Shown here: piece after piece, positions 1-64,000 of the stretch | Layout: each line of letters begins with the position of its first letter | Numbering within the stretch: the stretch's first letter is position 1 | Assembly (NCBI RefSeq): GCF_021227995.1 | Contig: NZ_CP089301.1 | Coordinates: forward strand, 4,340,001-4,404,000 | DNA: 64,000 nt | Origin: Novosphingobium kaempferiae | GTDB taxonomy: Bacteria > Pseudomonadota > Alphaproteobacteria > Sphingomonadales > Sphingomonadaceae | Direction of reading: 5' to 3' | Notes under the pieces: model-generated | The model's input: the letters and a program-made list of their open reading frames with translations, nothing else | Databases searched by the model: none | What the model was told of the DNA's origin: nothing | Made by a program: the position numbers and the translations under genes

Positions 1-111
1 TATCTGGCGAGCGACGCTGTGTTCGGCGTGAAGCCCGACCTCATCGTCCATCCCACGGCGCACGAAGACGGGATGGCCATCGCCTACGACTTCCGACTGG
101 CCGGAGCATAG
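1..111 (+). CDS. Intradiol ring-cleavage dioxygenase, C-terminal end (partial)
   Basis: Only the last 36 codons are present; the gene enters from the left edge. The visible end contains SDAVFGVKPDLIV followed by a YDFRLA-type terminus. This resembles the C-terminal beta strands of catechol/hydroxyquinol 1,2-dioxygenases, which cleave a catechol or hydroxyquinol ring between the hydroxyls using Fe(III). The iron ligands lie outside the window, so the substrate cannot be assigned. The stop codon is 5 bp before the GTG of the Rieske protein, so the two are probably co-transcribed. The family call rests on a short tail and is moderate. Confidence 0.55.
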   Translation, partial: YLASDAVFGVKPDLIVHPTAHEDGMAIAYDFRLAGA

Positions 112-116
112 GCCGG

Positions 117-539
117 GTGAACCTTGCGCCCGTGAGTGACCGCAGCGACTACTGGCGCTTGCGGCCCAACGCGCCTTTAATCGGCACCGACCTTTGCCCG
201 GCCGACGCCATCACGGAAGGCCGGGCAAGGGAGTTCCGGTTCGGGCGGGGGCGCAGCATGTTCCGCATGTTCGTGGTCCGCCACGAGGGGGCGCTGCGGG
301 GCTATCTCAACCTCTGCCCGCATTTCTCACTGCCGCTCAATCATGAACCCGATCAGTTCATGATCGACGGCGTGATCCTGTGCGTGCAGCACTTCGCCCG
401 CTTCTCCCCGCTCGACGGCCTGTGCATCGACGGCGCGTGCGAGGGCAGCCACCTTGACGCAGTTCCCGTGACGGTCGGGACAGACGGGATACTGCGCATC
501 GGCGATGGCGAAACCGGCGCTACGTCACGGCAGCGCTAG
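117..539 (+). CDS. Small Rieske [2Fe-2S] protein
   Basis: This 140-aa protein carries the two Rieske cluster half-motifs, CPH (in LCPHFSLPLN) and CVQH (in ILCVQHFARF), spaced about as the family requires (C-x-H ... C-x-x-H). There is no signal peptide or catalytic oxygenase domain, so it is probably a soluble ferredoxin-like electron carrier or a stand-alone Rieske subunit. GTG at 117 is used as the start; a second in-frame GTG at 132 is possible. It follows the intradiol dioxygenase by 5 bp, which suggests a role in the same aromatic catabolic operon. Its redox partner is not visible. Confidence 0.75.
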   Translation: MNLAPVSDRSDYWRLRPNAPLIGTDLCPADAITEGRAREFRFGRGRSMFRMFVVRHEGALRGYLNLCPHFSLPLNHEPDQFMIDGVILCVQHFARFSPLDGLCIDGACEGSHLDAVPVTVGTDGILRIGDGETGATSRQR

Positions 540-548
540 CGCCGCCGA

Positions 549-881
549 TTACTGGGCGAGGGCGAACTGCCTTGCCGAAGCGGTCGATGCGGCGGCCATG
601 CGGCTTTCGATCTGGCGGCGGATGTCCGACTTCACGGCAGCCTGGCAGTCCTGCGACTTGCGTTCCGCAGCGAGGTGGACGCCGGCCATGTCCTGACCGC
701 AGACGGCGCGCGCGCTCTGGTCCATGCGGATCGCGAGGCGGCGCTGGCCTTCGGTCGTGGCGAGGTCGAGATCCTGGATCTGGATCACCGCCTTTTCGCG
801 GGCGAACGGATTTTCGGAAGTTGCCGCAGATGCGGTGGTGGCGAAGGCGACCGAGGCCAGCGCCAGAATGCCAATCTTCAT
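549..881 (-). CDS. UrcA family exported protein
   Basis: This 110-aa protein has a clear Sec signal peptide (MKIGILALASVAFATTASA) and the UrcA-family signature, a beta-strand motif IQDLDLATTEGQRRLAIRM followed by ARAVCG. UrcA proteins are small periplasmic proteins common in sphingomonads and caulobacters, and their function is unknown. ATG at 881 is chosen over the adjacent ATG at 884 because AGGAG then has a 6-nt spacing. The gene converges on the Rieske gene with a 9-bp gap, so it is not part of that operon. Confidence 0.8.
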   Translation of the reverse strand: MKIGILALASVAFATTASAATSENPFAREKAVIQIQDLDLATTEGQRRLAIRMDQSARAVCGQDMAGVHLAAERKSQDCQAAVKSDIRRQIESRMAAASTASARQFALAQ

Positions 882-977
882 CATCGTCTCCTGAACACAT
901 GTCGAGGGTCACTCTGCGGCGACCGCATAGACCCTAGCGTTCAGGGACGCCATTTACAATCGGCAGAAAAGGCCGAG

Positions 978-1358
978 TTATCTGTCTCCGACCACCAGGA
1001 ACGCGATGTCCCTGGAGTAGCCGAGCAATCCGATCGGGAGCGGAGCGCGCATGACTGGCGAAGCCTCCGTCCCGATATTAACATCGATGCTGCGTGCGAG
1101 GGGTCTGGACCATGCCCGCACGGTATCGAGCGGCAGCACGGCCTTCCATGCCTTGCGCCCCTCGACCTCGATCGGATGGCCGTTTACAAGCACCTGCGCC
1201 TGAGGATCGGCGCGATAGCCTGAGACCTGCAGGCAGTCAGATTCACCGCAGGATACCAGACGGGTATTGGGTTGAGCCGCCGCCATCGCAGCGGGAGAAG
1301 CGGCCGCCAGTATTACCGCCCCGCACAGCATTCCAGCCCGACCAAGCGCCCCCGTCAT
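978..1358 (-). CDS. Exported protein of unknown function
   Basis: This is a 126-aa protein with a signal peptide (hydrophobic stretch GMLCGAVILAAASPAAMAAA) and a mature part holding two cysteines in VSCGESDCLQVSGYR, which could form a disulfide. The C-terminal half is predicted to be mostly beta (QVLVNGHPIEVEG). I do not recognise the family. It lies downstream of the LysR regulator on the same strand with a 218-bp gap, so it probably has its own promoter. The signal peptide and codon use support a real gene, but no homology-based function can be given. Confidence 0.55.
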   Translation of the reverse strand: MTGALGRAGMLCGAVILAAASPAAMAAAQPNTRLVSCGESDCLQVSGYRADPQAQVLVNGHPIEVEGRKAWKAVLPLDTVRAWSRPLARSIDVNIGTEASPVMRAPLPIGLLGYSRDIAFLVVGDR

Positions 1359-1576
1359 CCGCGATATCGGCCATGTTGAGCGCAACCGACCGCCCTTGCC
1401 CGGGCTTCCAGCCCTTCGCGCAGGATGCGCAGGGCGGTTGCTGCCATTCTGACTGCCGAATCGAGTACCGACGTGATGTTCATCCGCGACCGTCACCTTG
1501 CCTGATGGGCGCAAGAGTGATGCGCGAGGGGTCATCGCGGCAGGTGCGAATTCGCAATGTCGCCCATAGATGAAAA

Positions 1577-2515
1577 CTATGCCCTCGGCAGGGCACGCAA
1601 CCGGCGGAATACCTCGTCGATGAAGAGCTGCGTCGCGGTGTTGCGCTCGGGCTCGGCGCGGGCGAGCAGGAATATCTCGTAGGACGGCTCGAAATCGGCG
1701 TGCAGCAGCGGCCAGAGCGCGCCGCGCTCCACTTCGGTGCGGACGGCGGGAATGGGCAGGAAGCCGATGCCGACGCCGCACAGGATCAGCCGCCGCGCCT
1801 CGTTGATGTCCTCCGCCAGCCCGGTCACGCGCGTGCCGAGGCGGTAGCGGCGCCGCAGGTGGGTGATGATCTCGATCTCGTCCTCGCCCGTCAGCACGAA
1901 GGCTTCGTCCTTCAGTTCCTTGGGCTGGCTGATGCGATAGCCGAACAGCGGGTGGCTGCGCGCGCAGTAGAGTTGCTGGCGCTCCACGAAGAGCGGCTCG
2001 TAGATCAGGTTGCCGTGGACGCTGTTGTCGTAGCCGATGCCGACTTCCACCTCGCCCTGCTCCAGCGCGTCGAGCACCTGCCGCCAGGGGGAGACGCGGA
2101 TCTCGATGCGGATGTCGGGGTGGCGGCGGTGGAAACTGGCGATCGCATCGTCGAACTCGGTCGAGATCACGGCGGAGACGATCTGGATGCGCACCACGCC
2201 CTCGACGCGCCTTGTCGCCTGCGCGATCTGGTGCGGCACCAGACGCGCCGATTCCAGCATGTCCTCGCACAGCGCCATCATCGCCTTGCCCGCCGCCGTC
2301 ATCTCCACGCCGGAGGCGGTGCGGTGGAGCAGCGTCGCGCCGACGTGATCCTCAAGCCGCTTGAGCGCGGCGCTGATGCTCGGCTGCTGCTTGTTGAGCT
2401 GGCGCGCCGCCGCGCCGATGCCGCCCGCGCGGACGATCTCGACGAACGTGCGCATGAGGTTCCAGTCGACCCGGCTGGCGAACTTGCTGTCGGTCAACGG
2501 CCGGTTGTCACTCAT
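1577..2515 (-). CDS. LysR-family transcriptional regulator
   Basis: This 312-aa protein starts with an N-terminal LysR winged helix-turn-helix (DWNLMRTFVEIVRAGGIGAA, then AARQLNKQQPSISAALKRLE) and continues with an effector-binding domain of periplasmic-binding fold. ATG at 2515 (MSDNRPL) is preferred to the ATG 13 codons upstream because the HTH then starts at the usual distance from the N-terminus. It is transcribed away from the guanidine/urea operon in the same direction, separated by 165 bp. The target is unknown; the nearby aromatic dioxygenase genes or the exported protein downstream are possible. Confidence 0.88.
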   Translation of the reverse strand: MSDNRPLTDSKFASRVDWNLMRTFVEIVRAGGIGAAARQLNKQQPSISAALKRLEDHVGATLLHRTASGVEMTAAGKAMMALCEDMLESARLVPHQIAQATRRVEGVVRIQIVSAVISTEFDDAIASFHRRHPDIRIEIRVSPWRQVLDALEQGEVEVGIGYDNSVHGNLIYEPLFVERQQLYCARSHPLFGYRISQPKELKDEAFVLTGEDEIEIITHLRRRYRLGTRVTGLAEDINEARRLILCGVGIGFLPIPAVRTEVERGALWPLLHADFEPSYEIFLLARAEPERNTATQLFIDEVFRRLRALPRA

Positions 2516-2680
2516 GCGAGGCTTGCTGTTCCAGACGCGCCGGGACTGGCGCAAGCCCGCAGGCTAGCGTGACTTAGGCGCCGGTCATAGACCCGATTTA
2601 TGAGTGTACTGAACTGCACCTAGCGGCACCGAGAGGTACGTGAGCCGCCCCGAACGCGCAGAGCGCGGCACCTCGGCTGG

Positions 2681-3637
2681 TCACTGCGAGGCCTTGGCCT
2701 TCACCGAGGCTTTCGGCCACCACGTCAGCGTCTGTTCGTCGTGCGCCGAGGTCCAGACCCCCGCCTTCGTCCAGCGCAAGGCGCCACTGCCCGCCGCCTT
2801 GCCGAAGCGGCCCTCGACCGTCATCGCCCTGGGGTCGATCACCGCGAAGACCTGATCGTCGGTGGTGCGCAGCCAGACCTTGCCCGCGCCGGTGTCGATG
2901 TCGCCCCACTTGAGATTGTCGCCCACCTTGATCCGGCCGGATACGGCATTGGTGGCGGGATCGATGCGCGCCACGGTGCCGTCGCCCTGTTCCTGCACCC
3001 AGACGCCGCCCTCGCCCGCCGCCAGGAAGCCGGGCTCCTTGCCGACCGGGATCTTCGCGGTGACGGTGTTCGTCGCGGTGTCGATGCGCTGGAGCGACTG
3101 CGCCGGAGCGCTCACCGCCCAGACCGCGCCGAAGCCATAGGTCAGATACCACGTACCCGGATCGACCGGGATCGAGGCCACGACCGAGTTGGTCGCCGGA
3201 TCGATGCGGGCGACGAGCCCCTTCTCATTATCGCTGGCGACCCAGACCGAGCCGTCACCCGCGACGACGTTGAGTTCGCCGCTGGAGGCGATGCCGCTCG
3301 GGATCGTCGCGATCAGCTTCGCCGTCTTCACGTCGATGCGCTTGACCGCCTTCTCCTCGCAGTCCGCCAACCATAGCGAGCCCGCCGCGATCGCCATCGC
3401 GCCGCAGGGACGCTTCATGGGCACTTCGGCGAGCTTGCCCCCCTTACTACCACTCTGGCGGGACCACTGCTCCACCCGGCCCTTGTTGGTGATCCACACG
3501 GTCTTGCCGTCCACCGCAAGGAAATCCGCGAAGCCGGGCACCTTGATGACCTCGGCCTCCTGAGCGCCTGCACTCGATGCGATCGCGGCCACGCCGATCG
3601 TGGTCGCCAGCAGGGCGAGAAGCTGGAACTTGCGCAT
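2681..3637 (-). CDS. Periplasmic YVTN/Vgb-like beta-propeller protein
   Basis: This 318-aa protein has a Sec signal peptide ending ASSAGAQ. The rest is repeating blades with the pattern GxVWVxxxxxxxVARIDPATNxVxxxIPVG, including ARIDPATNSVVASIPV, QRIDTATNTVTAKIPV and ARIDPATNAVSGRIKV, typical of streptogramin-lyase-like/YVTN propellers. ATG at 3637 directly precedes the signal peptide, so the upstream in-frame extension is excluded. It is the last gene of the minus-strand carboxylase operon, after allophanate hydrolase and a palindromic repeat. A lyase activity is unlikely without visible catalytic residues; a binding or sensing role in the periplasm is a guess. Confidence 0.75.
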   Translation of the reverse strand: MRKFQLLALLATTIGVAAIASSAGAQEAEVIKVPGFADFLAVDGKTVWITNKGRVEQWSRQSGSKGGKLAEVPMKRPCGAMAIAAGSLWLADCEEKAVKRIDVKTAKLIATIPSGIASSGELNVVAGDGSVWVASDNEKGLVARIDPATNSVVASIPVDPGTWYLTYGFGAVWAVSAPAQSLQRIDTATNTVTAKIPVGKEPGFLAAGEGGVWVQEQGDGTVARIDPATNAVSGRIKVGDNLKWGDIDTGAGKVWLRTTDDQVFAVIDPRAMTVEGRFGKAAGSGALRWTKAGVWTSAHDEQTLTWWPKASVKAKASQ

Positions 3638-3723
3638 GGATTTCCCCCTATTTCGAGCTTTAGCGTTGAGCTTGAATTTCACCCGTCGCCGGAACGGCAG
3701 CGGCGGGGCAAATCGCCATCCAA

Positions 3724-3812
3724 CCACCGTTCGTCATTGCGAGCGCAGCGAAGCAATCCACGGTCGGCCCATGACGCTGGATTGCTTCGGCGCTCGCAAT
3801 GACGAACGGTGG
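3724..3812. repeat. REP-like palindrome, copy 1
   Basis: Long imperfect inverted repeat. The left arm has CGTTCGTCATTGCGAGCG and the right arm is its complement, with CCACCG/CGGTGG outermost and a short unique loop. It lies between allophanate hydrolase and the beta-propeller gene. It shares GTCATTGCGAGC...GCGAAGCAATCCA with the other copies in this window. Confidence 0.9.
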
Positions 3813-3833
3813 GAATGTCATGGTCGGGTTACC

Positions 3834-5603
3834 TCACCCCTTGCTGGCGATAAACGCGCGCCAGCCGCCGAGGTGAGTGATGTCCTCCGCCCCGTTCAGC
3901 GCGCGCGGTTCGGAGACGAAGCCCTTGACGCTGGTGCCGTCCGCCAGCGTCACGTTGCCGATGGCGAGCGGCGCGGGAACGTCCACGGTGAAGCTGCCGA
4001 ACTCGGCGACGCCCAGTTCGTAGACCTCAACCTTGATCGGTGCGCCCTCGTCGCTGTGGACCAGCGCGGGCTTGGGCGGCACGCTGTCGGCGATGGCGTA
4101 GAGGCGGTAGTTCGGCGCGGTCTCGAAGGCACCGACGAACTCGGCGTCGCGGCTGGTCAGCTGCCAGTGCAGCGGCATGTCCTTAAGGTGCGCGCCGACG
4201 ACGGCGAGTTTCACGGTCTGCATCTTTCCCTCCAGATCGAGTGGCGGCGGCGCGGGAAGGTCCGCGACCGCGAGGTAGGCGTCGGCCGCATCCAGCAGGG
4301 CGCGGTCGGTGTCGGCCGGGCCGATCAGGGTGATCCCGAAGCCGGTGGCATTGGCGCGGATGCCCGCGGGCACGGCGAGCGCGGCCATGTCCAGCAGGTT
4401 CACGAAATTGGTGTAGAGCCCGAGGTTGCTGTTGAGCGCCACCGGCGCCGCCAGCATCTCGGCCACGCGGTAGGTCGTGCCGGTGGTGGGGAAGGCCATC
4501 ATGTCGATGTCCTGCCACAGCAGGTCGGCATGGCGCTTGAGGTCGGCCATGCGGTAGATGCCGTTGAACAGATCGACCGCGCTCATGTCCTTGCCGGGCT
4601 CGACCACCGCGCGCACGGTGGGATCGACCGCCAGCGGGTTGGTGGCGAGGATATCGGCCATCGCCGCAGTGCGCTCCGCCACCCACGAGCCGCCGTAGAG
4701 AAGCTGCGCCGCCTCCAGCAGCGGCGCGAGGTCGATCTCGACGATCTCGCCCAGCGTCGCCAGCTTCGCGATGGCGCGGTCGTAGAGGTATTCGGATTCC
4801 ACGTCGCCGAAGAACACGCGCTGTTCGCTGCGCGGCACGCCGATGCGCTTCATGGCGAGGGGCTGGTCGGCGAGTGGCTTGGAATAGGGATCGGCCACAT
4901 CGTACCCGGCGATCACCGCGTCCACCAGCCGCGCATCGGCGGTGTCGTCGGTGAAGACGGTGATGCAGTCGATGGTGCGGCAGGCGGGGACGAGCCCGCG
5001 CGTGGACCAGCGGCCCTTGGTGGGCTTCATGCCGATCAGGTGGTTGAATGCCGCAGGCACGCGGCCCGAGCCTGCGGTGTCGGTGCCAAGCGCGAAGGCC
5101 ACCAGCCCCGCGGCCACCGATACCGACGATCCCGAACTCGACCCGCCGCTGACGTAGTTCAGGTTCGAGGCATTGCGCGGGATGCCGTAAGGGCTGCGCG
5201 ATCCGTTGAGGCCGGTCGCGAACTGGTCGAGGTTGGTCTTGCCGATGCAGATCGCGCCTGCCGCCAGCAGCCGCTCGATCACGCCGGCGTCGTCCTCGGG
5301 CTCGTAGGCGAAGGCAGGGCAGGCCGCCGTCGTCTCGAACCCGGCGACGTCGATGTTGTCCTTCACCGCGAAGGGCACGCCCGCCAGCGGCAGGTCTTCG
5401 CCGGCAGCGACGCGCGCGTCCACCGCCTCGGCGGCGTCGAGCAGTTCGCTGCGGGTGGCGCGGCTGATCCAGATCTGCGGCTGGACGGCATTGTATGCCT
5501 CGACGCGGGCGAAGGTGTCCTCGGCCACGGTGACGGCGGTGGTCGCGCCGGAGTTGACGGCGGCGGCGATGCTGGCCGCGCTCAGGCGGTCGGGGCTGGT
5601 CAT
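3834..5603 (-). CDS. atzF: Allophanate hydrolase
   Basis: This 589-aa enzyme hydrolyses allophanate to two ammonia and two CO2, the last step of the urea amidolyase and guanidine carboxylase routes. The N-terminal ~440 residues are an amidase-signature domain with the Ser-cisSer-Lys set visible: Lys81 in AVKDNID, the GGSSSGSS loop at 153-160, and Ser179 in GTDTAGSGRVPA. The remaining ~140 residues match the C-terminal domain found in AtzF-type allophanate hydrolases. The start ATG (5603) overlaps the carboxylase stop in an ATGA, so translation is probably coupled. The length is normal for the family. Confidence 0.95.
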   Translation of the reverse strand: MTSPDRLSAASIAAAVNSGATTAVTVAEDTFARVEAYNAVQPQIWISRATRSELLDAAEAVDARVAAGEDLPLAGVPFAVKDNIDVAGFETTAACPAFAYEPEDDAGVIERLLAAGAICIGKTNLDQFATGLNGSRSPYGIPRNASNLNYVSGGSSSGSSVSVAAGLVAFALGTDTAGSGRVPAAFNHLIGMKPTKGRWSTRGLVPACRTIDCITVFTDDTADARLVDAVIAGYDVADPYSKPLADQPLAMKRIGVPRSEQRVFFGDVESEYLYDRAIAKLATLGEIVEIDLAPLLEAAQLLYGGSWVAERTAAMADILATNPLAVDPTVRAVVEPGKDMSAVDLFNGIYRMADLKRHADLLWQDIDMMAFPTTGTTYRVAEMLAAPVALNSNLGLYTNFVNLLDMAALAVPAGIRANATGFGITLIGPADTDRALLDAADAYLAVADLPAPPPLDLEGKMQTVKLAVVGAHLKDMPLHWQLTSRDAEFVGAFETAPNYRLYAIADSVPPKPALVHSDEGAPIKVEVYELGVAEFGSFTVDVPAPLAIGNVTLADGTSVKGFVSEPRALNGAEDITHLGGWRAFIASKG

Positions 5604-8600
5604 GCGTTCTTCCTCAGTGCGAGCATCGGGGCGCCGGGCTGGAGCGACTGGCCTTCGCGCATGTACAGCGCCTCCACCGTGCCGCTGCCGGGGCTTTCCA
5701 CCGAGCATTCCATCTTCATCGCCTCGATCACGGCGATCCTGTCACCGGCCTCGACCGTGTCGCCCGGCGCGACGAGCAGGCGCGTGACGCTGCCGCCATA
5801 AGGCGCTTCGACGAGGTCGGAGCCTTCGGGCAGGACGATCGCCTCCTCGCTGGGCACGTCCGCTTCGGCAAGGTCGGCCGCGTGGTCGAACTCGCCAAGG
5901 CGTTCCCATTCGGCGCGCTCCTCGTCGAAGGCGGCCTTGCGGCGCTGTTCGAACTCGGCGATGCCTGCCGCGTTCTCGGCCAGATAGGCGCGGTAATCGG
6001 CAAGGCGGAACTCGCTCGGCTCGATCTTCAGGGCGCGGCGACCGGCGGGGAATTCGCGCCGCCAGTCGGCCAGTTCCTCCGCGCTGACGGGATAGAAGCG
6101 GATCTGGTCGAAGAAGCGCAGCAGCCAGGGCTTGCCTTCGGTGAAGGCCCCCCCCGATCCTTCAGGGCTCTGGCGGTAGGTGTTCCACACCTGCACGGTG
6201 CGTCCGAACAGCTGATAGCCGCCCGGCCCTTCCATGCCGTAGATGCACATGTAGGCCCCGCCGATGCCCACGACGTTGGGCGGCGTCCAGGTGCGCGCGG
6301 GGTTGTACTTGGTCGTGACGAGGCGATGGCGCGGGTCCACCGGCGTCGCGACCGGCGCGCCGAGGTAGACGTCGCCAAGGCCCATGACGAGGTAGTTGGC
6401 CTCGAAGATCAGGTTCTCCACCGCAGCCTGATCGGGTAACCCGTTGATGCGGCGGATGAACTCGATGTTGTCGGGGCACCAGGGCGCATCGTCGCGCACC
6501 GTCGCCATGTACTTCTCGATCGTCTCGATCGTCGCCGGATCGCGCCAGCTGAGCGGCAGGTGGACCACGCGAGAGGGGATCGCGAAATCCTCAAGGTCGC
6601 CAAGGCGCTCCTCGGCGGCGATCAGCATGGCGAGCGCGGCCTTCTGGTCCATCGCCGTGCCGTCGAAGTGCAGCTGGAGCGAGCGGATGCCGGGGACGAT
6701 GTCGACGATGCCGGGCGCGGCGAGGCGTTCCAGCTCGGTCATCAGCGCGTGGACGCGGATGCGCAGCTCGATGTCGAGCACGATCGGCCCGTATTCGACG
6801 AGGATGTTGCGGTCGCCCTGCTGGCGGTAGACCGCGCGCGGACGACCGGGGCCTTCCGGAATCTCCGCAAGGATCGGCGTGAGCGTCTCGACGCTGCGCA
6901 CCGGGCTTGCCTCGAGCGCAGCGCCGGTCGCCACCAGATCGCGCTGGGCGGCGTCGGCGGCTGCGGCGTCCTCGATGGTGACCGGGGTGAAGCGCAGCTT
7001 GTCGCCGGGCGAGAGCTGGCCGATCTTCCAGCGGTCCGCCGCGATCACCACGAAGGGGCACACGAACCCGCCGAGCGACGGCCCGTCCGGCCCGAGGATG
7101 ATCGGCATGTCGCCGGTGAAGTCCACCGCGCCGATGGCGTAGGGATTGTCGTGGATGTTGGAGGGGTGAAGCCCCGCCTCGCCGCCGTCGGTACGCGCCC
7201 AGCGCGGCTTCGGGCCGATCAGGCGCACGCCGGTGCGGTTGGAGTTGTAGTGGATCTTCCACTCGGCGCCGAGGACCATGTCCACGTCCTCGGGCGTGAA
7301 GAAGTCCGGCGCGCCGTGCGGGCCGTAGAGGACGCGCAGGGTCCATTCGTTGCCGATGGCGGGCAGCGTCACGGCGGGCACCGCCGTGTCGGTCGGATCG
7401 ACGCCGAGATGGATCGTGTCGCCCGCGAGCAGGCGGCGCGCGGCGTGGCCGCCGAACTGGCCCAGCTCGAACGTCGCGCGGCTGTCGAGGTAAGGCGCGA
7501 TGTCGAGCCCGCCCGCGAACAGGATATAGCCGCGGATGCCGCCGGTGGAGGCACGGCCCATCGCCAACGTCTGCCCTGCGGCGACATCGATAGCCACGCC
7601 CCGCTCCACCGCCACGCCGTCCAGCGTCGCGCCGAAGTCCGCGCCGGTCAGGCAGATGCGCGCGTCGGAGACGAACGCCAGCGTCGGACCGGTGACGGTG
7701 GCCTCAAGCCCCGCCGTGCCCTCCGGGTTGCCGAGCAGCCGGTTGCCGAGGCGGAACGACTGGTCGTCCATCGGCCCCGAAGGCGGCACGCCCACGGCCC
7801 AGAGATTCTGGCGGCCGGGCCAGTCCTGCACGGTCGTCGCGGTGCCGCCGCTGACCACGCGGAACGCTCGGGCGGCATACGTCACGCCGTCGAGCACCTT
7901 GGTCGAGACTTCGCCGCTGGTGAAGGCGGGCGTGCGGACCACGTCGCGCAGCCAGCGCACGTTCGTCTCGATGCCGTCCACGCGAGTGGCGTCGATCGCG
8001 CGCTGGGCGGCTTCCACGGCTTCCTCGCGCGAGGGTGCGTGGACGATCAGCTTGGCCAGCATCGGGTCGTACCAGGCGCTGACGGTGCTGCCCGCCGAGC
8101 ACCATGTCTCGACGCGGATGTCCTCGGGAAATTCCAGCGCGGTCAGCGTGCCCGAAGTCGGGCGGTAGTCGAGCGAGGGGTCTTCCGCGTAGAGGCGCAT
8201 CTGCACCGAATGGCCCGTCATCGTCGGCGCAGGCGCGTCGAGGAAGGCGAAATCGCCCGCCGCGCCGCGGATCATCCATTCGACGAGGTCGATGCCCATC
8301 ACCATCTCGGTGACGCCGTGCTCCACCTGCAGGCGGGTGTTCATTTCGAGAAAGAAGAACTCGGCGCGGTCGGCGTCGTAGAGGAACTCCACGGTGCCCG
8401 CCGAGCGGTACTTCGCGGCCTCGCCCAGACGCACGGCGGCGGCGTAGAGGGCTGTGCGCACACTCTCGGGCAGAAGCGGCGCGGGCGCTTCCTCGACGAC
8501 CTTCTGGTTGCGGCGCTGGAGCGAGCAGTCGCGCTCTCCCAGAGCCATGACGCGGCCCTCGCCGTCGCCGAACAGCTGCACCTCGATGTGACGCGCGCGG

Positions 8601-9211
8601 CCGATGTAGCGTTCGAGGAAGACCCCGGCGTCGCCGAAATTGCTCTGCCCCTGACGCTTCACGGTGGCGAAACCATCGCGCAGCTGCGCCTCGTCGGTGC
8701 AGACGCGCATGCCGATGCCGCCGCCGCCGGCCGTCGCCTTGAGCATGACCGGGTAGCCGATCTTTGCAGCGGCGCTGACCGCCTCCTCCTCGTCGGTGAG
8801 CAGGTCCGTTCCCGGCGCCAGCGGCACGTCATGCGCGGCGGCGAGTGCGCGGGCGCTGTGCTTGAGGCCGAAGGTGCGGATGTTGTCCGTGGTCGGCCCG
8901 ACGAAGACGATCCCCTCCGCCGCACACGCCTCGGCGAACTCGACGTTCTCGGCCAGGAAGCCGTAGCCGGGATGGATCGCCCCTGCCCCCGTCTTCTTCG
9001 CCGCCGCGATGATCGCGGGGATGTTGAGATAGCTTTCGGAAGCCTTGGCGCCGCCGATGAACACGGCCTCGTCGGCTTCCGAAACGTGGTTGGAGCCCTC
9101 GTCCGCTTCGGAATAGACGGCGACGGACCTGAGGCCCATCGTCCGCAGCGTGCGGATGATGCGGGTGGCGATCGCGCCCCGGTTCGCGATCAGGACGGTG
9201 TCGAAGCTCAT
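5600..9211 (-). CDS. Biotin-dependent urea/guanidine carboxylase
   Basis: This 1203-aa multidomain enzyme has, in order: biotin carboxylase (residues ~1-445, ATP-grasp loop KATAGGGGIGMRV), an AHS2/KipA-like carboxyltransferase part (from ~450, FRVVSGGTATTVQDWPG), an AHS1/KipI-like part (from ~790, YRQQGDRNILVEYGP), the conserved region with YNPARTW and GMEGPGGYQLFGRT, and a C-terminal biotinyl domain with biotinyl-Lys1166 in EAMKME. It uses ATP and bicarbonate to carboxylate urea to allophanate or guanidine to carboxyguanidine. The two neighbouring CgdAB-type genes favour guanidine, but I cannot settle this by eye. The start at 9211 overlaps the upstream stop (ATGA). Confidence 0.93.
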   Translation of the reverse strand: MSFDTVLIANRGAIATRIIRTLRTMGLRSVAVYSEADEGSNHVSEADEAVFIGGAKASESYLNIPAIIAAAKKTGAGAIHPGYGFLAENVEFAEACAAEGIVFVGPTTDNIRTFGLKHSARALAAAHDVPLAPGTDLLTDEEEAVSAAAKIGYPVMLKATAGGGGIGMRVCTDEAQLRDGFATVKRQGQSNFGDAGVFLERYIGRARHIEVQLFGDGEGRVMALGERDCSLQRRNQKVVEEAPAPLLPESVRTALYAAAVRLGEAAKYRSAGTVEFLYDADRAEFFFLEMNTRLQVEHGVTEMVMGIDLVEWMIRGAAGDFAFLDAPAPTMTGHSVQMRLYAEDPSLDYRPTSGTLTALEFPEDIRVETWCSAGSTVSAWYDPMLAKLIVHAPSREEAVEAAQRAIDATRVDGIETNVRWLRDVVRTPAFTSGEVSTKVLDGVTYAARAFRVVSGGTATTVQDWPGRQNLWAVGVPPSGPMDDQSFRLGNRLLGNPEGTAGLEATVTGPTLAFVSDARICLTGADFGATLDGVAVERGVAIDVAAGQTLAMGRASTGGIRGYILFAGGLDIAPYLDSRATFELGQFGGHAARRLLAGDTIHLGVDPTDTAVPAVTLPAIGNEWTLRVLYGPHGAPDFFTPEDVDMVLGAEWKIHYNSNRTGVRLIGPKPRWARTDGGEAGLHPSNIHDNPYAIGAVDFTGDMPIILGPDGPSLGGFVCPFVVIAADRWKIGQLSPGDKLRFTPVTIEDAAAADAAQRDLVATGAALEASPVRSVETLTPILAEIPEGPGRPRAVYRQQGDRNILVEYGPIVLDIELRIRVHALMTELERLAAPGIVDIVPGIRSLQLHFDGTAMDQKAALAMLIAAEERLGDLEDFAIPSRVVHLPLSWRDPATIETIEKYMATVRDDAPWCPDNIEFIRRINGLPDQAAVENLIFEANYLVMGLGDVYLGAPVATPVDPRHRLVTTKYNPARTWTPPNVVGIGGAYMCIYGMEGPGGYQLFGRTVQVWNTYRQSPEGSGGAFTEGKPWLLRFFDQIRFYPVSAEELADWRREFPAGRRALKIEPSEFRLADYRAYLAENAAGIAEFEQRRKAAFDEERAEWERLGEFDHAADLAEADVPSEEAIVLPEGSDLVEAPYGGSVTRLLVAPGDTVEAGDRIAVIEAMKMECSVESPGSGTVEALYMREGQSLQPGAPMLALRKNA

Positions 9212-9843
9212 GCGGTGACGATCATCCGGACTGGAGTGGGGTTGAAGCCGTTGCAGGGGTTGTTGACCTGCGGGCAGTTGGACACGACGACGATCACGTC
9301 CATTTCCGCCCGCAGGTCCACAGTCAGGCCCGGCGCGGAAATACCGTCGACGATGCCCAGCGACCCGTCCGGCTCCACCGGTACGTTCATGAAGAAGTTG
9401 ATGTTCGAGACGATGTCCCGCTTGCCGCGCCCTTCGAGGAGGTTGGCCTCCAGGAAGTTCTCGACGCAGGCGTGCTCGGACTTCGTGTGATGACCGTAGC
9501 GCAGGGTATTGCTCTCGCACGAGCACGCGCCGCCGATGGTGTCGTGGTAGTCGACCGAAGTGGCGGCGATGGTCATCAGCGCGTTGCCCTCGTTGGAGAG
9601 CAGCTTCGTGCCTTCGCGCAGGAACAGGTTGCCCTGCGCCGCCACGGTGTCCTGCGCCGAATAGCGCTCGGCATCGTCGGCGGCGGAATAAAGCAGGAAG
9701 TCGACCGCCTGATTGCCTTCGAGATCGACGATGCGCAGCGTCTGCCCGGCCTTGACGTGATGCAGCCAGGGTGCGCGGGCGGGGACGACGACGTCGTGCA
9801 GGACGGTGCCGGTGAGGCCGGACATGTGGGGATCGGTGCTCAT
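9208..9843 (-). CDS. Urea amidolyase-associated protein 2 / carboxyguanidine deiminase subunit
   Basis: This 211-aa DUF1989 protein matches the family called urea amidolyase-associated protein 2. Conserved features seen are LRIVDLEGNQAVDFLLYSA, the Cys-rich HDTIGGACSCESNTLRYG, FFMNVP and AEMDVIVVVSNCPQ. Family members next to biotin carboxylases have been described as one subunit (CgdA/CgdB) of a deiminase that converts carboxyguanidine to allophanate and ammonia. That assignment is by family and context; I do not know which subunit letter applies. It overlaps the carboxylase start by 4 bp and follows UAAP1 by 17 bp, consistent with a stoichiometric complex. Confidence 0.85.
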   Translation of the reverse strand: MSTDPHMSGLTGTVLHDVVVPARAPWLHHVKAGQTLRIVDLEGNQAVDFLLYSAADDAERYSAQDTVAAQGNLFLREGTKLLSNEGNALMTIAATSVDYHDTIGGACSCESNTLRYGHHTKSEHACVENFLEANLLEGRGKRDIVSNINFFMNVPVEPDGSLGIVDGISAPGLTVDLRAEMDVIVVVSNCPQVNNPCNGFNPTPVRMIVTA

Positions 9844-9860
9844 GATCGCGTGTCCTTCTT

Positions 9861-10697
9861 TCAGCGGCGGAAGTAGTCTTCGACGTTCTCGAAGGCGCGC
9901 AGGCCCTCCGGCGTCGCGAGGCGGACGGGGTCGTCCTCGCCCGTCACCGGCCCGCGCCATGCCGAGGCGCGCAGCGGCGTCACCGTGTAGTCGGCACGCG
10001 GATCGAGGACGTGGGGGACGTTGGCGATCACCACGATCACGTCCATCTCGGCGCGCAAGATCACCGTGCGGCCGGGCGCGAACGGGCCGACCTCGGGCGT
10101 GATGGTGCCGTCCGCCTCGATCCGCGCGCCCTTGAACAGCGTCACGCAAGGATGAACGTCGCGGCGACCGAGGCCATGCTTCGCCGCACCCAGCAGGAAG
10201 CGGTCGCGGCCGCTAGGGAAGGCGCCGGAATTGCGGCCCTCGCCGTACTTCGCGAGGTTGGTCGCAGGATTGGAGGTGCCGCAGAAGGTATCGTGCGTGC
10301 CTGCATCGTCCGACACGATACTCATCATGACGCGGCCCATGTCCGACAGCAGCAGCTTGCCTTCGCCGAGATAGGCGTTCCACTGGACCTTCACCGTGTC
10401 CGCCACGTTGAGGCGCTCGGTCGGCATGTCGGCGTTGAAGATCAGGATCGAGGCGGCTGCATCGCCCTTCACGTCGATCAGCCGCAGCCGCGAGCCGCGC
10501 GTCAGGCGCCGCGTGGCGTAGCCGCCCGCCGCGATCGTCTCTTCCCAGACGTGATCGTCGGGGCTGACGCCTGCGGGCAGGTCGTCGGCCACCGGCGGCA
10601 GCACCGGCATGCTCTCCACCACGGTGCCGCCCTGCGCACGGGCATGGTCGCGGGCGGCCAAGGGATTAGACAGCGGATCGGCCAAGGCTTCGGTCAT
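9861..10697 (-). CDS. Urea amidolyase-associated protein 1 / carboxyguanidine deiminase subunit
   Basis: This 278-aa DUF1989 paralogue of the next gene corresponds to urea amidolyase-associated protein 1. It has LRLIDVKGDAAASILIFNA, HDTFCGTSNPATNLAKYG and AEMDVIVVIANVPH, aligning with the equivalent motifs of UAAP2, but lacks the CSCESN cysteine pair. The two probably form a heteromeric deiminase acting between the carboxylase and allophanate hydrolase. ATG at 10697 overlaps the regulator stop codon (ATGA), so the regulator and enzyme are co-translated from one message. Confidence 0.85.
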   Translation of the reverse strand: MTEALADPLSNPLAARDHARAQGGTVVESMPVLPPVADDLPAGVSPDDHVWEETIAAGGYATRRLTRGSRLRLIDVKGDAAASILIFNADMPTERLNVADTVKVQWNAYLGEGKLLLSDMGRVMMSIVSDDAGTHDTFCGTSNPATNLAKYGEGRNSGAFPSGRDRFLLGAAKHGLGRRDVHPCVTLFKGARIEADGTITPEVGPFAPGRTVILRAEMDVIVVIANVPHVLDPRADYTVTPLRASAWRGPVTGEDDPVRLATPEGLRAFENVEDYFRR

Positions 10698-11179
10698 GAA
10701 TGCGCTCCGATGTTCCTGAAGTCTCCGCCGTCCTGCTCGTAAAGCGGCGGCAGGAGAGCGGTGGTGGTGACGAGTTCGAGCTGCTGCACGCCCCGCACGC
10801 GGCGGATGGCGTCGCACAATTCCTTGAGCCGCACGGCGGGCCCCTGCACGAGCAGGACTTCGAGCGACTGGTCATCCTCCAGCACGACATGCTGAGAGGA
10901 GATCACTTCCTTGAGATACTGGCTCTGCGTCTGCGAGAGCAGGTGGCGCACCCGGCCCCGCTCGCTGCGGTAGACGAGGGTGATGGTCCCCGCGAGCATC
11001 TCTTCCGGGCGCATCAGCGATCCGTGCTCCGCCAGCGCGTGGCGGATCAGTTCGGCGATCAGCTGCGAACGGGACGGCAGTCCGCGTTCGGCCACCATCG
11101 TGTCGAGCTGTCTGAAGAGGTCTGCCGGGAGACTCATGCTGAGCCGTGCCAGGCCTGCGGATTCGGAGCCCATGCCCAT
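10694..11179 (-). CDS. CopG/NikR-like ribbon-helix-helix regulator 1
   Basis: This 161-aa protein has an N-terminal ribbon-helix-helix (LARLSMSLPADLFRQLDTM, then SRSQLIAELIRHAL) and a NikR-like ACT-type C-terminal domain. Aligned with E. coli NikR, the nickel ligands His76, His89 and Cys95 are replaced by Ser, Val and Ser; only the His87 equivalent (SSQHVV) remains. It probably no longer senses nickel. Start codons at 11179 or 11173 are possible, since the upstream GAAAAGAGA is a weak ribosome-binding site. It starts 7 bp after the ABC ATPase and just downstream of operator site A, suggesting autoregulation. A 171-aa paralogue lies 3 kb upstream. Confidence 0.88.
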   Translation of the reverse strand: MGMGSESAGLARLSMSLPADLFRQLDTMVAERGLPSRSQLIAELIRHALAEHGSLMRPEEMLAGTITLVYRSERGRVRHLLSQTQSQYLKEVISSQHVVLEDDQSLEVLLVQGPAVRLKELCDAIRRVRGVQQLELVTTTALLPPLYEQDGGDFRNIGAHS

Positions 11180-11186
11180 TCTCTTT

Positions 11187-11981
11187 TCAGTTATTACGAT
11201 TTACGTCAATCGTAATATTATCGAGTTCAACGGCGTTTTCTTCCGGCGTCTCGTCCACGCGCTTGCGCAGCGGCAGGTCGTAGACTGCGGTGGCACCGAA
11301 ACGGTGCGGCGCGTGCGGATCGTGGCGGCGCTTGTCGAGCGCGAGGACGCGGGTGCCGAGGCTGAACGCCTCGCGGATGTCGTGCGTCACCATCACGATC
11401 GTGAGACTGTAATCGCGCCACAGGCGGCGGATCAGCGCATGCATGTCGGCGCGGATGCCGGGGTCGAGCGCGCCGAACGGTTCGTCCAGCAGCAGCACGC
11501 GCGGCCGCTTCACAAGTGCCTGCGCGATAGCGAGGCGCTGCTGCATGCCGCCCGACATCTGCGCGGGATAAAGATCGAGGCTGTGGCCGAGGCCGACGGC
11601 GGTCAGCATCTCGGTCGCCTCCGCCTCGGCGGCGCGTTTCGCACCGCCGAACAGGCGGCCCATCAGCGGCGCCTTCTCACACTCCATGCCCAGGATCGTG
11701 TTGCGCAGCGCGGAGAGGTGCGGGAACACCGAATAGCGCTGGAACACGACGCCGCGATCCGGCCCGCATTCGGGCGTCAGCGGGGTGCCGTCCATCAGGA
11801 TCTGGCCCCGGCTCGGCCCCTCCTGCCCCAGTATCAGGCGCAGGAAGCTGCTCTTGCCTGCGCCCGAGGGACCGACGATCGAGACGAACGAGCCTTCCTC
11901 GATGTCGAGGTCCAGTTTCTCGATGATGATGCGGTCGCCGTACTCGACCCAGACGTCGCGGAAGCTGAGGAGCGTGCTCAA
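11187..11981 (-). CDS. ABC transporter ATP-binding protein (urea/guanidine-type importer)
   Basis: This 264-aa ATPase of the nitrate/taurine/sulfonate importer type has Walker A GPSGAGKSS, signature MSGGMQQRLAIAQAL, Walker B VLLLDEPFGALD and the H-loop MVTHD. It energises the permease encoded directly upstream. The start is TTG at 11981, overlapping the permease stop as TTGA; no ATG exists in the right place, and the upstream in-frame reading is not ABC-like. Its last codons overlap the operator-like palindrome at 11192-11217. With the permease and binding protein it forms the transporter known from urea-carboxylase regions. Confidence 0.9.
   Translation of the reverse strand: MSTLLSFRDVWVEYGDRIIIEKLDLDIEEGSFVSIVGPSGAGKSSFLRLILGQEGPSRGQILMDGTPLTPECGPDRGVVFQRYSVFPHLSALRNTILGMECEKAPLMGRLFGGAKRAAEAEATEMLTAVGLGHSLDLYPAQMSGGMQQRLAIAQALVKRPRVLLLDEPFGALDPGIRADMHALIRRLWRDYSLTIVMVTHDIREAFSLGTRVLALDKRRHDPHAPHRFGATAVYDLPLRKRVDETPEENAVELDNITIDVNRNN
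11192..11217 (-). promoter_or_regulatory. Operator-like dyad, site A (TATTAC-N14-GTAATA)
   Basis: Perfect 10-bp inverted repeat, TATTACGATT and AATCGTAATA with a 6-bp spacer, at the 3' end of the ABC ATPase gene and 12 bp before the start of CopG regulator 1. On the minus strand TTGACG, a -35-like hexamer, lies inside the dyad. It matches site D at 22 of 26 positions. Confidence 0.7.
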
Positions 11982-12793
11982 TGGCTTTCTCCGTGTGCCC
12001 AGGGGAAGAGCCGGTGGCTGAGGAAGGTCAGCGCCACGTCCATGAGGATCGCCAGCAACGCGATCCACGCGACGTAAGGCAGGATCACGTCCATCGACAG
12101 GTAGCGGCGGACGAGGAAGATGCGGTAGCCGAGGCCCACGTCCGAAGCGATCGCCTCGGCCGAGATCAGGAACACCCATGCCGGACCGAGCGAGAGCCGG
12201 ATCGCCTGCAGCAGGCGCGGCATGGCCTGCGGCAGCGCGACGCGGATCATCACCTGCCAGCTGCTTGCACCCAAGGTCTGCGCCTTGATGATCTGTTCAC
12301 GCGGCAGCGCGGCGACGTGGGCGGCGATGTCGCGGATCATGACCGGGGCGATGCCGATGACGATAAGCGCGACCTTGGCCGTCTCGCCCAGGCCCAGCGC
12401 GATGAACAGGATCGGCAGCAGCGCGATCGGCGGGATGACCGCGATGCCGGTGACGAGCGGACCGAACGTGGCGCGCACCGGCGGCAAGGCGCCCAGCGAA
12501 AGGCCCACCACCAGCGCCATCAGCGTCGATATGCCGAGCCCGATGCCAAGGCGCTGGAGGCTCGCCAGCGTATCGGCCCAGAACACCAGTTGCCCGGTCA
12601 GCTGGTCCGGCACGAACAGCAGCGCCGACATGCTCTCGGCCATCGCGCCGGGCAGCGGCAGGATCTTGTCTGCGGGGTTCACCGCATGGCGGCTCGCGGC
12701 CATGACGATGTAGACCAGCAGCAGCAGCAGGATCGGCGCGGCTCCGAGGAGCACCCGCCCCCCTCGCCCGACCTGACGATTCACCAAGCGCAT
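11978..12793 (-). CDS. ABC transporter permease (urea/guanidine-type importer)
   Basis: This 271-aa inner-membrane protein of the BPD_transp_1 (SsuC/TauC-like) family has about six predicted membrane segments, including LLGAAPILLLLLVYIVMA. Its ATPase-coupling EAA loop reads KAQTLGASSWQVMIRVALPQ. A GAGGT sequence sits about 10 nt before ATG 12793. It lies between the binding protein (132-bp gap containing a REP-like palindrome) and the ATPase (4-bp overlap). The substrate is inferred from the operon to be urea, guanidine or a related small cation or amide. Confidence 0.9.
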   Translation of the reverse strand: MRLVNRQVGRGGRVLLGAAPILLLLLVYIVMAASRHAVNPADKILPLPGAMAESMSALLFVPDQLTGQLVFWADTLASLQRLGIGLGISTLMALVVGLSLGALPPVRATFGPLVTGIAVIPPIALLPILFIALGLGETAKVALIVIGIAPVMIRDIAAHVAALPREQIIKAQTLGASSWQVMIRVALPQAMPRLLQAIRLSLGPAWVFLISAEAIASDVGLGYRIFLVRRYLSMDVILPYVAWIALLAILMDVALTFLSHRLFPWAHGESH

Positions 12794-12834
12794 TTACGTG
12801 ACCTCACCTGAGTGATGTTCTGCTTTTTACACTT

Positions 12835-12910
12835 CGTCATTGCGAGCAAAGCGAAGCAATCCAGCGTCGTGACAACCGCACTGGGTTGCTTCGCTGCGCT
12901 CGCAATGACG
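12835..12910. repeat. REP-like palindrome, copy 2
   Basis: Inverted repeat CGTCATTGCGAGCAAAGCG ... TTGCTTCGCTGCGCTCGCAA within the ABC operon, between the binding-protein stop and the permease start. In the transcript it would form a stable hairpin that could protect the binding-protein part of the message. Confidence 0.9.
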
Positions 12911-12925
12911 GCAATGGATGCCCGC

Positions 12926-14002
12926 TCAGAGCTTCCCGTCGGCGGCCATCTTCATGTAGCTGTCGTCGAACCGCAGCGTGACATGCTGCGCGTCGCCGAG
13001 CGTCTTGCCGCCGGGGAACGACATGCCCACCGCGTCGGCCGAGCTGGCGCCCTTGAACAGCCCCTTGGAGAAGCTGAAGTCGCGCACGCGGGTCATCGTG
13101 GTGACGAGCGCGGGCGCGTCGGTCGCGGCGACGGCGGCCTTGGGGTCGGCATAGAGGAAGGTGGTGGTGAGCTGGCTGTCGAACGCCTCGGGCGTCGCGC
13201 CCGCCAGCTTCGCCATCGCGGCGCGGGCGGCCTTGCCCTCGGCATCCTGCCGGGTCATCAGCGCGGTCGTCTCGTACCAGATGCCCGCAAGCGCCTTGCC
13301 GAGGTTCGGGTTGGCCTTGAGCGTGGCGGTATCGACGCAGAGCAGGTCGAGGATCTCGCCCGGGATATCGGCGGAGGAGAACACCATCTTCGCGCCCGGC
13401 TGCGCCTTCATGGCGGTCAGCTGCGGGTTCCACGCCACCGCGACCTTTACGTCGGGGCTGGCGAAGGCGCCGACGATGTCGGCATCGGCGGTGTTGATCG
13501 TCTTCACGTCGGTCGGCGCGAGGCCCGCCAGCGTCATGCCGCGCGCGAGCAGGTAGTGGGAAACCGAAAGCTCGACCAGGTTGACCTGCTGGCCCTTGAT
13601 GGCGCGCATGTCGCCCGCACCCTTCATCAGGATGCCGTCGTTGCCGTTGGAATAGTCGCCGACGATGATCGCGCTGGTGTCCTTGCCACCCGCCGCCGGA
13701 ATCGTCAGCGCGTCCATGTTCGCCACGGTCACGCCGTCCAGCTTGCCCGCAGTGTACTGGTTGACCGATTCGACGTAGTCGTTGACCTGCACCACGTTGA
13801 TCTTGATGCCGTACTTGTCGGCCCACTTCTTCACGATGCCGGCCTGCTGGGCATAGGGCCAGGGCATCCAGCCTGCGTAGATGGACCAACCGATGTTGAA
13901 TTCGGTACGCTTGGCGTCAGGCGCCGGCTGGGAGCAGGATGCGGTGAAAAGCAGCCCCGCAACCATTGCGACCTTGGCTGCCTTGCGGATCGATGCGATC
14001 AT
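12926..14002 (-). CDS. ABC transporter substrate-binding lipoprotein (urea carboxylase region type)
   Basis: This 358-aa protein has a lipoprotein signal (LLFTASCSQ, lipobox cysteine at about residue 24) and a periplasmic-binding fold related to nitrate/taurine-type SBPs (FNIGWSIYAGWMPWPYAQ, VNQYTAGKLDGVTVANMDAL). This class is known as the binding protein of urea carboxylase regions. ATG 14002 is chosen: AAAGGGGA lies about 10 nt upstream and the signal peptide begins there, while the ATG at 14056 would add 18 unneeded residues. Operator site B lies between this gene and CopG regulator 2, so its expression is probably controlled there. It likely delivers guanidine or urea. Confidence 0.88.
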   Translation of the reverse strand: MIASIRKAAKVAMVAGLLFTASCSQPAPDAKRTEFNIGWSIYAGWMPWPYAQQAGIVKKWADKYGIKINVVQVNDYVESVNQYTAGKLDGVTVANMDALTIPAAGGKDTSAIIVGDYSNGNDGILMKGAGDMRAIKGQQVNLVELSVSHYLLARGMTLAGLAPTDVKTINTADADIVGAFASPDVKVAVAWNPQLTAMKAQPGAKMVFSSADIPGEILDLLCVDTATLKANPNLGKALAGIWYETTALMTRQDAEGKAARAAMAKLAGATPEAFDSQLTTTFLYADPKAAVAATDAPALVTTMTRVRDFSFSKGLFKGASSADAVGMSFPGGKTLGDAQHVTLRFDDSYMKMAADGKL

Positions 14003-14063
14003 TGAGTCGGTCCCCTTTCGCAACGCAACATTGCTGCGATTGGAAGGGTTGTCCATCGAAAAA

Positions 14064-14089
14064 TATTACGTGAAAGAGATTCTGTAATA
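14064..14089 (-). promoter_or_regulatory. Operator-like dyad, site B (TATTAC-N14-GTAATA)
   Basis: TATTACG at 14064-14070 and GTAATA at 14084-14089, with the same 14-bp inner spacing as site A, in the 106-bp gap before the ABC binding-protein gene. The CGTAATA half faces the gene. No guanidine (ykkC) riboswitch pattern is seen in this leader. Confidence 0.65.
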
Positions 14090-14108
14090 CTTTCGGTCGA
14101 CAATCCGT

Positions 14109-14624
14109 TCAGGCCGGGACTTCGCCGCTCGCCCGCTGGCCGCGCACACGGGACACATCGCCGCCGTCGGCGCGAATCTCGTCCTGCTCGTGCAGCTGCG
14201 GCAGCAGCGCGGTGGTGGTGACGAGCTGGAGCTGGTGCACCCCGCGAATGGCGCGCAGCCCGTCGCACAGTTCCTTGAGCCGCGCCGCCGGGCCCTGCAC
14301 CAGCAGCACTTCGAGCGACTGGTCGTCCTCGAGGAAGACGTGCTGCGAAGAAATCACTTCCTTCAGGTACTCCGCCTGGCTCTGCGCCAGCTGGTGCCGC
14401 ACGCGGCCCTTGTCGCCCCGGTAGACCAGCGTGATCGTGCCCGCGAGCATCTCCTCGGGACGGGTCAGCGCCTCATGCTCGGCAAGCGCGTGGCGGATCA
14501 GTTCGGCGATGAGCTGCGAGCGCGACGGCAGGCCGCGTTCTTCCACCATGGCGTCCAGCTGGCGGAAGAGTTCGGCCGGAAGGCTCATGCTGAGCCGGGC
14601 AAGGCTGGCGGGATCGGTGCTCAA
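14109..14624 (-). CDS. CopG/NikR-like ribbon-helix-helix regulator 2
   Basis: This 171-aa close paralogue of regulator 1 has the same RHH (LARLSMSLPAELFRQLDAM) and the same NikR-like C-terminal domain (KEVISSQHVFLEDDQSLEVL). NikR His76, His89 and Cys95 are again replaced (Ala, Phe, Ser). It has an extra charged C-terminal tail (RADGGDVSRVRGQRASGEVP). A TTG start at 14624 has GAGAGGGG 6 nt upstream and matches the paralogue's N-terminus; ATG 14588 would cut the RHH strand. It is divergent from the metallo-hydrolase genes, with operator site C in the shared region, and lies upstream of the ABC genes it probably controls. Confidence 0.85.
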   Translation of the reverse strand: MSTDPASLARLSMSLPAELFRQLDAMVEERGLPSRSQLIAELIRHALAEHEALTRPEEMLAGTITLVYRGDKGRVRHQLAQSQAEYLKEVISSQHVFLEDDQSLEVLLVQGPAARLKELCDGLRAIRGVHQLQLVTTTALLPQLHEQDEIRADGGDVSRVRGQRASGEVPA

Positions 14625-14795
14625 GCTGCGCCCCTCTCGATCATCGTAAAGTCCTCGAAACGTTCGCCGACCTGCCCACGTCGCACAGGGCCGGACCACC
14701 ACCCCTATACCAAGCGGGCCCAGGATGACAGCCGATCCCTTGGCGATCCCTGTAATAACCTTGTCCGGATCGGTCATACCGCCATGCCACGAAAA

Positions 14796-14821
14796 TATTA
14801 ACATTGCCACATTCCGTAATA
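14796..14821 (+). promoter_or_regulatory. Operator-like dyad, site C (TATTAA-N14-GTAATA)
   Basis: One mismatch from the dyad consensus, with the same 14-bp inner spacing. It lies in the divergent region between CopG regulator 2 (minus strand) and the metallo-hydrolase pair (plus strand). CGTAATA faces the hydrolase gene, and TTGCCA occupies the place where sites A and D have TTGACG. Confidence 0.65.
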
Positions 14822-14836
14822 TCCATATCCTGTCGC

Positions 14837-15982
14837 GTGATCGAGCCGTCCTCCGCTGCTCGACGCCATGTGTGGGGGCATATCCTGGCGCAGAATCCGA
14901 CCCGCAACGCCGGTACTTCCGGCGGTTTCTCCGGCAGTTCGCAAGCGGCCACCGGCCGTGCCTATCCGAACGGCAACCCCGCGCTGGGTTACAACCCGCC
15001 GGGCGTGCGCAACACCGACAGCGCCGTGCCGCTGCATCCCAAGGCGCCCGTCCGGCACGACTATGCGTGCGAGGGCCCGGCGGCGGGCAGCCTCTCGTTC
15101 CGCTGGACCTACGGCTCCAACGTGGCCGCCAAGAACCGCGATCCGCGCGTGCAGGTGGTGCAGTACAACGAGGACACTTTCGTCCTGCGCCAGAACGTGT
15201 GCGTCCACTGGGAAGCGCCATTCACCTACCTGCTGTTCGGCAACAGGGGCGCGCTGCTGATCGACACCGGCGCGACGCCGAACGCCGCGCACTATCCCCT
15301 GCGCGAGACGGTGGATGCCATCATCACCCGCTGGGCGCAGGCCCGCGGACGCAGCAAGGTGCCGCTGACAGTTGCGCTCACTTCGGGCGAGGACGTGGCG
15401 CAGAACCAGGGCCTCGTGCAGTTCGCCGACCGTCCCGACACGAAGATCGTGCCAAAGCCGCTGGCGGTGATGCAGCAGTTCTACGGGCTCTCCAACTGGC
15501 CCACCGGCACCGGGCGGATCGACCTTGGCGACCGCGTGATCGAGGTAATCCCGACGCCCGGCACGCACAAGGACGGCGTGACGTTCTACGATCCGTACTG
15601 CGATTTCCTGTTCACCGGCGACCTGCTGTTTCCCGGCAAGATCAACATCGGCAACGACCGCGATTTCGTCGCCTCGCTGGAACGGCTGAAGGCCTTCGCG
15701 GCGGCGAAGCCGGTGAAGTGGCTGCTCGGCGGGCACATCGAGATGATGTTCGTTCCCGGCAAGTACTACCCGCGCTTCACCAACTTCAAACCCTACGAGC
15801 GCGTGCTGGAGATGACCCCGAACCTCATCGACGAGGCGCTGCAATATGCGCGCGAGGTGCAGGGCAAGGACATGATGCTGATCCGCCCGGACTTCGTGCT
15901 GTTCAACGGCGTCAGCCCGGACCAGCGCACGCCGGTCTGGCCCGAGGGCGTGCCCAACATCAACCCGCCCCGCCCGTTCTGA
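14837..15982 (+). CDS. Metallo-beta-lactamase-fold protein lacking the HxHxDH motif
   Basis: This ~381-aa protein is paralogous to the next gene over the whole fold (VQYNEDTFVLRQNVCVHWEAP matches its VHWYNEHTAILRQNKAYSYEAP region). Where the paralogue has SHLHADHYAATNQ, this one has TSGEDVAQNQ, so four metal ligands are missing. The later motifs survive: TPGTHKDG, LFTGDLLFPG and LLGGHIEM. It is probably non-catalytic or uses an altered metal site. The start is uncertain: GTG 14837 is provisional, TTG 14804 falls inside operator C, and GTG 14870 is also possible. No convincing signal peptide or ribosome-binding site is seen. Confidence 0.75.
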   Translation: MIEPSSAARRHVWGHILAQNPTRNAGTSGGFSGSSQAATGRAYPNGNPALGYNPPGVRNTDSAVPLHPKAPVRHDYACEGPAAGSLSFRWTYGSNVAAKNRDPRVQVVQYNEDTFVLRQNVCVHWEAPFTYLLFGNRGALLIDTGATPNAAHYPLRETVDAIITRWAQARGRSKVPLTVALTSGEDVAQNQGLVQFADRPDTKIVPKPLAVMQQFYGLSNWPTGTGRIDLGDRVIEVIPTPGTHKDGVTFYDPYCDFLFTGDLLFPGKINIGNDRDFVASLERLKAFAAAKPVKWLLGGHIEMMFVPGKYYPRFTNFKPYERVLEMTPNLIDEALQYAREVQGKDMMLIRPDFVLFNGVSPDQRTPVWPEGVPNINPPRPF

Positions 15983-16010
15983 CGCCGAATGACGCTTTCA
16001 CCCCATCGTT

Positions 16011-16085
16011 CGTCATTGCGAGCGTAGCGAAGCAATCCAGCGTTGCGGGCCGACCGTGGATTGCTTCGCTACGCTCGCAATGATG
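16011..16085. repeat. REP-like palindrome, copy 3
   Basis: CGTCATTGCGAGCGTAGCG ... CGCTACGCTCGCAATGATG inverted repeat between the two metallo-hydrolase genes. An in-frame upstream extension of the second hydrolase reads through this element and is an artefact. Confidence 0.9.
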
Positions 16086-16130
16086 AACAGTAGGGCCAAC
16101 ACACTGATTCAAGGACAAGGAAAACCGCCC

Positions 16131-17144
16131 GTGGATCGACGCTCTTTCCTGACCTACAACGCGGCCGTCGCCGCCATCCCCCTGACGGGCGCGGCGCTGA
16201 CCGGGCTTTCCGAAGCCGCGAGCGCGGCCACCCGCCCACCGCCGATCGACTTCAAGGCCAACCTGCCCGCCAAGGGCGCCTTCCCCGATCGCTGGATCTG
16301 CGGGTCGTCGTCAGCCATGGACAACACCGACCCGCCGGTGCAGGTCCACTGGTACAACGAGCACACCGCGATCCTGCGCCAGAACAAGGCGTACTCCTAC
16401 GAAGCGCCGTTCGCGCCCCTCTACTTCGGCAACGATCGCGTGCTGCTGCTCGACGAAGGCTTCGTGCAGCTGCGCAACGACTGGGATCTGCGCGGCGTCG
16501 TCGACCAGTGCATCGACGACTGGTGCAGGCGCAACGGCCGCGATCCCGCGAGCCTCGAACTGCTGGTGGCGTTCAGCCACCTCCACGCAGACCACTACGC
16601 CGCGACCAACCAGTTCGCGGACCGCCCCAACACCCGCTACATGGGCCTCACGCACGAGGAGATGGTCGGCTTCTGGGGCATGACCAACTTCCCGGAAGAG
16701 CGCGTGACGCTCGACCTCGGCGGGCGGGACATCCTGATCTGGGGATCGCCGGGCCATGTCGTCTCGGAGTTCGCCTACTACGACAGCTACACGCAGATCC
16801 TCTATACCGGCGACATGTTCTATCGCGGCCGCTGCTACATCAGCTTCTGGGAGCCGTGGTTCGAGAGCATGAAGCGCCTCATCGACTTCTGCGACACCCA
16901 CCCGGTCACGCACGTCATGGGCTGCCATGTCGAGATCAGCAAGGCGGGCGAGGATTACGCCTACGGCATGACGTACCAGCCCGACGAGGCGCCCGTGGAG
17001 ATGACCGTGCAGCAACTGCGCGAGGCCTATGCCCACGCGCAGAAGATCACCGAACCGGGCATCTACTTCACCGGCACCGTGTTCCTCTGCAACCAGACGC
17101 GCGGGACGACGACGATCGACCGGAACCCCTACCGCTACGAGTGA
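16131..17144 (+). CDS. Tat-exported metallo-beta-lactamase-fold hydrolase
   Basis: This 337-aa protein starts with a twin-arginine signal (VDRRSFLTYNAAVAAIPLTG), so GTG 16131 with upstream AAGGACAAGGA is preferred over ATGs inside the REP-like repeat. The binuclear metal motif is complete: His150, His152, Asp154 and His155 in SHLHADHYA, His209 in SPGHV, Asp228 in YTGDMF and His266 in GCHVEI. It is probably a periplasmic zinc hydrolase of unknown substrate. It follows the motif-less paralogue after a 148-bp gap with a repeat, and both would be controlled from operator site C. A hairpin follows the gene. Confidence 0.85.
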   Translation: MDRRSFLTYNAAVAAIPLTGAALTGLSEAASAATRPPPIDFKANLPAKGAFPDRWICGSSSAMDNTDPPVQVHWYNEHTAILRQNKAYSYEAPFAPLYFGNDRVLLLDEGFVQLRNDWDLRGVVDQCIDDWCRRNGRDPASLELLVAFSHLHADHYAATNQFADRPNTRYMGLTHEEMVGFWGMTNFPEERVTLDLGGRDILIWGSPGHVVSEFAYYDSYTQILYTGDMFYRGRCYISFWEPWFESMKRLIDFCDTHPVTHVMGCHVEISKAGEDYAYGMTYQPDEAPVEMTVQQLREAYAHAQKITEPGIYFTGTVFLCNQTRGTTTIDRNPYRYE

Positions 17145-17158
17145 TCACCCGGCGAATC

Positions 17159-17190
17159 GGCGAAGGACCATTCCGGCACGATCCTTCGCC
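17159..17190 (+). terminator. Hairpin after the metallo-hydrolase
   Basis: GGCGAAGGA and TCCTTCGCC form a 9-bp stem with a 14-nt loop, followed by ATTTCC. There is no good U-tract, so it is a weak intrinsic terminator candidate 15 bp after the stop. Confidence 0.45.
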
Positions 17191-17307
17191 ATTTCCGCTG
17201 CATCACGCGCACTGCGCCGACAACGAATCGTGTTACCCTGCGGCATCGGCAATGGCGGTCTTCCGACATTCGCGACACACCATGACCAAAAGAAGTCGCG
17301 CCGATAT

Positions 17308-17333
17308 TAATACGCTTGACGATAATCGTAATA
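17308..17333 (+). promoter_or_regulatory. Operator-like dyad, site D (TAATAC-N14-GTAATA)
   Basis: Identical to site A at 22 of 26 positions, including TTGACG at the same internal offset (17316-17321), which could be a -35 box. It lies 97 bp upstream of the desaturase-like gene in the 285-bp gap, with CGTAATA facing that gene. Nothing else notable was seen in the gap. Confidence 0.7.
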
Positions 17334-17429
17334 TCCATACCGTGTGCATATCGCCGGTGAGAGCGAGGAAAACGGGAGAGAGAATCTGCAACAGCCGGCC
17401 GGACAACCGGACCGGATGGGGGGTTTTCG

Positions 17430-18395
17430 ATGGGACGACTACCAGTTTCCGAAACGGTTCTTTCAGGCAGCAGCCAGGTGGCCAGCTACGCCGATGTCGT
17501 TACCCCGACTGCTGACACGCTGAAGCAGAGGCTCTTCAACCTTATCCCGCCCGCCTTCGTCGCGGTGGTCGTCGCGTTCTGGGCCTATGCGCCCAAGTCG
17601 CTCGCCGAGAACGGCTGGACGATCATCGTCACGTCCGCGCTCATCACCGTCATCGTGCTGGGGCTTGAGTTCGTTCACGAACGCCACGCCGGATGGCGCA
17701 TGAACTGGCGCGAATTCTTCACCGACCTGTTCTACGTGGTGCTGAGCGCGACCGCGATCTCGTGGGTTTCGACAACGCTGGCGGAAGATCCGCTGCTGGC
17801 CGCCAAGAAGTCGCTGGGCATCTCGACCGAATGGGCGATGCAGATGCCCTGGCTGCTGCAGGTCGCGCTGGTGGTCTTCGTGATCGAGTTCGGCCAGTAC
17901 TGGATGCATCGCCTGATGCACAATTCCACGCCGTTCTGGCTGACCCACGCGCCGCATCACCACATCACCCAGCTCAACGCCGCCAAGGGCGCGGTGGGCA
18001 ACCCGATCGAGCTGTTCCTCATCAGCCTGAGCGTCGTCGCGCTGTTCGACCTGTCGCTGACCGCCAAGCTCTGCGCGTTCAACGTGCTCGGCGTGGTGTC
18101 CACATTCGCCCATGCCAACGTGCGCTCGGACCCGCCGAAGTTCTACTCGTTCTTCTTCACGACGATCCGCCACCACAGCCTGCACCACTCGACCGACTAC
18201 GAGAGCACGCGCTGCAACTACGGCAATTCGCTGATCCTGCTTGACCGCGTCTTCGGCACCTATCGCGACGGAGAGGGCGTGATCGTCGGGCAGGACGATC
18301 TCAAGCGCCTGTCCATTTGGGAGCAGTTCATGTTCCCATTCCAGCCCGTGATCGACCGGATGCGGGCAAAGCGCGCGATGGCCGCAGCCAACTGA
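17430..18395 (+). CDS. Sterol desaturase/fatty-acid hydroxylase family membrane protein
   Basis: This 321-aa integral membrane protein has four to five hydrophobic segments and the three histidine clusters of the di-iron fatty-acid hydroxylase superfamily: HRLMH, HAPHHH and HSLHH. Members hydroxylate or desaturate lipids, sterols or carotenoids. The N-terminal segments (LIPPAFVAVVVAFWAYAP, IIVTSALITVIVLGLEF) precede the catalytic region. GGGGGG lies about 8 nt before ATG 17430. It sits between operator site D and a TBDR gene transcribed the same way 190 bp later, so it may act on the imported compound or on a membrane lipid. Substrate unknown. Confidence 0.85.
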   Translation: MGRLPVSETVLSGSSQVASYADVVTPTADTLKQRLFNLIPPAFVAVVVAFWAYAPKSLAENGWTIIVTSALITVIVLGLEFVHERHAGWRMNWREFFTDLFYVVLSATAISWVSTTLAEDPLLAAKKSLGISTEWAMQMPWLLQVALVVFVIEFGQYWMHRLMHNSTPFWLTHAPHHHITQLNAAKGAVGNPIELFLISLSVVALFDLSLTAKLCAFNVLGVVSTFAHANVRSDPPKFYSFFFTTIRHHSLHHSTDYESTRCNYGNSLILLDRVFGTYRDGEGVIVGQDDLKRLSIWEQFMFPFQPVIDRMRAKRAMAAAN

Positions 18396-18585
18396 AAGTT
18401 CTGAGTACCAAGGGAGCGAACGCCTCGACCGGTTCCTGAGACCGCCGAGAGCAGCGTGCGCCGGCACAGACATCCGCAAGCGATGGCCGGCGCAGGAATG
18501 AGGATCTTCAAAACAAGCACCGCTCGGGGCCGACAAGGAGCAGGCCCCGGGATCGGGGAACTGTAACCGGAACATGGGGAAGCAC

Positions 18586-21036
18586 ATGACATATCGCGAG
18601 AAACTGAGAGTGGGTCTGCTGTCGGCAACCATCTTCACGGGCACGACGCTCGCGATGCCGGCACTGGCGCAGGAGGCCGCCGCCGTCTCCGAGGACGGCG
18701 ACGCCATCGTCGTCACCGGCACCCGCCGCGCGACCACGATCATGGACACGCCGATCAACATCTCGGCCCTCGGCGCCGAGGAACTCAAGCGCCAGCGCGT
18801 CGACGACGTGCGCGACCTCGCGGACTTCACCCCAGGCCTGACCATCTCCGACACCGGCCCGCGCTCGACCGGCACGATCATCATGCGCGGCCTCAGCGCC
18901 TCCGACACCGATTCCAACGGCGGCACTTACGATGACGCGCTGGGCATCTACCTCGGCGAAGTCCCGCTCTACTACGACTTCAAGCTGCTCGACATCGCGC
19001 GCGTGGAGACGCTGCTCGGCCCGCAGGGCACGCTCTACGGCCTCGGCACGCTGGCCGGTGCGATCCGCTACATCCCGAACCGCCCGAACGTGGATGCGTT
19101 CGAGAGCGAAGCGCACGGCCGCCTCTACACCAAGAGCCACGCGACCGATCTCGGCTACCAGGTCGACGGGATGATAAACATCCCGCTGGTGCGCGATCAC
19201 ATCGCCTTCCGTTCGTCCACCGGCTATTACTACGACCCCGGCTTCATCGACGCGCCGCTGCTCATCAACGAGCCGGGCGTGTCCAACCCGCAGCCCAACG
19301 GCACCAGCCGTCCGACCGGCGACGCCTACTACGCCAATCTGCACAAGGCGGAGGATCTCAACTTCGAGAAGACCTTCACCACGCGCAACCAGCTGCTGCT
19401 GCAGACCACCGAAGACCTCAAGGTGATCTTCACTTACGCCTTCCAGCGTACCAAAAGCGACGGCGCGCAGTCCAACAGCGCGGGTATCCTCGGCACCGGC
19501 AGGTACGAGAGCGCGACCCGCTACAAGGAGCCGGTCAACCGCCGCGCCCACCTCGCCTCGATGGAGATCGACGCGAACATCGCGGACATCGCCGACCTCG
19601 TCTCTACGACCGCCTACACCAATGTCCGGTCGCGCAGCCGGGGCGACAATACCGACCTCCTGCTCGACCTCGACTACGACTACGAGCTGTTCCCGAACTT
19701 CTCGAGCTGGAACGAGACCGACAACCGCCGCAAGCAGTTCAACCAGGAAATCCGCCTCGTCTCCACGCATGGCGGGCCGTTCAGCTGGGTTCTCGGCGGC
19801 TTCTACAACGAGCAGAAGCTGCACAGCGACTACGCCGAACATACGCCCGGCCTGAGCGCTTTCGATCCCGACTACTACGGCGATCCCGCGGCCAACCCCG
19901 AAGACCTCGAATACGTCAGCTACGTGAAGTCCAAGATCACCGAGAAGGCGATCTTCGGCGAAGGCACCTTCCGCGTGACGCCGGAATGGCAGGTGACCGG
20001 CGGCGCGCGCTACTTCAAGTATACCTCGCAGATCGAGGGCGCGCTCGTCCTGCCGCTGCTGGGCGATCCGCTCAGCCCCTACGACCTCGATCCCGCAGGT
20101 GGTCGCGCGAAGCAGGACGGCTGGGTGTGGAAGTTCAACACCTCCTACAACATCACGCCCGACGTCATGATCTACGGCACCTACAGCAAGGGCTATCGCA
20201 TCGGCGGCCCGAACCGCGTCGCTCCCTGCCCGAATCCGGTGCCGGCAGACCAGCAGAACGCCTGCGCCCTGCCGAACGAAGTCCAGTTCGGCCCGGACAA
20301 GACCAAGAACGCTGAAATCGGCATCCGCACACAGTTGTTTGACCGCAAGCTGACCTTCAACTTCAACGTCTACCACATCAAGTGGGAAGGCATTCAGGTG
20401 GACTCGGCGACGTTCTACGGCGTGACCGGCATCACCGTGAACGGCGGTTCGGCGAAGTCGCAGGGCTTCGAAACCTCGTTCCAGTTCAAGCCGGTGCCCA
20501 ACCTCTCGATCCAGGGCACGTATTCGTACACCGACGCCAAGCTGACCGAGGACGTTGACGGCATCGTCACGATCCGCACGATCCCGAACTACTACGGTCC
20601 TTACCGCTCGCGTGCGAACCCGAACCTGCCGCCCAAGTTCACGCAGCTCGACGCGCTCGACGGCGATCGCCTGCCGGGCTCGGCCAAGAACTCAGGCAGC
20701 CTCGGCGCGACCTACACGATGCCGATGACCGACGGCGACCTGTCGTTCAACTGGACGGCGACCTATCGCGGCAACGTGGTGTCCCGTCTCGGCTGGGATC
20801 GCGCCTATGGCGACAAGATCCCCGGCTACGTGATGCACCGCGCGACGATCGCCTACGAGAACGACAAGTTCGGCGTGAGCCTCTTCGCCAACAACATCTT
20901 CGACAAGTATGCCGTCGTCTCGGTCGGTCAGGACCGCTCGCGCATCGGCGTCAACGATGGCGTCGCGGTGCGCTACTACCGCCAGACGGTGGCGACGCCG
21001 CGCGTCGTCGGCGTCGAAGCCCGCATCAAGTACTGA
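18586..21036 (+). CDS. TonB-dependent receptor 1
   Basis: This ~816-aa outer-membrane receptor has a signal peptide (TLAMPALAQ), a TonB-box-like DAIVVTGTRR, a plug domain with VETLLGPQGTLYGLGTLAGAI, a beta-barrel and a terminal aromatic strand ending RIKY. ATG 18586 is chosen over 18574 because GGGGAAG is then well spaced. Receptors of this type import substrates too large or scarce for porins, such as siderophores, cofactors and oligosaccharides. The only clue to the substrate is co-regulation through site D with the guanidine/urea operon. The gene ends with a strong hairpin. Confidence 0.93.
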   Translation: MTYREKLRVGLLSATIFTGTTLAMPALAQEAAAVSEDGDAIVVTGTRRATTIMDTPINISALGAEELKRQRVDDVRDLADFTPGLTISDTGPRSTGTIIMRGLSASDTDSNGGTYDDALGIYLGEVPLYYDFKLLDIARVETLLGPQGTLYGLGTLAGAIRYIPNRPNVDAFESEAHGRLYTKSHATDLGYQVDGMINIPLVRDHIAFRSSTGYYYDPGFIDAPLLINEPGVSNPQPNGTSRPTGDAYYANLHKAEDLNFEKTFTTRNQLLLQTTEDLKVIFTYAFQRTKSDGAQSNSAGILGTGRYESATRYKEPVNRRAHLASMEIDANIADIADLVSTTAYTNVRSRSRGDNTDLLLDLDYDYELFPNFSSWNETDNRRKQFNQEIRLVSTHGGPFSWVLGGFYNEQKLHSDYAEHTPGLSAFDPDYYGDPAANPEDLEYVSYVKSKITEKAIFGEGTFRVTPEWQVTGGARYFKYTSQIEGALVLPLLGDPLSPYDLDPAGGRAKQDGWVWKFNTSYNITPDVMIYGTYSKGYRIGGPNRVAPCPNPVPADQQNACALPNEVQFGPDKTKNAEIGIRTQLFDRKLTFNFNVYHIKWEGIQVDSATFYGVTGITVNGGSAKSQGFETSFQFKPVPNLSIQGTYSYTDAKLTEDVDGIVTIRTIPNYYGPYRSRANPNLPPKFTQLDALDGDRLPGSAKNSGSLGATYTMPMTDGDLSFNWTATYRGNVVSRLGWDRAYGDKIPGYVMHRATIAYENDKFGVSLFANNIFDKYAVVSVGQDRSRIGVNDGVAVRYYRQTVATPRVVGVEARIKY

Positions 21037-21043
21037 GTATCGG

Positions 21044-21077
21044 TCGGGGCGCTATCCTTGCAGGGAAAGCGCCCCGA
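21044..21077. terminator. Bidirectional hairpin between convergent genes
   Basis: TCGGGGCGCT and AGCGCCCCGA form a perfect 10-bp GC-rich stem with a 14-nt loop, 7 bp after the TBDR stop and 7 bp before the sulfotransferase stop. U-tracts are poor on both sides. Confidence 0.7.
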
Positions 21078-21083
21078 TCTCCT

Positions 21084-22649
21084 TCAATCGACGGAAATGC
21101 CCTGCGCCCGCAGCCACGCCCGCGCCGGTTCGAGCGCGGCCGCGTAGGCGCGCCACTGCCCCACCGCATTCGCATTGATCGGACGACGGACCTGCGCCGC
21201 GCTCGGCGTCGCCACCGGCGCGCTGTTCTCATGGAAGGACAGGCAGGCCTCATCCCATTCCAGCCCGCAGTGATCGAGCAGGCGCCGCGTCTCGCCCTCC
21301 TGATCGGCGACGAGCCCCTCATAGGAAAGTTGGAGCACGCGCCCCGGCCATTGGCGATCCCACAAGGCCATCAGCCGGTCGAACCGCGCATAGTAGCGCG
21401 CGGTGTCCATGAGGTCGTAGGAATAGGCGTAATAGGCCGACTGGCCTGCGAACAGGTTCTTGTAGTTGCTCCAGACCGTGTCCATCGGATTGCGCCGCAG
21501 GCACACGATCCGGGCATTCGGCAATGCCCGCGCGATATGGCCGATGTAGAGGAAGTTCGCTGGCAGCTTGTCGGTGAAGCGCGGCGTCCCCTGCGACTGG
21601 TGATGCGCCGCGCGCGCCAGATAGGCCTCCCCGACCGCAGCGGGATCGAGCAAGGCACTGGCAGCGACCGTCTCGGCATCGACAACTCGGCGTGACGGCG
21701 TGCCCGACAACTGCTTGACCGCCAGCGGCATGGCCTGAAGCTCCCCCGCCGCCTCGACATCGCGGTGCGAGGACAGGATGCGATCGACGAGCGTGGTGCC
21801 GGTGCGCGGCATCCCCACGACGAAGATCGGTGCCGGACTGTCGTTCCCCCTCGCATCGCGCGACGGCACGGGCGTTCCTCCGAACAGCTGCTCGATGGCG
21901 TCGAAAATCTCGGCATCCTGCGCGAAGTCGTATGCGATCGTGCGTTTGTGCGCATCGTTGGCGGCGGACAGGTGCCGGAAGGAATCCGCCGTCTCGCCGA
22001 CATCCGCCAGTTCCTTGGCCAGCGCATAGCGGATGCGCAGCAGGTCGTCGGGGCTCCGTGCCGCCGACAGCGCCGCTTCGAGGCGCGGAACGTGATTGGC
22101 CTCCTGCGTCTGGCGCGAGAGGATGGCGAGCGCGTAATGGACCCGCGCATTGCCGGGGTCGGCTTGCAGGATCGTTTCGTAATGCCCGCGCGCCTCGGCC
22201 ACTCGACCCGTGAAGCCGCTCGCTGCCGCCAGATTGTAGCGATATTCGAGGTTGTCCGGCTCCGCCGCCACGGCCGCGCCGAACGGCGCCATCGACCCTT
22301 CATGATCGCTCAGGCGCGCCAGAACGCAGCCGATGGTGTCGAAAGTCAGCGCGTCCTGCGGCGACAGTGCCATGGCTTCGCGCGCGGCACGCCCCGCCTC
22401 ACCGTCGCGACGCAACAGGATCAGCAGTCTGGCCAGCTGGGCGAGATGTTCGGCTTGAGGACCACGCTCCACCGCCGATTGCAGCAACGGCACCGCCTTG
22501 CCGACATGCCCCGCTTCGGCCGCAGCCATGCCCAGCAGGAAAAAGCCTGCGGGATCGTCCGGCCGCTCCAGCGCAAGCGCCTTCGCCGCCTCGGCCGCGC
22601 CCGGCAGATCACCTCGGCGCAGCGCATCCCTCGCCCGGACTTCCAGCAT
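21084..22649 (-). CDS. TPR-repeat sulfotransferase
   Basis: This 521-aa protein has an N-terminal series of tetratricopeptide-like helices (residues ~1-240) and a C-terminal sulfotransferase domain. The 5'-phosphosulfate loop is VVGMPRTGTTLVDRIL and the 3'-phosphate motif is RRNPMDTVWSNY. It would transfer sulfate from PAPS to a protein, peptide or glycan recognised by the TPR part. ATG 22649 starts directly at the first helix; the 77 in-frame codons upstream are low-complexity readthrough. It converges on TBDR 1. A similar TPR-enzyme architecture lies beside another receptor at 47.5 kb. Substrate unknown. Confidence 0.85.
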   Translation of the reverse strand: MLEVRARDALRRGDLPGAAEAAKALALERPDDPAGFFLLGMAAAEAGHVGKAVPLLQSAVERGPQAEHLAQLARLLILLRRDGEAGRAAREAMALSPQDALTFDTIGCVLARLSDHEGSMAPFGAAVAAEPDNLEYRYNLAAASGFTGRVAEARGHYETILQADPGNARVHYALAILSRQTQEANHVPRLEAALSAARSPDDLLRIRYALAKELADVGETADSFRHLSAANDAHKRTIAYDFAQDAEIFDAIEQLFGGTPVPSRDARGNDSPAPIFVVGMPRTGTTLVDRILSSHRDVEAAGELQAMPLAVKQLSGTPSRRVVDAETVAASALLDPAAVGEAYLARAAHHQSQGTPRFTDKLPANFLYIGHIARALPNARIVCLRRNPMDTVWSNYKNLFAGQSAYYAYSYDLMDTARYYARFDRLMALWDRQWPGRVLQLSYEGLVADQEGETRRLLDHCGLEWDEACLSFHENSAPVATPSAAQVRRPINANAVGQWRAYAAALEPARAWLRAQGISVD

Positions 22650-22776
22650 CACAGCACCGCAACCCGCATCGACCGTATTTCGCCCGTCTCCTGCGCGGTG
22701 TGCGCAGTCCGCCCGCACCGCCATGTTACAGGAAATGAAGCCTAACCACCCGGACGCTGGGTGACAATCGGCAGCT

Positions 22777-23766
22777 TCAGGCCGCGATCGCGAGATCGAC
22801 TCCGCTGGAGAAGCGCCCCCGATACTCGCCGGGCGACAGGCCGACGATGCGATGGAACACGCGGCGGAAGGCGGTCGCATCCTCGTAGCCGACGGCCCAT
22901 GCGATCTGGTCCACCGAGCGGCGCGTGAACTCCAGCAGTTCGCGTGCCTTGCCGACGCGCAGGTTTTGCACGTACTCGACCGGCTTCATTGCCGTCGCCG
23001 CCTTGAAGCGGCGCAGGAACGTGCGCTCCTCCAGCCCTGCACGCCCTGCCATCTCGGGCACGCTGACGGAGCGTTCGGCGCGGCCCTGAAGCCAGTGCTG
23101 GACCTTGAGGATCGCCTCGTCGCCATGGGTCAGGCGCGGTGCGAAGCTGCTGTAGTGCCGCTGTTCCCGGCCCGACGGGTCCACCAGCAGGAACTTGCCG
23201 GTCTCGATCATGACGGTCGGCCCCAGCAGCCGGTCGACAATCCGCATGCCGAGGTCCGTCCAGGCCATCAGCCCGCCCGCCGTGATGATGTCGCCGTCCT
23301 CTATGACCATCTTGTCCGGGTCGAGCCGCACTTCTGGAAAGCGGGCGCGGAAATCGTCCACGAACAGCCAGTGCGTCGTGGCGGGGCGTCCGGACAGCAG
23401 CCCGGTCGCCGCTAGGATGAAGGCACCGCCGCAGGTGGACGCGAGCGTCGCGCCCTGCGCGTGCCGGTCGAGCAGCCAGCGGGCGTATGGGGCGGCTTCC
23501 TCGGCGTCGGCGGGGCCGGTCAGGCGGCCGGGAACGATCAGGATCGCCGGGCTGCCGCCTTCGCCAGGGTGCGTGTCGGAACTGCGCGCAAAGCCGCCCT
23601 CCTCGTCCATCGACCAGTGGCTGACCCGCAGCTTCGATCCGCCGCGCTGCGCAGAGAAGTGCGAGGCTATGGCAAACAGGTCGGTGATGCCATGCACCAT
23701 CGCCGCCTGGCATCCGGGATAGAGGACGAGGCCGATTTCGCCCCTGATCTGCGCGTCGCCGGACAT
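22777..23766 (-). CDS. GlxA-type AraC-family regulator
   Basis: This 329-aa protein has an N-terminal DJ-1/PfpI-like domain (nucleophile-elbow Cys112 in [16 protein letters not shown]) and a C-terminal AraC double helix-turn-helix ([20 protein letters not shown], then [20 protein letters not shown]). Such regulators sense small metabolites or reactive aldehydes. It is divergent from the alpha/beta-hydrolase and SDR genes with a 125-bp shared region, so these are its likely targets. Confidence 0.9.
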
Positions 23767-23891
23767 GGCTGAAGCCCCTTTGTCAGTTTTGGCCTGCCTT
23801 ATGTCGGAACCGCCGATCCTGCAGGTCTGCGGGGCAGTCTATCTCTCTCCTCACGGGGCGCAACGGCCCCTTTCAGGAAGGGAACATCGCC

Positions 23892-24719
23892 ATGAGCACC
23901 ATCACGACCAGGGACGGAACCCGCATCTTCTACAAGGACTGGGGATCGAAGGACGCCCAGCCGATCGTCTTCTCGCACGGCTGGCCGCTGTCGGCAGATG
24001 CGTGGGATGCGCAGATGGTCTTCTTCGCCAACGAAGGCTTCCGCACCATCGCGCACGACCGCCGCAGCCACGGGCGTTCGGAACAGGTGTGGAACGACAA
24101 CACCATGGACCAGTACGCCGACGACCTTGCCGAGCTGATCGAGGCGCTGGACCTGCGCGACGCGATCCTCGTCGGCCATTCGACCGGGGGCGGCGAAGTG
24201 ACCCGCTACGTCGGTCGCCACGGCACCGGACGGGTCGCGAAAGTGGCGCTGATCGGCGCAGTTCCGCCGCTCATGCTCAAGACCGAGGCCAATCCGGGCG
24301 GTCTGCCGATCGAGGTCTTCGACGGAATCCGCAAGGGAACCTACGACAATCGCAGCCAGTTCTTCCGCGACCTGACGATCCCTTTCTACGGCTACAACCG
24401 CGAGGGAGCGACGATTTCGGAAGGAATCCGCGAGGAATTCTGGCGGCAGGGCATGATGGGCGGGCTCAAGGGCCAGCTCGACTCGATCCGCGCCTTCTCC
24501 GAGAGCGATTTCCACGAAGACCTGCGGAAATTCGACGTTCCGACGCTCGTCCTGCATGGCGACGACGACCAGATCGTGCCGATCGGAGCCGCCGCTCTGG
24601 AGACCGTGAAGATCGTTCCGAACGCGATCCTGAAGGTCTATGAAGGCGCCGACCATGGCCTGACGCAGACGCACCAGGACCGGTTCAACGCCGATCTGCT
24701 CGATTTCATCCGTGACTGA
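23892..24719 (+). CDS. Alpha/beta hydrolase, non-heme chloroperoxidase-like
   Basis: This 275-aa alpha/beta-hydrolase has an oxyanion region [12 protein letters not shown], nucleophile elbow VGHSTGGGE, acid in [10 protein letters not shown] and catalytic His in [10 protein letters not shown]. It is close in pattern to bacterial cofactor-free haloperoxidases/esterases. AGGAAGGG precedes the ATG. It is followed by an SDR gene 55 bp downstream and is divergent from the GlxA-type regulator. Peroxidase annotation in this family is often by similarity only; an esterase or lactonase role is equally possible. Confidence 0.88.
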
Positions 24720-24774
24720 ACGACACCTGGGCGTACCAGAGGTGCGCCCAGCCCCACCAATGGAGCACATTAGC

Positions 24775-25554
24775 ATGACCAAGGGCACTTTCCTCATCAC
24801 TGGCGCGTCGGACGGCATCGGCGCAGTCTATGCCGACCGTCTCGCCCGCCGTGGCCACGACCTGATCCTCGTCGCCCGCCGCGCCGACAAGCTCGAAGAC
24901 CTTGCGAGGACCATCGCCGCCGAGACCGGCGTGAAGGTCGAAACCCTCGCCGCCGACCTCGCCAGGCCGGACGATCTTGCCCGCGTCGAACAGCGGCTGC
25001 GCGAGGACGCGGCGATCACCGGCCTCGTCAATAACGCGGGCATCGCCGGGGAGACGACCTTCGTCGGCGCCGACCCTGCCTACCTGACGGGCATGATCGA
25101 CCTCAACGTCACCGCCGTCACCCGCCTAGCCGCCGCCATCGCGCCGCGCCTCGCCGAAAACGGCAGAGGCACGATCGTCAACATGACGTCGGTGACGGCG
25201 CTGATGCCCGACGGCTTCACGGCGGTCTACCCCGCGACCAAGGCCTTCGTCCTCGCCTTCACCGAGGCGCTGAACGTCGAACTCGGCGGCAAGGGCGTGC
25301 AGGTGCAGGCGGTGCTGCCGGGCATCACCCGCACCCCGATCTGGACCGAGGAGCAGATGGCAGGCCTGCCGCCCGAGATGGTGATGGAAGTGGACGACAT
25401 GGTCGACGCCGCGCTCAAGGGTCTGGACCTTGGCGAGACGATCACGATCCCCGCGCTGCCCGACAATGCGGACCTCGACGCCTACATCGCCGCCCGCAGC
25501 GCACTGCGCCCGAACCTGTCCCGCAAGCTTCCGGCGGAGCGCTACCGCGCCTGA
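24775..25554 (+). CDS. Short-chain dehydrogenase/reductase
   Basis: This 259-aa classical SDR has the NADP/NAD-binding TGASDGIGAVYA, the NNAGIAG motif, an active-site Ser in NMTSVTALMP and YPATK containing Tyr and Lys. ATG 24775 is used, as the upstream 21 codons lie in the intergenic leader. It is probably co-transcribed with the alpha/beta hydrolase. The substrate is unknown. Confidence 0.88.
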   Translation: MTKGTFLITGASDGIGAVYADRLARRGHDLILVARRADKLEDLARTIAAETGVKVETLAADLARPDDLARVEQRLREDAAITGLVNNAGIAGETTFVGADPAYLTGMIDLNVTAVTRLAAAIAPRLAENGRGTIVNMTSVTALMPDGFTAVYPATKAFVLAFTEALNVELGGKGVQVQAVLPGITRTPIWTEEQMAGLPPEMVMEVDDMVDAALKGLDLGETITIPALPDNADLDAYIAARSALRPNLSRKLPAERYRA

Positions 25555-25588
25555 CCGAAGGCCAGGGCCTTGTACGAAGAATGACGGC

Positions 25589-25614
25589 GGCGCCGGGCGA
25601 TCGTGCCCGGCGCC
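25589..25614. terminator. Bidirectional hairpin between convergent genes
   Basis: GGCGCCGGGC and GCCCGGCGCC form a perfect 10-bp stem with a 6-nt loop in the 75-bp gap between the SDR and the outer-membrane efflux gene. Confidence 0.7.
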
Positions 25615-25629
25615 GTCTGTCATGCCCGC

Positions 25630-27054
25630 TCAGTGCCAGGCGAGGCCGAGCGCCTTCTGGATCGCCACGTAGTCCGCCGTCAGCGTCGCGCGAGCGGACA
25701 CCAGATCCTGCTCCGCCCGGTTGAGGTCGTTGCGCGCGCTGATCGCCGCCACCTTCGTTGCCGTGCCCGCCGCATAGCGGTCCTGCGCCAGCTGCGCGCT
25801 CAGCGCGGCCTTGTCGCGCACGCGCGCCAGCGAGGCGACCGCGATGCGGCTTTCCCGGAAGCGGGCCAGCGAGTCCTCGGCATCGCGCAGCGCGGTCAGG
25901 ACGGTGCCGCGATAGCGGGCCTCCGCCTCGTCGCGCACGGCCTCGGCCTGCCCAACCTTGGCCTTGTTCCGGCCGAAGTCGAGGAAGCTCCAGCTCAGTT
26001 GCGGCGCGCCGAGCGCGACGAAATCGTCGAGGTTGCCAAGGTCGCCGATCTTCGTGCCGCCGATGCCGATCAGGCCCATGAACGAGAGGCGCGGGAAGCG
26101 GGCCGCCTCGGCCTGCCCGATCTTGGCGGTGTCCGCCGCCAGCGTGCGCTCCGCCGCGCGGATGTCGGGGCGGTGCGCGATCAGGCTGGCGGGATCACCC
26201 ACGGGCACCGAAGCGGGCGGCAGCGGGATCTCGGCGGGCGCGGCCAACTGCGCGTCGAGCGCGCCCGGCTCCTGCCCGGTCAGCACCGCCAGCGCGTTGA
26301 GGTAGGCATCGCGCTCGGCGGCAAGCGGCGCAATGCGGGCGCGGGTCGCGGCGACCTGGCTTTCCGCCTGCGCCACGTCCGCCGCCGTCGCCGTGCCCGC
26401 GCCGAAGCGCTGGCGGGTCAGCGCGAGCATGTCCTCCTGCATCGCCACCGACTGCTCTCCCAGCACGATACGCTGCTGCCGGTCACGCAAGTTGAGGTAG
26501 CTCTGCGCCACGTTGGCGGACAGGCTGACCTGCACGTCGGCAAGGCTGGCCTCCGCCCCCTCCATGCTGGCGCGCGCAGCCTGCACGGCACGGCGCTGGC
26601 CGCCGAACAGGTCGATCTCCCAGCTGGCGTCGAAGCCGAGGTTGTAGAGGTTGAGCGCGCTGTCGCCGCCCTCACCCGAGTCCCCACTCCCGCCAAGGCT
26701 CGCACCGGGAATGCGGGCGTGGGCATACATGGCGGTGCTATTGAGCTTGGGCGCCTGGTTGGCGCGCTGCTCGCCCAGCGCCGCACGGGCCTGCTGAAGC
26801 TTCGCCTCACCCGCCTTGACGTCGGTGTTGTCGGCAAGGGCGCGGGTGATGAGCGCGTCGAGCGCCGCATCGCCCAGCGTCGTCCACCATTGCGCGACCG
26901 GCGGCGCATTGGTGGTGCCCTCGGCATCGGCGCGCGCGAAGGCGCGGCCGGGATCGGCGCTGACCTTGGGCGGCCCGGCATAGTCGGGGCCGACGGTGCA
27001 GCCCGCAAGCAGGCTTCCGGTCAGGATCGGAAGGAGGAGAAGGTAGGGACGCAT
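25630..27054 (-). CDS. Outer-membrane efflux lipoprotein (NodT/OprM-like)
   Basis: This 474-aa TolC-family channel has a lipoprotein signal (LTGSLLAGCTVGPDY) and two outer-membrane efflux repeats (QARAALGEQRANQAPKL near the start; GRNKAKVGQAEAVRDEAEAR later). It forms the outer-membrane exit of a tripartite pump with the MFS and fusion proteins encoded just upstream; 8 bp separate it from the MFS stop. Confidence 0.92.
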   Translation of the reverse strand: MRPYLLLLPILTGSLLAGCTVGPDYAGPPKVSADPGRAFARADAEGTTNAPPVAQWWTTLGDAALDALITRALADNTDVKAGEAKLQQARAALGEQRANQAPKLNSTAMYAHARIPGASLGGSGDSGEGGDSALNLYNLGFDASWEIDLFGGQRRAVQAARASMEGAEASLADVQVSLSANVAQSYLNLRDRQQRIVLGEQSVAMQEDMLALTRQRFGAGTATAADVAQAESQVAATRARIAPLAAERDAYLNALAVLTGQEPGALDAQLAAPAEIPLPPASVPVGDPASLIAHRPDIRAAERTLAADTAKIGQAEAARFPRLSFMGLIGIGGTKIGDLGNLDDFVALGAPQLSWSFLDFGRNKAKVGQAEAVRDEAEARYRGTVLTALRDAEDSLARFRESRIAVASLARVRDKAALSAQLAQDRYAAGTATKVAAISARNDLNRAEQDLVSARATLTADYVAIQKALGLAWH

Positions 27055-27062
27055 GGTTGTCC

Positions 27063-28598
27063 TCAATGTCCGGTCGCCAGCGGCGCGTTCTTGGGCAGCG
27101 GGCGCAGGAAAAGCACGAGCGGGATGACGAAGACGATGCCCACCGACATGATCCAGAACATGTCGCTGTAAGTCATCGTCAGGGCCTGTGTCTGGATCGT
27201 CGCCTCCAGCGAGCGCAGCGCACCGCCGCCCTGTCCGGCGACATAGTCCTGCACCGCCAGCGAATTGGCGCTCAGGCTTTCTTCCAGTCGGCGGCTGTGC
27301 AGCCACAGGCGCTGGTCCTGGATGATGGCGATGCCCGCCAGCGCGAACGATCCGCCAAGGTTGCGCGCCGAATTGTAGAGGCCGGAGGCGTCGCCCGCCT
27401 GCTCCGGCGGGACCGAGCGGATCGCCGCCTGGTTCAGGAACATCATGCAGAACACCGTGCCGATGCCGCGCAGGAGCTGGGAATCGACGAAGTCGGCGCT
27501 GTCCGAGGTCGCGGTGAGGCCCGTCTCCAGCCACGCGCTGAGGGCGAGGATGCACAGGCCGAGGCAGACCGAGATACGTATGTCGACATTGCGCAGCAGC
27601 CATGGCGTGATCGGCATCATCAGCATGACCGGAATGCCGGAGAGCATCACCACCTGCCCTGCCTGCAGCGAGTTGTACCCGGCGATCACGGCAAGGAACT
27701 GCGGGATCGCGTAGGACGTGCCGTAGATCACCATGCCCACCACCGTCACCATGGCGACGACGCTGCCGAACTGGCGATTGAGCATCAGGCTGAGCCGGAT
27801 CACCGGCTTGCGCGCCGTCCACTGCCCCAGCCCCAGCAATACGAAGCCCAGCAGCGAGATCAGCGAGAGCGTCACGATCAGCGAGGATTCGAACCACTGC
27901 TCGCGCTCGCCCTCCTCCAGCACCACGGTCAGCGCGCCCAAGCCCAGCGCAAGGCCGAGGATGCCGAGCCAATCCGCCTCGCGGATGAGGTTCAGCTTGG
28001 CGGGCTGGTGCGGGATGGCGAGCAGCAGCAGCGTGATGAGCGCAATGCCGACCGGCAGGTTGAGGAAGAAGGCGTAGTGCCAACTCACGTTCTCGGTCAG
28101 CCAGCCGCCCAGCACCGGGCCGACCACCGGCCCGAGCAGCGCGGTCGCGCCGAACAAGGCGTTACCCACGGGTTGCTGCGCGCGCGGCAGGCGCGTGGCG
28201 ACGATGGTCATCGCGGTCGGGATCAGCGCGCCGCCGGTGAAGCCCTGCCCGATACGCCCGGCGATCATCATCGGCAGCGTCGTCGACAGGCCGCAGGCGA
28301 TGGAGAACAGCGTAAACAGGCTCGACGCCACCAGCAGCAGCGTGCGCAGGCCGAGCAGTCGCTCCAGCCAGCCCGACAGCGGGATCACGATGATCTCGGC
28401 GACGAGATAGGCGGTCGCGATCCAGGTGCCCTCGGTGCCGCTGGCGCCGATCTCGCCCTGGATGGTGGGCAGCGAGGAGTTGACGATGGAGACGTCGAGC
28501 GTCGCCATCAGCGCCCCCAGCGTGCCCGCCGCCACGGCCAGCCAGGCCGCCGCATCGGCGCGTTTCTCAGGCTGGGGCGCGGTCAGCGCGTCGCTCAC
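27063..28598 (-). CDS. emrB: DHA2-family MFS drug efflux transporter (EmrB-like)
   Basis: This 511-aa inner-membrane transporter has about 14 predicted helices and DHA2 motifs: LDVSIVNSSLPTIQ in helix 1, GWLERLLGLR (motif A-like) and GNALFGATALLGPVVGPVLG (motif C-like). With the EmrA-type fusion protein and NodT-like channel it would export hydrophobic or aromatic compounds by proton antiport. It overlaps the upstream emrA-type gene by 4 bp. The divergent MarR gene is the likely repressor. Confidence 0.92.
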   Translation of the reverse strand: MSDALTAPQPEKRADAAAWLAVAAGTLGALMATLDVSIVNSSLPTIQGEIGASGTEGTWIATAYLVAEIIVIPLSGWLERLLGLRTLLLVASSLFTLFSIACGLSTTLPMMIAGRIGQGFTGGALIPTAMTIVATRLPRAQQPVGNALFGATALLGPVVGPVLGGWLTENVSWHYAFFLNLPVGIALITLLLLAIPHQPAKLNLIREADWLGILGLALGLGALTVVLEEGEREQWFESSLIVTLSLISLLGFVLLGLGQWTARKPVIRLSLMLNRQFGSVVAMVTVVGMVIYGTSYAIPQFLAVIAGYNSLQAGQVVMLSGIPVMLMMPITPWLLRNVDIRISVCLGLCILALSAWLETGLTATSDSADFVDSQLLRGIGTVFCMMFLNQAAIRSVPPEQAGDASGLYNSARNLGGSFALAGIAIIQDQRLWLHSRRLEESLSANSLAVQDYVAGQGGGALRSLEATIQTQALTMTYSDMFWIMSVGIVFVIPLVLFLRPLPKNAPLATGH

Positions 28599-29746
28599 CG
28601 GCCCTTATCCTGTCGGGCCTCTTCCTGCTGGGCGATGCTGCGCTGCGTACCCTTGGCCGAAAGCGTGTCCACCGTCACCGTCACCGACAGGCCCGGCACC
28701 AGCACGCGGCGCGCCTCGGGCCCGGCGTCGAGGGCGATGCGCACGGGCACGCGCTGGACGATCTTGGTGAAGTTGCCGGTCGCGTTCTGCGGCGGCAGCA
28801 GTGAGAACTGCGCGCCCGTACCCGGCGAGATGCTCTCGACATGGCCGCGGATCTTCGTGCCGTCGAGCGCGTCGACCTCGATCGTCGCGGGCTGCCCTGC
28901 GCGCATGAGGCCGATCTGCGTCTCCTTGAAGTTCGCGGTGACGTAAAGCTTCGACAGCGGCACCACCGACATCAGCCGCGTGCCTGCCTGCACGAACTGC
29001 CCCGCGCGCACGGTGCGATCACCGATACGCCCGGCGACGCTGGCCTTGAGCACGGTCGAGCCGACATTGACGTGCGCGGCGGCAAGCTGCGCCTGCGCGG
29101 CCTCGCCCTGCGCGTCGGCCTGGCGGATCTGGGCATTGAGCGAGGCGACCTTGCGCTGCGCCGAAAGCAGCGCGGCACGCTGGGCATCGGCGGCGGAGCG
29201 GGCCTTGGCGGCCTGATTGCGCAAGGTGGCAAGGTGCTCCCCGGTCTCGGCCCCGCTGGCGGCGAGCGGCGCATAGCGGCTCGCCTCGCGCGCGGCGTAG
29301 CGGGCGTCTTCCTCTGCCGAGGCAAGCTGGGCGCGGGCCTGCGCGATGGCGGCTTCCTGCTCGCCGATCATGGCGCGCACGTTGTCGGCATTGGCCTTCG
29401 CCACGTCGATCTGCGCGCGGTACTGCTGCGCCTGCGCGTCATAGTCGCGCGGGTCGATGCGGACGAGCGGCTGCCCCGCCTTCACGTCCTCGTTGTCGCC
29501 CACCAGCACCTGCTCGACATAGCCGGAGATCTTGGGCGAGATCGTCACCGCGTCGGCCTGGATATAGGCGTCGTTGGTGTCCTGCTGGAACTGGCCGCGC
29601 GTCTGGTAGTGGAACAGCCACCCGCCGCCGACCAGCAGCAGGATGCAGCCCGCCAGCAATCCGCGCCGAACCCCGGGCCGCTTGAGCGGCGGCAGGCGCT
29701 CGCCCGAATCAGTTGCCGCCTGCGATTCGCTCACATCCGTAGCCAT
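28595..29746 (-). CDS. emrA: HlyD/EmrA-family membrane fusion protein
   Basis: This 383-aa protein has a single N-terminal membrane anchor (GLLAGCILLLVGGGWLF), a biotinyl-lipoyl-like half-motif (AVTISPKISGYVEQVLVGDN), a long alanine-rich coiled coil (~residues 100-235) and C-terminal beta-barrel/MPC strands (VLVPGLSVTVTVD). It links the MFS pump to the outer-membrane channel. ATG 29746 is used. It is first in the minus-strand operon and diverges from marR across 114 bp containing a palindrome. Confidence 0.92.
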   Translation of the reverse strand: MATDVSESQAATDSGERLPPLKRPGVRRGLLAGCILLLVGGGWLFHYQTRGQFQQDTNDAYIQADAVTISPKISGYVEQVLVGDNEDVKAGQPLVRIDPRDYDAQAQQYRAQIDVAKANADNVRAMIGEQEAAIAQARAQLASAEEDARYAAREASRYAPLAASGAETGEHLATLRNQAAKARSAADAQRAALLSAQRKVASLNAQIRQADAQGEAAQAQLAAAHVNVGSTVLKASVAGRIGDRTVRAGQFVQAGTRLMSVVPLSKLYVTANFKETQIGLMRAGQPATIEVDALDGTKIRGHVESISPGTGAQFSLLPPQNATGNFTKIVQRVPVRIALDAGPEARRVLVPGLSVTVTVDTLSAKGTQRSIAQQEEARQDKGR

Positions 29747-29827
29747 CAATCGAAATTCCGTGTGTTTGGTGCTGCATCGCAGCAGCGATCGCGCTCGCAC
29801 TTGCACCCAAGGTGGATGTATGGCAAC

Positions 29828-29842
29828 ACCATTTTATATGGT
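29828..29842. promoter_or_regulatory. Candidate MarR operator
   Basis: ACCAT-N5-ATGGT inverted repeat in an AT-rich patch 18 bp before the marR start and about 80 bp before emrA, a natural place for repression of both directions. Confidence 0.5.
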
Positions 29843-29860
29843 ACCACAACATTTCAGCGC

Positions 29861-30310
29861 ATGAATATCGAGCAGGAACTCCTGGAGCAGATGCGCGACC
29901 TTCACATGCGCATGCACCGCCTGTTCAACGACCGCGTGCGCGAACGCGGCGCGTCGCTGGCGCAGTTGAAGCTGTTGATGCTGGTTGACCGCGCCGGGTC
30001 GATCCGCTCGACCGACATTGCCGATACTTTAGGACAAGCCCCGCGCACGGTGACGGAGGCTGTCGATGCGGCAGAGCGCGACGGGCTGGTCATCCGCCAG
30101 CCGGACCCCAACGACCGCCGCGCGAAGCGGATCAGTCTGACCCCGGCAGGCCAGCAGGTCGTGCAGGACGCCGCGCCTCAGCGCGATGCGTTCGCGGCGG
30201 AATTCTTCGAAGCCCTGTCAGGCGCGGACAGGGAGGAGTTCCTGAGGCTGCTCAAGAAGCTCAACGACCGCATCATCGAGATGGGCGCGCCTGAAGGCCT
30301 TATCAGGTAA
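29861..30310 (+). CDS. MarR-family transcriptional regulator
   Basis: This 149-aa winged-helix regulator has the MarR recognition region (IADTLGQAPRTVTEAVDAAE) and wing (QPDPNDRRAKRISLTPAG). The dimerisation helices flank it. It diverges from the EmrAB-NodT-like efflux operon and probably represses it until a hydrophobic ligand binds. The start at 29861 lies just after the palindrome, implying autoregulation. Confidence 0.9.
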   Translation: MNIEQELLEQMRDLHMRMHRLFNDRVRERGASLAQLKLLMLVDRAGSIRSTDIADTLGQAPRTVTEAVDAAERDGLVIRQPDPNDRRAKRISLTPAGQQVVQDAAPQRDAFAAEFFEALSGADREEFLRLLKKLNDRIIEMGAPEGLIR

Positions 30311-30410
30311 GCAAAGAGACCGTCAGCAGTGCGATCGTGCCGGTGCAGGCCACTGCAATGCACAAGACGCGAAATTCGCAGGCGCAAAACACGGATTCCA
30401 GACCGTCCAT
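30303..30410 (-). CDS. Candidate 35-aa small membrane protein
   Basis: A short open frame starts at ATG 30410 with GGAGAGAG just upstream, a good ribosome-binding site. It encodes one hydrophobic segment (VLCIAVACTGTIALLTVSLL) with four cysteines in 35 residues. It converges on and overlaps the last codons of marR. There is no recognisable homologue; it could be a chance frame, but the combination of ribosome-binding site, membrane segment and otherwise empty gap is suggestive. Confidence 0.35.
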   Translation of the reverse strand: MDGLESVFCACEFRVLCIAVACTGTIALLTVSLLT

Positions 30411-30557
30411 AGTCTCTCTCCAGTCGCCTCATTCTTGAGTGCGTCCGCGATCATACCATGGCGCCGGACCGCCCGGTAGCGTCGCCTTCCCACATGCAGA
30501 GACATCGCCCCCGCGTGGTGCTTGACGCACGGGGGCGCAGGTGGTCGAACCCGGACC

Positions 30558-31241
30558 GTGACCGAAGAATCCCCCGAACCCGTATCGAAGGCCGCCAAGG
30601 CCGAGGCCCGCGCCGACGAAGCCGCCGCCATCCGCCGCCGCTGGATTACCCTCGGCGAAGTGCTGACGGTGATCGCCGTCACCATCTCCGGCCTGACGCT
30701 GTGGAACACATGGAGCCAGCGCAGCGACAGCGAGGCGAGCAAGAGCGCAGAAGCCATCCGCGCGTCCTCCAGAGCGGCGACGCTGGTGCTCATGGCGACC
30801 GGATCGGGCAGCGACGAACTGGTGCTGAAGCCCGCGTCGGACGAACAATCGGTCCAGAGCCAGCGCATCGCCTTCCCCACCGCGCTCGGCGTCTCCGCCG
30901 CCGAGACCACGGGCGAGCCGCGGATCGAGGCGGCATGGTTCGAACGCGCGCTCAAGAAGGCGCGGGCCGAGGCGAAACTGCCCGACAACAGCCGGGGCGA
31001 CGAGAAGCTGCCGGTGCTCGTCACCACGCGCTTCATCGTCGACGGCAAGCCGCACGAGGACGTGGCGCTCTACGACGTCGGCTACAGCATCTCGGGCCGC
31101 TGGCTGGGCGGCCACAACATCACCCTGCGCGGCGTCTCGCTGGTATCGCACGCCGAAGGGCAGGCGCCCGAACAGACTGGCGCGCGGTTGCTCGACAAGC
31201 GCTGGAAGGCACTGCTGGCCGAGGAGAAGGCGGGCGCGTGA
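30558..31241 (+). CDS. Membrane-anchored protein of unknown function
   Basis: This 227-aa protein has a charged, Ala/Glu-rich N-terminus, one transmembrane segment (LGEVLTVIAVTISGLTLW, residues ~35-52) and a C-terminal domain of about 160 residues with mixed beta strands (LPVLVTTRFIVDG, LYDVGYSISGRWLGG). The family is not recognised. GTG 30558 is the likely start. It sits alone between marR and a REP-like repeat, so the context gives no function. Confidence 0.6.
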   Translation: MTEESPEPVSKAAKAEARADEAAAIRRRWITLGEVLTVIAVTISGLTLWNTWSQRSDSEASKSAEAIRASSRAATLVLMATGSGSDELVLKPASDEQSVQSQRIAFPTALGVSAAETTGEPRIEAAWFERALKKARAEAKLPDNSRGDEKLPVLVTTRFIVDGKPHEDVALYDVGYSISGRWLGGHNITLRGVSLVSHAEGQAPEQTGARLLDKRWKALLAEEKAGA

Positions 31242-31257
31242 CCGGCCCACCCCCGGT

Positions 31258-31332
31258 CGTCATTGCGAGCGTAGCGAAGCAATCCACGGTCAGCCCCCCA
31301 CGCTGGATTGCTTCGCTACGCTCGCAATGACG
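31258..31332. repeat. REP-like palindrome, copy 4
   Basis: CGTCATTGCGAGCGTAGCG and its complement flank a short loop between the unknown membrane protein and yaaA, which converge here. It may also serve as a transcription end for both. Confidence 0.9.
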
Positions 31333-31351
31333 AATTGAGCCTGACGCCCCA

Positions 31352-32104
31352 TCACCCCCGCATGAAGCGCCAGCGGTCGGGCTCGCTCTCCGCCGCGTCG
31401 AAGCGGTAGCCGTCGCTGTCGAAGCCGCGCATGGCATCCACGTCGGTGACGTGGTGCTCGCACAGCCAGCGCGCCATCATGCCGCGGGCGCGCTTGGCGT
31501 TGAAGCTGACGAAGCGGGGGCCGTTCGGGCCGGGCTCACGGAACTCCACCTCGATCACGCGCAGGCCCGGCAGCTTGCCCTCGACCGCCGCGTAGTATTC
31601 CTGGCTGGCGAGGTTGAGCACCACGCCCGAGCCTTCTTCCTCCACCTGCTGCCGCAGCAGCGCGGCGATGCGGTCGCCCCACCAGTCGGTCAGCTTCTTC
31701 TGGCGCGGCGCCCAGCGCGTGCCCATCTCCAGACGATAGGGACGGATCGCGTCCAGCGGGCGCAGCAGGCCGTAGAGGCCCGACAGCATCCGCACATGAT
31801 CCTGCGCGAAGACGACGCCCGCCTCGTCCAGCGAATGCGCGTCGAACCCGGTGTAGACGTCGCCCGCGAACGCGAACAGCGCCTGCCGCTCCGGCCCGTC
31901 GGCAAAGTCGCGGAAGCGGTCGGCATTGAGCTTCGCGAGCTTGGGCGAGATGTGCATCAGCTCGCTCAGCCGCTTCTGCGTCAGGTTCGCGGCCGACTTC
32001 GCAAGACTCCTCGCCTCCTCGGCGAAGTGCGGGGTCGTGACGGCAAGCGGCGGCAGAACGCGGTCATAGTCGAGCGTCTTGGCGGGAGAGAGCAGAGCGA
32101 TCAT
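31352..32104 (-). CDS. yaaA: YaaA-family peroxide stress protein
   Basis: This 250-aa DUF328/YaaA protein has the family pattern: N-terminal MIALLSPAKTLDY, LYGLLRPLDAIRPYRLEMGT, NLASQEYYAAV and FNAKRARGMMARW. E. coli YaaA lowers intracellular free iron damage during peroxide stress and binds DNA. The length is normal. It is downstream of the small membrane transporter with a 32-bp gap and may be co-transcribed, but the functional link is unclear. Confidence 0.92.
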   Translation of the reverse strand: MIALLSPAKTLDYDRVLPPLAVTTPHFAEEARSLAKSAANLTQKRLSELMHISPKLAKLNADRFRDFADGPERQALFAFAGDVYTGFDAHSLDEAGVVFAQDHVRMLSGLYGLLRPLDAIRPYRLEMGTRWAPRQKKLTDWWGDRIAALLRQQVEEEGSGVVLNLASQEYYAAVEGKLPGLRVIEVEFREPGPNGPRFVSFNAKRARGMMARWLCEHHVTDVDAMRGFDSDGYRFDAAESEPDRWRFMRG

Positions 32105-32136
32105 GGCGCGGGCGGTAGAGCGCGCGCCGCGCCGCG

Positions 32137-32475
32137 TCAAACCCGGCTGGCGAGCGCCACGACTGCGCAGGACAACGTGAGCAGCCCCAGCCGTGCCCAC
32201 GAAGCCCCCTCGCCCAGCCACACCACCGCCAGCAGGATCGCGCCCATCGGCACGACGGCGGCCATCAGCGGCATCAGCAGGCTGAGCGCCGCACCCTCAT
32301 GCAGCAGCAGCGCAAGGCAGTAGAGCGACACCGCATAGACCGCCGCGCAGAGCAGCGACCAGCCGGGCTGCGTGAACCCGGCGGTGCGCGCCAGCAGCAC
32401 GCTCCCGCCGATCTGCCCCGCGACCACCACCACGAACAGCGCGATGGCACGCAGCGAAAGGCCCGCCGCGATCAT
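32137..32475 (-). CDS. Small four-helix membrane transporter (SMR/EamA-like)
   Basis: This 112-aa protein has four hydrophobic helices (FVVVVAGQIGGSVLLART, LCAAVYAVSLYCLALLL, LMPLMAAVVPMGAILLAVVW, LLTLSCAVVALA) and the SMR/DMT-like GEGASWARL near the last loop. It would function as a dimer exporting a small compound. It overlaps the SDR stop by 4 bp, so it is translationally coupled to that catabolic operon. The exact family (SMR or half-length EamA) is not certain. Confidence 0.7.
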   Translation of the reverse strand: MIAAGLSLRAIALFVVVVAGQIGGSVLLARTAGFTQPGWSLLCAAVYAVSLYCLALLLHEGAALSLLMPLMAAVVPMGAILLAVVWLGEGASWARLGLLTLSCAVVALASRV

Positions 32476-33224
32476 TGCGCCGTCAGCCCGCCATCGACGA
32501 CGAACTCGCCGCCGGTCACGTACTTCGCGCGGTCGGAGATCAGGAAGGCGATCATCTGGCCGATATCGTCAGGCTCGCCCATGCGCTTCATCGGGATCGC
32601 GGCGTTGATGGCGTCGTACTGGTCCGGGTTGTCCTCGATCGCGACCTTCTGCATGTCGGTCCAGATCACGCCGGGGTGGACCGAGTTCACGCGGATGCCC
32701 TTCGCGGCGACTTCCAGCGCCAGCGACTTGGAATAGAGCCGGACGCCGCCCTTGCTGGCGGCATAGGCCGAAGCACCGGGAATGCCGACGAGGCCCGCCA
32801 CCGACGAAAGGTTGACGATGGAGCCTGCGCCCTGCTCCTCCATCACCGGCAGCACCGCGCGGCAGCCGAGGTAGACGCTCTTGAGATTGACGTCGATCTG
32901 CCGGTCCCATGCGGCGACGTCGAGGTCGGCAGTCCACTTGAGCACGGCGATCCCGGCATTGTTGACGAGACCGTCGATACGCCCGTGCTCCCGCTCCACC
33001 TGTGCGATGAGCGCCTTCCACGCCGCCTCGTCGGTGACGTCCTGCGCCAGACCGGTGGCGGTCAGCCCTTCGGCGCGCAGTTCCCCGGCGCGGGCGGCGG
33101 CGGCCTCGCCGTCGAGATCGGTGAGGGTGACGGCATGGCCTTCGCGCGCCAGAATCCGGGCGGTGGCGAAGCCGAGGCCACCGGCCGAAGCCGCGCCGGT
33201 GACGATGATGCTCTTGGTGGTCAT
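32472..33224 (-). CDS. Short-chain dehydrogenase/reductase
   Basis: This 250-aa classical SDR has the cofactor loop TGAASAGGLGFATA, NNAGIAV, Ser in LSSVAGLVG, YAASK, and the C-terminal VTGGEFVVDGG typical of this group. It is 16 bp downstream of the NTF2-like gene and probably acts on the same substrate. Proteins pairing with NTF2-like isomerases often work on steroid-like or cyclic alcohols; that is an inference. Confidence 0.9.
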   Translation of the reverse strand: MTTKSIIVTGAASAGGLGFATARILAREGHAVTLTDLDGEAAAARAGELRAEGLTATGLAQDVTDEAAWKALIAQVEREHGRIDGLVNNAGIAVLKWTADLDVAAWDRQIDVNLKSVYLGCRAVLPVMEEQGAGSIVNLSSVAGLVGIPGASAYAASKGGVRLYSKSLALEVAAKGIRVNSVHPGVIWTDMQKVAIEDNPDQYDAINAAIPMKRMGEPDDIGQMIAFLISDRAKYVTGGEFVVDGGLTAQ

Positions 33225-33240
33225 TCGATGCTCTCTCCGG

Positions 33241-33777
33241 TCAGGCGTTCTTGAGCCAGTCGCAATCGTAGGAACGGTCGGCCATGTCGTGACGGCCGAG
33301 CAGGCAGGCGGCGAGGTCGGTGGTGAGGATGCCGTCGGCGGCAGGCTCCTTGCGCGCCCAGTCGACGAACTCGCTGCGGTGGGCGAAGCGCCACTCCCCG
33401 CCGCGCCGCTCGTAGCGATCGAGGTAGCGGCCGGAGATCACCATGTCGGTCGGCACGCCCTGATCGAGAATGCGATGGAAGGCGTAGTAGTAGACCTCGC
33501 CGAAGGCGCGGTCCGGGTTGTCGGCATCGAACTTGATGTAGTGCTGGCCGATGATGTGCTGGTTGGCGAGGTGCTCGGTAAGGAGTTCCTGCGCGAAGGT
33601 TACGAAGTCCGGGCCACTGCCCTTGAAGATGCCGTAGTCGGTCGTCGAATCCGGCCAGAACGTGCCGAGTTGCAGGGCGTGGTCCAGCCGGTCCTGCCCG
33701 CGCATGTAACGCATGGCGAGGTCGCGGATCTCGTCCTTGGCGATGAGGGTGGCGAGCTGGCTTGCCGGGTCTGTCAT
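33241..33777 (-). CDS. NTF2-like/SnoaL-type protein
   Basis: This 178-aa protein of the NTF2-like fold (SnoaL_4-like) has the start helix KDEIRDLAMRYMRGQDRLD, the central HIIGQHYIKFDAD strand and GRYLDRYERRGGEWRFAHR typical of aromatic-ring dioxygenase small subunit-like/ketosteroid-isomerase-like proteins. ATG 33777 is used. A dehydratase, isomerase or ligand-binding role is likely; residues do not settle which. It lies between a REP-like repeat and the SDR. Confidence 0.82.
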   Translation of the reverse strand: MTDPASQLATLIAKDEIRDLAMRYMRGQDRLDHALQLGTFWPDSTTDYGIFKGSGPDFVTFAQELLTEHLANQHIIGQHYIKFDADNPDRAFGEVYYYAFHRILDQGVPTDMVISGRYLDRYERRGGEWRFAHRSEFVDWARKEPAADGILTTDLAACLLGRHDMADRSYDCDWLKNA

Positions 33778-33812
33778 CCTGTCCTCCTTTACCCGTCGCG
33801 CTTGCCCCCCTC

Positions 33813-33895
33813 CGTCATTGCGAGGACCGAAGGTCCGCGGCAATCCAGAGCGTCGCGGCACTCCGCTGGATTGCTTCGCTGCGCTCGCAATGACG
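33813..33895. repeat. REP-like palindrome, copy 5 (variant left arm)
   Basis: The right arm (GGATTGCTTCGCTGCGCTCGC) is standard. The left arm reads GTCATTGCGAGGACCGAAGG, with an extra nested GGACCGAAGGTCC hairpin. It lies between TBDR 2 and the NTF2-like gene. Confidence 0.85.
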
Positions 33896-33937
33896 AAAGG
33901 GGTGGCAAGGGACTTATGGGCTAATTCCATTCCCGCC

Positions 33938-36394
33938 TCAGAACCGCACGCTGGCCTGAAGCTGCACGGTGCGCGGCAGGTTCACGAAGCCGATCTCGTC
34001 CGAGATCACCGCCGCCGCCGTGCCGGTGCCTGCGCCGGTGTTCGGGCCGTCCACCGCGCCACCGACGATGAACTGGTTGGTCAGGTTCTTGCCGATCAGC
34101 GCCAGTTCGAAGCGCTCGTCGTTGAACTTCACGCGGATAGTGCCGTCGACGGTCAGGTACTTCGACTGGCCCGACAGCGGATGCGCGAAGCTGGAGGCGA
34201 GGTAGGAGCTGGAATAGCGCGTGTCGATCGTCGCCCCGAACTTGGTGCCGGTGCCGATGTCGGTCTCGTAGCCGACACCGAGCGAGCCGGTCCACTTCGG
34301 CGCGACGGCGGTGGGCGCACCGCTCAGATCCTGGCCCGGAGCGCCCTGGAACGTGGTGTCGCAGCCCTGTGCGATCGACTGGCCACCATAGCAAGGAGCG
34401 ATGTAGTTCAGGTAGCGCGCCTTGTTGTAGTTGATCGAGCCGTGCAGGTTCAGCCCCGGCACCGCATAGGGCGCGAACTCGAACTCCAGCTCCGCGCCCT
34501 TGGTCCGCGCCGCGCCCGCGTTGGTGGTGATGAAGGCGAAGGTCTGCGAGTTGAAGAAGTCCACCTGCAGGTTGACGTACTTGTAGCTGTAGACGTCGAA
34601 GTTCAGGCGAAGCTGGTTGTCGAGCAGCGTGGACTTCACGCCCACTTCGAACCCGCGCGCCTTCTCGGGCTGGAAGGCGACGTCGCTCGGCACCGTGCTG
34701 GCGCTGACGAAGCCGGAGTTGGAGAACCCGCCCGACTTGTAGGCCGTCTTGTACGCGCCGTAGACGGTCACGTCGTCAGTGGGCTTCCACGTCAGCGTGG
34801 CCTCGGGCGACCAGTTGTTGAAGGTCTGGTTCGCGGCGATCGGGGTGTTCTCGAGGAAGAGCCCCTGCAGCGCCGCGTTCACATAAGGCTGAGTGAGGTA
34901 GCTGTCCTTGGTCTCGTGGATGTAGCGCACGCCGACTGCGGCCTCCAGCGTGGGCACGATCTTCCACGTCGCCTGACCATAGGCGGACAGCGTTTCGCCA
35001 TCGGTCTGGGACTGCTTGAAGTAGCCGAGGTAGCGATACGCGGCCGGGGCGGTGGAATCTTCGATATTGCCGAACGATCCGGTCTGGCGGTGGAAACGGC
35101 GGGTCTTCTGGTAATACGCGCCCGCCAGCAGGTTGATCGGCCCGTCGAACTTCGTCTGCGCGCGCAGTTCGCTGGAGAAGGCGCGGAAGATCGAGCGTTC
35201 GGAAGACGGCGCGGCGGCAAGGTCGCTCGACACGAACGTGCAGTCGCAGGCCCACTGGTTGACGTTGCGGTTGAAGTTGTTGACCCAGGTCACGTCCACG
35301 TCGTCGAAGGCGTATTCCGCCGTGCCGGTGACGGCCCAGCTGCGGTACTTGTTGTAGAGTGCCCCGTCATCACGCGACCATGGGTTGGTCCCGGCAAGAT
35401 CCTCGGGGAAGTTGTTCTGGTAGACCGTGAACGACTTCTTGCACGCGATGTTCGGGTTCAGCGAATACGTGCCGGTGGCGCAGCCGTAGGGGACGTAGTT
35501 CCACGAGTTGTTGTTGACGTTGGAGCTGGAACCGTTGGCCTTGACCGTGAACTTGAAGTCGTTGCCCGGATCCCAGACCAGCGTGATGCGGCCCAGCAGT
35601 TCCTTGCTGCCCGGATTGTCCCCGTCGAACGCAGGCGCGAGGTGCGGCGTGGTGATCCCGGTCGCGACGTCGAAAGTGTTGTACGTCTTGTCGACGCCGC
35701 CGTTCTTGAAGTAGCCGCCCCACATGTTCGACGCGCGCACGGCAACGCGCACGCCCAGCGTATCGGTGATCGGGCCGGAGCCCATGACTTCGCCGACCAG
35801 TTCCTTCGCGCGGAACTCGTAACCCAGCTTGGCGCGGAATTCAGGCGTCGAACTCGGGTCCGCAGTACGCAGCGAGATCACGCCCGCGGTCGCGTTCTTG
35901 CCGAAGAACAGCGACTGCGGCCCCTTCAGCACTTCCACGCCCTCAAGGTCGAGGAAGCCCTCGTTGATGACGCGGCCCTGCCCGTAATAGACGCCGTCGA
36001 CCACCACCGCGACCGACTGCTCGATACCGATCGAGGTGGAGGACGAGCCGATGCCGCGCAGGGTCAACTGGGCGCCCGAACCATTGGAGGCACGGCCGAT
36101 GGTGAACTGCGGCGTCTGGGTGGAGATCTTCTCCAGGCTGGTCATGTCGTAGCGTTCGAGCACTTCGGCGGTGAGCGCGGTGACGGCGACGGGCACGTCC
36201 TGCAGGCTCTCCGCCCGGCGGCGCGCGGTGACGACGATGTCGCCGAGACCGCCTTCGGCATGGTCCTGCGCGACGGTCGGCGCCTGCGGCGGTGGCGTGG
36301 CCTCCTGCGCGCTTGCGGGCGTGATTGCGAAAGCCGAGATGACGACGCCCGCCAGAAGCGCGGCGCGCGCGGATCGTCCTGCCGTTCCAGACAT
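33938..36394 (-). CDS. TonB-dependent receptor 2
   Basis: This 818-aa receptor has a signal peptide (VVISAFAITPASAQ), TonB-box-like GDIVVTARRR, a plug with VEVLKGPQSLFFGKNATAGV and a C-terminal VQLQASVRF ending in Phe. The GKNATAGV type is typical of sphingomonad receptors for plant, steroid or aromatic-derived compounds. The downstream genes (NTF2-like, SDR, small exporter) suggest catabolism of what it imports. Operator palindromes and a TetR gene lie directly upstream. Confidence 0.94.
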   Translation of the reverse strand: MSGTAGRSARAALLAGVVISAFAITPASAQEATPPPQAPTVAQDHAEGGLGDIVVTARRRAESLQDVPVAVTALTAEVLERYDMTSLEKISTQTPQFTIGRASNGSGAQLTLRGIGSSSTSIGIEQSVAVVVDGVYYGQGRVINEGFLDLEGVEVLKGPQSLFFGKNATAGVISLRTADPSSTPEFRAKLGYEFRAKELVGEVMGSGPITDTLGVRVAVRASNMWGGYFKNGGVDKTYNTFDVATGITTPHLAPAFDGDNPGSKELLGRITLVWDPGNDFKFTVKANGSSSNVNNNSWNYVPYGCATGTYSLNPNIACKKSFTVYQNNFPEDLAGTNPWSRDDGALYNKYRSWAVTGTAEYAFDDVDVTWVNNFNRNVNQWACDCTFVSSDLAAAPSSERSIFRAFSSELRAQTKFDGPINLLAGAYYQKTRRFHRQTGSFGNIEDSTAPAAYRYLGYFKQSQTDGETLSAYGQATWKIVPTLEAAVGVRYIHETKDSYLTQPYVNAALQGLFLENTPIAANQTFNNWSPEATLTWKPTDDVTVYGAYKTAYKSGGFSNSGFVSASTVPSDVAFQPEKARGFEVGVKSTLLDNQLRLNFDVYSYKYVNLQVDFFNSQTFAFITTNAGAARTKGAELEFEFAPYAVPGLNLHGSINYNKARYLNYIAPCYGGQSIAQGCDTTFQGAPGQDLSGAPTAVAPKWTGSLGVGYETDIGTGTKFGATIDTRYSSSYLASSFAHPLSGQSKYLTVDGTIRVKFNDERFELALIGKNLTNQFIVGGAVDGPNTGAGTGTAAAVISDEIGFVNLPRTVQLQASVRF

Positions 36395-36484
36395 GAAAAG
36401 CTCCTTTCCCCTATGACCGGGGCAGGGCCTGTTATGACCTGGTCGCCCTCCCGGTTGCCTCTATCCTGAGACTGGGACGGAGAG

Positions 36485-36514
36485 TAACGCCGTTAAAAAA
36501 TGCAGTGGACTGCA
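36485..36514. promoter_or_regulatory. Candidate TetR operators (two adjacent palindromes)
   Basis: TAACG-C-CGTTA at 36485-36495 and TGCAGT-GG-ACTGCA at 36501-36514 lie between the TetR stop and TBDR 2, about 90-120 bp before the receptor start. Either could be the operator of the adjacent TetR protein. Confidence 0.55.
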
Positions 36515-36521
36515 ATTAATG

Positions 36522-37199
36522 CTAGGGAGGCGTCGGGCAGCGCGACAGCGCGAGCGTCAGTTGCCGGGCCTCGTCGCGCAGTTCGGCGGCGAGCGGCCCT
36601 TCGGCATAAGGAAGCAGGATCTGGCAGATTGCCAGCCGCAACTGCGCTTCCAGCGCCGCGTCGGCGATCTCGCCCTTGGCCCAGAGCAGGATCGTCGTCA
36701 CCATCTGCATGCACACGAAGCGGGAGACGACTGCGATGTCCTCCACCACGACCTGCCCCGCCGCGCGCATCGCCCGCAGCGCGCCGCCTGCGAAGCGCTC
36801 GTAGACGTCGGGCAGGCCGACGAGGTCCGCGTGCTCGATCAGGATGGGCGAGAACGCGCGGGCGAGCGCGGGGGCCTCGAAGGTCTTTTCGGCAAGCCGG
36901 GCGGGCAGTTGCCGGAAGAAGCCGATGCCCTCACCCCCCGCCGCGTGCGCGCCCTCGATGGTTTCCTCCGACCGCTCGCGCGCGTTCACGGCGAACAGGC
37001 GGTCCCTGGACCCGTAGATGTTGAACAGCGTGCGCTCCGCCACCCCGGCGGCTTCGGCGATGAGCCGCATCGACAGCGCCTCTCCGCCGTGACGGGCCAG
37101 CAGGTCGAAGGTCGCCGCCCTGATCCGCTCACGCCTTTCGCGCTGGCGCGGCGTCAGGGTGCGTTCTGTGTCGCCTTCATCTCGTAAACGATTGTCCAT
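36522..37199 (-). CDS. TetR-family transcriptional regulator
   Basis: This 225-aa protein has the TetR N-terminal HTH (RERIRAATFDLLARHGGEAL, then RLIAEAAGVAERTLFNIYGS) and an all-helical ligand-binding C-terminal part. ATG 37199 (MDNRLRD) is chosen, as the 12 codons upstream carry no HTH residues. It is transcribed towards TBDR 2 with 127 bp between them and two palindromes in the gap, so it is probably the local repressor. Confidence 0.9.
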   Translation of the reverse strand: MDNRLRDEGDTERTLTPRQRERRERIRAATFDLLARHGGEALSMRLIAEAAGVAERTLFNIYGSRDRLFAVNARERSEETIEGAHAAGGEGIGFFRQLPARLAEKTFEAPALARAFSPILIEHADLVGLPDVYERFAGGALRAMRAAGQVVVEDIAVVSRFVCMQMVTTILLWAKGEIADAALEAQLRLAICQILLPYAEGPLAAELRDEARQLTLALSRCPTPP

Positions 37200-37267
37200 C
37201 GCCGAAATGGTAGGGCGCGACCCGGAAGGCGGCAATCGGCATTTTGAACCGGACCGGCTCCGCTGGT

Positions 37268-38224
37268 TCAGGCTCCCGGGAAGTGGAACAGGGCATCGAC
37301 CGCCCGATAGCGCCGCCGCGCGGCGATCATCGCAGCGGATGCCGCCAGCCCCAGTGCCACGGACATCGCGAAAGTCGGGGCGAAGGAACTGATCCCCACC
37401 AGCGGCAGGCCGCGCAGCGTGATCGCGATCACCGGCATGTGGACGAGATAGATCGTCAGCGAATGGCGACCCATCGCCTGCAGCAGCGGCAGGGGATGGC
37501 GGCCCGCGACCTGTATTCCCGCCGCCAGCACGCCCGCGACAACGATCAGGATCGGCAGCGCGTCATGCGGCGAATAGCGGATGGTGCGCTCGATGGCGGA
37601 ATAGAGGCACACCGCGATGATTGCGGGCATGAGGGTCCACAGCAGCAGCCGGTCGCCCAGCCACGCCTCCATCCGCTCGCGCTCCCGGCCGAGGAACGAT
37701 CCGACGAGGAACAGCGCAAGGAAGAACAGCAGCCGCTCTCCGTACTTGGTCCCGTCCTCGCAGGCGAGCGAGGCGAGGAATGCATAGGCGGCAGCGACCA
37801 GATGGAACCGCAGCGGGACGAGCGCGGCGACGATCGAGAACGCCATGATGAACAGCAGGAACCACAGATACCAGCCGCCCAGCCACCCCTCTGGCTCGAC
37901 GAGGCGGTCGGCATGGCCGGACGCGAGCGCCCAGAGCACCGACCACACCAGATAGGGCCACAGGAGGATGCGCAGCCGATGCAGCAGGAAGCCGCGCGCG
38001 CCCTTGCGCAGCCCCCGGCTCGCCAGCAGGCCCGAGAGGAAGATCAGCGTCGGCATCCGCATCGGCGCGAAGAACGCGGTGGCGGCGGTGACGAATGGCG
38101 GCACTTCCCCGCCCTGCGCCTTGAAGTAGGACGAACTGTGCAGCAGCACGACGAGCAGGATCATCGCGCCCTTGCAGATGTCGATCCACGCCATGCGCGG
38201 GGCGGCGCCCGTCGCCTGCGCCAT
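37268..38224 (-). CDS. Acyltransferase-3 family membrane protein
   Basis: This 318-aa multi-pass protein of the acyltransferase-3 (OpgC/OafA-like) family has the N-terminal RMAWIDICKGAMILLVVLLH, where the conserved His is seen, several hydrophobic helices and C-terminal GRHSLTIYLVHMPV. It O-acylates an envelope or secreted glycan or another hydroxyl acceptor. ATG 38224 has GGAGTGA 10 nt upstream and is preferred to 38245, which would overlap the threonine dehydratase stop. It is probably the last gene of the peptidase operon, with no obvious functional link. Confidence 0.85.
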   Translation of the reverse strand: MAQATGAAPRMAWIDICKGAMILLVVLLHSSSYFKAQGGEVPPFVTAATAFFAPMRMPTLIFLSGLLASRGLRKGARGFLLHRLRILLWPYLVWSVLWALASGHADRLVEPEGWLGGWYLWFLLFIMAFSIVAALVPLRFHLVAAAYAFLASLACEDGTKYGERLLFFLALFLVGSFLGRERERMEAWLGDRLLLWTLMPAIIAVCLYSAIERTIRYSPHDALPILIVVAGVLAAGIQVAGRHPLPLLQAMGRHSLTIYLVHMPVIAITLRGLPLVGISSFAPTFAMSVALGLAASAAMIAARRRYRAVDALFHFPGA

Positions 38225-38231
38225 CGCGGGC

Positions 38232-39452
38232 TCACTCCGCAGCATGGGCGGCGACCACGGCGGCGGCGAAGCCGGCTTCGTGCAGGGCCTTGAGGACGAG
38301 GCCGTTGCGCTCGCTGTCGGGCAGTTCGACGGTGAACACCGCATTGGCCGAGCGGGCGGAGGCGCCGTCGAAGATGCGGTCGTGCGTCACCTCCAGGATG
38401 TTGCCGCCCATGTCGCCGATGATCGAGGCGGCAGGGCCGAGCGATCCCGCGTTGTCGAGCATCGGCACGCGCAGCCGCACCAGCTGTCCCGAGCGCACCA
38501 GATGACGTTGCAGCATCGCCGTCAGCACGCGCATGTCGATGTTCCCGCCACTGAGGACGAGGCCGATGCGCTTGCCGCGGAACCGCTCGGGATGGGCAAG
38601 GACGGCGGCAAGGCCCGCCGCGCCCGCGCCTTCGCACAGCGTCTTCTCGATCTGGAGAAGCAGCGCCACGGCGTCCTCGATCACGGCCTCGGGCACCACC
38701 AATATGTCATCGACGAGGCGCTGGACGTGCTCCAGCGGCAGCACGCCGGGCCGCGCCACCGCGATGCCCTCGGCGATGGTCGCACCGCCGACGAACGGGC
38801 CGTTGAAGCGGTTGGTGGCCCGCGCCATCGAAGGGTAGAGTTCGCTCTCCACGCCGATGACCTGCGTCTCGGGTGAAAGCGCCGCGAAGACGGAGGCGAT
38901 GCCCGCGATCATCCCGCCACCACCGACCGAGACCAGCACCGCGTCGAGCGTTGGCCCCTGCGCGATGAGTTCGAGGCCGATGGTGCCTTGTCCGGCGATG
39001 ATCTCGGGATCGTCGAAGGGATGGATGAAGGTCAGGCCCTGCCGCACGAATTCGGCGACGCTGGCGCTGGCCTCGTCGAAGTCGCGCCCGACCAGCCGGA
39101 CCGTCGCACCGAAGCTTTCGGTCCGCTTGATCTTCACCGTCGGCGTGCTCTCGGGCATCAGGATAGCCGCCGGGATGCCCAGCTTGCGCGCGTGCAGCGC
39201 CACCCCTTGCGCATGGTTGCCAGCCGATACGGTGACGACCCCGCGCCGCCGCGCGTCCGGCCCCAGCGTCAGCAGCCGATTGAGCGCGCCGCGTTCCTTG
39301 AAGGAGCCGGTGAACTGCAGGTTCTCGAACTTCAGCCAGATCTCCGCGCCGGTGAGTTGCGAAAGCGTCTGTGAATGGAGGAACGGGGTGCGCAGGACGG
39401 CCCCGTCCAGCCTGCGCGCCGCCGTCTCGACGTCCGCCAACGTCACGTCCAT
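38232..39452 (-). CDS. ilvA: Threonine dehydratase (serine/threonine ammonia-lyase) with ACT domain
   Basis: This 406-aa PLP enzyme has Lys52 in FTGSFKERGA as the Schiff-base lysine, AGNHAQGVA, the glycine loop SVGGGGMIAG, and a C-terminal ACT-like region (LRVPMLDNAGSLGPAASIIG). It deaminates threonine or serine to 2-oxo acids; this short-ACT form resembles catabolic/TdcB-ACT types rather than the long biosynthetic IlvA. It lies 29 bp downstream of the M20 peptidase, which fits use of amino acids released from peptides. Confidence 0.9.
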   Translation of the reverse strand: MDVTLADVETAARRLDGAVLRTPFLHSQTLSQLTGAEIWLKFENLQFTGSFKERGALNRLLTLGPDARRRGVVTVSAGNHAQGVALHARKLGIPAAILMPESTPTVKIKRTESFGATVRLVGRDFDEASASVAEFVRQGLTFIHPFDDPEIIAGQGTIGLELIAQGPTLDAVLVSVGGGGMIAGIASVFAALSPETQVIGVESELYPSMARATNRFNGPFVGGATIAEGIAVARPGVLPLEHVQRLVDDILVVPEAVIEDAVALLLQIEKTLCEGAGAAGLAAVLAHPERFRGKRIGLVLSGGNIDMRVLTAMLQRHLVRSGQLVRLRVPMLDNAGSLGPAASIIGDMGGNILEVTHDRIFDGASARSANAVFTVELPDSERNGLVLKALHEAGFAAAVVAAHAAE

Positions 39453-39481
39453 GGTACGCCCCGGGCCTTGCGCCGCCCCGA

Positions 39482-41137
39482 TCAATGACTGGCCGGGGCT
39501 GGAATGGCGGGGGTTGCGGCGGCGACCGCTTCGGGGGCAGGCGGCCATGACAGTCCGAGCTGGTCGAGGTACGTCTTGTACTTCTTCGGATCGTAGTAGA
39601 ACTTTTTCATCTCGGGCCGGAATTGGGCCATGATGTCGGCGTTCATCTCGATGTAGGGCTTCTCGTTCGTCAGGACCGGCTGGTACTTGGTGTCCTTGGT
39701 CTGGACGTCGGTGAAGTAGCTCTTGGCCGCCGCGACGAGTTCGGGTTTGGTCAGCAGGTCGATCATCGTCATCGCCATGACCTTCGCCCCCGCGACCGCG
39801 CCCTTGTGGGCGATCGGCGTCGCCATGGTGATCGCGTTCGACCAGTTGTGGCCGGGCAGGTTCGGGATGTTGGAGGGGAAGCGCACGGTGATCGTCGGGC
39901 GGGTCCACGAAACGTCGCCGATGTCGTCCGAACCGCCGCTCTTGGGCTCCTTGTCGGGCGGGGTGAGCGGCTTGAGTTCGGTGTCGAGGCCGTCCTCGTC
40001 GCCGCCGACCAGCTTCTGCACCTGCTTGGCGAAAGCCTGTTCCTCCGGCGTCCAGGTGGGCAGGCCGACGAGCTTGATGTTCTCGTAGGCGGCCTCAGCC
40101 ATCGGGCGGTTCATGTGCTGGGGCGCGGCGGTGCCGATGATGCGGCTGGACACGGTGGTGTCGGTCATCATCGCGGCGGCATCGGCGATCTTGCTGCCGA
40201 TCTGGTAGTTCTTGCGGATGTTGTCGAAGGTCTGTTCACGGAAGTAGTACCAGACCGTCGCGGTGGAGGGCACGACGTTCGGGAAGTCGCCGCCGTCCTT
40301 GATGACGTAGTGCGAACGCTGCTCGGGCCGCAGGTGCTCGCGCCGGAAATTCCAGCCCGCGTCCATCAGTTCCACCGCGTCGAGCGCGCTGCGCCCGCGC
40401 CACGGGTTGCCCGCAGAGTGCGCGGATTCGCCGGTGAAGGTGTAGAGCACCGAGATGCCGCCGGTGCCCTGCGGCTGGCCCCACGCGGTCTGGAGGTTGG
40501 ACGCGACGTGGGTGAACAGCACCACGTCCACGTCGGAGAACATGCCGTCGCGCACGAAGAAGGCCTTGGCTGCCACCGGCTCTTCCGCGACGCCGGGCCA
40601 GAGCTTGAGCGTGCCGGGGATCTTGTCGCGGATCATCAGTTCCTTGACCGCCAGCGCGGCCGCGACGTTGACCGCCTGCCCGGAATTGTGGCCCTCGCCA
40701 TGGCCCGGAGCACCGGGGACGAGCGGCTCACGCCGGGCGACGCCGGGCTTCTGGTTGGCCTTGGGGATACCGTCGATGTCGGAGCCGACCGCGATCGTCG
40801 GGCCGCCTGTGCCGTTCTTCCACACCGCCGTCCACGCGGTCGGCATCCCCGCGGAGCCGCGCGTCACGGTGAAGCCGTTCTTTTCGAGGATGGCGGTGAT
40901 GTACTTCGAGCTTTCGACTTCCTGCATGGCGAGTTCGCCGAAGCTGAAGATCGAATCCACCATCTCCTGAACCAGCTTGGCGCGCTTGTCGACGCCGGCG
41001 ATGACGTCGGTCTTGAGCGCGGCGGCCTTGTCGGGGGCGGCTGTGGTGGCGGGCGTGCTCTGCGCCTGCGCCGGGGTCTGGGCGAGCAGGCCGAGCGCGG
41101 CGATCAGCGAAACGAGCGGAAGGGCAGGCGTCTTCAT
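39482..41137 (-). CDS. Exported M20-family amidohydrolase (AbgB-like)
   Basis: This 551-aa protein has a signal peptide (LIAALGLLAQTPAQAQ) and an M20D amidohydrolase domain: SDIDGIPKANQ, HGEGHNSGQAVNV, PGVAEEPVAAKAFFVRDG, then the dimerisation domain (TFTGESAHSAGNPWRGRSAL) and C-terminal SDDIGDVSW. It resembles AbgB of p-aminobenzoyl-glutamate hydrolase. It would cleave N-acyl amino acids or dipeptides, here outside the cytoplasm. It is downstream of an exported M14 peptidase with a hairpin between, and upstream of threonine dehydratase. Confidence 0.9.
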   Translation of the reverse strand: MKTPALPLVSLIAALGLLAQTPAQAQSTPATTAAPDKAAALKTDVIAGVDKRAKLVQEMVDSIFSFGELAMQEVESSKYITAILEKNGFTVTRGSAGMPTAWTAVWKNGTGGPTIAVGSDIDGIPKANQKPGVARREPLVPGAPGHGEGHNSGQAVNVAAALAVKELMIRDKIPGTLKLWPGVAEEPVAAKAFFVRDGMFSDVDVVLFTHVASNLQTAWGQPQGTGGISVLYTFTGESAHSAGNPWRGRSALDAVELMDAGWNFRREHLRPEQRSHYVIKDGGDFPNVVPSTATVWYYFREQTFDNIRKNYQIGSKIADAAAMMTDTTVSSRIIGTAAPQHMNRPMAEAAYENIKLVGLPTWTPEEQAFAKQVQKLVGGDEDGLDTELKPLTPPDKEPKSGGSDDIGDVSWTRPTITVRFPSNIPNLPGHNWSNAITMATPIAHKGAVAGAKVMAMTMIDLLTKPELVAAAKSYFTDVQTKDTKYQPVLTNEKPYIEMNADIMAQFRPEMKKFYYDPKKYKTYLDQLGLSWPPAPEAVAAATPAIPAPASH

Positions 41138-41183
41138 CGGAGGAACTCCGTCATGTTGGGCATCGGAATTTTCGGGAAAGAGC

Positions 41184-41213
41184 GGGCAGGTCGCTGGGTG
41201 GAGCGACCTGCCC
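41184..41213 (-). terminator. Hairpin after the M14 peptidase gene
   Basis: GGGCAGGTCGCT and AGCGACCTGCCC form a perfect 12-bp stem with a 6-nt loop 34 bp after the peptidase stop. On the minus strand GCTCTTTCCC follows, a poor U-tract, so it may be partial termination or mRNA protection. Confidence 0.6.
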
Positions 41214-41247
41214 GAGTGGGTGGTCCCGAAAGGATTGTCTGGAAAAC

Positions 41248-43872
41248 TCAGGGAGCGATCAGGCTGTCGAACAGCAGCTTGTAAGTGCCGTGGGCCTGGT
41301 CGCGGTGCTGCGGACGGAAGCCGATGAGGATGACCTCGCCCTCGCCGTGCTTAACCGAGACCATCGCCGCCTTGCTGGTGAGGTTGTCCTCGCCCAGCAG
41401 CCAGCCGCTGCGCAGCACGTTCTTGTCGACGTAGCTGGCGATGACCGTCACGGCGTCGTTGTGGATGCTCGGCTTCACCTCGTAGGCCTGATTGCCAGCC
41501 GTGAAGATCGCCAGCGCGTCCTTCGGCATGCCCATGGCGTAGGGGCTGGAGGTGTCGACCTTCATCTTGAGGGTTGAGCCCGGGCTCCAGAACTTCTTGG
41601 AGGGCAGGCCCGCCAGCACGTCCGTCACCGGCAGGTCGAACTTCTCGATCGGCAGGGTTCCGGCGCGCCCGAAGGTGACGAGGCGACCGCCCGCCTTCAC
41701 GAAGTCCTCCAGCGCCTTGGTGCCGGCATCGCCGAAGCCGCTGACGTACTGCGCCGGCACGCCCTCGAGGCTGTCCCACGGGCTCGGCTTCTCGCCCTTG
41801 CCGAGCACGCCGGTCATGGCGGAAACGGCATCGTCGGGAAGCACGATCACGTCGTACTTCTTGCGCAGGTTCCCCGCCTTGATCTCGGCGTCCATGATCG
41901 AGCTGTAGGGGTAGTCGTAGTTCTCGAAGAGGAAGCGGGTCCACCCCTCGTCGATGTTGCCGCCGCGATAGCGCTTGAGCATGGCCATGCGCGGGGTCTT
42001 GACCGGGGCCGAGCCGGTGACGCCTGCCGAGGATGCGAAGTCGACGCCGGTGGTGCCCGCGATCGACTGTGCCGAGGCGGCGGAGAGCCCGCTCACCACG
42101 AAGTCGCCCGCCTGCGCCGTGCCCGAAGGCGTGGTGACACGGGTGACGCTCGCGCCCGCCTTGATGGCGAGGTTGACTGCACGGAAGCTGTCGTTGAGCG
42201 CGCCGCTCAGCAGGTACGGACCGCTGCCGTCCACCTTGCCCGCCGGGGCGAGCATGGCGGAAACCGGCTCGAGGCTGGCGGTGACGGCGGTGCCGACCGG
42301 CGTGCTTTCCACGCCCATGAACTCGGTCAGGGCGTCGGTCGACATGTCGTAGGGGCGGATCGGCGTGCCGTCGGCGGTGCGGGCGTAGACGTCGTCGGGG
42401 AAGTGCGTCTCGCCCAGCAGCCAGCGCACCACGCCCATCTTGGGCTGGCTCATCGGCACGACGAAGCTGCCCGCCGGATAGACCCGGCCTTCATGCACGA
42501 ACTCGGCGGGCGCGCGGTAGACGTTGACGCCTTGCAGCAGCAGCGCGTTGATCATCTTGTCGACCGTCAGCGGATCGTGCTGGTCGATGGAGACGATGTA
42601 CGCCTTCGTCTCGCCGGTCGTGCCGCGCTCCACTTGACGCTGGGCCTTGAGGTACATGTTGCGCAGCACGCGGTCCTTGTTGCGCGCCGCCGTGTCGACC
42701 AGCGACCACGAGGTGACGAGCTGGCGGTCGACGATGTCGCGCGGACGCCACCAGCCGCCGGGCCAGGGATCGGGCATGTTCATCTGCGGCGTGTTGTCAG
42801 GTACCGCACGCTGGCCGCCCTTCAACTGGTCCGGATGGACGTAGAGCGGCGTGGCGAGGCTGGCGCTGGCGGATTCGTCCAGCATGCCGGTGATGTTGTG
42901 GAACGGCGTCAGCCAGTGGAAGCCGAAGTGGCCCCAGCCCGAATAGATGGCGTCGCCGATGCCGCCCGACAGCTTGGCCTTGTCGAGGTCGTAGGCCATG
43001 TTCGAGCCGTACCAGGTCATCTCGCGCCAGACGAGCGGATCGCCGAAGGGGCGGATCGGATCGGTATAGGGCGGGATCGAGATGCGCGGCGAATACTGGC
43101 CCATCTGGTGATGGTCGATGTACGCCTCGGGGATCCAGTCGCGGAACAGCACCGAGCCGAGCAGCTTCGATTCCGCCTGCGTCTGCATGAAGGCGTCGCG
43201 GTTGTTATCGTGGCCGACGTACTTCTGGTAGAGCCACGGCATCGCGCCGCCCTCGTAGGGCGTGCCGACATGCTTCATGTACCAGTCCTGCACCATGTCG
43301 TGCCCGTCCGGGTTGAGCGAGGGCATGACGATGGTGATGACGTTGTCGAGGATGCGCTGCGTGTCGGCATCGGTGCGCGTGACCATGCCGTGCGTGAATT
43401 CCACGGCGGTCAGCGACGAGCCGATCTCGCTGGAGTGCAGGTCGTAGGACTGAACGACGATCGCCTTGCCGTCGCGCACGATGGCCTCAAGCTCGTCCTG
43501 CGAGGAACCGCGCGGATCGGCCAGCTTGAGGTTCATCTGGCGATATTCCTCCAGCCGCGCGAGGTTCGCGGGGCTGGAGATGAACATGGCCAGGAACGGG
43601 CGGCCCTCGGTGGACTTGCCCAGTTCGACGATCTTGATCCGGTCGCTCGATTTCTCCAGCGCGCGGTAATAGTCGACCATCTTGGCATAGGGTTCAAGCT
43701 TGCGATCGGCGCCCATCTGATGGCCGAACCAGCTTTCCGGGGTCGGCACGGCGGACTGCGCCGAAACCGGGCCTGCGGTGGTGAACGCCAGCGCCATGGC
43801 CGCCGCGCAGAGTGCGACCGCGCTGCCTGATTTGAGGAACCTGCGCTGCGACTTACGTGCCAAACGCATCAT
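41248..43872 (-). CDS. Exported M14-family zinc carboxypeptidase
   Basis: This 874-aa protein has a signal peptide ending TTAGPVSAQ, an M14 domain with the zinc motif His146-x-x-Glu149 (DLHSSEIGSS), PSLNPDGHD and GHDNNRDAF, and a long C-terminal part ending in a glutamine-amidotransferase-like fold (EVILIGFRPQHRDQ). ATG 43872 is selected: GGAGTT then lies 6 nt upstream, while ATG 43884 overlaps that site. It probably trims peptides in the periplasm after import through TBDR 3 encoded just upstream. Confidence 0.9.
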   Translation of the reverse strand: MMRLARKSQRRFLKSGSAVALCAAAMALAFTTAGPVSAQSAVPTPESWFGHQMGADRKLEPYAKMVDYYRALEKSSDRIKIVELGKSTEGRPFLAMFISSPANLARLEEYRQMNLKLADPRGSSQDELEAIVRDGKAIVVQSYDLHSSEIGSSLTAVEFTHGMVTRTDADTQRILDNVITIVMPSLNPDGHDMVQDWYMKHVGTPYEGGAMPWLYQKYVGHDNNRDAFMQTQAESKLLGSVLFRDWIPEAYIDHHQMGQYSPRISIPPYTDPIRPFGDPLVWREMTWYGSNMAYDLDKAKLSGGIGDAIYSGWGHFGFHWLTPFHNITGMLDESASASLATPLYVHPDQLKGGQRAVPDNTPQMNMPDPWPGGWWRPRDIVDRQLVTSWSLVDTAARNKDRVLRNMYLKAQRQVERGTTGETKAYIVSIDQHDPLTVDKMINALLLQGVNVYRAPAEFVHEGRVYPAGSFVVPMSQPKMGVVRWLLGETHFPDDVYARTADGTPIRPYDMSTDALTEFMGVESTPVGTAVTASLEPVSAMLAPAGKVDGSGPYLLSGALNDSFRAVNLAIKAGASVTRVTTPSGTAQAGDFVVSGLSAASAQSIAGTTGVDFASSAGVTGSAPVKTPRMAMLKRYRGGNIDEGWTRFLFENYDYPYSSIMDAEIKAGNLRKKYDVIVLPDDAVSAMTGVLGKGEKPSPWDSLEGVPAQYVSGFGDAGTKALEDFVKAGGRLVTFGRAGTLPIEKFDLPVTDVLAGLPSKKFWSPGSTLKMKVDTSSPYAMGMPKDALAIFTAGNQAYEVKPSIHNDAVTVIASYVDKNVLRSGWLLGEDNLTSKAAMVSVKHGEGEVILIGFRPQHRDQAHGTYKLLFDSLIAP

Positions 43873-43909
43873 GACTAACTCCATCGATCGGTGAAACGGT
43901 CAGGTGCGG

Positions 43910-43934
43910 CCGGGACCGAACTTCACGGTCCCGG
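43910..43934 (-). terminator. Hairpin between TBDR 3 and the M14 peptidase
   Basis: CCGGGACCG and CGGTCCCGG form a 9-bp stem with a 7-nt loop just after the receptor stop. There is no U-tract, so it may reduce rather than end transcription into the peptidase gene. Confidence 0.5.
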
Positions 43935-43946
43935 CGCGCGGGAAGG

Positions 43947-46900
43947 TCAGAACTGCTTGGAAAGCGACATGAAGAAATTGCGCCCGAGGACGTCGTAGGT
44001 CGACGCATCATATGTTGCAGGAGTGTTGGAGTAGGACGGCGGTGCCTTGTTGAAGATGTTGGTCACGCCCGCCCGCAGCGAGACATCGCCTTCGAACTGG
44101 AAGCCGAGATTGAAGTCGAAGGCATGGTAGGCGGCGATGCCCTTCGGCGCGCTGGCCGAAGTCACCGAGTTCGAGTGGTCCATCTTGTCGATGAAGCGCC
44201 ACACCAGCGAGGCGTCGAACTGATCGTCCGAGTAGCCGAGCGTGGTGTTCGCCTTCCACTTGGGATGCGAGATGCCCGCGTCGCTCTCGATCGTGAAGCC
44301 GATCGTGCCCGAATAGTCGTAAGTCGGGCCGCCCGGCAGGTTCTGCACCTTGAACTTGTCGAGGTAGCTGACGACGCTGCGGAACCGCAGCGTGCCGGGC
44401 GAGGCGATGCCGATGTCGTCGAGGCCGAGGCGCCAGTCGAACTGGACGTCGATGCCCTGCACCTCGAACGTGCCGAGGTTGAGCAGCGGCTGGCTGGTCG
44501 GCGGCTCCAGCGTGCCTTCCGGCGCGCGGGACAGCAGCTGGCAGTAATAGTTGTTGACGTCGTAAGTCGGGTTGGAAGAACCGTCGGCGTTGAAGCAGTA
44601 CTGGACCGACTGCGACACCGCCAGGATGCCGATCGCGTCGCTGATCTTGATGTTGTACCAGTCGACCGACATGCTCATCCCGCTCAGGATCGGCGAAGTG
44701 AACGGCGAATTGAGCACGGCGCCGAACGACCAGGTGTCCGCGGTTTCCTCGTTGAGATCAGGGTTGCCGCCAGTCAGCGGGAAGATCTGCGAGGTGCCGA
44801 CGAAGCCGGAGGTGGAGTCGCCGTAAGTGCTCGCGGTCATGCCCTGCGCGATGCACAACGCTCTGACCTGCGCCTCGTTCGCGCCTGCGCGATAGGAGGA
44901 ACGGTAGTCGCAGGGATCGCCCGCCAGCACGGTGCGCGCCGCCTGGCCGATGCTGCTGCTGCCGGTCGAGATCGGCGCGTAGAGCTCGCCCACGCTCGGC
45001 GCGCGGATCGAGCGGTTGTAGCCGCCGCGCAGGCGCAGTTCGTCGAACACCTGCCAGTCGAAGTCGGCCTTGTAGGTGTGCGCGCCGCCGATCGAGTTGT
45101 AGTCCGAATAGCGGTAGCCGAGGTCGAGGTTGAACTGCTGCACCAGCGGCAGGTCATGCAGCACCGGCACCAGCATTTCGGCGAAGAGTTCCTTCACGTT
45201 CACGCTGCCGCCCGACGAGCGCAGCACCGAGAAGCCGATGATGTCGCTGGTGCCGTCGGGCTGGTTGAGTGCGTCGTCCGCCTTGAAGGTGAAGGAGTTC
45301 TTGCGGTAGCTGGCGCCCAGCGCGAAGCGCACGTCACCGGCGGGCAGCTTGAACAGGCCGCCCTGCATGGTGGCGGACACGATGTCCTGCTCCATGCGCG
45401 TGGTGTTGAGCGTGTCGCGCTTGACGTATTCGGCGCAGGCATCGGAAATCGGCAGGTTGCCGAAGATGTTGAAGTCCGTGCAGTTGCCGAGGCCGCCCGT
45501 GGGGCTGGCGAGCAGCGCCTCCATGCGCGAGAGGCTGAGGCCGCCGGTCTGGCCGTTGCGGAAGTTGGACGAACTGCGGCTGCCGTAGAATTCCCAGGTC
45601 AGGTCGCCGATGCCCAGCTTGCCGTTGAGGCCCGCCATGAACTGCCACACGTCGTAGTCGTAAGTCTGGCCGCGGTTGCCGATGGCGTTCCAGGCCTTGT
45701 AGAACTGGAAATCGGCAGTGGGATCGGCGCGCGATGCCAGGATCGTGCGCAGGTCATCGGGAACGAAGTAGCTGTTGTACGGAATATTCTGAAGATAGAC
45801 GTTGTTAGACAGCGTCGTATTGACGATCGAATACTGCGAATAGGTCGTGTAGTTGAACTGCGCGAAGGCGGAGATATCGTCGGTCAGGTCGTAATCGGCC
45901 CGACCCATCGCCGAATAGCGCTCCATCTCGGACTGGATGTCGCCGCCGGTGAAGCCGAACTTGAACTGCTGTGCGGGACCGAAGATCGAATTGCCCGAAC
46001 TGACGAAGTAGGCGTCGTCCGTCTCCACGCCCTTGAAGTTGACCACCGGCGCGTTGTTCGCGGTGTAGAGCGTCCCGTCGTTGTTGAAGCCGATCTGCGC
46101 GCCGCCGCTGTACAGCCGACTGCCGTTGCTGGCGACGAACGGGGCATAGCCGTACTGGCCCGCGAAGACCGAGTTGACTGCCGCCAGCGTCGGCTCGTTG
46201 CCGGTGAAAAGCGCGGAACCGTAAGGGTTTGCGGCGTTTCCGGTCTCGGTCGTGCGGTCCGGATACCAGGGGCGTTGGCGGCGCTTGGCGCGGTCACGCT
46301 TCGAGTAGTCGAGCGCAACGAAGGCACGGCCGCGTCCATCGTCGAAGTTGCCGCCGGCGACTGCGGAAATGCGGAAATTGCGGCCGTCTCCGTAGTTCGA
46401 GATACCCGTCTGGCTCTTGATGTTGAGCCCCGTGATGTTCGACTTCAGGCGGAAGTTGACGACGCCCGCCGTCGCGTCGGAACCGTAGGCGGTCGATGCG
46501 CCGCCGGTGATGACCTCGATATTGCCGATCACCGCTTCGGGGATCGTGTTGAGATCGACCGAGCCGTCCGGGTTCGACGGCTGCATCCGCTTGCCGTCGA
46601 GCAGGATCAGCGTGCGCTTGGAACCCAGGCCGCGCAGCGTCGCGTAAGCCTGGCCGCCGGACAGGCCGGTGCTGGTGGTGGAGGTGTTGCTCTGGCCCAG
46701 ACCGCCCGCAAACTGCGGCATCTGCGACAGTGCGCGCTCCACCGTGAGCTGGCCGGTGGCCTCGATCTGCTCCTCGCCGACCGAGACGATCGGGCTGTTG
46801 GCCTTGTAGTCCGGCCGCGCGATCAGCGACCCGGTGACGACGATTTCCTCGGCGACGTTTTCTTCCGCCGGAGCGTCCTGCGCCATGGCGGCCTGCCCCA

Positions 46901-46994
46901 GCGGCAATGCCAGAGCGGAACTTCCTGCGGCGATGAAAAGTGCAGTGCGCAGACGATCGATGCGCCAATGGCGCTGATTGAGACTGTCCATCAT
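43947..46994 (-). CDS. TonB-dependent receptor 3
   Basis: This ~1015-aa receptor has a signal peptide (ALALPLGQAAMAQ), TonB box EEIVVTGSLI, a plug with TLRGLGSKRTLILLDGKRM and VITGGASTAYGSDATAGVVN, and a C-terminal strand ending SLSKQF. The LGSKRTLILLDGKR form belongs to the large receptor subclass frequently paired with peptidases. AAGGGG lies 8-9 nt before ATG 46994. The following M14 and M20 peptidase genes suggest a peptide or amino-acid conjugate as substrate. Confidence 0.94.
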   Translation of the reverse strand: MMDSLNQRHWRIDRLRTALFIAAGSSALALPLGQAAMAQDAPAEENVAEEIVVTGSLIARPDYKANSPIVSVGEEQIEATGQLTVERALSQMPQFAGGLGQSNTSTTSTGLSGGQAYATLRGLGSKRTLILLDGKRMQPSNPDGSVDLNTIPEAVIGNIEVITGGASTAYGSDATAGVVNFRLKSNITGLNIKSQTGISNYGDGRNFRISAVAGGNFDDGRGRAFVALDYSKRDRAKRRQRPWYPDRTTETGNAANPYGSALFTGNEPTLAAVNSVFAGQYGYAPFVASNGSRLYSGGAQIGFNNDGTLYTANNAPVVNFKGVETDDAYFVSSGNSIFGPAQQFKFGFTGGDIQSEMERYSAMGRADYDLTDDISAFAQFNYTTYSQYSIVNTTLSNNVYLQNIPYNSYFVPDDLRTILASRADPTADFQFYKAWNAIGNRGQTYDYDVWQFMAGLNGKLGIGDLTWEFYGSRSSSNFRNGQTGGLSLSRMEALLASPTGGLGNCTDFNIFGNLPISDACAEYVKRDTLNTTRMEQDIVSATMQGGLFKLPAGDVRFALGASYRKNSFTFKADDALNQPDGTSDIIGFSVLRSSGGSVNVKELFAEMLVPVLHDLPLVQQFNLDLGYRYSDYNSIGGAHTYKADFDWQVFDELRLRGGYNRSIRAPSVGELYAPISTGSSSIGQAARTVLAGDPCDYRSSYRAGANEAQVRALCIAQGMTASTYGDSTSGFVGTSQIFPLTGGNPDLNEETADTWSFGAVLNSPFTSPILSGMSMSVDWYNIKISDAIGILAVSQSVQYCFNADGSSNPTYDVNNYYCQLLSRAPEGTLEPPTSQPLLNLGTFEVQGIDVQFDWRLGLDDIGIASPGTLRFRSVVSYLDKFKVQNLPGGPTYDYSGTIGFTIESDAGISHPKWKANTTLGYSDDQFDASLVWRFIDKMDHSNSVTSASAPKGIAAYHAFDFNLGFQFEGDVSLRAGVTNIFNKAPPSYSNTPATYDASTYDVLGRNFFMSLSKQF

Positions 46995-47463
46995 GGGCTC
47001 ATCCCCTTTTGCTGAGCGACACGAACTGAACACCCTCTCCAATTTTATTGTTATGGTTGTGCCCTGTGCGGTTTGGATATTTTGATTGAGGTGCAAGAAT
47101 CCACTTCCGAAAGCACAGTAAAGTGCATCGAAATACGCGCGCTTCTTCGCTCTCCACACGGATAAACGTGTGCAGATTCGCGCCTGGCCTTGATGGCTCT
47201 GTTTATGGAGATTTGGATATTTCTTCGTCAGTCCAGCTGGATTCGTTAGCTGGTCTGTCCACCCGCACCAAGAGTGACTCATGTAGGATTTATGTCAAGC
47301 GGAATTTCTTTTTAGTGGTCCACTATGCTGGATTTTATCCGCAGAGCGGTGGACGGGAATTTCTAGTCATTGTTTTATCAAGGAAATATCGAGTCCCGCG
47401 ATCGTTGCCGGAATGTGAAAACCCGCACCGAAGACTGTGTCCGGTGATTCGTTTTGGAAACAG
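46995..47463. other. 469-bp gap upstream of TBDR 3
   Basis: Noticeably more AT-rich than its surroundings and without a credible gene. It holds the receptor's ribosome-binding site and presumably its promoter, plus the palindrome at 47313-47325. Short frames here do not look coding. Confidence 0.6.
47313..47325. promoter_or_regulatory. Palindrome TAGTGG-T-CCACTA
   Basis: A 13-bp odd-centred dyad in the AT-rich gap, about 320 bp from the TBDR 3 start, with GGTGGAC repeated at 47348-47354. It is a possible operator; the cognate regulator is not known. Confidence 0.4.
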
Positions 47464-49161
47464 TCAGGCGCCCGGGACGGCGGGAACGACGTCGAAGGCG
47501 ATGGTGGTGCGCAGGCCCTCGCCGGTGAACGGAACGGTGCCGTGCCACATGTAGGACGGGAAAAGCGCGAGCGTTCCGGGCTGCGGGCGCACATGGAACT
47601 GCGCGTCCAGATCGACCATCCCCGGCTGCCCGAAGGCGAGCCATCCTTCGCGCGTACCGGACGCCCCCTCCTGCGGCAGATCCACGTAGAACGCCGAGGA
47701 AATCCAGCCCTGCGGATGGACATGCGGCAGATGACGGCCACCCGGCCGCAACCGCACGGACCACATCCCGGCAAACCTTCGCCCCTTCCCGAGCCGGGCG
47801 CGCAGCACGTCGTCGCCAGTGCCAAGGCTCGCCAGATAGCCGTCGATCACCGGCGCCAGCGCTTCCGGGAAAGCGTGCAGGGCCGGGTCTTCGGAACGCA
47901 GCAGGTTGCTGCCCGTCTGCGTCCCTTCCCGCAGCGACTGGTCGAGCGGATGGGCGCGAAAGCCGTGCAGCGCCTTGAGCGCATCGAGCAGGTCGGCGAG
48001 GTAGGTTGCGAGGCTCGGCCAGCCCTTCGGAGCCTCGATGGACGCCGCGCGCACGAAGCGGTCGTAGTCGTAGAATTCTGCCGCGCGCGCATCGTCCCGC
48101 AACCGCCATGCGGTCCAGCGCGCGGCGATAAGCCCCTGATCGAGCGGAGTTTCCGCCAGCAGCGAATCCAGCAGGACAAGCGCACCCCCCGCCTCCCGGT
48201 TGGCTAGGAGTGCATCCGCCAGTTGCCGCATCGCGGGCCGCGAACCCGGCGCGAGAGAAGCCGCACGCCGCGCATGGTCGAGCGCGCGTTGGGCGTCGAA
48301 CTGCATCGCCAAGGTCGCGGCAGTGGCCTGCGCCTGCGGGTCCGCCGGGTCCATGTGCGCCGCAAGCAGCGCGTGCCCTTCGCGCGCCATGCCCGCCGAA
48401 GCGAGGAACGCGGACTTGAGCATGGCGACAGCGCCGCGCGGCAATCCCCTGGCATCGGCATCAAGCCGCGCCAGCACCGCGTCGATCCCCTCGCCCGCCA
48501 TCCACGCAAGCTGCGCCCGGTCGCGCAAGGCGTCGAAGTAACCGGGACGCAGCGCCAGCGCGGCGGCGAACGCGGCGTCGGCTTCCGCGATCCGGTTCTG
48601 GCTCTGGAGCGCGCGGGCAAGGACCAGCCGCGTCTCGGGCGCGGCGCTGCCCAGCGCGATGGCCCGGCGCGCTTCCGCCTCGGCCTGCGCGGCATGGCCC
48701 GCATCGCCCAGCGCAGCGGCAAGGTTGTGGTGCGTCGCCGCCTTGCCCGGATAGAGCGCCGCGATCCGCCGCCGTTCGGCGAGCCGCTCGTCAGGCCGGT
48801 CGAGCGCCTGCCACGCCCGCGCGCGTTCGGCGAGCAGAGGCTGGGACGGACGCGCAGCCTTCGCCGCAGCATCGGTACAGCGCAGCGCCGCGACATGATC
48901 CGCCGCAGCATTGAGCAGGCGCGCCAGTTCCACGGCGGCATCGTCGAATGCAGGCTCGGCCGCGAGCGCCTGCGTCTGGCAGCACCGCGCGCCTTGCGCA
49001 TCACCGCCCAGCCGCGCGATCACGCCCTTGAGGTGCCAGGCCCGCGCCGATGTCGTCCGGTCCGGATTGCTGCGCAGCATGGCGTCGAGCACGGCCGATG
49101 CCTGCGCCCGTTGGCCCAGCCGTATCAGTTCCGCCGCCCTGCCAAGTCCCGCGTTCGACAA
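47464..49161 (-). CDS. TPR protein with C-terminal 2OG-Fe(II) oxygenase domain
   Basis: This 565-aa protein has an N-terminal array of tetratricopeptide-like helices (residues ~1-330, e.g. GKAATHHNLAAALGDAGHAA) and a C-terminal 2-oxoglutarate-Fe(II) oxygenase domain of the PF13759 type (HLPHVHPQGWISSAFYVDLP, later ALFPSYMWHGTVPF and GLRTTIAFDVV). It probably hydroxylates a protein or peptide recognised by the TPRs. TTG 49161 with AAGAGGA 9 nt upstream is preferred to ATG 49233. It lies upstream of TBDR 3 on the same strand, echoing the TPR-sulfotransferase beside TBDR 1. Confidence 0.82.
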   Translation of the reverse strand: MSNAGLGRAAELIRLGQRAQASAVLDAMLRSNPDRTTSARAWHLKGVIARLGGDAQGARCCQTQALAAEPAFDDAAVELARLLNAAADHVAALRCTDAAAKAARPSQPLLAERARAWQALDRPDERLAERRRIAALYPGKAATHHNLAAALGDAGHAAQAEAEARRAIALGSAAPETRLVLARALQSQNRIAEADAAFAAALALRPGYFDALRDRAQLAWMAGEGIDAVLARLDADARGLPRGAVAMLKSAFLASAGMAREGHALLAAHMDPADPQAQATAATLAMQFDAQRALDHARRAASLAPGSRPAMRQLADALLANREAGGALVLLDSLLAETPLDQGLIAARWTAWRLRDDARAAEFYDYDRFVRAASIEAPKGWPSLATYLADLLDALKALHGFRAHPLDQSLREGTQTGSNLLRSEDPALHAFPEALAPVIDGYLASLGTGDDVLRARLGKGRRFAGMWSVRLRPGGRHLPHVHPQGWISSAFYVDLPQEGASGTREGWLAFGQPGMVDLDAQFHVRPQPGTLALFPSYMWHGTVPFTGEGLRTTIAFDVVPAVPGA

Positions 49162-49253
49162 AGTCCAGTCCTCTTGCGCGCCTATTCGCGCGAGAGTGCC
49201 GCGATGATCGCCGCCAATGCAACCCCGCTGCATCGCAGCATGGGCGGCTAACG

Positions 49254-49820
49254 TCAGGACATGACGATCAGCAGCGCTTCCGCCCGCGTATCGGTCATGT
49301 TGCGGATGGCGTGGGGAAGGTCCGCCGGATAGCGCGCGACAGCCCCTTGCCCGACGAGCGCGGTGGTCTCCGCGCAAGTGACGACCATCTCGCCGGACAG
49401 CACGGTCAGGTGTTCGTTGCTTCCCGCCGCATGCGGGTCAGAGACCAGTTCAGCGTGGGGCTCGAGGGTCAGGTGATAGAATTCGAACTGGCCGACGCTC
49501 TGCGCGGGGCTCAGGATCTTGAGCAGGCAGCGCCCGTCCTCCGTGCGGATTTCGGGCACGAAGCTGGCGGCGGTCATCTCGATCTTGCCGCGCCGCTCGA
49601 CGTGCTTGCCGCCGACGAACTCGCCGATCTCGACGCCGAGCGCCTTCGACAGATGCCACACCGTCGCCAGTGTGGGATTGGCCTGCCCGCGCTCGATCTG
49701 CGAGAGCATGGAGCGCGATACGCCAGAATTCGCCGCGAGCGCATCAAGTGTAAGCCCCTGCTCCTTGCGTAGCTGGTGGAGCTTCGGACCGATCGCCGGG
49801 GGGTCGCCTTTGACTAGCAT
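49254..49820 (-). CDS. XRE-family regulator with cupin domain
   Basis: This 188-aa protein has an N-terminal XRE HTH (LHQLRKEQGLTLDALAANSG, then SRSMLSQIERGQANPTLATV) and a C-terminal cupin (residues ~100-185, including HLTVLSGEMVV and YPADLPHAIRN). Such regulators sense small metabolites, often amino-acid or amine derivatives, through the cupin. GAGGTG lies 5 nt before ATG 49820. It diverges from a LysR gene and precedes the TPR-oxygenase gene by 92 bp, which it may control. Confidence 0.9.
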   Translation of the reverse strand: MLVKGDPPAIGPKLHQLRKEQGLTLDALAANSGVSRSMLSQIERGQANPTLATVWHLSKALGVEIGEFVGGKHVERRGKIEMTAASFVPEIRTEDGRCLLKILSPAQSVGQFEFYHLTLEPHAELVSDPHAAGSNEHLTVLSGEMVVTCAETTALVGQGAVARYPADLPHAIRNMTDTRAEALLIVMS

Positions 49821-50175
49821 GACACCTCACGAGAGTATGCGATTGCCACTGGATTGGACAGAATATCGAAAAGGCGTCTCGTGGTCCCGCAGATTTCGAG
49901 GATGACCGGAAACGCATTAGGGAATGATGAATGAAGTGGTCTTGCCTGCATGGTACGATTGCTTGGCTGCACGCGACGGCCGCATGCCCAACGTCGCGGA
50001 CAGGCTGAAACCGTAAGCGTGGGAACGAGTGCCGGCGTTCGAGGACGAGAGGCCGACATCGGCACAGGCCCACCCGCCCGTGCATCCAGAACCTCCACCC
50101 TATCACGGAAGTCGCCGCCTGCAATAGCGTGGATTTCCCGTTGCATGCGCCCACGACCCTCGCGAACATCGCGGC
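49821..50175. other. 355-bp divergent gap between XRE-cupin and LysR genes
   Basis: It holds the ribosome-binding site of the XRE-cupin gene and presumably both promoters. No convincing gene, long dyad or repeat was seen; the short frames are shadows. Confidence 0.5.
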
Positions 50176-51069
50176 GTGCTTTCCAGATTCGCCATCTATT
50201 TCGACGAAGTCGCCCGGCGCGGCTCGATCCGGCGTGCGTCGGAGTTCCTGAACGTCGCCTCCTCGGCGGTGGACCGCCAGATCCTGAAGATGGAGGCGGA
50301 GCTTGACGTGCCACTGTTCGAGCGGCGACCGCACGGGCTGCGGCTGACGGCTGCGGGCGAGGTACTGGTCGGGCTGGTGCGGCGATGGCGGCGGGAACTG
50401 GCGATCGCGCAGGCGCAGATCGACGAGCTGCGCGGGATGCGACGCGGCGAGGTGACACTGGCGCTGGCGGAGGGCAGCGCCGAACTGGTCAGCCGCGTGC
50501 TGCTGTCGTTCCGCAACCGCTATCCGGGGATCATCTTCCACCTGCGCATCGCGCCATCGCAGGCAATCGTCGATCTGGTGCTGTCATCCGAGGTCGACGT
50601 CGGCGTGACCTACAACCCGCCCGACCGGCAGGACTTGCGGGTGGAGCGTGCCATCGTCTCGCAGATCGGTGCGGTGCTGGCGCCCGACCATCCGCTCGCC
50701 GGGGAGAGCGAGGTGACGCTGGCGCAGTGCGCTGACTATCCGCTGGTGGGGCCGGACGAAGGCCATTCGCTGCGTGCGGTGATCGACAAGGCCTGGTCCA
50801 CCAATGTCGACGGGATGCCGCGCTTCTCCGCCAGCGCCAATTCGGTGGAGCTTATCAAGGCGCTCGTCATCGGGCGGATCGGCATCGGCCTGCTGACCCC
50901 GCTCGACATCGTGTCCGAAGTGGAACGCAGGGTGCTGAAGTTCGTGCCGCTGACGGGTTCAGGCATTCCGCTGTCGGTGCTGTCGATCATCAGTGCCTCG
51001 GGACGGCAGTTGTCGCCGCCCGCAGCGCTGATGCTGCGCCACTTCGCCGACGGGTCCATCGACAATTGA
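50176..51069 (+). CDS. LysR-family transcriptional regulator
   Basis: This 297-aa protein has a LysR HTH (FAIYFDEVARRGSIRRASEF, then LNVASSAVDRQILKMEAE) and a substrate-binding-like effector domain (VTLALAEGSAELVSRVLLSF, LVLSSEVDVGVTYNPP). The start is GTG 50176. It is followed 117 bp later by the ABC importer and oxygenase genes on the same strand, which are its likely targets. Confidence 0.9.
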   Translation: MLSRFAIYFDEVARRGSIRRASEFLNVASSAVDRQILKMEAELDVPLFERRPHGLRLTAAGEVLVGLVRRWRRELAIAQAQIDELRGMRRGEVTLALAEGSAELVSRVLLSFRNRYPGIIFHLRIAPSQAIVDLVLSSEVDVGVTYNPPDRQDLRVERAIVSQIGAVLAPDHPLAGESEVTLAQCADYPLVGPDEGHSLRAVIDKAWSTNVDGMPRFSASANSVELIKALVIGRIGIGLLTPLDIVSEVERRVLKFVPLTGSGIPLSVLSIISASGRQLSPPAALMLRHFADGSIDN

Positions 51070-51186
51070 CCGCCTGATGGTGGTTTGCCTTTTTTCGATC
51101 CGCGATGCCGCAAAATTGCTCTGGAATAGAGCGCTCGCACCTGCAACAAATTCTGCAGGGATCAATCGACAGGGCGGGCAATCACC

Positions 51187-52233
51187 ATGAGGGGGACTGT
51201 TGACCGGCGCGCGTTGCTCGGCAGGGGGCTGGGCTCCGGCCTTGCCTTTGCCGCGTTGGGCGGCGGGCTGGCCGGTTGCGCGCGGTCCGGGGCAAAGGCC
51301 GACGAGGATCTGGGCGCGGCGCGCTCGGTCGCCTTCGCCATCGGCACGCCGGGGTCCGACTTCGTTCACGAGATTTCGCTGGGTTGCGCCGATGCCGCAG
51401 AGGCGCTGGGCTGGCGCTTCACCCGCGTGCTCAATGCGCAGCCGACGCCCGATGCCCACGTCAACGCGATCCGGCAGGCCGTGACCGCGCGCAACGACGT
51501 GGTGGTTACGGTGGACTGGTATCAGGCCGTGGTCGAGGAAGTGGCGCGCGCACAGCCGCAGGGCACGCGCTTCGCGATGGTGAACTCGCTCAACAATGCG
51601 GCGGATATGGCGAAGTACGGCGTGCCGTTCTCCGGCCAGAACCCGAGCGACGTCGGCCGCATGCTCGGTGCGCGCATGGCGCAGGAACTGGGCAGGCGCG
51701 GGACGACGCAGGGCGCGGTGCTGGTGGGCAACCCGTTCCCCGGCTCGCTCAACGTCGAGCAGCGCATCGCCGGTATCGCCGAGGGGCTGAAGGCGCAGCC
51801 GGGCCTGCGCATGGTCAGCTTCGCCGATGGCTCTGCCGCCGATGCGGCGACTTCGGTGGCGCTCTACAAGGCCAAGATCCGGGAGACCGGCGAGGTCGTC
51901 GGCCACGCGGCGGCGAGCGGCGAGATGGGCGCGGTGCCGCTGCTCAAGGCGCTGGACGAACTGGGCGGACCTGCGCCGCTCGTCGCCAGCACCGTCAGCA
52001 GCCTCAAGATGCTCGATTTCGTAAAGCAGGGCCGCGTCGCCTTCGCGCTGGACGAGAACCTCTACATGCAGGGTTTCAGCGCGGTCATGCTGGCGTGGTC
52101 GGCGATGGAGCGCGGGCTCGCGCCGCTCCAGACCGCGCCGGGTTGCACATGGGTGGAGGCCGGTAACGTCGATGCCATGATCGCGGGCTATCGCAAGCGC
52201 AAGGAGGCGGCGAAGGCCCATGGGCTGTCTTGA
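51187..52233 (+). CDS. ABC transporter substrate-binding lipoprotein (sugar/nucleoside type)
   Basis: This 348-aa protein has a Tat-like/lipoprotein signal (VDRRALLGRGLGSGLAFAAL, lipobox LAGCAR) and a Peripla_BP_4-type fold (VAFAIGTPGSDFVHEISLG, NAIRQAVTARNDVVVTVDWY, VAFALDENLYMQGFSAVML). It belongs to the ribose/autoinducer-2-like class, although the neighbouring enzymes suggest a nucleobase or other heterocycle rather than a sugar. AGGGCGGG precedes ATG 51187. It overlaps the ATPase gene by 14 bp. Confidence 0.88.
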   Translation: MRGTVDRRALLGRGLGSGLAFAALGGGLAGCARSGAKADEDLGAARSVAFAIGTPGSDFVHEISLGCADAAEALGWRFTRVLNAQPTPDAHVNAIRQAVTARNDVVVTVDWYQAVVEEVARAQPQGTRFAMVNSLNNAADMAKYGVPFSGQNPSDVGRMLGARMAQELGRRGTTQGAVLVGNPFPGSLNVEQRIAGIAEGLKAQPGLRMVSFADGSAADAATSVALYKAKIRETGEVVGHAAASGEMGAVPLLKALDELGGPAPLVASTVSSLKMLDFVKQGRVAFALDENLYMQGFSAVMLAWSAMERGLAPLQTAPGCTWVEAGNVDAMIAGYRKRKEAAKAHGLS

Positions 52234-53014
52234 TCCGCGCACCATCGAGCCCGTTCCGGTGAGCGTTGCAGCCGCCGAGCCGCTGCTCATCGCGCAAGGG
52301 CTGACCTGCCGCTACGGCCGCGTCACCGCGCTCGACGGCGTGGACATCGCGCTGCGTCCGGGCGAGGTCACGGCGCTGCTGGGAGACAACGGCGCGGGCA
52401 AGTCCACGCTGATCTCCCTGCTGTCCGGCGTGCGCCAGCCGAGCGGCGGCACGATCACGATGGACGGCGTGCCCTGCCGCTTCGACAGCCCGGCGGACGC
52501 GCGCGGCGTCGGCATCGCCACCGTGTTCCAGACCCTCGCTCTGGTGGAGGACCGCTCCATCGCCGAGAACCTGTTCCTTGGCCGGGAGCCGGTACGCTTC
52601 GGCTTCCTGCTCGATCGTCGCCGCATGCAGCGCGAGGCGAGTGCGGTGTTCGAGCGGCTGGGCATCGCGCTGCCCCCGATGGGCACCGCCGTGCGCCACC
52701 TCTCGGGCGGCCAGCGGCAGGCCATCGCGGTGGCGCGCACGGTGCTGGGCGGTGCGCGCGTCATCATCCTCGACGAGCCGACTGCGGCGCTGGGCGTGCG
52801 CGAGACGGCGCGGGTGCTCGATCTCATCGCACGCCTGAAGGCCAGCGGCGCGGCGGTGCTGCTGGTGAGCCATAACATGGAAAACGTCTTCCAGGTGGCC
52901 GACCGCGCGGTGGTGCTGCGCCTCGGTCGCAAGGTTGCCGACATGGCGCTGGTCGAGACGAGCCGCACGCAGCTTGTCGCCAGCATCGTCGGCGGCACGG
53001 AGGACATCGCATGA
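52220..53014 (+). CDS. ABC transporter ATP-binding protein (sugar type, single domain)
   Basis: This 264-aa ATPase has Walker A LLGDNGAGKSTL, signature LSGGQRQAIAVAR, Walker B VIILDEPTAALG and H-loop LLVSHN. It has one nucleotide-binding domain, whereas RbsA/XylG-type proteins have two, so it would work as a homodimer as in FrcA-type systems. The ATG at 52220 overlaps the binding-protein gene; a later GTG at 52260 is an alternative start. It is followed by the permease with a 4-bp overlap. Confidence 0.9.
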   Translation: MGCLDPRTIEPVPVSVAAAEPLLIAQGLTCRYGRVTALDGVDIALRPGEVTALLGDNGAGKSTLISLLSGVRQPSGGTITMDGVPCRFDSPADARGVGIATVFQTLALVEDRSIAENLFLGREPVRFGFLLDRRRMQREASAVFERLGIALPPMGTAVRHLSGGQRQAIAVARTVLGGARVIILDEPTAALGVRETARVLDLIARLKASGAAVLLVSHNMENVFQVADRAVVLRLGRKVADMALVETSRTQLVASIVGGTEDIA

Positions 53015-54009
53015 TCACGCACATGCTGTTCCGCCGGGAAGTGGCGATCGCGCTGGTCGCAGTGGCGCTCTACATCGGTTTCGCGCTCAACGCGCCGCAC
53101 TTCCTCGATGCGCAGACGCAGTTCGAGATCCTGCGCGTGACGGGGTTCACGCTGCTGGTGGCGCTGCCGCTGACGATGTTGGTGATCGCGGGAGAGGTGG
53201 ATCTCTCCATCGGCTCCAACCTCGGCCTCGCCAGCGTGGTGACGGGCATGGCCATCGTCGAATGGGGCTGGAACCCGTGGGCCGCCGCGCTGCTGGCGGT
53301 TGCCATCGGCGGCGGCGTCGGGCTGGCGAACGGCTGGGCGGTGGTGCGGCTCGGCGTGCCCTCGTTCATCCTCACTATCGGCATGCTCAGCCTGCTGCGC
53401 GGGATTGCGCTGGTGGTGACGATGGGGCTGTCGATCGACATTCCCGGCGACATCGAGAGCACGTTCTTCGCGCTGGCGGGCGGCAGCATCGGCCCGGTTC
53501 CGGCGCAGGTACTCTGGGCGCTGGCGGCCTTCGCGGTGACGGGCTTCGTGCTGCACCACACGCTGTTCGGCGCCTGGCTCTATGCGACCGGCGGCAACTT
53601 GCGGGCAGCGACGCAGATGGGGCTGCGACCGGGCATGGTGAAGATCGCGGTGTTCATGGCGCTCGGCCTGTGCTGCGGCCTCGTCGGCGCGCTGACGACC
53701 GGCTGGCTGCGCCTCGGCGCGCCGAACACCGGGACCGGGGGAGAGCTTTCGACCATCGCGGCGGTCATCATCGGCGGCGCGGCGCTGAGCGGCGGCGTCG
53801 GCACGGCGACGGGCACGCTGATCGGGGCGCTGATCGTCTCGATGCTGCAGATCGGGCTGGTGCTGATGGGCGTGCAGGGCAACTGGGTGCAGGTCTGCGT
53901 GGGGGTGCTGATCGTGGCGGCTGCCGGGGTCGAGCCGCTGCTGCGCGCCGACGGGAGGCTGGCGGCATGGGTGCAGGGCCTTTCGAGCAGGCAAGGGGCG
54001 ACGGCATGA
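53011..54009 (+). CDS. ABC transporter permease (RbsC-like)
   Basis: This 332-aa inner-membrane protein of the BPD_transp_2 family has about 8-10 hydrophobic helices. Family landmarks seen are GEVDLSIGSNLGLASVVTG, NGWAVVRLGVPSFILTIGML, ATGGNLRAATQMGL and GGAALSGGVGTATGTLIGAL. It overlaps the ATPase stop and the next oxygenase start by 4 bp each, so all are translated as one coupled unit. Confidence 0.92.
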   Translation: MITHMLFRREVAIALVAVALYIGFALNAPHFLDAQTQFEILRVTGFTLLVALPLTMLVIAGEVDLSIGSNLGLASVVTGMAIVEWGWNPWAAALLAVAIGGGVGLANGWAVVRLGVPSFILTIGMLSLLRGIALVVTMGLSIDIPGDIESTFFALAGGSIGPVPAQVLWALAAFAVTGFVLHHTLFGAWLYATGGNLRAATQMGLRPGMVKIAVFMALGLCCGLVGALTTGWLRLGAPNTGTGGELSTIAAVIIGGAALSGGVGTATGTLIGALIVSMLQIGLVLMGVQGNWVQVCVGVLIVAAAGVEPLLRADGRLAAWVQGLSSRQGATA

Positions 54010-55040
54010 ACGCGCAGCTTCAGTACGACGCCGCCGAGGCGCTGGCGGTCGACGAGATCCCGGTGATCGACTTCGCGCCGTTCCTCACCGGCACGCCGCA
54101 GGACCGCGCCGCCGTCGCCGCCGAGATCGACCGGGCCTGCCGCACCATCGGCTTCTTCTACCTGACCAACCATGGCGTTCCCGAGACCCTGCGCCAGTCG
54201 GTGCTGGCCGAGGCACGCGATTTCTTCGCCCGCTCCTTCGACGAGAAGATGGCCTGCGCGCCGATCCTCGACGGACAGTGGTGCGGATACCTTCCCGCGC
54301 GCGGCGCGGCGGAAGGGACGAAGCCCGGCGGTTCGCTGACCGAGGAAGGGCGCAAGGCCAAGACGGTGTCGGGCGGATCGCTCGAACAGTTCAACATGAT
54401 GCGCGTGCGCCTTGCGGACGACCCGCATTATGCGGACCCGGACCCGATCTACCAGAACAACCGCTGGCCCGAGGGCGCGCCCGGTTTCGTCGAGACGATG
54501 ATCGTCAACCAGCGCGCGCTGCTGCTTCTCGCGGGGGAACTGATGCGCGCCTTCGCCATCGCGCTGGGGCTGGAGGAGGAGCATTTCGTGCGCCTGCACA
54601 GGAGCCCGCTGGCGACCTTCGGGCTCAATTTCTACCCGCAGCCGCTGCCGGGCGCGGGCGACGTGGGAGTGGGCGCGCACTGCGACGCATCGTCTTTCAC
54701 GGTGCTGCTGCAGGACGAGGTCGGCGGGCTGGAAGTGCAGACGCGCGACGGGCGCTGGATCTCCGCACCGGTGGTGCCGGGGGCCTACGTCATCAACATC
54801 GGCGACACCATGATGGCCTGGACCAACGGCCAGTTCGTGTCGACCTTCCATCGCGTCGTCAGCCGCAAGCCGCAGGATCGCTTTTCGGCGACGATGTTCG
54901 TGAACCCCGACCGCGAGGTCGTGGTGGAGCCGGTGGCGGCGCTGGTGGGTCAGGGGCAGCAGGCGCTCTACGAGCCCTTCCTGAACGACGACTACATGCG
55001 CGGGTTCTTCGTCAAGTTCTACGATTCCATGTTCAAGTAA
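54006..55040 (+). CDS. 2OG-Fe(II) oxygenase, isopenicillin-N-synthase family (1)
   Basis: This 344-aa non-heme iron oxygenase has an N-terminal DIOX_N region (IPVIDFAPFL, TIGFFYLTNHGVPE) and a catalytic double-stranded beta-helix with His225-x-Asp227 (GAHCDASSFTVLLQD), distal His282 (STFHRVV) and Arg292 for 2-oxoglutarate (QDRFSATMF). The start overlaps the permease stop (ATGA), so it belongs to the importer operon. Related bacterial enzymes hydroxylate or demethylate nucleobases and similar heterocycles; the substrate here is not known. Confidence 0.9.
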   Translation: MNAQLQYDAAEALAVDEIPVIDFAPFLTGTPQDRAAVAAEIDRACRTIGFFYLTNHGVPETLRQSVLAEARDFFARSFDEKMACAPILDGQWCGYLPARGAAEGTKPGGSLTEEGRKAKTVSGGSLEQFNMMRVRLADDPHYADPDPIYQNNRWPEGAPGFVETMIVNQRALLLLAGELMRAFAIALGLEEEHFVRLHRSPLATFGLNFYPQPLPGAGDVGVGAHCDASSFTVLLQDEVGGLEVQTRDGRWISAPVVPGAYVINIGDTMMAWTNGQFVSTFHRVVSRKPQDRFSATMFVNPDREVVVEPVAALVGQGQQALYEPFLNDDYMRGFFVKFYDSMFK

Positions 55041-55115
55041 CGAGTACGCCCAGGGAGGCGACGAGAGGACGCAGGCGGGGCCACAAGGCAACGACACGTT
55101 AGGGGAAACGGTAAA

Positions 55116-57503
55116 ATGAGGTCCGGCCAGTTCTGCCGCGGCGCTGCGTGCGCCGCGATCGCTACCGCTTTGTCTGCGTTCGCGGCGCCCGCCATGGCGC
55201 AGGTGGACGCGCTGGGCGAGGACGCGAAAGTCACCACCGATGCGGCCGAGAGCGGCATTCTGGTGCAGGGCACGCGCACCAAGTCGGCGATCCTGCCGGG
55301 CACCAGCGACGCGCTGGGGCTGAACCTCGACGCGGTGAACACGCCGCGTTCGGTCTCCACCGTCTCGCTGCAGATGATGGACCAGTACAGCCTGACCACC
55401 ATCCGCGACCTGACGGCGGTGACGCCGGGCGTCTTCACCGCCAGCTTCTACGGCGTCGACGGTTCGGTGAACATCCGCGGCGAATATGCCGACAACTTCT
55501 TCCGCGGCTTCAAGCGCGTGGAGAACCAGGGCACTTACGTCACCCCAATCGAGGGTGCGCTGAGCCTTGAGGTCGTGCGCGGCGTCGCGTCCCCGGCCTA
55601 CGGCGGCGGGCGCGCGGGCGGCTACGTCAACTTCGATCCGCGCGGCGGCCGTGCGGAGCGCTTCAAGAACGGACAGGCCGCGTTCGGGCAGGTCGACCTT
55701 TCGGCGGGCACCTACAAGATGTTCCGGGGCGAGGTCGAATACGGCACGCCCTTCAGGATCGGCGACTACGACGCGGGCGTGGACGTCTATTACGAGCACC
55801 TTCAGGGATCGCAGTACTTCCACGGGATCGAACCCAGGCACGACCTTGCGCAGATCGGCTTCGCCACCGATCTTCCCGGCGGGTGGGAATTCCAGGCGGG
55901 CGGCCAGTACTACACCGCCGAGGGGATGCAGGGCACCACCGGCGTCAACCGCCTGACGCAGCAACTGGTGGACGACGGCATCTACACCTCCGGCACCTTC
56001 CGCGCGCAGCTCGTCTCGCCGGGTGCGGACTACATCACCCCGGCGGACATCGTGCGCGCCGGCGGCGTGACGAAATACTTCGGCGCCAGCAACGCGTATT
56101 CGCAGCTCGATCCGGCGACCATCAAGGAGGTCAAGCTCTCCCGCCGCGCGATCGTCACGTCCGACTACGACTTCGGCAAGGCAGAGACGACGACCGCCTA
56201 TTTCGATCTTGCCCACGAAGTCGGTCCCGGAACCTTCAAGATCCAGGGCTTTCTCGACGACCTGAACGCCGATTCCTACAACAGCTACGGCTTCGCCAAG
56301 ATGCTACGCGATCAGGCCAAGGAATTCCGGGTCTCGCTGACCGGCAAGATCGACCCCGCACCGTGGTTCACGATGAACTATGTCGGCGGCTTCGGCTATC
56401 GCCACTACAAGGCGGACGAAGGCTACGTCTTCGCGCGGGGCTACATGGTGCTCGACCGTCAGGACATCTCGGTCGGCGCGACGCCGGACGACATCTTCAA
56501 CCCGCGCTACGTCAGCGGCGAGGCGTGGGACCAGTTCTACCACTCCCGCGTCGACGATTTCGGCGTGTTCTTCAACGGCTCGGCCACGCTGTTCGACACG
56601 CTGATGCTGACCGGCGGCGCGCGCTACGATGCCTATGACGCCAAGGCGCGCAACACCGGCTTCGTCGACTTCGCGGTGCCGACCAACATCGACTACCACG
56701 ATGCGCAGGACGTGGTGAGCTGGTCCGCCAGTGCCAGCCTGAAGCTGCCCTGGGGCCTGACGCCCTACGTCACCAAGGGCCGCTCCTTCGCGCCCGAGAC
56801 GTCGCAGGGCGGCGCGGTCACGCCGGGCAACGTCTCGGCGGGCACATGGCTCTCGCCCACCAAGCTGACCGAGGGCGGCATCAAGATGTCGCTGTTCGAC
56901 GACGCGCTGTTCCTTGCCGCGTCGGTCTACAAGCAGCAGCGCCGCCAGTCGGAACTGCTGACCGGCAACTTCGTGGGCGCGACGACGCGCGGGTTCGAGG
57001 GCGAACTGCGCTGGGCGGTGAACCGGCACTTCGGCCTCTCGGGCGTGCTGACGCGGCAGAAGACCAGCGTTTCGGGCTGCTCGTTCCTCGTCATCCTGCC
57101 CTCGCAGTTCGGGCTGGCCGACAACGACGGCTGGGGCTTCGCCTATCAGGCATCGACCTGCTCCTTCGCGGGCTCCGCCACGGGCTATGTCGACCGCACG
57201 CAGCCGCGCTGGGTGGCGGGCGCCTTCGCCAACTACGAGATGGGCAACGGCTTCGGCGCGACGCTGGGCGGCAACTACATTCAGGAGACCAGCGGCCAGT
57301 TGCCCGGCGCGCCGGTGTTCCCGGACTACTTCCTGCTGCGCGGATCGGCCCACTACGATTTCGGCCGGTTCCGCGTCTCGGTGAACGTCAACAACATCCT
57401 GAACGAGCGCTACTACATCCCGCAGCGCTCCACGGAGACCGAGGCTTCGGCGATGCCCGGCGAAGGCCGCACCGCGATCCTCAAGCTGACGGCCCGCTTC
57501 TAG
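55116..57503 (+). CDS. TonB-dependent receptor 4
   Basis: This 795-aa receptor has a signal peptide (FAAPAMAQ), GILVQGTRTKS as a TonB-box-like segment, a siderophore-receptor-like plug (NTPRSVSTVSLQMMDQYSL, GAYxxNFFRGF-like, EVVRGVASPAYGGGRAGGYV) and a terminal KLTARF strand. The plug pattern resembles FhuA/FecA-like receptors with a modified ligand loop. AGGGGAAA precedes ATG 55116. It lies between two 2OG-Fe oxygenase genes and ends with a strong terminator. Confidence 0.94.
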   Translation: MRSGQFCRGAACAAIATALSAFAAPAMAQVDALGEDAKVTTDAAESGILVQGTRTKSAILPGTSDALGLNLDAVNTPRSVSTVSLQMMDQYSLTTIRDLTAVTPGVFTASFYGVDGSVNIRGEYADNFFRGFKRVENQGTYVTPIEGALSLEVVRGVASPAYGGGRAGGYVNFDPRGGRAERFKNGQAAFGQVDLSAGTYKMFRGEVEYGTPFRIGDYDAGVDVYYEHLQGSQYFHGIEPRHDLAQIGFATDLPGGWEFQAGGQYYTAEGMQGTTGVNRLTQQLVDDGIYTSGTFRAQLVSPGADYITPADIVRAGGVTKYFGASNAYSQLDPATIKEVKLSRRAIVTSDYDFGKAETTTAYFDLAHEVGPGTFKIQGFLDDLNADSYNSYGFAKMLRDQAKEFRVSLTGKIDPAPWFTMNYVGGFGYRHYKADEGYVFARGYMVLDRQDISVGATPDDIFNPRYVSGEAWDQFYHSRVDDFGVFFNGSATLFDTLMLTGGARYDAYDAKARNTGFVDFAVPTNIDYHDAQDVVSWSASASLKLPWGLTPYVTKGRSFAPETSQGGAVTPGNVSAGTWLSPTKLTEGGIKMSLFDDALFLAASVYKQQRRQSELLTGNFVGATTRGFEGELRWAVNRHFGLSGVLTRQKTSVSGCSFLVILPSQFGLADNDGWGFAYQASTCSFAGSATGYVDRTQPRWVAGAFANYEMGNGFGATLGGNYIQETSGQLPGAPVFPDYFLLRGSAHYDFGRFRVSVNVNNILNERYYIPQRSTETEASAMPGEGRTAILKLTARF

Positions 57504-57520
57504 AATCCAGAGTCCACCCT

Positions 57521-57552
57521 GCGGAGCCGACGGTGTCGGCTCCGCCTTTTTT
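57521..57552 (+). terminator. Rho-independent terminator after TBDR 4
   Basis: GCGGAGCCGAC-GGT-GTCGGCTCCGC forms a perfect 11-bp stem with a 3-nt loop, followed by CTTTTTT. It is the clearest intrinsic terminator in the window. Confidence 0.92.
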
Positions 57553-57586
57553 CCTGAACTTTTCGAACTCTTGAGGAGACAGCCCG

Positions 57587-58552
57587 ATGGCATCGCCGCC
57601 GCCGGCCATACAAGACCTTCCCGTGATCGACATCGCGCCGCTGCTGTCGGGCGCTCCGGGGGGCGCCGAGGCCGTCGCGCGCGAGATCGGCGAGGCCTGC
57701 CGTTCGGTCGGCTTCTTCTACATCTGCGGCCACGGCATCGCGCAGGAGAAGATCGACGCGATCTATGCCTTGTCGGCCGCGTTCTTCGACCTGCCCGCCG
57801 CCGACAAGGTGGCGCTGACCATCTCGCGATCGATGAACAACCGGGGCTATGCGGGCATCGACGACGAGAGCCTCGACCCCGATGGGCCCGCCGACCTCAA
57901 GGAAGCCTTCAACGTCGGGCGCGAACCGGAGGGCGAGGAAGTGCTCGATCCGCTGGACGGCAACCAGTGGCCCGCCCTGCCCGGCTTTCGCGAGGCCATG
58001 CTGGATTACTACGCGATGATGCGCAGACTGGGCGAGCAGCTTCACCGCGCCTTCGCCATCGACCTCGGACTGCCGGAGGACTTCTTCGTGCCCCACATCG
58101 ACCGCCCGCTGGCGACGCTGCGGCTGCTGCGCTACCCGCCCGCAAGTGTGGAGGAGGAGCGACCGGGCGCGGGCGCGCATACCGATTACGGCAACATCAC
58201 CGTGCTCTCGCAGGACATGACCGGCGGGTTGCAGGTGCGCCTGCGCGGCGGCGACTGGCTCGACGCGACGCCGATCCCCGGCACCTTCATCTGCAACATC
58301 GGCGACTGCCTGATGCGGTGGAGCAACGACATCTACGTCTCGACGCCGCACCGGGTCTTCAACACCGGCGGGTCGGTGCGGCATTCGGTGGTGTTCTTCT
58401 TCGATCCCAACGTCGATGCGCCGATCGCCTGCCTGCCGCACTGCGCGACGCCGGATCGGCCCGCGCGTTACGAGCCGATCCTTGCCGGGGAGTACCTGCG
58501 CGAGAAGCTCGACGCGACCTATGCGTTCCGCAAGGCCGCCGAGAGCCCCTGA
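57587..58552 (+). CDS. 2OG-Fe(II) oxygenase, isopenicillin-N-synthase family (2)
   Basis: This 321-aa protein is in the same family as the oxygenase before TBDR 4 but not a recent duplicate. The DIOX_N part has LPVIDIAPLL and SVGFFYICGHG. The catalytic part has His198-x-Asp200 (GAHTDYGNITVLSQD), His255 (STPHRVF) and the Arg265-x-Ser267 2-oxoglutarate site. Its own ribosome-binding site (GAGGAG) follows the terminator by about 25 bp, so expression may depend on readthrough or a promoter in the short gap. It probably performs another oxidation in the same route. Confidence 0.9.
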   Translation: MASPPPAIQDLPVIDIAPLLSGAPGGAEAVAREIGEACRSVGFFYICGHGIAQEKIDAIYALSAAFFDLPAADKVALTISRSMNNRGYAGIDDESLDPDGPADLKEAFNVGREPEGEEVLDPLDGNQWPALPGFREAMLDYYAMMRRLGEQLHRAFAIDLGLPEDFFVPHIDRPLATLRLLRYPPASVEEERPGAGAHTDYGNITVLSQDMTGGLQVRLRGGDWLDATPIPGTFICNIGDCLMRWSNDIYVSTPHRVFNTGGSVRHSVVFFFDPNVDAPIACLPHCATPDRPARYEPILAGEYLREKLDATYAFRKAAESP

Positions 58553-58573
58553 CGCGCCCTCCTCAAGCGGCGG

Positions 58574-59929
58574 TCAGGCCGTGGCCAGCGCGCCCGAGAC
58601 GACGTTGCCCGCGTACATCACGACCTTGCGCGGGGTCAGCCGCGCGACCGCCTCGGCGGAGCAGCTTGCGGGGACGAGCACCATGTCCGCCGCATCGCCC
58701 GCCCTGGGCCACACCTGCTCGCCCTTGGCGTTGAGCGGGGTCGGGCCGCCGGTGGCGATCTTAAGCGACTGGGAGATGCCGTACTCGTCGCTCCAGCCGT
58801 AGAGCTGGCACGCGAGCTTGGCCTTCTCCAGCACGTCGCCGCTGCCGAAGACCGACCAGTGATCCTCCACGCTGTCGGTGCCGGTGTAGACCTTCACGCC
58901 CTTGTCCAGCAGGATCGGGATCGGCATCATCCGCGTGCCGAACGGCAGCGTCGAGGCGACCGACATGTCGAGCGAGGCAAGGCGCGCGGCCAAGTCGGCC
59001 ATTTCGCCATCGGAAATCGACATCATCGAGAACGCATGGCTAAGCGTTACCTTGCCACGCAGCGAGGGCTCGCGCTCCACCGTATCGGCAATCCGGCGGA
59101 TCGCGGCGATGCCGCTGGCGCCAGGCTCGTGCAGGTGGATGTCCACGCCCTTCTTCATGTCCACCGCGACCTGCATCATCGCATCGACCGACTTTTCCAT
59201 GCCGCCGTCGAGCGTCGTCGGGTCGATCCCGCCCACATGCGTCGCGCCCGCCGCCATCGCCGCGCGCATCGTCGGGATCAGGTTGGCGCTGACGAAGCCG
59301 TGCTGGGGGAACGCCACGATCTCATGCCCGAAGCCGTCGGCGCGGCTGTCGAGCGCGTGCTTGAGCAGTTCGACATGCTTGGTGCCGATCACCGGATCGA
59401 CGTTGCACTGGCTGCGCGCGAAGGTGGTGCCGTTGGACTGGAGCAGGTCCACCAGCTTGCCCGCGCGCTCCTCCAGCGTCGGGAGCAGCTGCGGGAGGAG
59501 CGTCTGTTCCAGCTCGATCTGGCCGCGGATGCCGCCCTTGCGCTTGCGCGGGGGCACCCAGGGGCCGCCGTAGAACGTCTTGTCGAGGTGGATGTGCATG
59601 TCGCGGAACGAGGGGAGCAGGAGCATCCCCTGCCCGTCGCGCACTTCGGTGCCCATCGGCGCGGGCGCGGCGGCGGGGAGGATCGCGGCGATCTTCCCGT
59701 CCCGCACCAGCACCGAGGCTTTCGCGGTCTGCGTGCCGACGACATCCGCGCCCTCCCGCACGTAGCCGGTTTCGAGCAGGACGTTGCGCAGCAGGAAGCT
59801 CGCGCCCCTGGCCACTGGCTTGGCCTTCGCCGTCGCGGCAAGGGCGGGCGCGGCGGCGGCAGCGGCGCCGGTCGCGAGCGCGGCGGCGAGGATACCGCGG
59901 CGGGAGAGCTGCATCGGGGTAGTGGTCAT
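58574..59929 (-). CDS. Tat-exported cytosine-deaminase-like amidohydrolase
   Basis: This 451-aa metal-dependent amidohydrolase of the CodA type has metal ligands His112-x-His114 in MHIHLDKTFYG, DIHLHEPG, SHAFSM and TGTDSVEDHW. Unlike cytoplasmic cytosine deaminases it starts with a twin-arginine signal (SRRGILAAALATGAAAAAAP), so it acts in the periplasm. It would deaminate or hydrolyse a cyclic amide such as a pyrimidine, creatinine or a related ring. It converges on the second oxygenase with a 21-bp gap. Confidence 0.88.
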   Translation of the reverse strand: MTTTPMQLSRRGILAAALATGAAAAAAPALAATAKAKPVARGASFLLRNVLLETGYVREGADVVGTQTAKASVLVRDGKIAAILPAAAPAPMGTEVRDGQGMLLLPSFRDMHIHLDKTFYGGPWVPPRKRKGGIRGQIELEQTLLPQLLPTLEERAGKLVDLLQSNGTTFARSQCNVDPVIGTKHVELLKHALDSRADGFGHEIVAFPQHGFVSANLIPTMRAAMAAGATHVGGIDPTTLDGGMEKSVDAMMQVAVDMKKGVDIHLHEPGASGIAAIRRIADTVEREPSLRGKVTLSHAFSMMSISDGEMADLAARLASLDMSVASTLPFGTRMMPIPILLDKGVKVYTGTDSVEDHWSVFGSGDVLEKAKLACQLYGWSDEYGISQSLKIATGGPTPLNAKGEQVWPRAGDAADMVLVPASCSAEAVARLTPRKVVMYAGNVVSGALATA

Positions 59930-59965
59930 GTCTCTTCCTCTCTCAAGTCGTCGGATATCTGGCCG

Positions 59966-62900
59966 TCAGAACTTGAACCGCGCGCCGACCTTCATCTGCC
60001 ACACCGACTGGGTGTTGAAGCTGGTCGCGGCGCGGCCGATGAAGCTGTCGTACTGGTAGAAGTTGCCCTGCGTCGGGCAAGCCCCTGCGATCTGGCAGTT
60101 GCGCGCCACCACGTTGGCCGAGACGTAGGGCGACGGGATCTGCTGGATCACGCCCCAGCGCTTGTTGATGAGATTGCCCAGGTTCTCGATGTCGAGATAG
60201 ATTTCCGCCTTCGCGCCTTCGGGGAAGAAACCGGGGATCTCCTGGCTGATGCGCATGTCGATGGTGGTGACGGCGGGGGCCTTGAAGGCGTTGCGCGGGG
60301 CGATGCCGCCCGCATACTTGAGCAGGCCGTTCTTCTTGAGGAAGGCGTTGAACGCCTGCAGGTCGAAGCCCGCGCCATAGGTCACGATCGGATCGCTGCC
60401 CGCCGTCACCTGCCCGCCGCTTGCCTGCGGGACGTAGAGAAGCTGGCGGTTGCGGGTGGCCAGCGCGCCGTTCTCGCCCACCAGCATGTCGGCGGCCATG
60501 TTGGCGTTCGCGCCCACGTCGAAGGTATAGCTGAACACCTGCCCCGAACGGCGCTGCCCGAACAGCGTCACGCGGGTGCGGTTGTCGCCGAAGAAGGCGT
60601 GTGCATAGGACAGCGACAGCTTCGTCAGGTTGCGGAATTCGTAGTTCGAGGTCGCCAGCTGCGGATCGTTCGGGTCCGAGGTCGCCACGCCCGAGTAGTT
60701 CGACGAGGCCACCGTGGTGATCCCCGGATTGATGTCCTTCGAGCGGATGTAGGTGTGGGAGAGCTGCGCCTCCAGCCCGTCGAGCGGACCTTCGCGCCAG
60801 GTCTTGCCCAGCGCCAGACCGACCTGGTTGGCGTAACCCTGCTTCGTATTGGTCACGAGGATGTCGTTGCGGTTGTCGCGTCCCGGCAGGTAGGTCGGGC
60901 GGCCGTCCGGCGCATCGGGGCCGCGATTGGCGCCCGCATAGAGTTCGTACCACGCCACCGCGTTCTGCACTTCGGAGTGGATGAACTCACCCGCCACGCG
61001 CCAGCCGTTGCCGAACTTGCCGAGGTCGAACTCCTTCTGCGCGCCGATCGACATCTTCCACGTCGACTGCGGCTTGAAGTCCTTGTCGAGCGCGTTGATG
61101 AGCCCCTGCCCGCGCGCCGCGCTGGCGCTGTTCGCCGCCTGCAACGCCGGGTTGACGTTGAACCCGTCGACGTTGGTCAGCCCCGCAAGGCACGCCGCGC
61201 TGGTCGTCGCGTTGCGGGTGCAGGTGACGTTGCCCAGCATCTGCCCGGTGTTGTAGAAGGTGTTCGCCGTCCACACCGTCGGCGATCCGCCGCCGAACAG
61301 GCCGACGCCGCCATAGACCGTCAGCGTCGGGTCGGGCTTCCAGTTGAAGCCGAAGCGCGGCTGCAGCAGGTGCTTGCCGTCGAGGTTCTCCGTATTCGAG
61401 ATGCCGTAGCGCGCCATCACCAGCGGGTTCTCGTCCGGCCGGTCCGACTGCTCGAAGAAGTCGTAGCGCAGGCCCGCCTTGATCGTCAGTTCGGGCAGCA
61501 CCGCCCATTCGTCCTGCAAGTAGAGCGTGTTCGTCGTCGTGTGCAGGGTGAAGCCCCCGTCCGCCTTCATGTTGCTGGCGGCATTGGCATAGCTGACCGA
61601 GGAGGCATTGCCCGCGCGCAGGTCCGCCAGCGAGTTGAACACGTAGGAACCGTTGGCGTTCTGGACGAACAGATCCCAGATCTTCAGCGCCTCGCGCTCG
61701 TAGCCCGCGGTGATGCGGTGCGATCCGGCGGTATAGGTCGCCTTGGCGCGATACTGCTGGAGGTACGTGGTCAGCTCGTTCGCCTGATAGGACGCATTGG
61801 TGCCCGCATAGACGCTGGGGCCGGTGGTCGTGCCGTTCAGGTAGACGCGGAACTGCGCGAAGTCGGCGCCCGCCAGCGGATAGCCGGGGTTGTCCATCTT
61901 CTTGTACGACGCGCTGATTTCGGTGCTGAAATTGTCGGTCCAGTCGGAGAACACCTGCGCCTTGTAGACGTCGAGGTTGTTCTGCCGCTCCACCCACTGC
62001 GACAGCAGGCCGAGCGAGGTGCTCGATCCGGTCAGCGTGTTGCCGTTTGCCGAGATCGAGGAGCCGCGCGTGCGCTGGTACGAAACCGTGGCGCGGTGGC
62101 CGGGCGCGATGTTCCAGTCCAGCTTGCCGAAGATCTTCTCGTCACGCGAAGGCAGCTTCGTCGCCTCGTAGCCCAGTGGGTCATAGCCGTAGCGATCCTG
62201 CAGGATCTGGCGCACCTCGTTCGCCTGCGCCACGCTGACGCCCGGCACCTGATTGGCGAAGTCCGATCCGGTCGGGCCGACCAGCGAGGGTTCGGAACGC
62301 TCGAACTTCTCGTAGTTCAGCGTGAAGAACAGGGTGTCCTTGATGATCGGGCCGGTCAGCGTCGCGCCGAAGGTCTTTTCCGAGAACTTGCCGGTCAGGC
62401 GGCGGTTCTGGCGCGATCCGTCCTGGAAATCGGTATAGGCGAACTCGCCGCCCTGCAGCGCGTCGCCGGTATATTCGTAGAACACCTGACCGTGGAAGCT
62501 GTTGCCGCCCGACTTGGTGGTGGCATTGAGCGTACAGCCGCCGAACGCGCCGTAGTTCACGTCATAGGGCGCCAGTTCCACGCCCAGCGTCTCCACCACG
62601 TCGATCGAGATCGGCGAGCGCTGGGTCGGATAGCCGTTGGCCTGAAGGCCGAAGTCGTCGTTCTGGCGCACGCCGTCGATGGTCAGCGAATTGGTGCGGT
62701 TGTTGGCGCCGCCGCAGACCAGCGCGTCGCTGTTGGTCGGGTCGACCGCGACGAAGGGGTTCATCCGCGCCAGATCCTTGAGGTCGCGGCTGATCGAGGG
62801 CGAAGCCTCGATCTTCTGGGCCGAAAAGTTGGAGCTTGGCCCGGTCTTGAGGTCGCCGCCGCCATACGTCGTGCCGCTCACCACGATCTCGGTCATCTCG

Positions 62901-63244
62901 CCCAGCGTGAAGTTCGCCTGAAAGGCGTCGCCGGTGTTGATCGCGGGGATGTTGACCGACTTGGTGCCGAGGTCCGGCGAAGTCGCGGTGACGCGGTACG
63001 GACCGCCGGGACGCAGGTTGCGCACCGCATAGACGCCGTCGGCGCTGGTCGTCGCGGTGGTGGTCGTGCCCGAGGGGACATGGACGATGGTGACGGGCGC
63101 ACCCGCAACCGGATTGCCGTCCGGATCAGTCAGGCGGCCGTTGATGGCCCCGGTGATGACCTGCGCATGGATCGCAGTGGGAACGGCGAGCGCGATCCCC
63201 ATCGCACCCAGAGAAAGACCGGCAGCCAGTTTCGCAATGCGCAT
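59966..63244 (-). CDS. TonB-dependent receptor 5, Oar-like with carboxypeptidase-regulatory domain
   Basis: This 1092-aa protein has a signal peptide (VPTAIHAQ), an N-terminal carboxypeptidase-regulatory-like Ig fold (ITGAINGRLTDPDGNPVAGA ... VRNLRPGGPYRV), TEIVVSGTTY as TonB box, plug and barrel ending VGARFKF. Oar-type proteins are large receptors or adhesin-like transporters in myxobacteria and sphingomonads. ATG 63244 with GAGGG 10 nt upstream is used; the ATG 15 bp before is an alternative. It is 36 bp upstream of the amidohydrolase on the same strand, so the pair probably forms an operon for uptake and first hydrolysis. Confidence 0.92.
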   Translation of the reverse strand: MRIAKLAAGLSLGAMGIALAVPTAIHAQVITGAINGRLTDPDGNPVAGAPVTIVHVPSGTTTTATTSADGVYAVRNLRPGGPYRVTATSPDLGTKSVNIPAINTGDAFQANFTLGEMTEIVVSGTTYGGGDLKTGPSSNFSAQKIEASPSISRDLKDLARMNPFVAVDPTNSDALVCGGANNRTNSLTIDGVRQNDDFGLQANGYPTQRSPISIDVVETLGVELAPYDVNYGAFGGCTLNATTKSGGNSFHGQVFYEYTGDALQGGEFAYTDFQDGSRQNRRLTGKFSEKTFGATLTGPIIKDTLFFTLNYEKFERSEPSLVGPTGSDFANQVPGVSVAQANEVRQILQDRYGYDPLGYEATKLPSRDEKIFGKLDWNIAPGHRATVSYQRTRGSSISANGNTLTGSSTSLGLLSQWVERQNNLDVYKAQVFSDWTDNFSTEISASYKKMDNPGYPLAGADFAQFRVYLNGTTTGPSVYAGTNASYQANELTTYLQQYRAKATYTAGSHRITAGYEREALKIWDLFVQNANGSYVFNSLADLRAGNASSVSYANAASNMKADGGFTLHTTTNTLYLQDEWAVLPELTIKAGLRYDFFEQSDRPDENPLVMARYGISNTENLDGKHLLQPRFGFNWKPDPTLTVYGGVGLFGGGSPTVWTANTFYNTGQMLGNVTCTRNATTSAACLAGLTNVDGFNVNPALQAANSASAARGQGLINALDKDFKPQSTWKMSIGAQKEFDLGKFGNGWRVAGEFIHSEVQNAVAWYELYAGANRGPDAPDGRPTYLPGRDNRNDILVTNTKQGYANQVGLALGKTWREGPLDGLEAQLSHTYIRSKDINPGITTVASSNYSGVATSDPNDPQLATSNYEFRNLTKLSLSYAHAFFGDNRTRVTLFGQRRSGQVFSYTFDVGANANMAADMLVGENGALATRNRQLLYVPQASGGQVTAGSDPIVTYGAGFDLQAFNAFLKKNGLLKYAGGIAPRNAFKAPAVTTIDMRISQEIPGFFPEGAKAEIYLDIENLGNLINKRWGVIQQIPSPYVSANVVARNCQIAGACPTQGNFYQYDSFIGRAATSFNTQSVWQMKVGARFKF

Positions 63245-63379
63245 GATCGTCACCCTCATGTTGTCCGAAGAGGCGACCGGCAGGGGTGCGGCGGACTTTT
63301 GTCCTGCCGTCACCCGGCGACCCGATCGCTCGTTGCGAATCAAGTCATATGTCGAACTTCGTCGATGATCCAACATTAA

Positions 63380-63391
63380 ATCGTCAACGAT
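63380..63391. promoter_or_regulatory. Dyad ATCGTCAACGAT, copy 1
   Basis: Near-palindrome in an AT-rich stretch 136 bp before the TBDR 5 start. The same 12-mer occurs inverted at 63502-63513, which makes it a plausible paired operator. Confidence 0.5.
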
Positions 63392-63501
63392 CTAATAAAT
63401 TTTCGAGAACGTTGTGTTTCTGCGGTTTTTGGATGGTGCGGTGCGGTATGGCGGAGTTTGATGCCGGTTGACGATGACACCGGGCGGCGATCCGAAATCG
63501 A

Positions 63502-63513
63502 ATCGTTGACGAT
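63502..63513. promoter_or_regulatory. Dyad ATCGTTGACGAT, copy 2
   Basis: Exact reverse complement of the copy at 63380-63391, 122 bp away (about 11-12 helical turns), suggesting looping or cooperative binding of one regulator. Confidence 0.5.
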
Positions 63514-63718
63514 ATTTGCGTCAGTTCGGGGTTGGATCGGGCCATCTGAATGCGTCTTGGTGCGCGCCAATGCGCGCTCACGCACCCTTGGGTACCGCTA
63601 GGTTCAGTTCAGTGCGCGGGTGTGCGCATCGCCTGTATGCGACTGGAACATCCTCCCGTCGCCCCTGCGAAGGCAGGGGGAATGGGAAGCGGGTTGGACG
63701 GAAGGGCAATGCCTTGCC

Positions 63719-63814
63719 GCTGGATTGCTTCGCTCCGCTCGCAATGACGACGGGAAACGAGAGTCGCCCACACCTCGTCATTGCGAGCGGAGCGAAGCAA
63801 TCCAAGGCGACACA
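63719..63814. repeat. REP-like arms in reversed order, copy 6
   Basis: Here a right-type arm (GGATTGCTTCGCTCCGCTCG ... GACG) comes first and a left-type arm (CGTCATTGCGAGCGGAGCG) follows, with about 25 bp between. This is the junction expected from two tandem copies each missing their outer half. Confidence 0.8.
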
Positions 63815-63845
63815 GCGCAACTCCAGCGCCGCAGAAAGACCAGCC

Positions 63846-64000
63846 TCAGATCCGGTCGATGGCTGTTTCCCGCGCTTCTCCCTGCAAGGCGAAGCGGTCG
63901 CGCGTGCGGGTGTAGAAGCTGGCGCCGAAGCGGCCGACGGGGAAATAGTCCTGCAGGTTGACCCGCCACAGGTCGGTGTCGACCAGCCCCTCGCGGGCAT
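63846..64000 (-). CDS. C-terminal end of an unidentified enzyme (flavin-reductase-like?), partial
   Basis: The last 50 or so codons of a minus-strand gene entering from the right edge, ending VGRFGASFYTRTRDRFALQG and EARETAIDRI. The DYFPVGRFG...FYTRTRDRF pattern is reminiscent of the C-terminus of FMN-binding split-barrel flavin reductases, but the piece is too short for a firm family call. The competing frames here run through the REP-like arms and are not coding. Confidence 0.45.
   Translation of the reverse strand, partial: AREGLVDTDLWRVNLQDYFPVGRFGASFYTRTRDRFALQGEARETAIDRI

What the first reader, a model, noticed from the sequence alone, without database searches (positions are those of the whole stretch)
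11192..17333. Four-site operator regulon TATTAC-N14-GTAATA linking a carboxylase operon to a metallo-hydrolase pair and a TBDR
Four dyads with identical 14-bp inner spacing lie at 11192-11217 (A), 14064-14089 (B), 14796-14821 (C) and 17308-17333 (D). Each precedes a different transcription unit: CopG regulator 1 onward, the ABC binding protein, the MBL-fold pair, and the desaturase-like gene plus TBDR. The CGTAATA half is always nearest the gene it would control. A and D match at 22 of 26 positions, spacer included, with TTGACG at the same internal offset. This suggests one regulon under the two adjacent RHH proteins and ties guanidine/urea carboxylation to functions not normally associated with it.
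Basis: partly seen in the sequence, partly recalled or inferred. Interest (0 to 1): 0.78.

Follow-up and report, generated by a model that had tools for sequence, protein, structure and literature searches.

The report
Protein switch for bacterial guanidine genes
In this bacterium the genes for using guanidine as food sit behind a conserved DNA tag beside relatives of the nickel sensor NikR that have lost most of their nickel site, which makes those proteins good candidates for a guanidine-sensing protein switch, a kind of sensor not yet known.

Summary
The four dyads are real. The 5.7-Mb genome holds five TATTAC-N14-GTAATA sites with at most one mismatch: these four and one before a second hydroxylase paralog. 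In 80 sphingomonad loci 228 of 230 such sites lie upstream of cluster genes or their paralogs. The carboxylase has the published guanidine-carboxylase Asp (K. lactis 1330), so this is a guanidine operon. The two "CopG" proteins are NikR-family paralogs that lost three of four nickel ligands, as did 103 of 103 sphingomonad sequences. In 147 genomes of the order, NikR_C proteins and full-length carboxylases occur in the same 10; guanidine-I riboswitches reach the cut-off in none. Elsewhere in the class, guanidine-type carboxylases mostly carry that riboswitch. Two further lineages keep the operator beside the regulator gene; one also has a guanidine-II riboswitch. At the hydroxylase, TonB-receptor and MBL promoters the operator covers the -35 box, with -10 exactly 16 bp on, implying repression. 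I propose a NikR-derived repressor released by guanidine or a guanidino compound. Protein binding and ligand are inferred, not shown. [quoted passage not shown]

The parts
11192..11217 (-). Operator A, before NikR-like gene 1, inside the 3' end of the ATPase gene; TTGACG at 11209-11204
   Evidence: class conserved in relatives
14064..14089 (-). Operator B, before the transporter binding-protein gene
   Evidence: site before this gene in 78 of 79 loci
14796..14821 (+). Operator C, before the MBL pair and divergent to NikR-like gene 2
   Evidence: 32 of 44 loci with MBL1
14804..14831 (+). Predicted promoter of the MBL pair: TTGCCA, 16 bp, TATCCT; -35 lies in operator C
   Evidence: 30 of 32 relatives keep TAnnnT at 16 bp
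17308..17333 (+). Operator D, before the hydroxylase and TonB receptor
17316..17343 (+). Predicted promoter: TTGACG, 16 bp, TACCGT; -35 lies in operator D
   Evidence: sequence; TAnnnT at 16 bp in 44 of 51 hydroxylase and 33 of 34 TonB-receptor sites of relatives
10694..11179 (-). NikR-like regulator 1 (RHH_1 + NikR_C, three of four nickel ligands lost)
14109..14624 (-). NikR-like regulator 2 (start codon uncertain; 75% identical to regulator 1)
12926..14002 (-). ABC transporter binding protein, TIGR03427 'ABC_peri_uca'
11978..12793 (-). ABC permease
11187..11981 (-). ABC ATPase (start approximate)
9861..10703 (-). UAAP1, DUF1989, carboxyguanidine deiminase subunit homolog (start approximate)
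9208..9804 (-). UAAP2, second carboxyguanidine deiminase subunit homolog (start approximate)
5600..9211 (-). Guanidine-type carboxylase (TIGR02712; Asp at K. lactis 1330 and 1584; start approximate)
3834..5603 (-). Allophanate hydrolase (start approximate)
14870..15982 (+). MBL1, MBL-fold protein without the HxHxDH motif (start inferred)
16131..17144 (+). MBL2, MBL-fold protein with HLHADH and an N-terminal signal-like segment (start inferred)
17430..18395 (+). Fatty-acid-hydroxylase superfamily oxygenase (PF04116)
18574..21036 (+). TonB-dependent receptor

Best explanation
The sites are operators of a guanidine-assimilation regulon controlled by NikR-family ribbon-helix-helix repressors that have lost the His3Cys nickel site. 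The protein would bind TATTAC-N14-GTAATA, a NikR-type operator (same length and spacing as GTGTTAC-N13/14-GTAACAC of delta-proteobacterial NikR). At the hydroxylase/TonB-receptor and MBL promoters the operator covers the -35 box and the spacer, so a bound tetramer should block RNA polymerase; sites beside the regulator genes imply autoregulation. Shown by sequence: the regulon and its conservation, the promoter overlap, the loss of three nickel ligands, the guanidine type of the carboxylase. Inferred: that the NikR-like proteins bind these sites, that they repress, and that guanidine or a guanidino compound releases them. The last point would invert NikR logic, in which nickel promotes DNA binding.
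For: Regulon. Regulator identity and lost ligands. Guanidine type: 78 of 78 readable sphingomonad carboxylases are Asp/Asp. Co-occurrence: the same 10 of 147 order genomes have NikR_C proteins and full-length carboxylases, with a NikR_C gene about 1.5-1.6 kb upstream of each of the 11 copies (places). In the class, 17 Asp-type copies: 13 with a guanidine-I riboswitch 1.5-4.5 kb upstream, 1 with it on another contig, 3 with a nearby NikR_C gene and no guanidine-I; 3 Asn-type copies have neither nearby. Outgroups: G381 has the operator between the divergent regulator and transporter genes, and a guanidine-II riboswitch in the same operon; G046 has GTGTTAC-N14-GTAACAC before both regulator genes. 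Promoter overlap.
Against: No binding, expression or ligand data. Nickel increases DNA binding by NikR (PMC9860126), so induction needs inverted allostery. One ligand His is kept in 103 of 103 and G381 keeps two, so some metal role is not excluded. G381's regulator passes two NCBIfam NikR cut-offs. Transporter-class sites (73) lack the internal TTG in 72 and a -10 at 16 bp in all; regulator-class sites (48) have TTGAC but no -10 at 13-19 bp, so occlusion is not explained there. Hydroxylase and receptor sites are missing in many loci with such genes (40 of 61, 36 of 72). The 80 loci and the order genomes overlap, so these tests are not fully independent (contig lengths).
Confidence: 0.68

Rival explanations
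1. The NikR-like proteins still sense a metal (through the kept His and new acidic or Ser residues), and the regulon is metal control of a nickel-free nitrogen route.
For: NikR fold; one His kept in 103 of 103, two in G381; TonB receptors often import metal chelates (recalled).
Against: Three of four ligands lost in 103 of 103 while 8 NikRs from other alphaproteobacteria keep all four; strict pairing with the guanidine-type carboxylase; guanidine-II riboswitch in the same operon in G381.
Confidence: 0.12
2. The regulators sense nitrogen status or a later intermediate (carboxyguanidine, allophanate, ammonium, an amino acid), not guanidine; the ACT-like C-terminal fold (recalled) would allow an amino-acid-type ligand.
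For: The operon is a nitrogen-acquisition operon; no ligand evidence either way.
Against: In relatives outside the order guanidine-type operons mostly sit under a guanidine-I riboswitch, so the role being filled is guanidine sensing.
Confidence: 0.15
3. Another transcription factor binds the dyads, and the NikR-like genes are mere targets.
For: No binding data.
Against: NikR-type spacing, adjacency of site and NikR-like gene in three lineages, and a matched change (R-S-S strand with TATTAC, R-G-S with TGTTAC); only these two NikR_C proteins are in the genome. The matched change is a single event.
Confidence: 0.05
4. Chance AT-rich repeats.
For: At two mismatches the genome shows only noise.
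Against: Shuffles expect 0.00 in the window; 230 sites in relatives against 0-10 for seven controls.
Confidence: 0.01

Closest known systems
NikR nickel-responsive regulators (PDB 2bj1, 1q5v, 6mrj)
   Same: RHH_1 + NikR_C domains, fold match, operator length and spacing
   Different: Three of four nickel ligands replaced; target genes are guanidine assimilation; below all five matched NCBIfam NikR cut-offs
Guanidine carboxylase operons under guanidine-I/II riboswitches (Raoultella, Vreelandella, Pseudomonas)
   Same: ABC transporter, CgdA/B homologs, guanidine carboxylase, allophanate hydrolase (PMC12186494 section 6; PMC12508155 passages)
   Different: No known riboswitch at gathering score in the window or in 24 of 80 relatives tested; a DNA operator and NikR-like genes instead; extra hydroxylase, MBL pair, TonB receptor
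MgdH/MgdL methylguanidine demethylation genes of Vreelandella
   Same: An oxygenase co-regulated with guanidine carboxylase (PMC12508155 passages)
   Different: MgdH is a 2-oxoglutarate dioxygenase; here a PF04116 oxygenase of unknown substrate, so the parallel is a conjecture

Membership tests
NikR (family by descent) | Ribbon-helix-helix plus NikR_C domain | tested here: met
   Pfam above cut-off for both proteins
NikR (nickel-responsive regulator) | Four nickel ligands, His3Cys | tested here: not met
   One of four kept in 103 of 103
NikR (nickel-responsive regulator) | Score above NCBIfam NikR cut-offs | tested here: not met
   Both proteins below all five matched models
NikR (nickel-responsive regulator) | Inverted-repeat operator with N13/14 spacing | tested here: met
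   TATTAC-N14-GTAATA; GTGTTAC-N14-GTAACAC in G046
NikR (nickel-responsive regulator) | Nickel-dependent DNA binding | not testable with these tools
   Needs purified protein
Guanidine carboxylase pathway | Asp at K. lactis 1330 and Asp at 1584 in the carboxylase | tested here: met
   Alignment to 5i8i; rule from PMC11410670 passage
Guanidine carboxylase pathway | Two DUF1989 deiminase subunits and allophanate hydrolase | tested here: met
   TIGR03425, TIGR03424, TIGR02713
Guanidine riboswitch-controlled operon | Guanidine riboswitch upstream | tested here: not met
   No Rfam family at gathering score in the window; guanidine-I over cut-off in 0 of 147 order genomes
Urea carboxylase | Asn at K. 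lactis 1330 | tested here: not met
   Asp in the window

The most novel reading that the evidence does not exclude
This is the first guanidine-sensing transcription factor: a NikR fold whose metal-cation site was remade into a guanidinium site with inverted allostery. It takes the place of guanidine riboswitches in sphingomonads (in G381 it works beside one), and it also commands a pathway (TonB receptor, active/inactive MBL pair, membrane hydroxylases) that takes up N-substituted guanidines and oxidatively frees guanidine for carboxylation.
Probability: 0.4. Interest if true: 0.88.

Novelty: new variant of a known kind. Interest (0 to 1): 0.74.

Why it matters
[quoted passage not shown] This regulon gives a concrete candidate with operators, promoters and outgroups, so the question becomes directly testable. 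It would show how a metal sensor can be recruited for an organic cation. Its co-regulated hydroxylases, MBL pair and TonB receptor may point to natural sources of guanidine, which the same review calls an open question.

Tried and rejected
Rejected: (1) generic CopG regulators: NikR_C is present. (2) Urea carboxylase: Asp1330. (3) Two-mismatch genome sites as further members: 14 places in all against 33 for the control pattern; those seen mostly lie inside long mechanical reading frames (output partly cut). The palindromic one at genome 1668163 lies at a TetR-like frame, recognised by eye only, and was set aside. (4) TTGACG as part of operator recognition: absent at all 73 transporter-class sites. 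(5) Strict either/or of riboswitch and NikR-like gene: G381 has no guanidine-I but has a guanidine-II riboswitch. Guanidine-II to IV were not searched over the class genomes.

Led nowhere: the MBL2 model (mean pLDDT 47.8) was too poor for a fold search. No solved structure matched the hydroxylase at E 1 or the MBL2 profile at E 0.1; MBL1 had only E 0.016-0.048 matches. The regulator model is moderate (mean pLDDT 65.7). In 17 riboswitch or outgroup genomes only distant hydroxylase homologs were found (34% identity or less, 11 of 17).

Results against or limiting: the hydroxylase is in 9 of 10 carboxylase genomes of the order, is missing at E 1e-30 from G046, and is in two genomes without the carboxylase. 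MBL2 rings in 8 of 10 and in two others; only 5 genomes have a hit at 80% identity or more. Sites per gene: transporter 78 of 79 loci, hydroxylase 40 of 61, TonB receptor 36 of 72, MBL1 32 of 44, regulator 1 20 of 22, regulator 2 48 of 79, UAAP1 49 of 80; unrelated paralogs and gene order affect these. Co-occurrence p-values ignore shared ancestry and are not used. At least five order genomes have contig lengths equal to those of loci in the 80-locus set (G018/L036, G027/L025, G101/L022, G124/L027, G134/L053), so the two tests overlap. Three order genomes have sub-threshold guanidine-I matches, none of them carboxylase genomes.

Literature searches for a protein regulator of guanidine genes or a NikR/urea-carboxylase link found none among the listed titles; one search had 16 papers of which 10 were listed, one search had 845 of which 10 were listed. 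The library holds open PMC papers only.
Full report
OBSERVATION. The four dyads are at the stated coordinates: two exact, two with one mismatch; shuffles expect 0.00. In the whole 5,698,134-base genome five sites have at most one mismatch, against one for the reversed control pattern. Four are the reported ones; the fifth (3865451) lies just upstream of a second hydroxylase of the same superfamily, 40% identical to the window's. At two mismatches there is only noise: 14 places in all against 33. In the relative G018 all four sites at up to one mismatch lie in or beside the same cluster (places compared). So the refutation 'hundreds of equal sites without gene-start bias' does not come true.

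COMPARATIVE TEST. I fetched loci around homologs of the second regulator from one genome per species (215 places encode a relative, the best 80 were kept, all sphingomonads or close kin by title) and searched them with window proteins and the pattern. There are 230 sites at up to one mismatch in 1,576,250 bases; seven control patterns gave 1, 0, 0, 1, 1, 10 and 0. 79 of 80 loci have at least one site. 228 of 230 lie between 40 nt inside and 600 nt upstream of a cluster gene or its paralog; 78 of 79 loci with the transporter binding-protein gene have a site before it. 150 sites are exact, and in the other 80 the mismatch falls only on the symmetric positions 3/24 and 6/21, as expected of a dyad-binding protein and not of chance.

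WHAT THE GENES ARE. The 'urea carboxylase' (TIGR02712) has Asp at K. lactis position 1330, where the K. lactis urea amidolyase has Asn, and the conserved Asp1584. By the rule used in PMC11410670 (passage read) it is a guanidine carboxylase. In the 80 loci 78 carboxylases were readable at both positions and all 78 are Asp/Asp. UAAP1, UAAP2, allophanate hydrolase and the TIGR03427 binding protein complete the known guanidine carboxylase pathway. The two 'CopG' proteins carry RHH_1 and NikR_C, align end to end with P. horikoshii NikR (E 2.1e-25), and the model of the second matches NikR structures first, but both fall below all five NCBIfam NikR models that they match. They are the only NikR_C proteins found in the genome.

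LOST NICKEL SITE. NikR binds nickel with three His and one Cys (PMC9860126, passages read). In 103 of 103 NikR-like sequences from the window and the 80 loci, three of these positions are replaced (His to Ala, Val, Ser, Thr, Gly, Gln or Leu; His to Phe or Val; Cys to Ser) and one His is kept; 8 of 8 other alphaproteobacterial NikR_C proteins (L126-L133) keep all four. A ninth, L136, is degenerate. G046 proteins look like the sphingomonad ones; G381 keeps two His. In a tree of 30 chosen sequences the guanidine-associated proteins form one clade (98/96) that groups with P. horikoshii NikR (100/99), apart from the alphaproteobacterial NikRs; long branches make this placement provisional.

REGULATOR AND GUANIDINE CARBOXYLASE TRAVEL TOGETHER. 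In 147 genomes drawn from the order, NikR_C proteins are in 10 and full-length carboxylases in 10, the same 10; each of the 11 carboxylase copies has a NikR_C gene about 1.5-1.6 kb upstream (places in the same calls). Guanidine-I riboswitches over the cut-off: 0 of 147 (3 sub-threshold). In 289 genomes of the class there are 20 carboxylase copies in 18 genomes. Three are Asn type (urea), with neither a guanidine-I riboswitch nor a NikR_C gene nearby. Seventeen are Asp type: 13 have a guanidine-I riboswitch 1.5-4.5 kb upstream, one (G364) has it on another contig, and three (G000, G018, G381) have no guanidine-I but a NikR_C gene within about 9 kb. Three riboswitch genomes (G179, G286, G366) have NikR_C proteins on other contigs; these keep all nickel ligands. 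At gathering score no guanidine riboswitch of any Rfam class was found in the window, in 24 of 80 sphingomonad loci or in the two G046 loci.

TWO OUTGROUP LINEAGES. In G381, outside the order, the NikR-like gene (42% identical) and the transporter gene diverge around TATTACGATTTCCAGCGATCGTACTA, one mismatch. The same operon has a guanidine-II riboswitch just before cgdA (L137:15530-15579). This ties the NikR-like gene to a guanidine-sensing cluster and also shows that both kinds of control can coexist. In G046, from another family of the order, both guanidine operons have GTGTTAC-N14-GTAACAC about 40 nt before the matched part of the NikR-like gene, the consensus reported for delta-proteobacterial NikR (PMC545781, passages and Table 4 read). 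Its recognition strand reads R-G-S where 103 of 103 TATTAC-lineage proteins and G381 read R-S-S (that these alternate residues contact DNA is recalled). This is one matched change, suggestive only.

PROMOTER ANATOMY. With sites turned toward their genes, hydroxylase (44 of 51), TonB-receptor (33 of 34) and MBL (30 of 32) sites are followed by TAnnnT exactly 16 bp after the hexamer at operator positions 9-14, which begins with TTG in 45, 34 and 32 of them; from 13 to 20 bp the only other hit is one MBL site at 18 (some sites count in more than one class). An independent scan names the site-C promoter (14804-14831), though one such match is what shuffles also give. So at C and D the operator covers -35 and spacer, the layout of a repressor. 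Transporter sites (73) have no TTGAC; regulator sites (48) have TTGAC in all but no -10 from 13 to 19 bp, so their mechanism is open. In site A that stretch is also coding sequence.

MECHANISM. My best reading: without ligand the NikR-like tetramer binds the operators and blocks transcription; guanidine or a guanidino compound releases it. Shown by sequence: operator family, promoter overlap, regulator identity, loss of the nickel site, guanidine pathway. Inferred: binding, repression, ligand, inverted allostery.

ACCESSORY GENES. MBL1 lacks the HxHxDH motif in 34 of 34 orthologs examined and MBL2 keeps it in 33 of 34: a conserved inactive/active pair. The hydroxylase is in 9 of 10 carboxylase genomes of the order and in two others. 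By analogy with MgdH, an oxygenase that feeds guanidine carboxylase from methylguanidine (PMC12508155, passages read), I suggest that these genes free guanidine from larger compounds. This is conjecture.

NOVELTY. [quoted passage not shown] My searches listed no report of a NikR-type or other protein regulator of guanidine genes, in a library that lacks most subscription papers and holds no bioRxiv preprints.

Noticed in passing
window 14870-15982 and 16131-17144: Conserved MBL pair: MBL1 lacks HxHxDH in 34 of 34 orthologs examined, MBL2 keeps it in 33 of 34.
   Followed up: yes
genome G000 3865451-3865476 (L003): Fifth operator, outside the window, just before a second PF04116-type hydroxylase; some relatives show the same pairing.
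   Followed up: yes
L137:15530-15579 (genome G381): Guanidine-II riboswitch inside an operon that also has the NikR-like gene and operator: RNA and protein control side by side.
   Followed up: partly
L137:12594-14836 (genome G381): Creatininase-family and type III glutamine synthetase genes sit between the transporter and cgdA of this guanidine operon.
   Followed up: no
window 2684-3637 (-): YVTN-type beta-propeller protein next to the allophanate hydrolase gene; beta-propeller-type genes recur near the cluster in relatives (an ORF cluster of 53 loci, two members checked). Orthology not tested.
   Followed up: partly
window about 12836-12911 and 16010-16085: Short REP-like inverted repeats (CATTGCGAGC..AAGCAATCCAGCG) between genes, seen by eye.
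   Followed up: no
genome G000 1668163-1668188 (L010): Palindrome TGTTACTATGAGTGACGATAGTAACA at a TetR-like frame, recognised by eye only; probably another regulator's operator.
   Followed up: no
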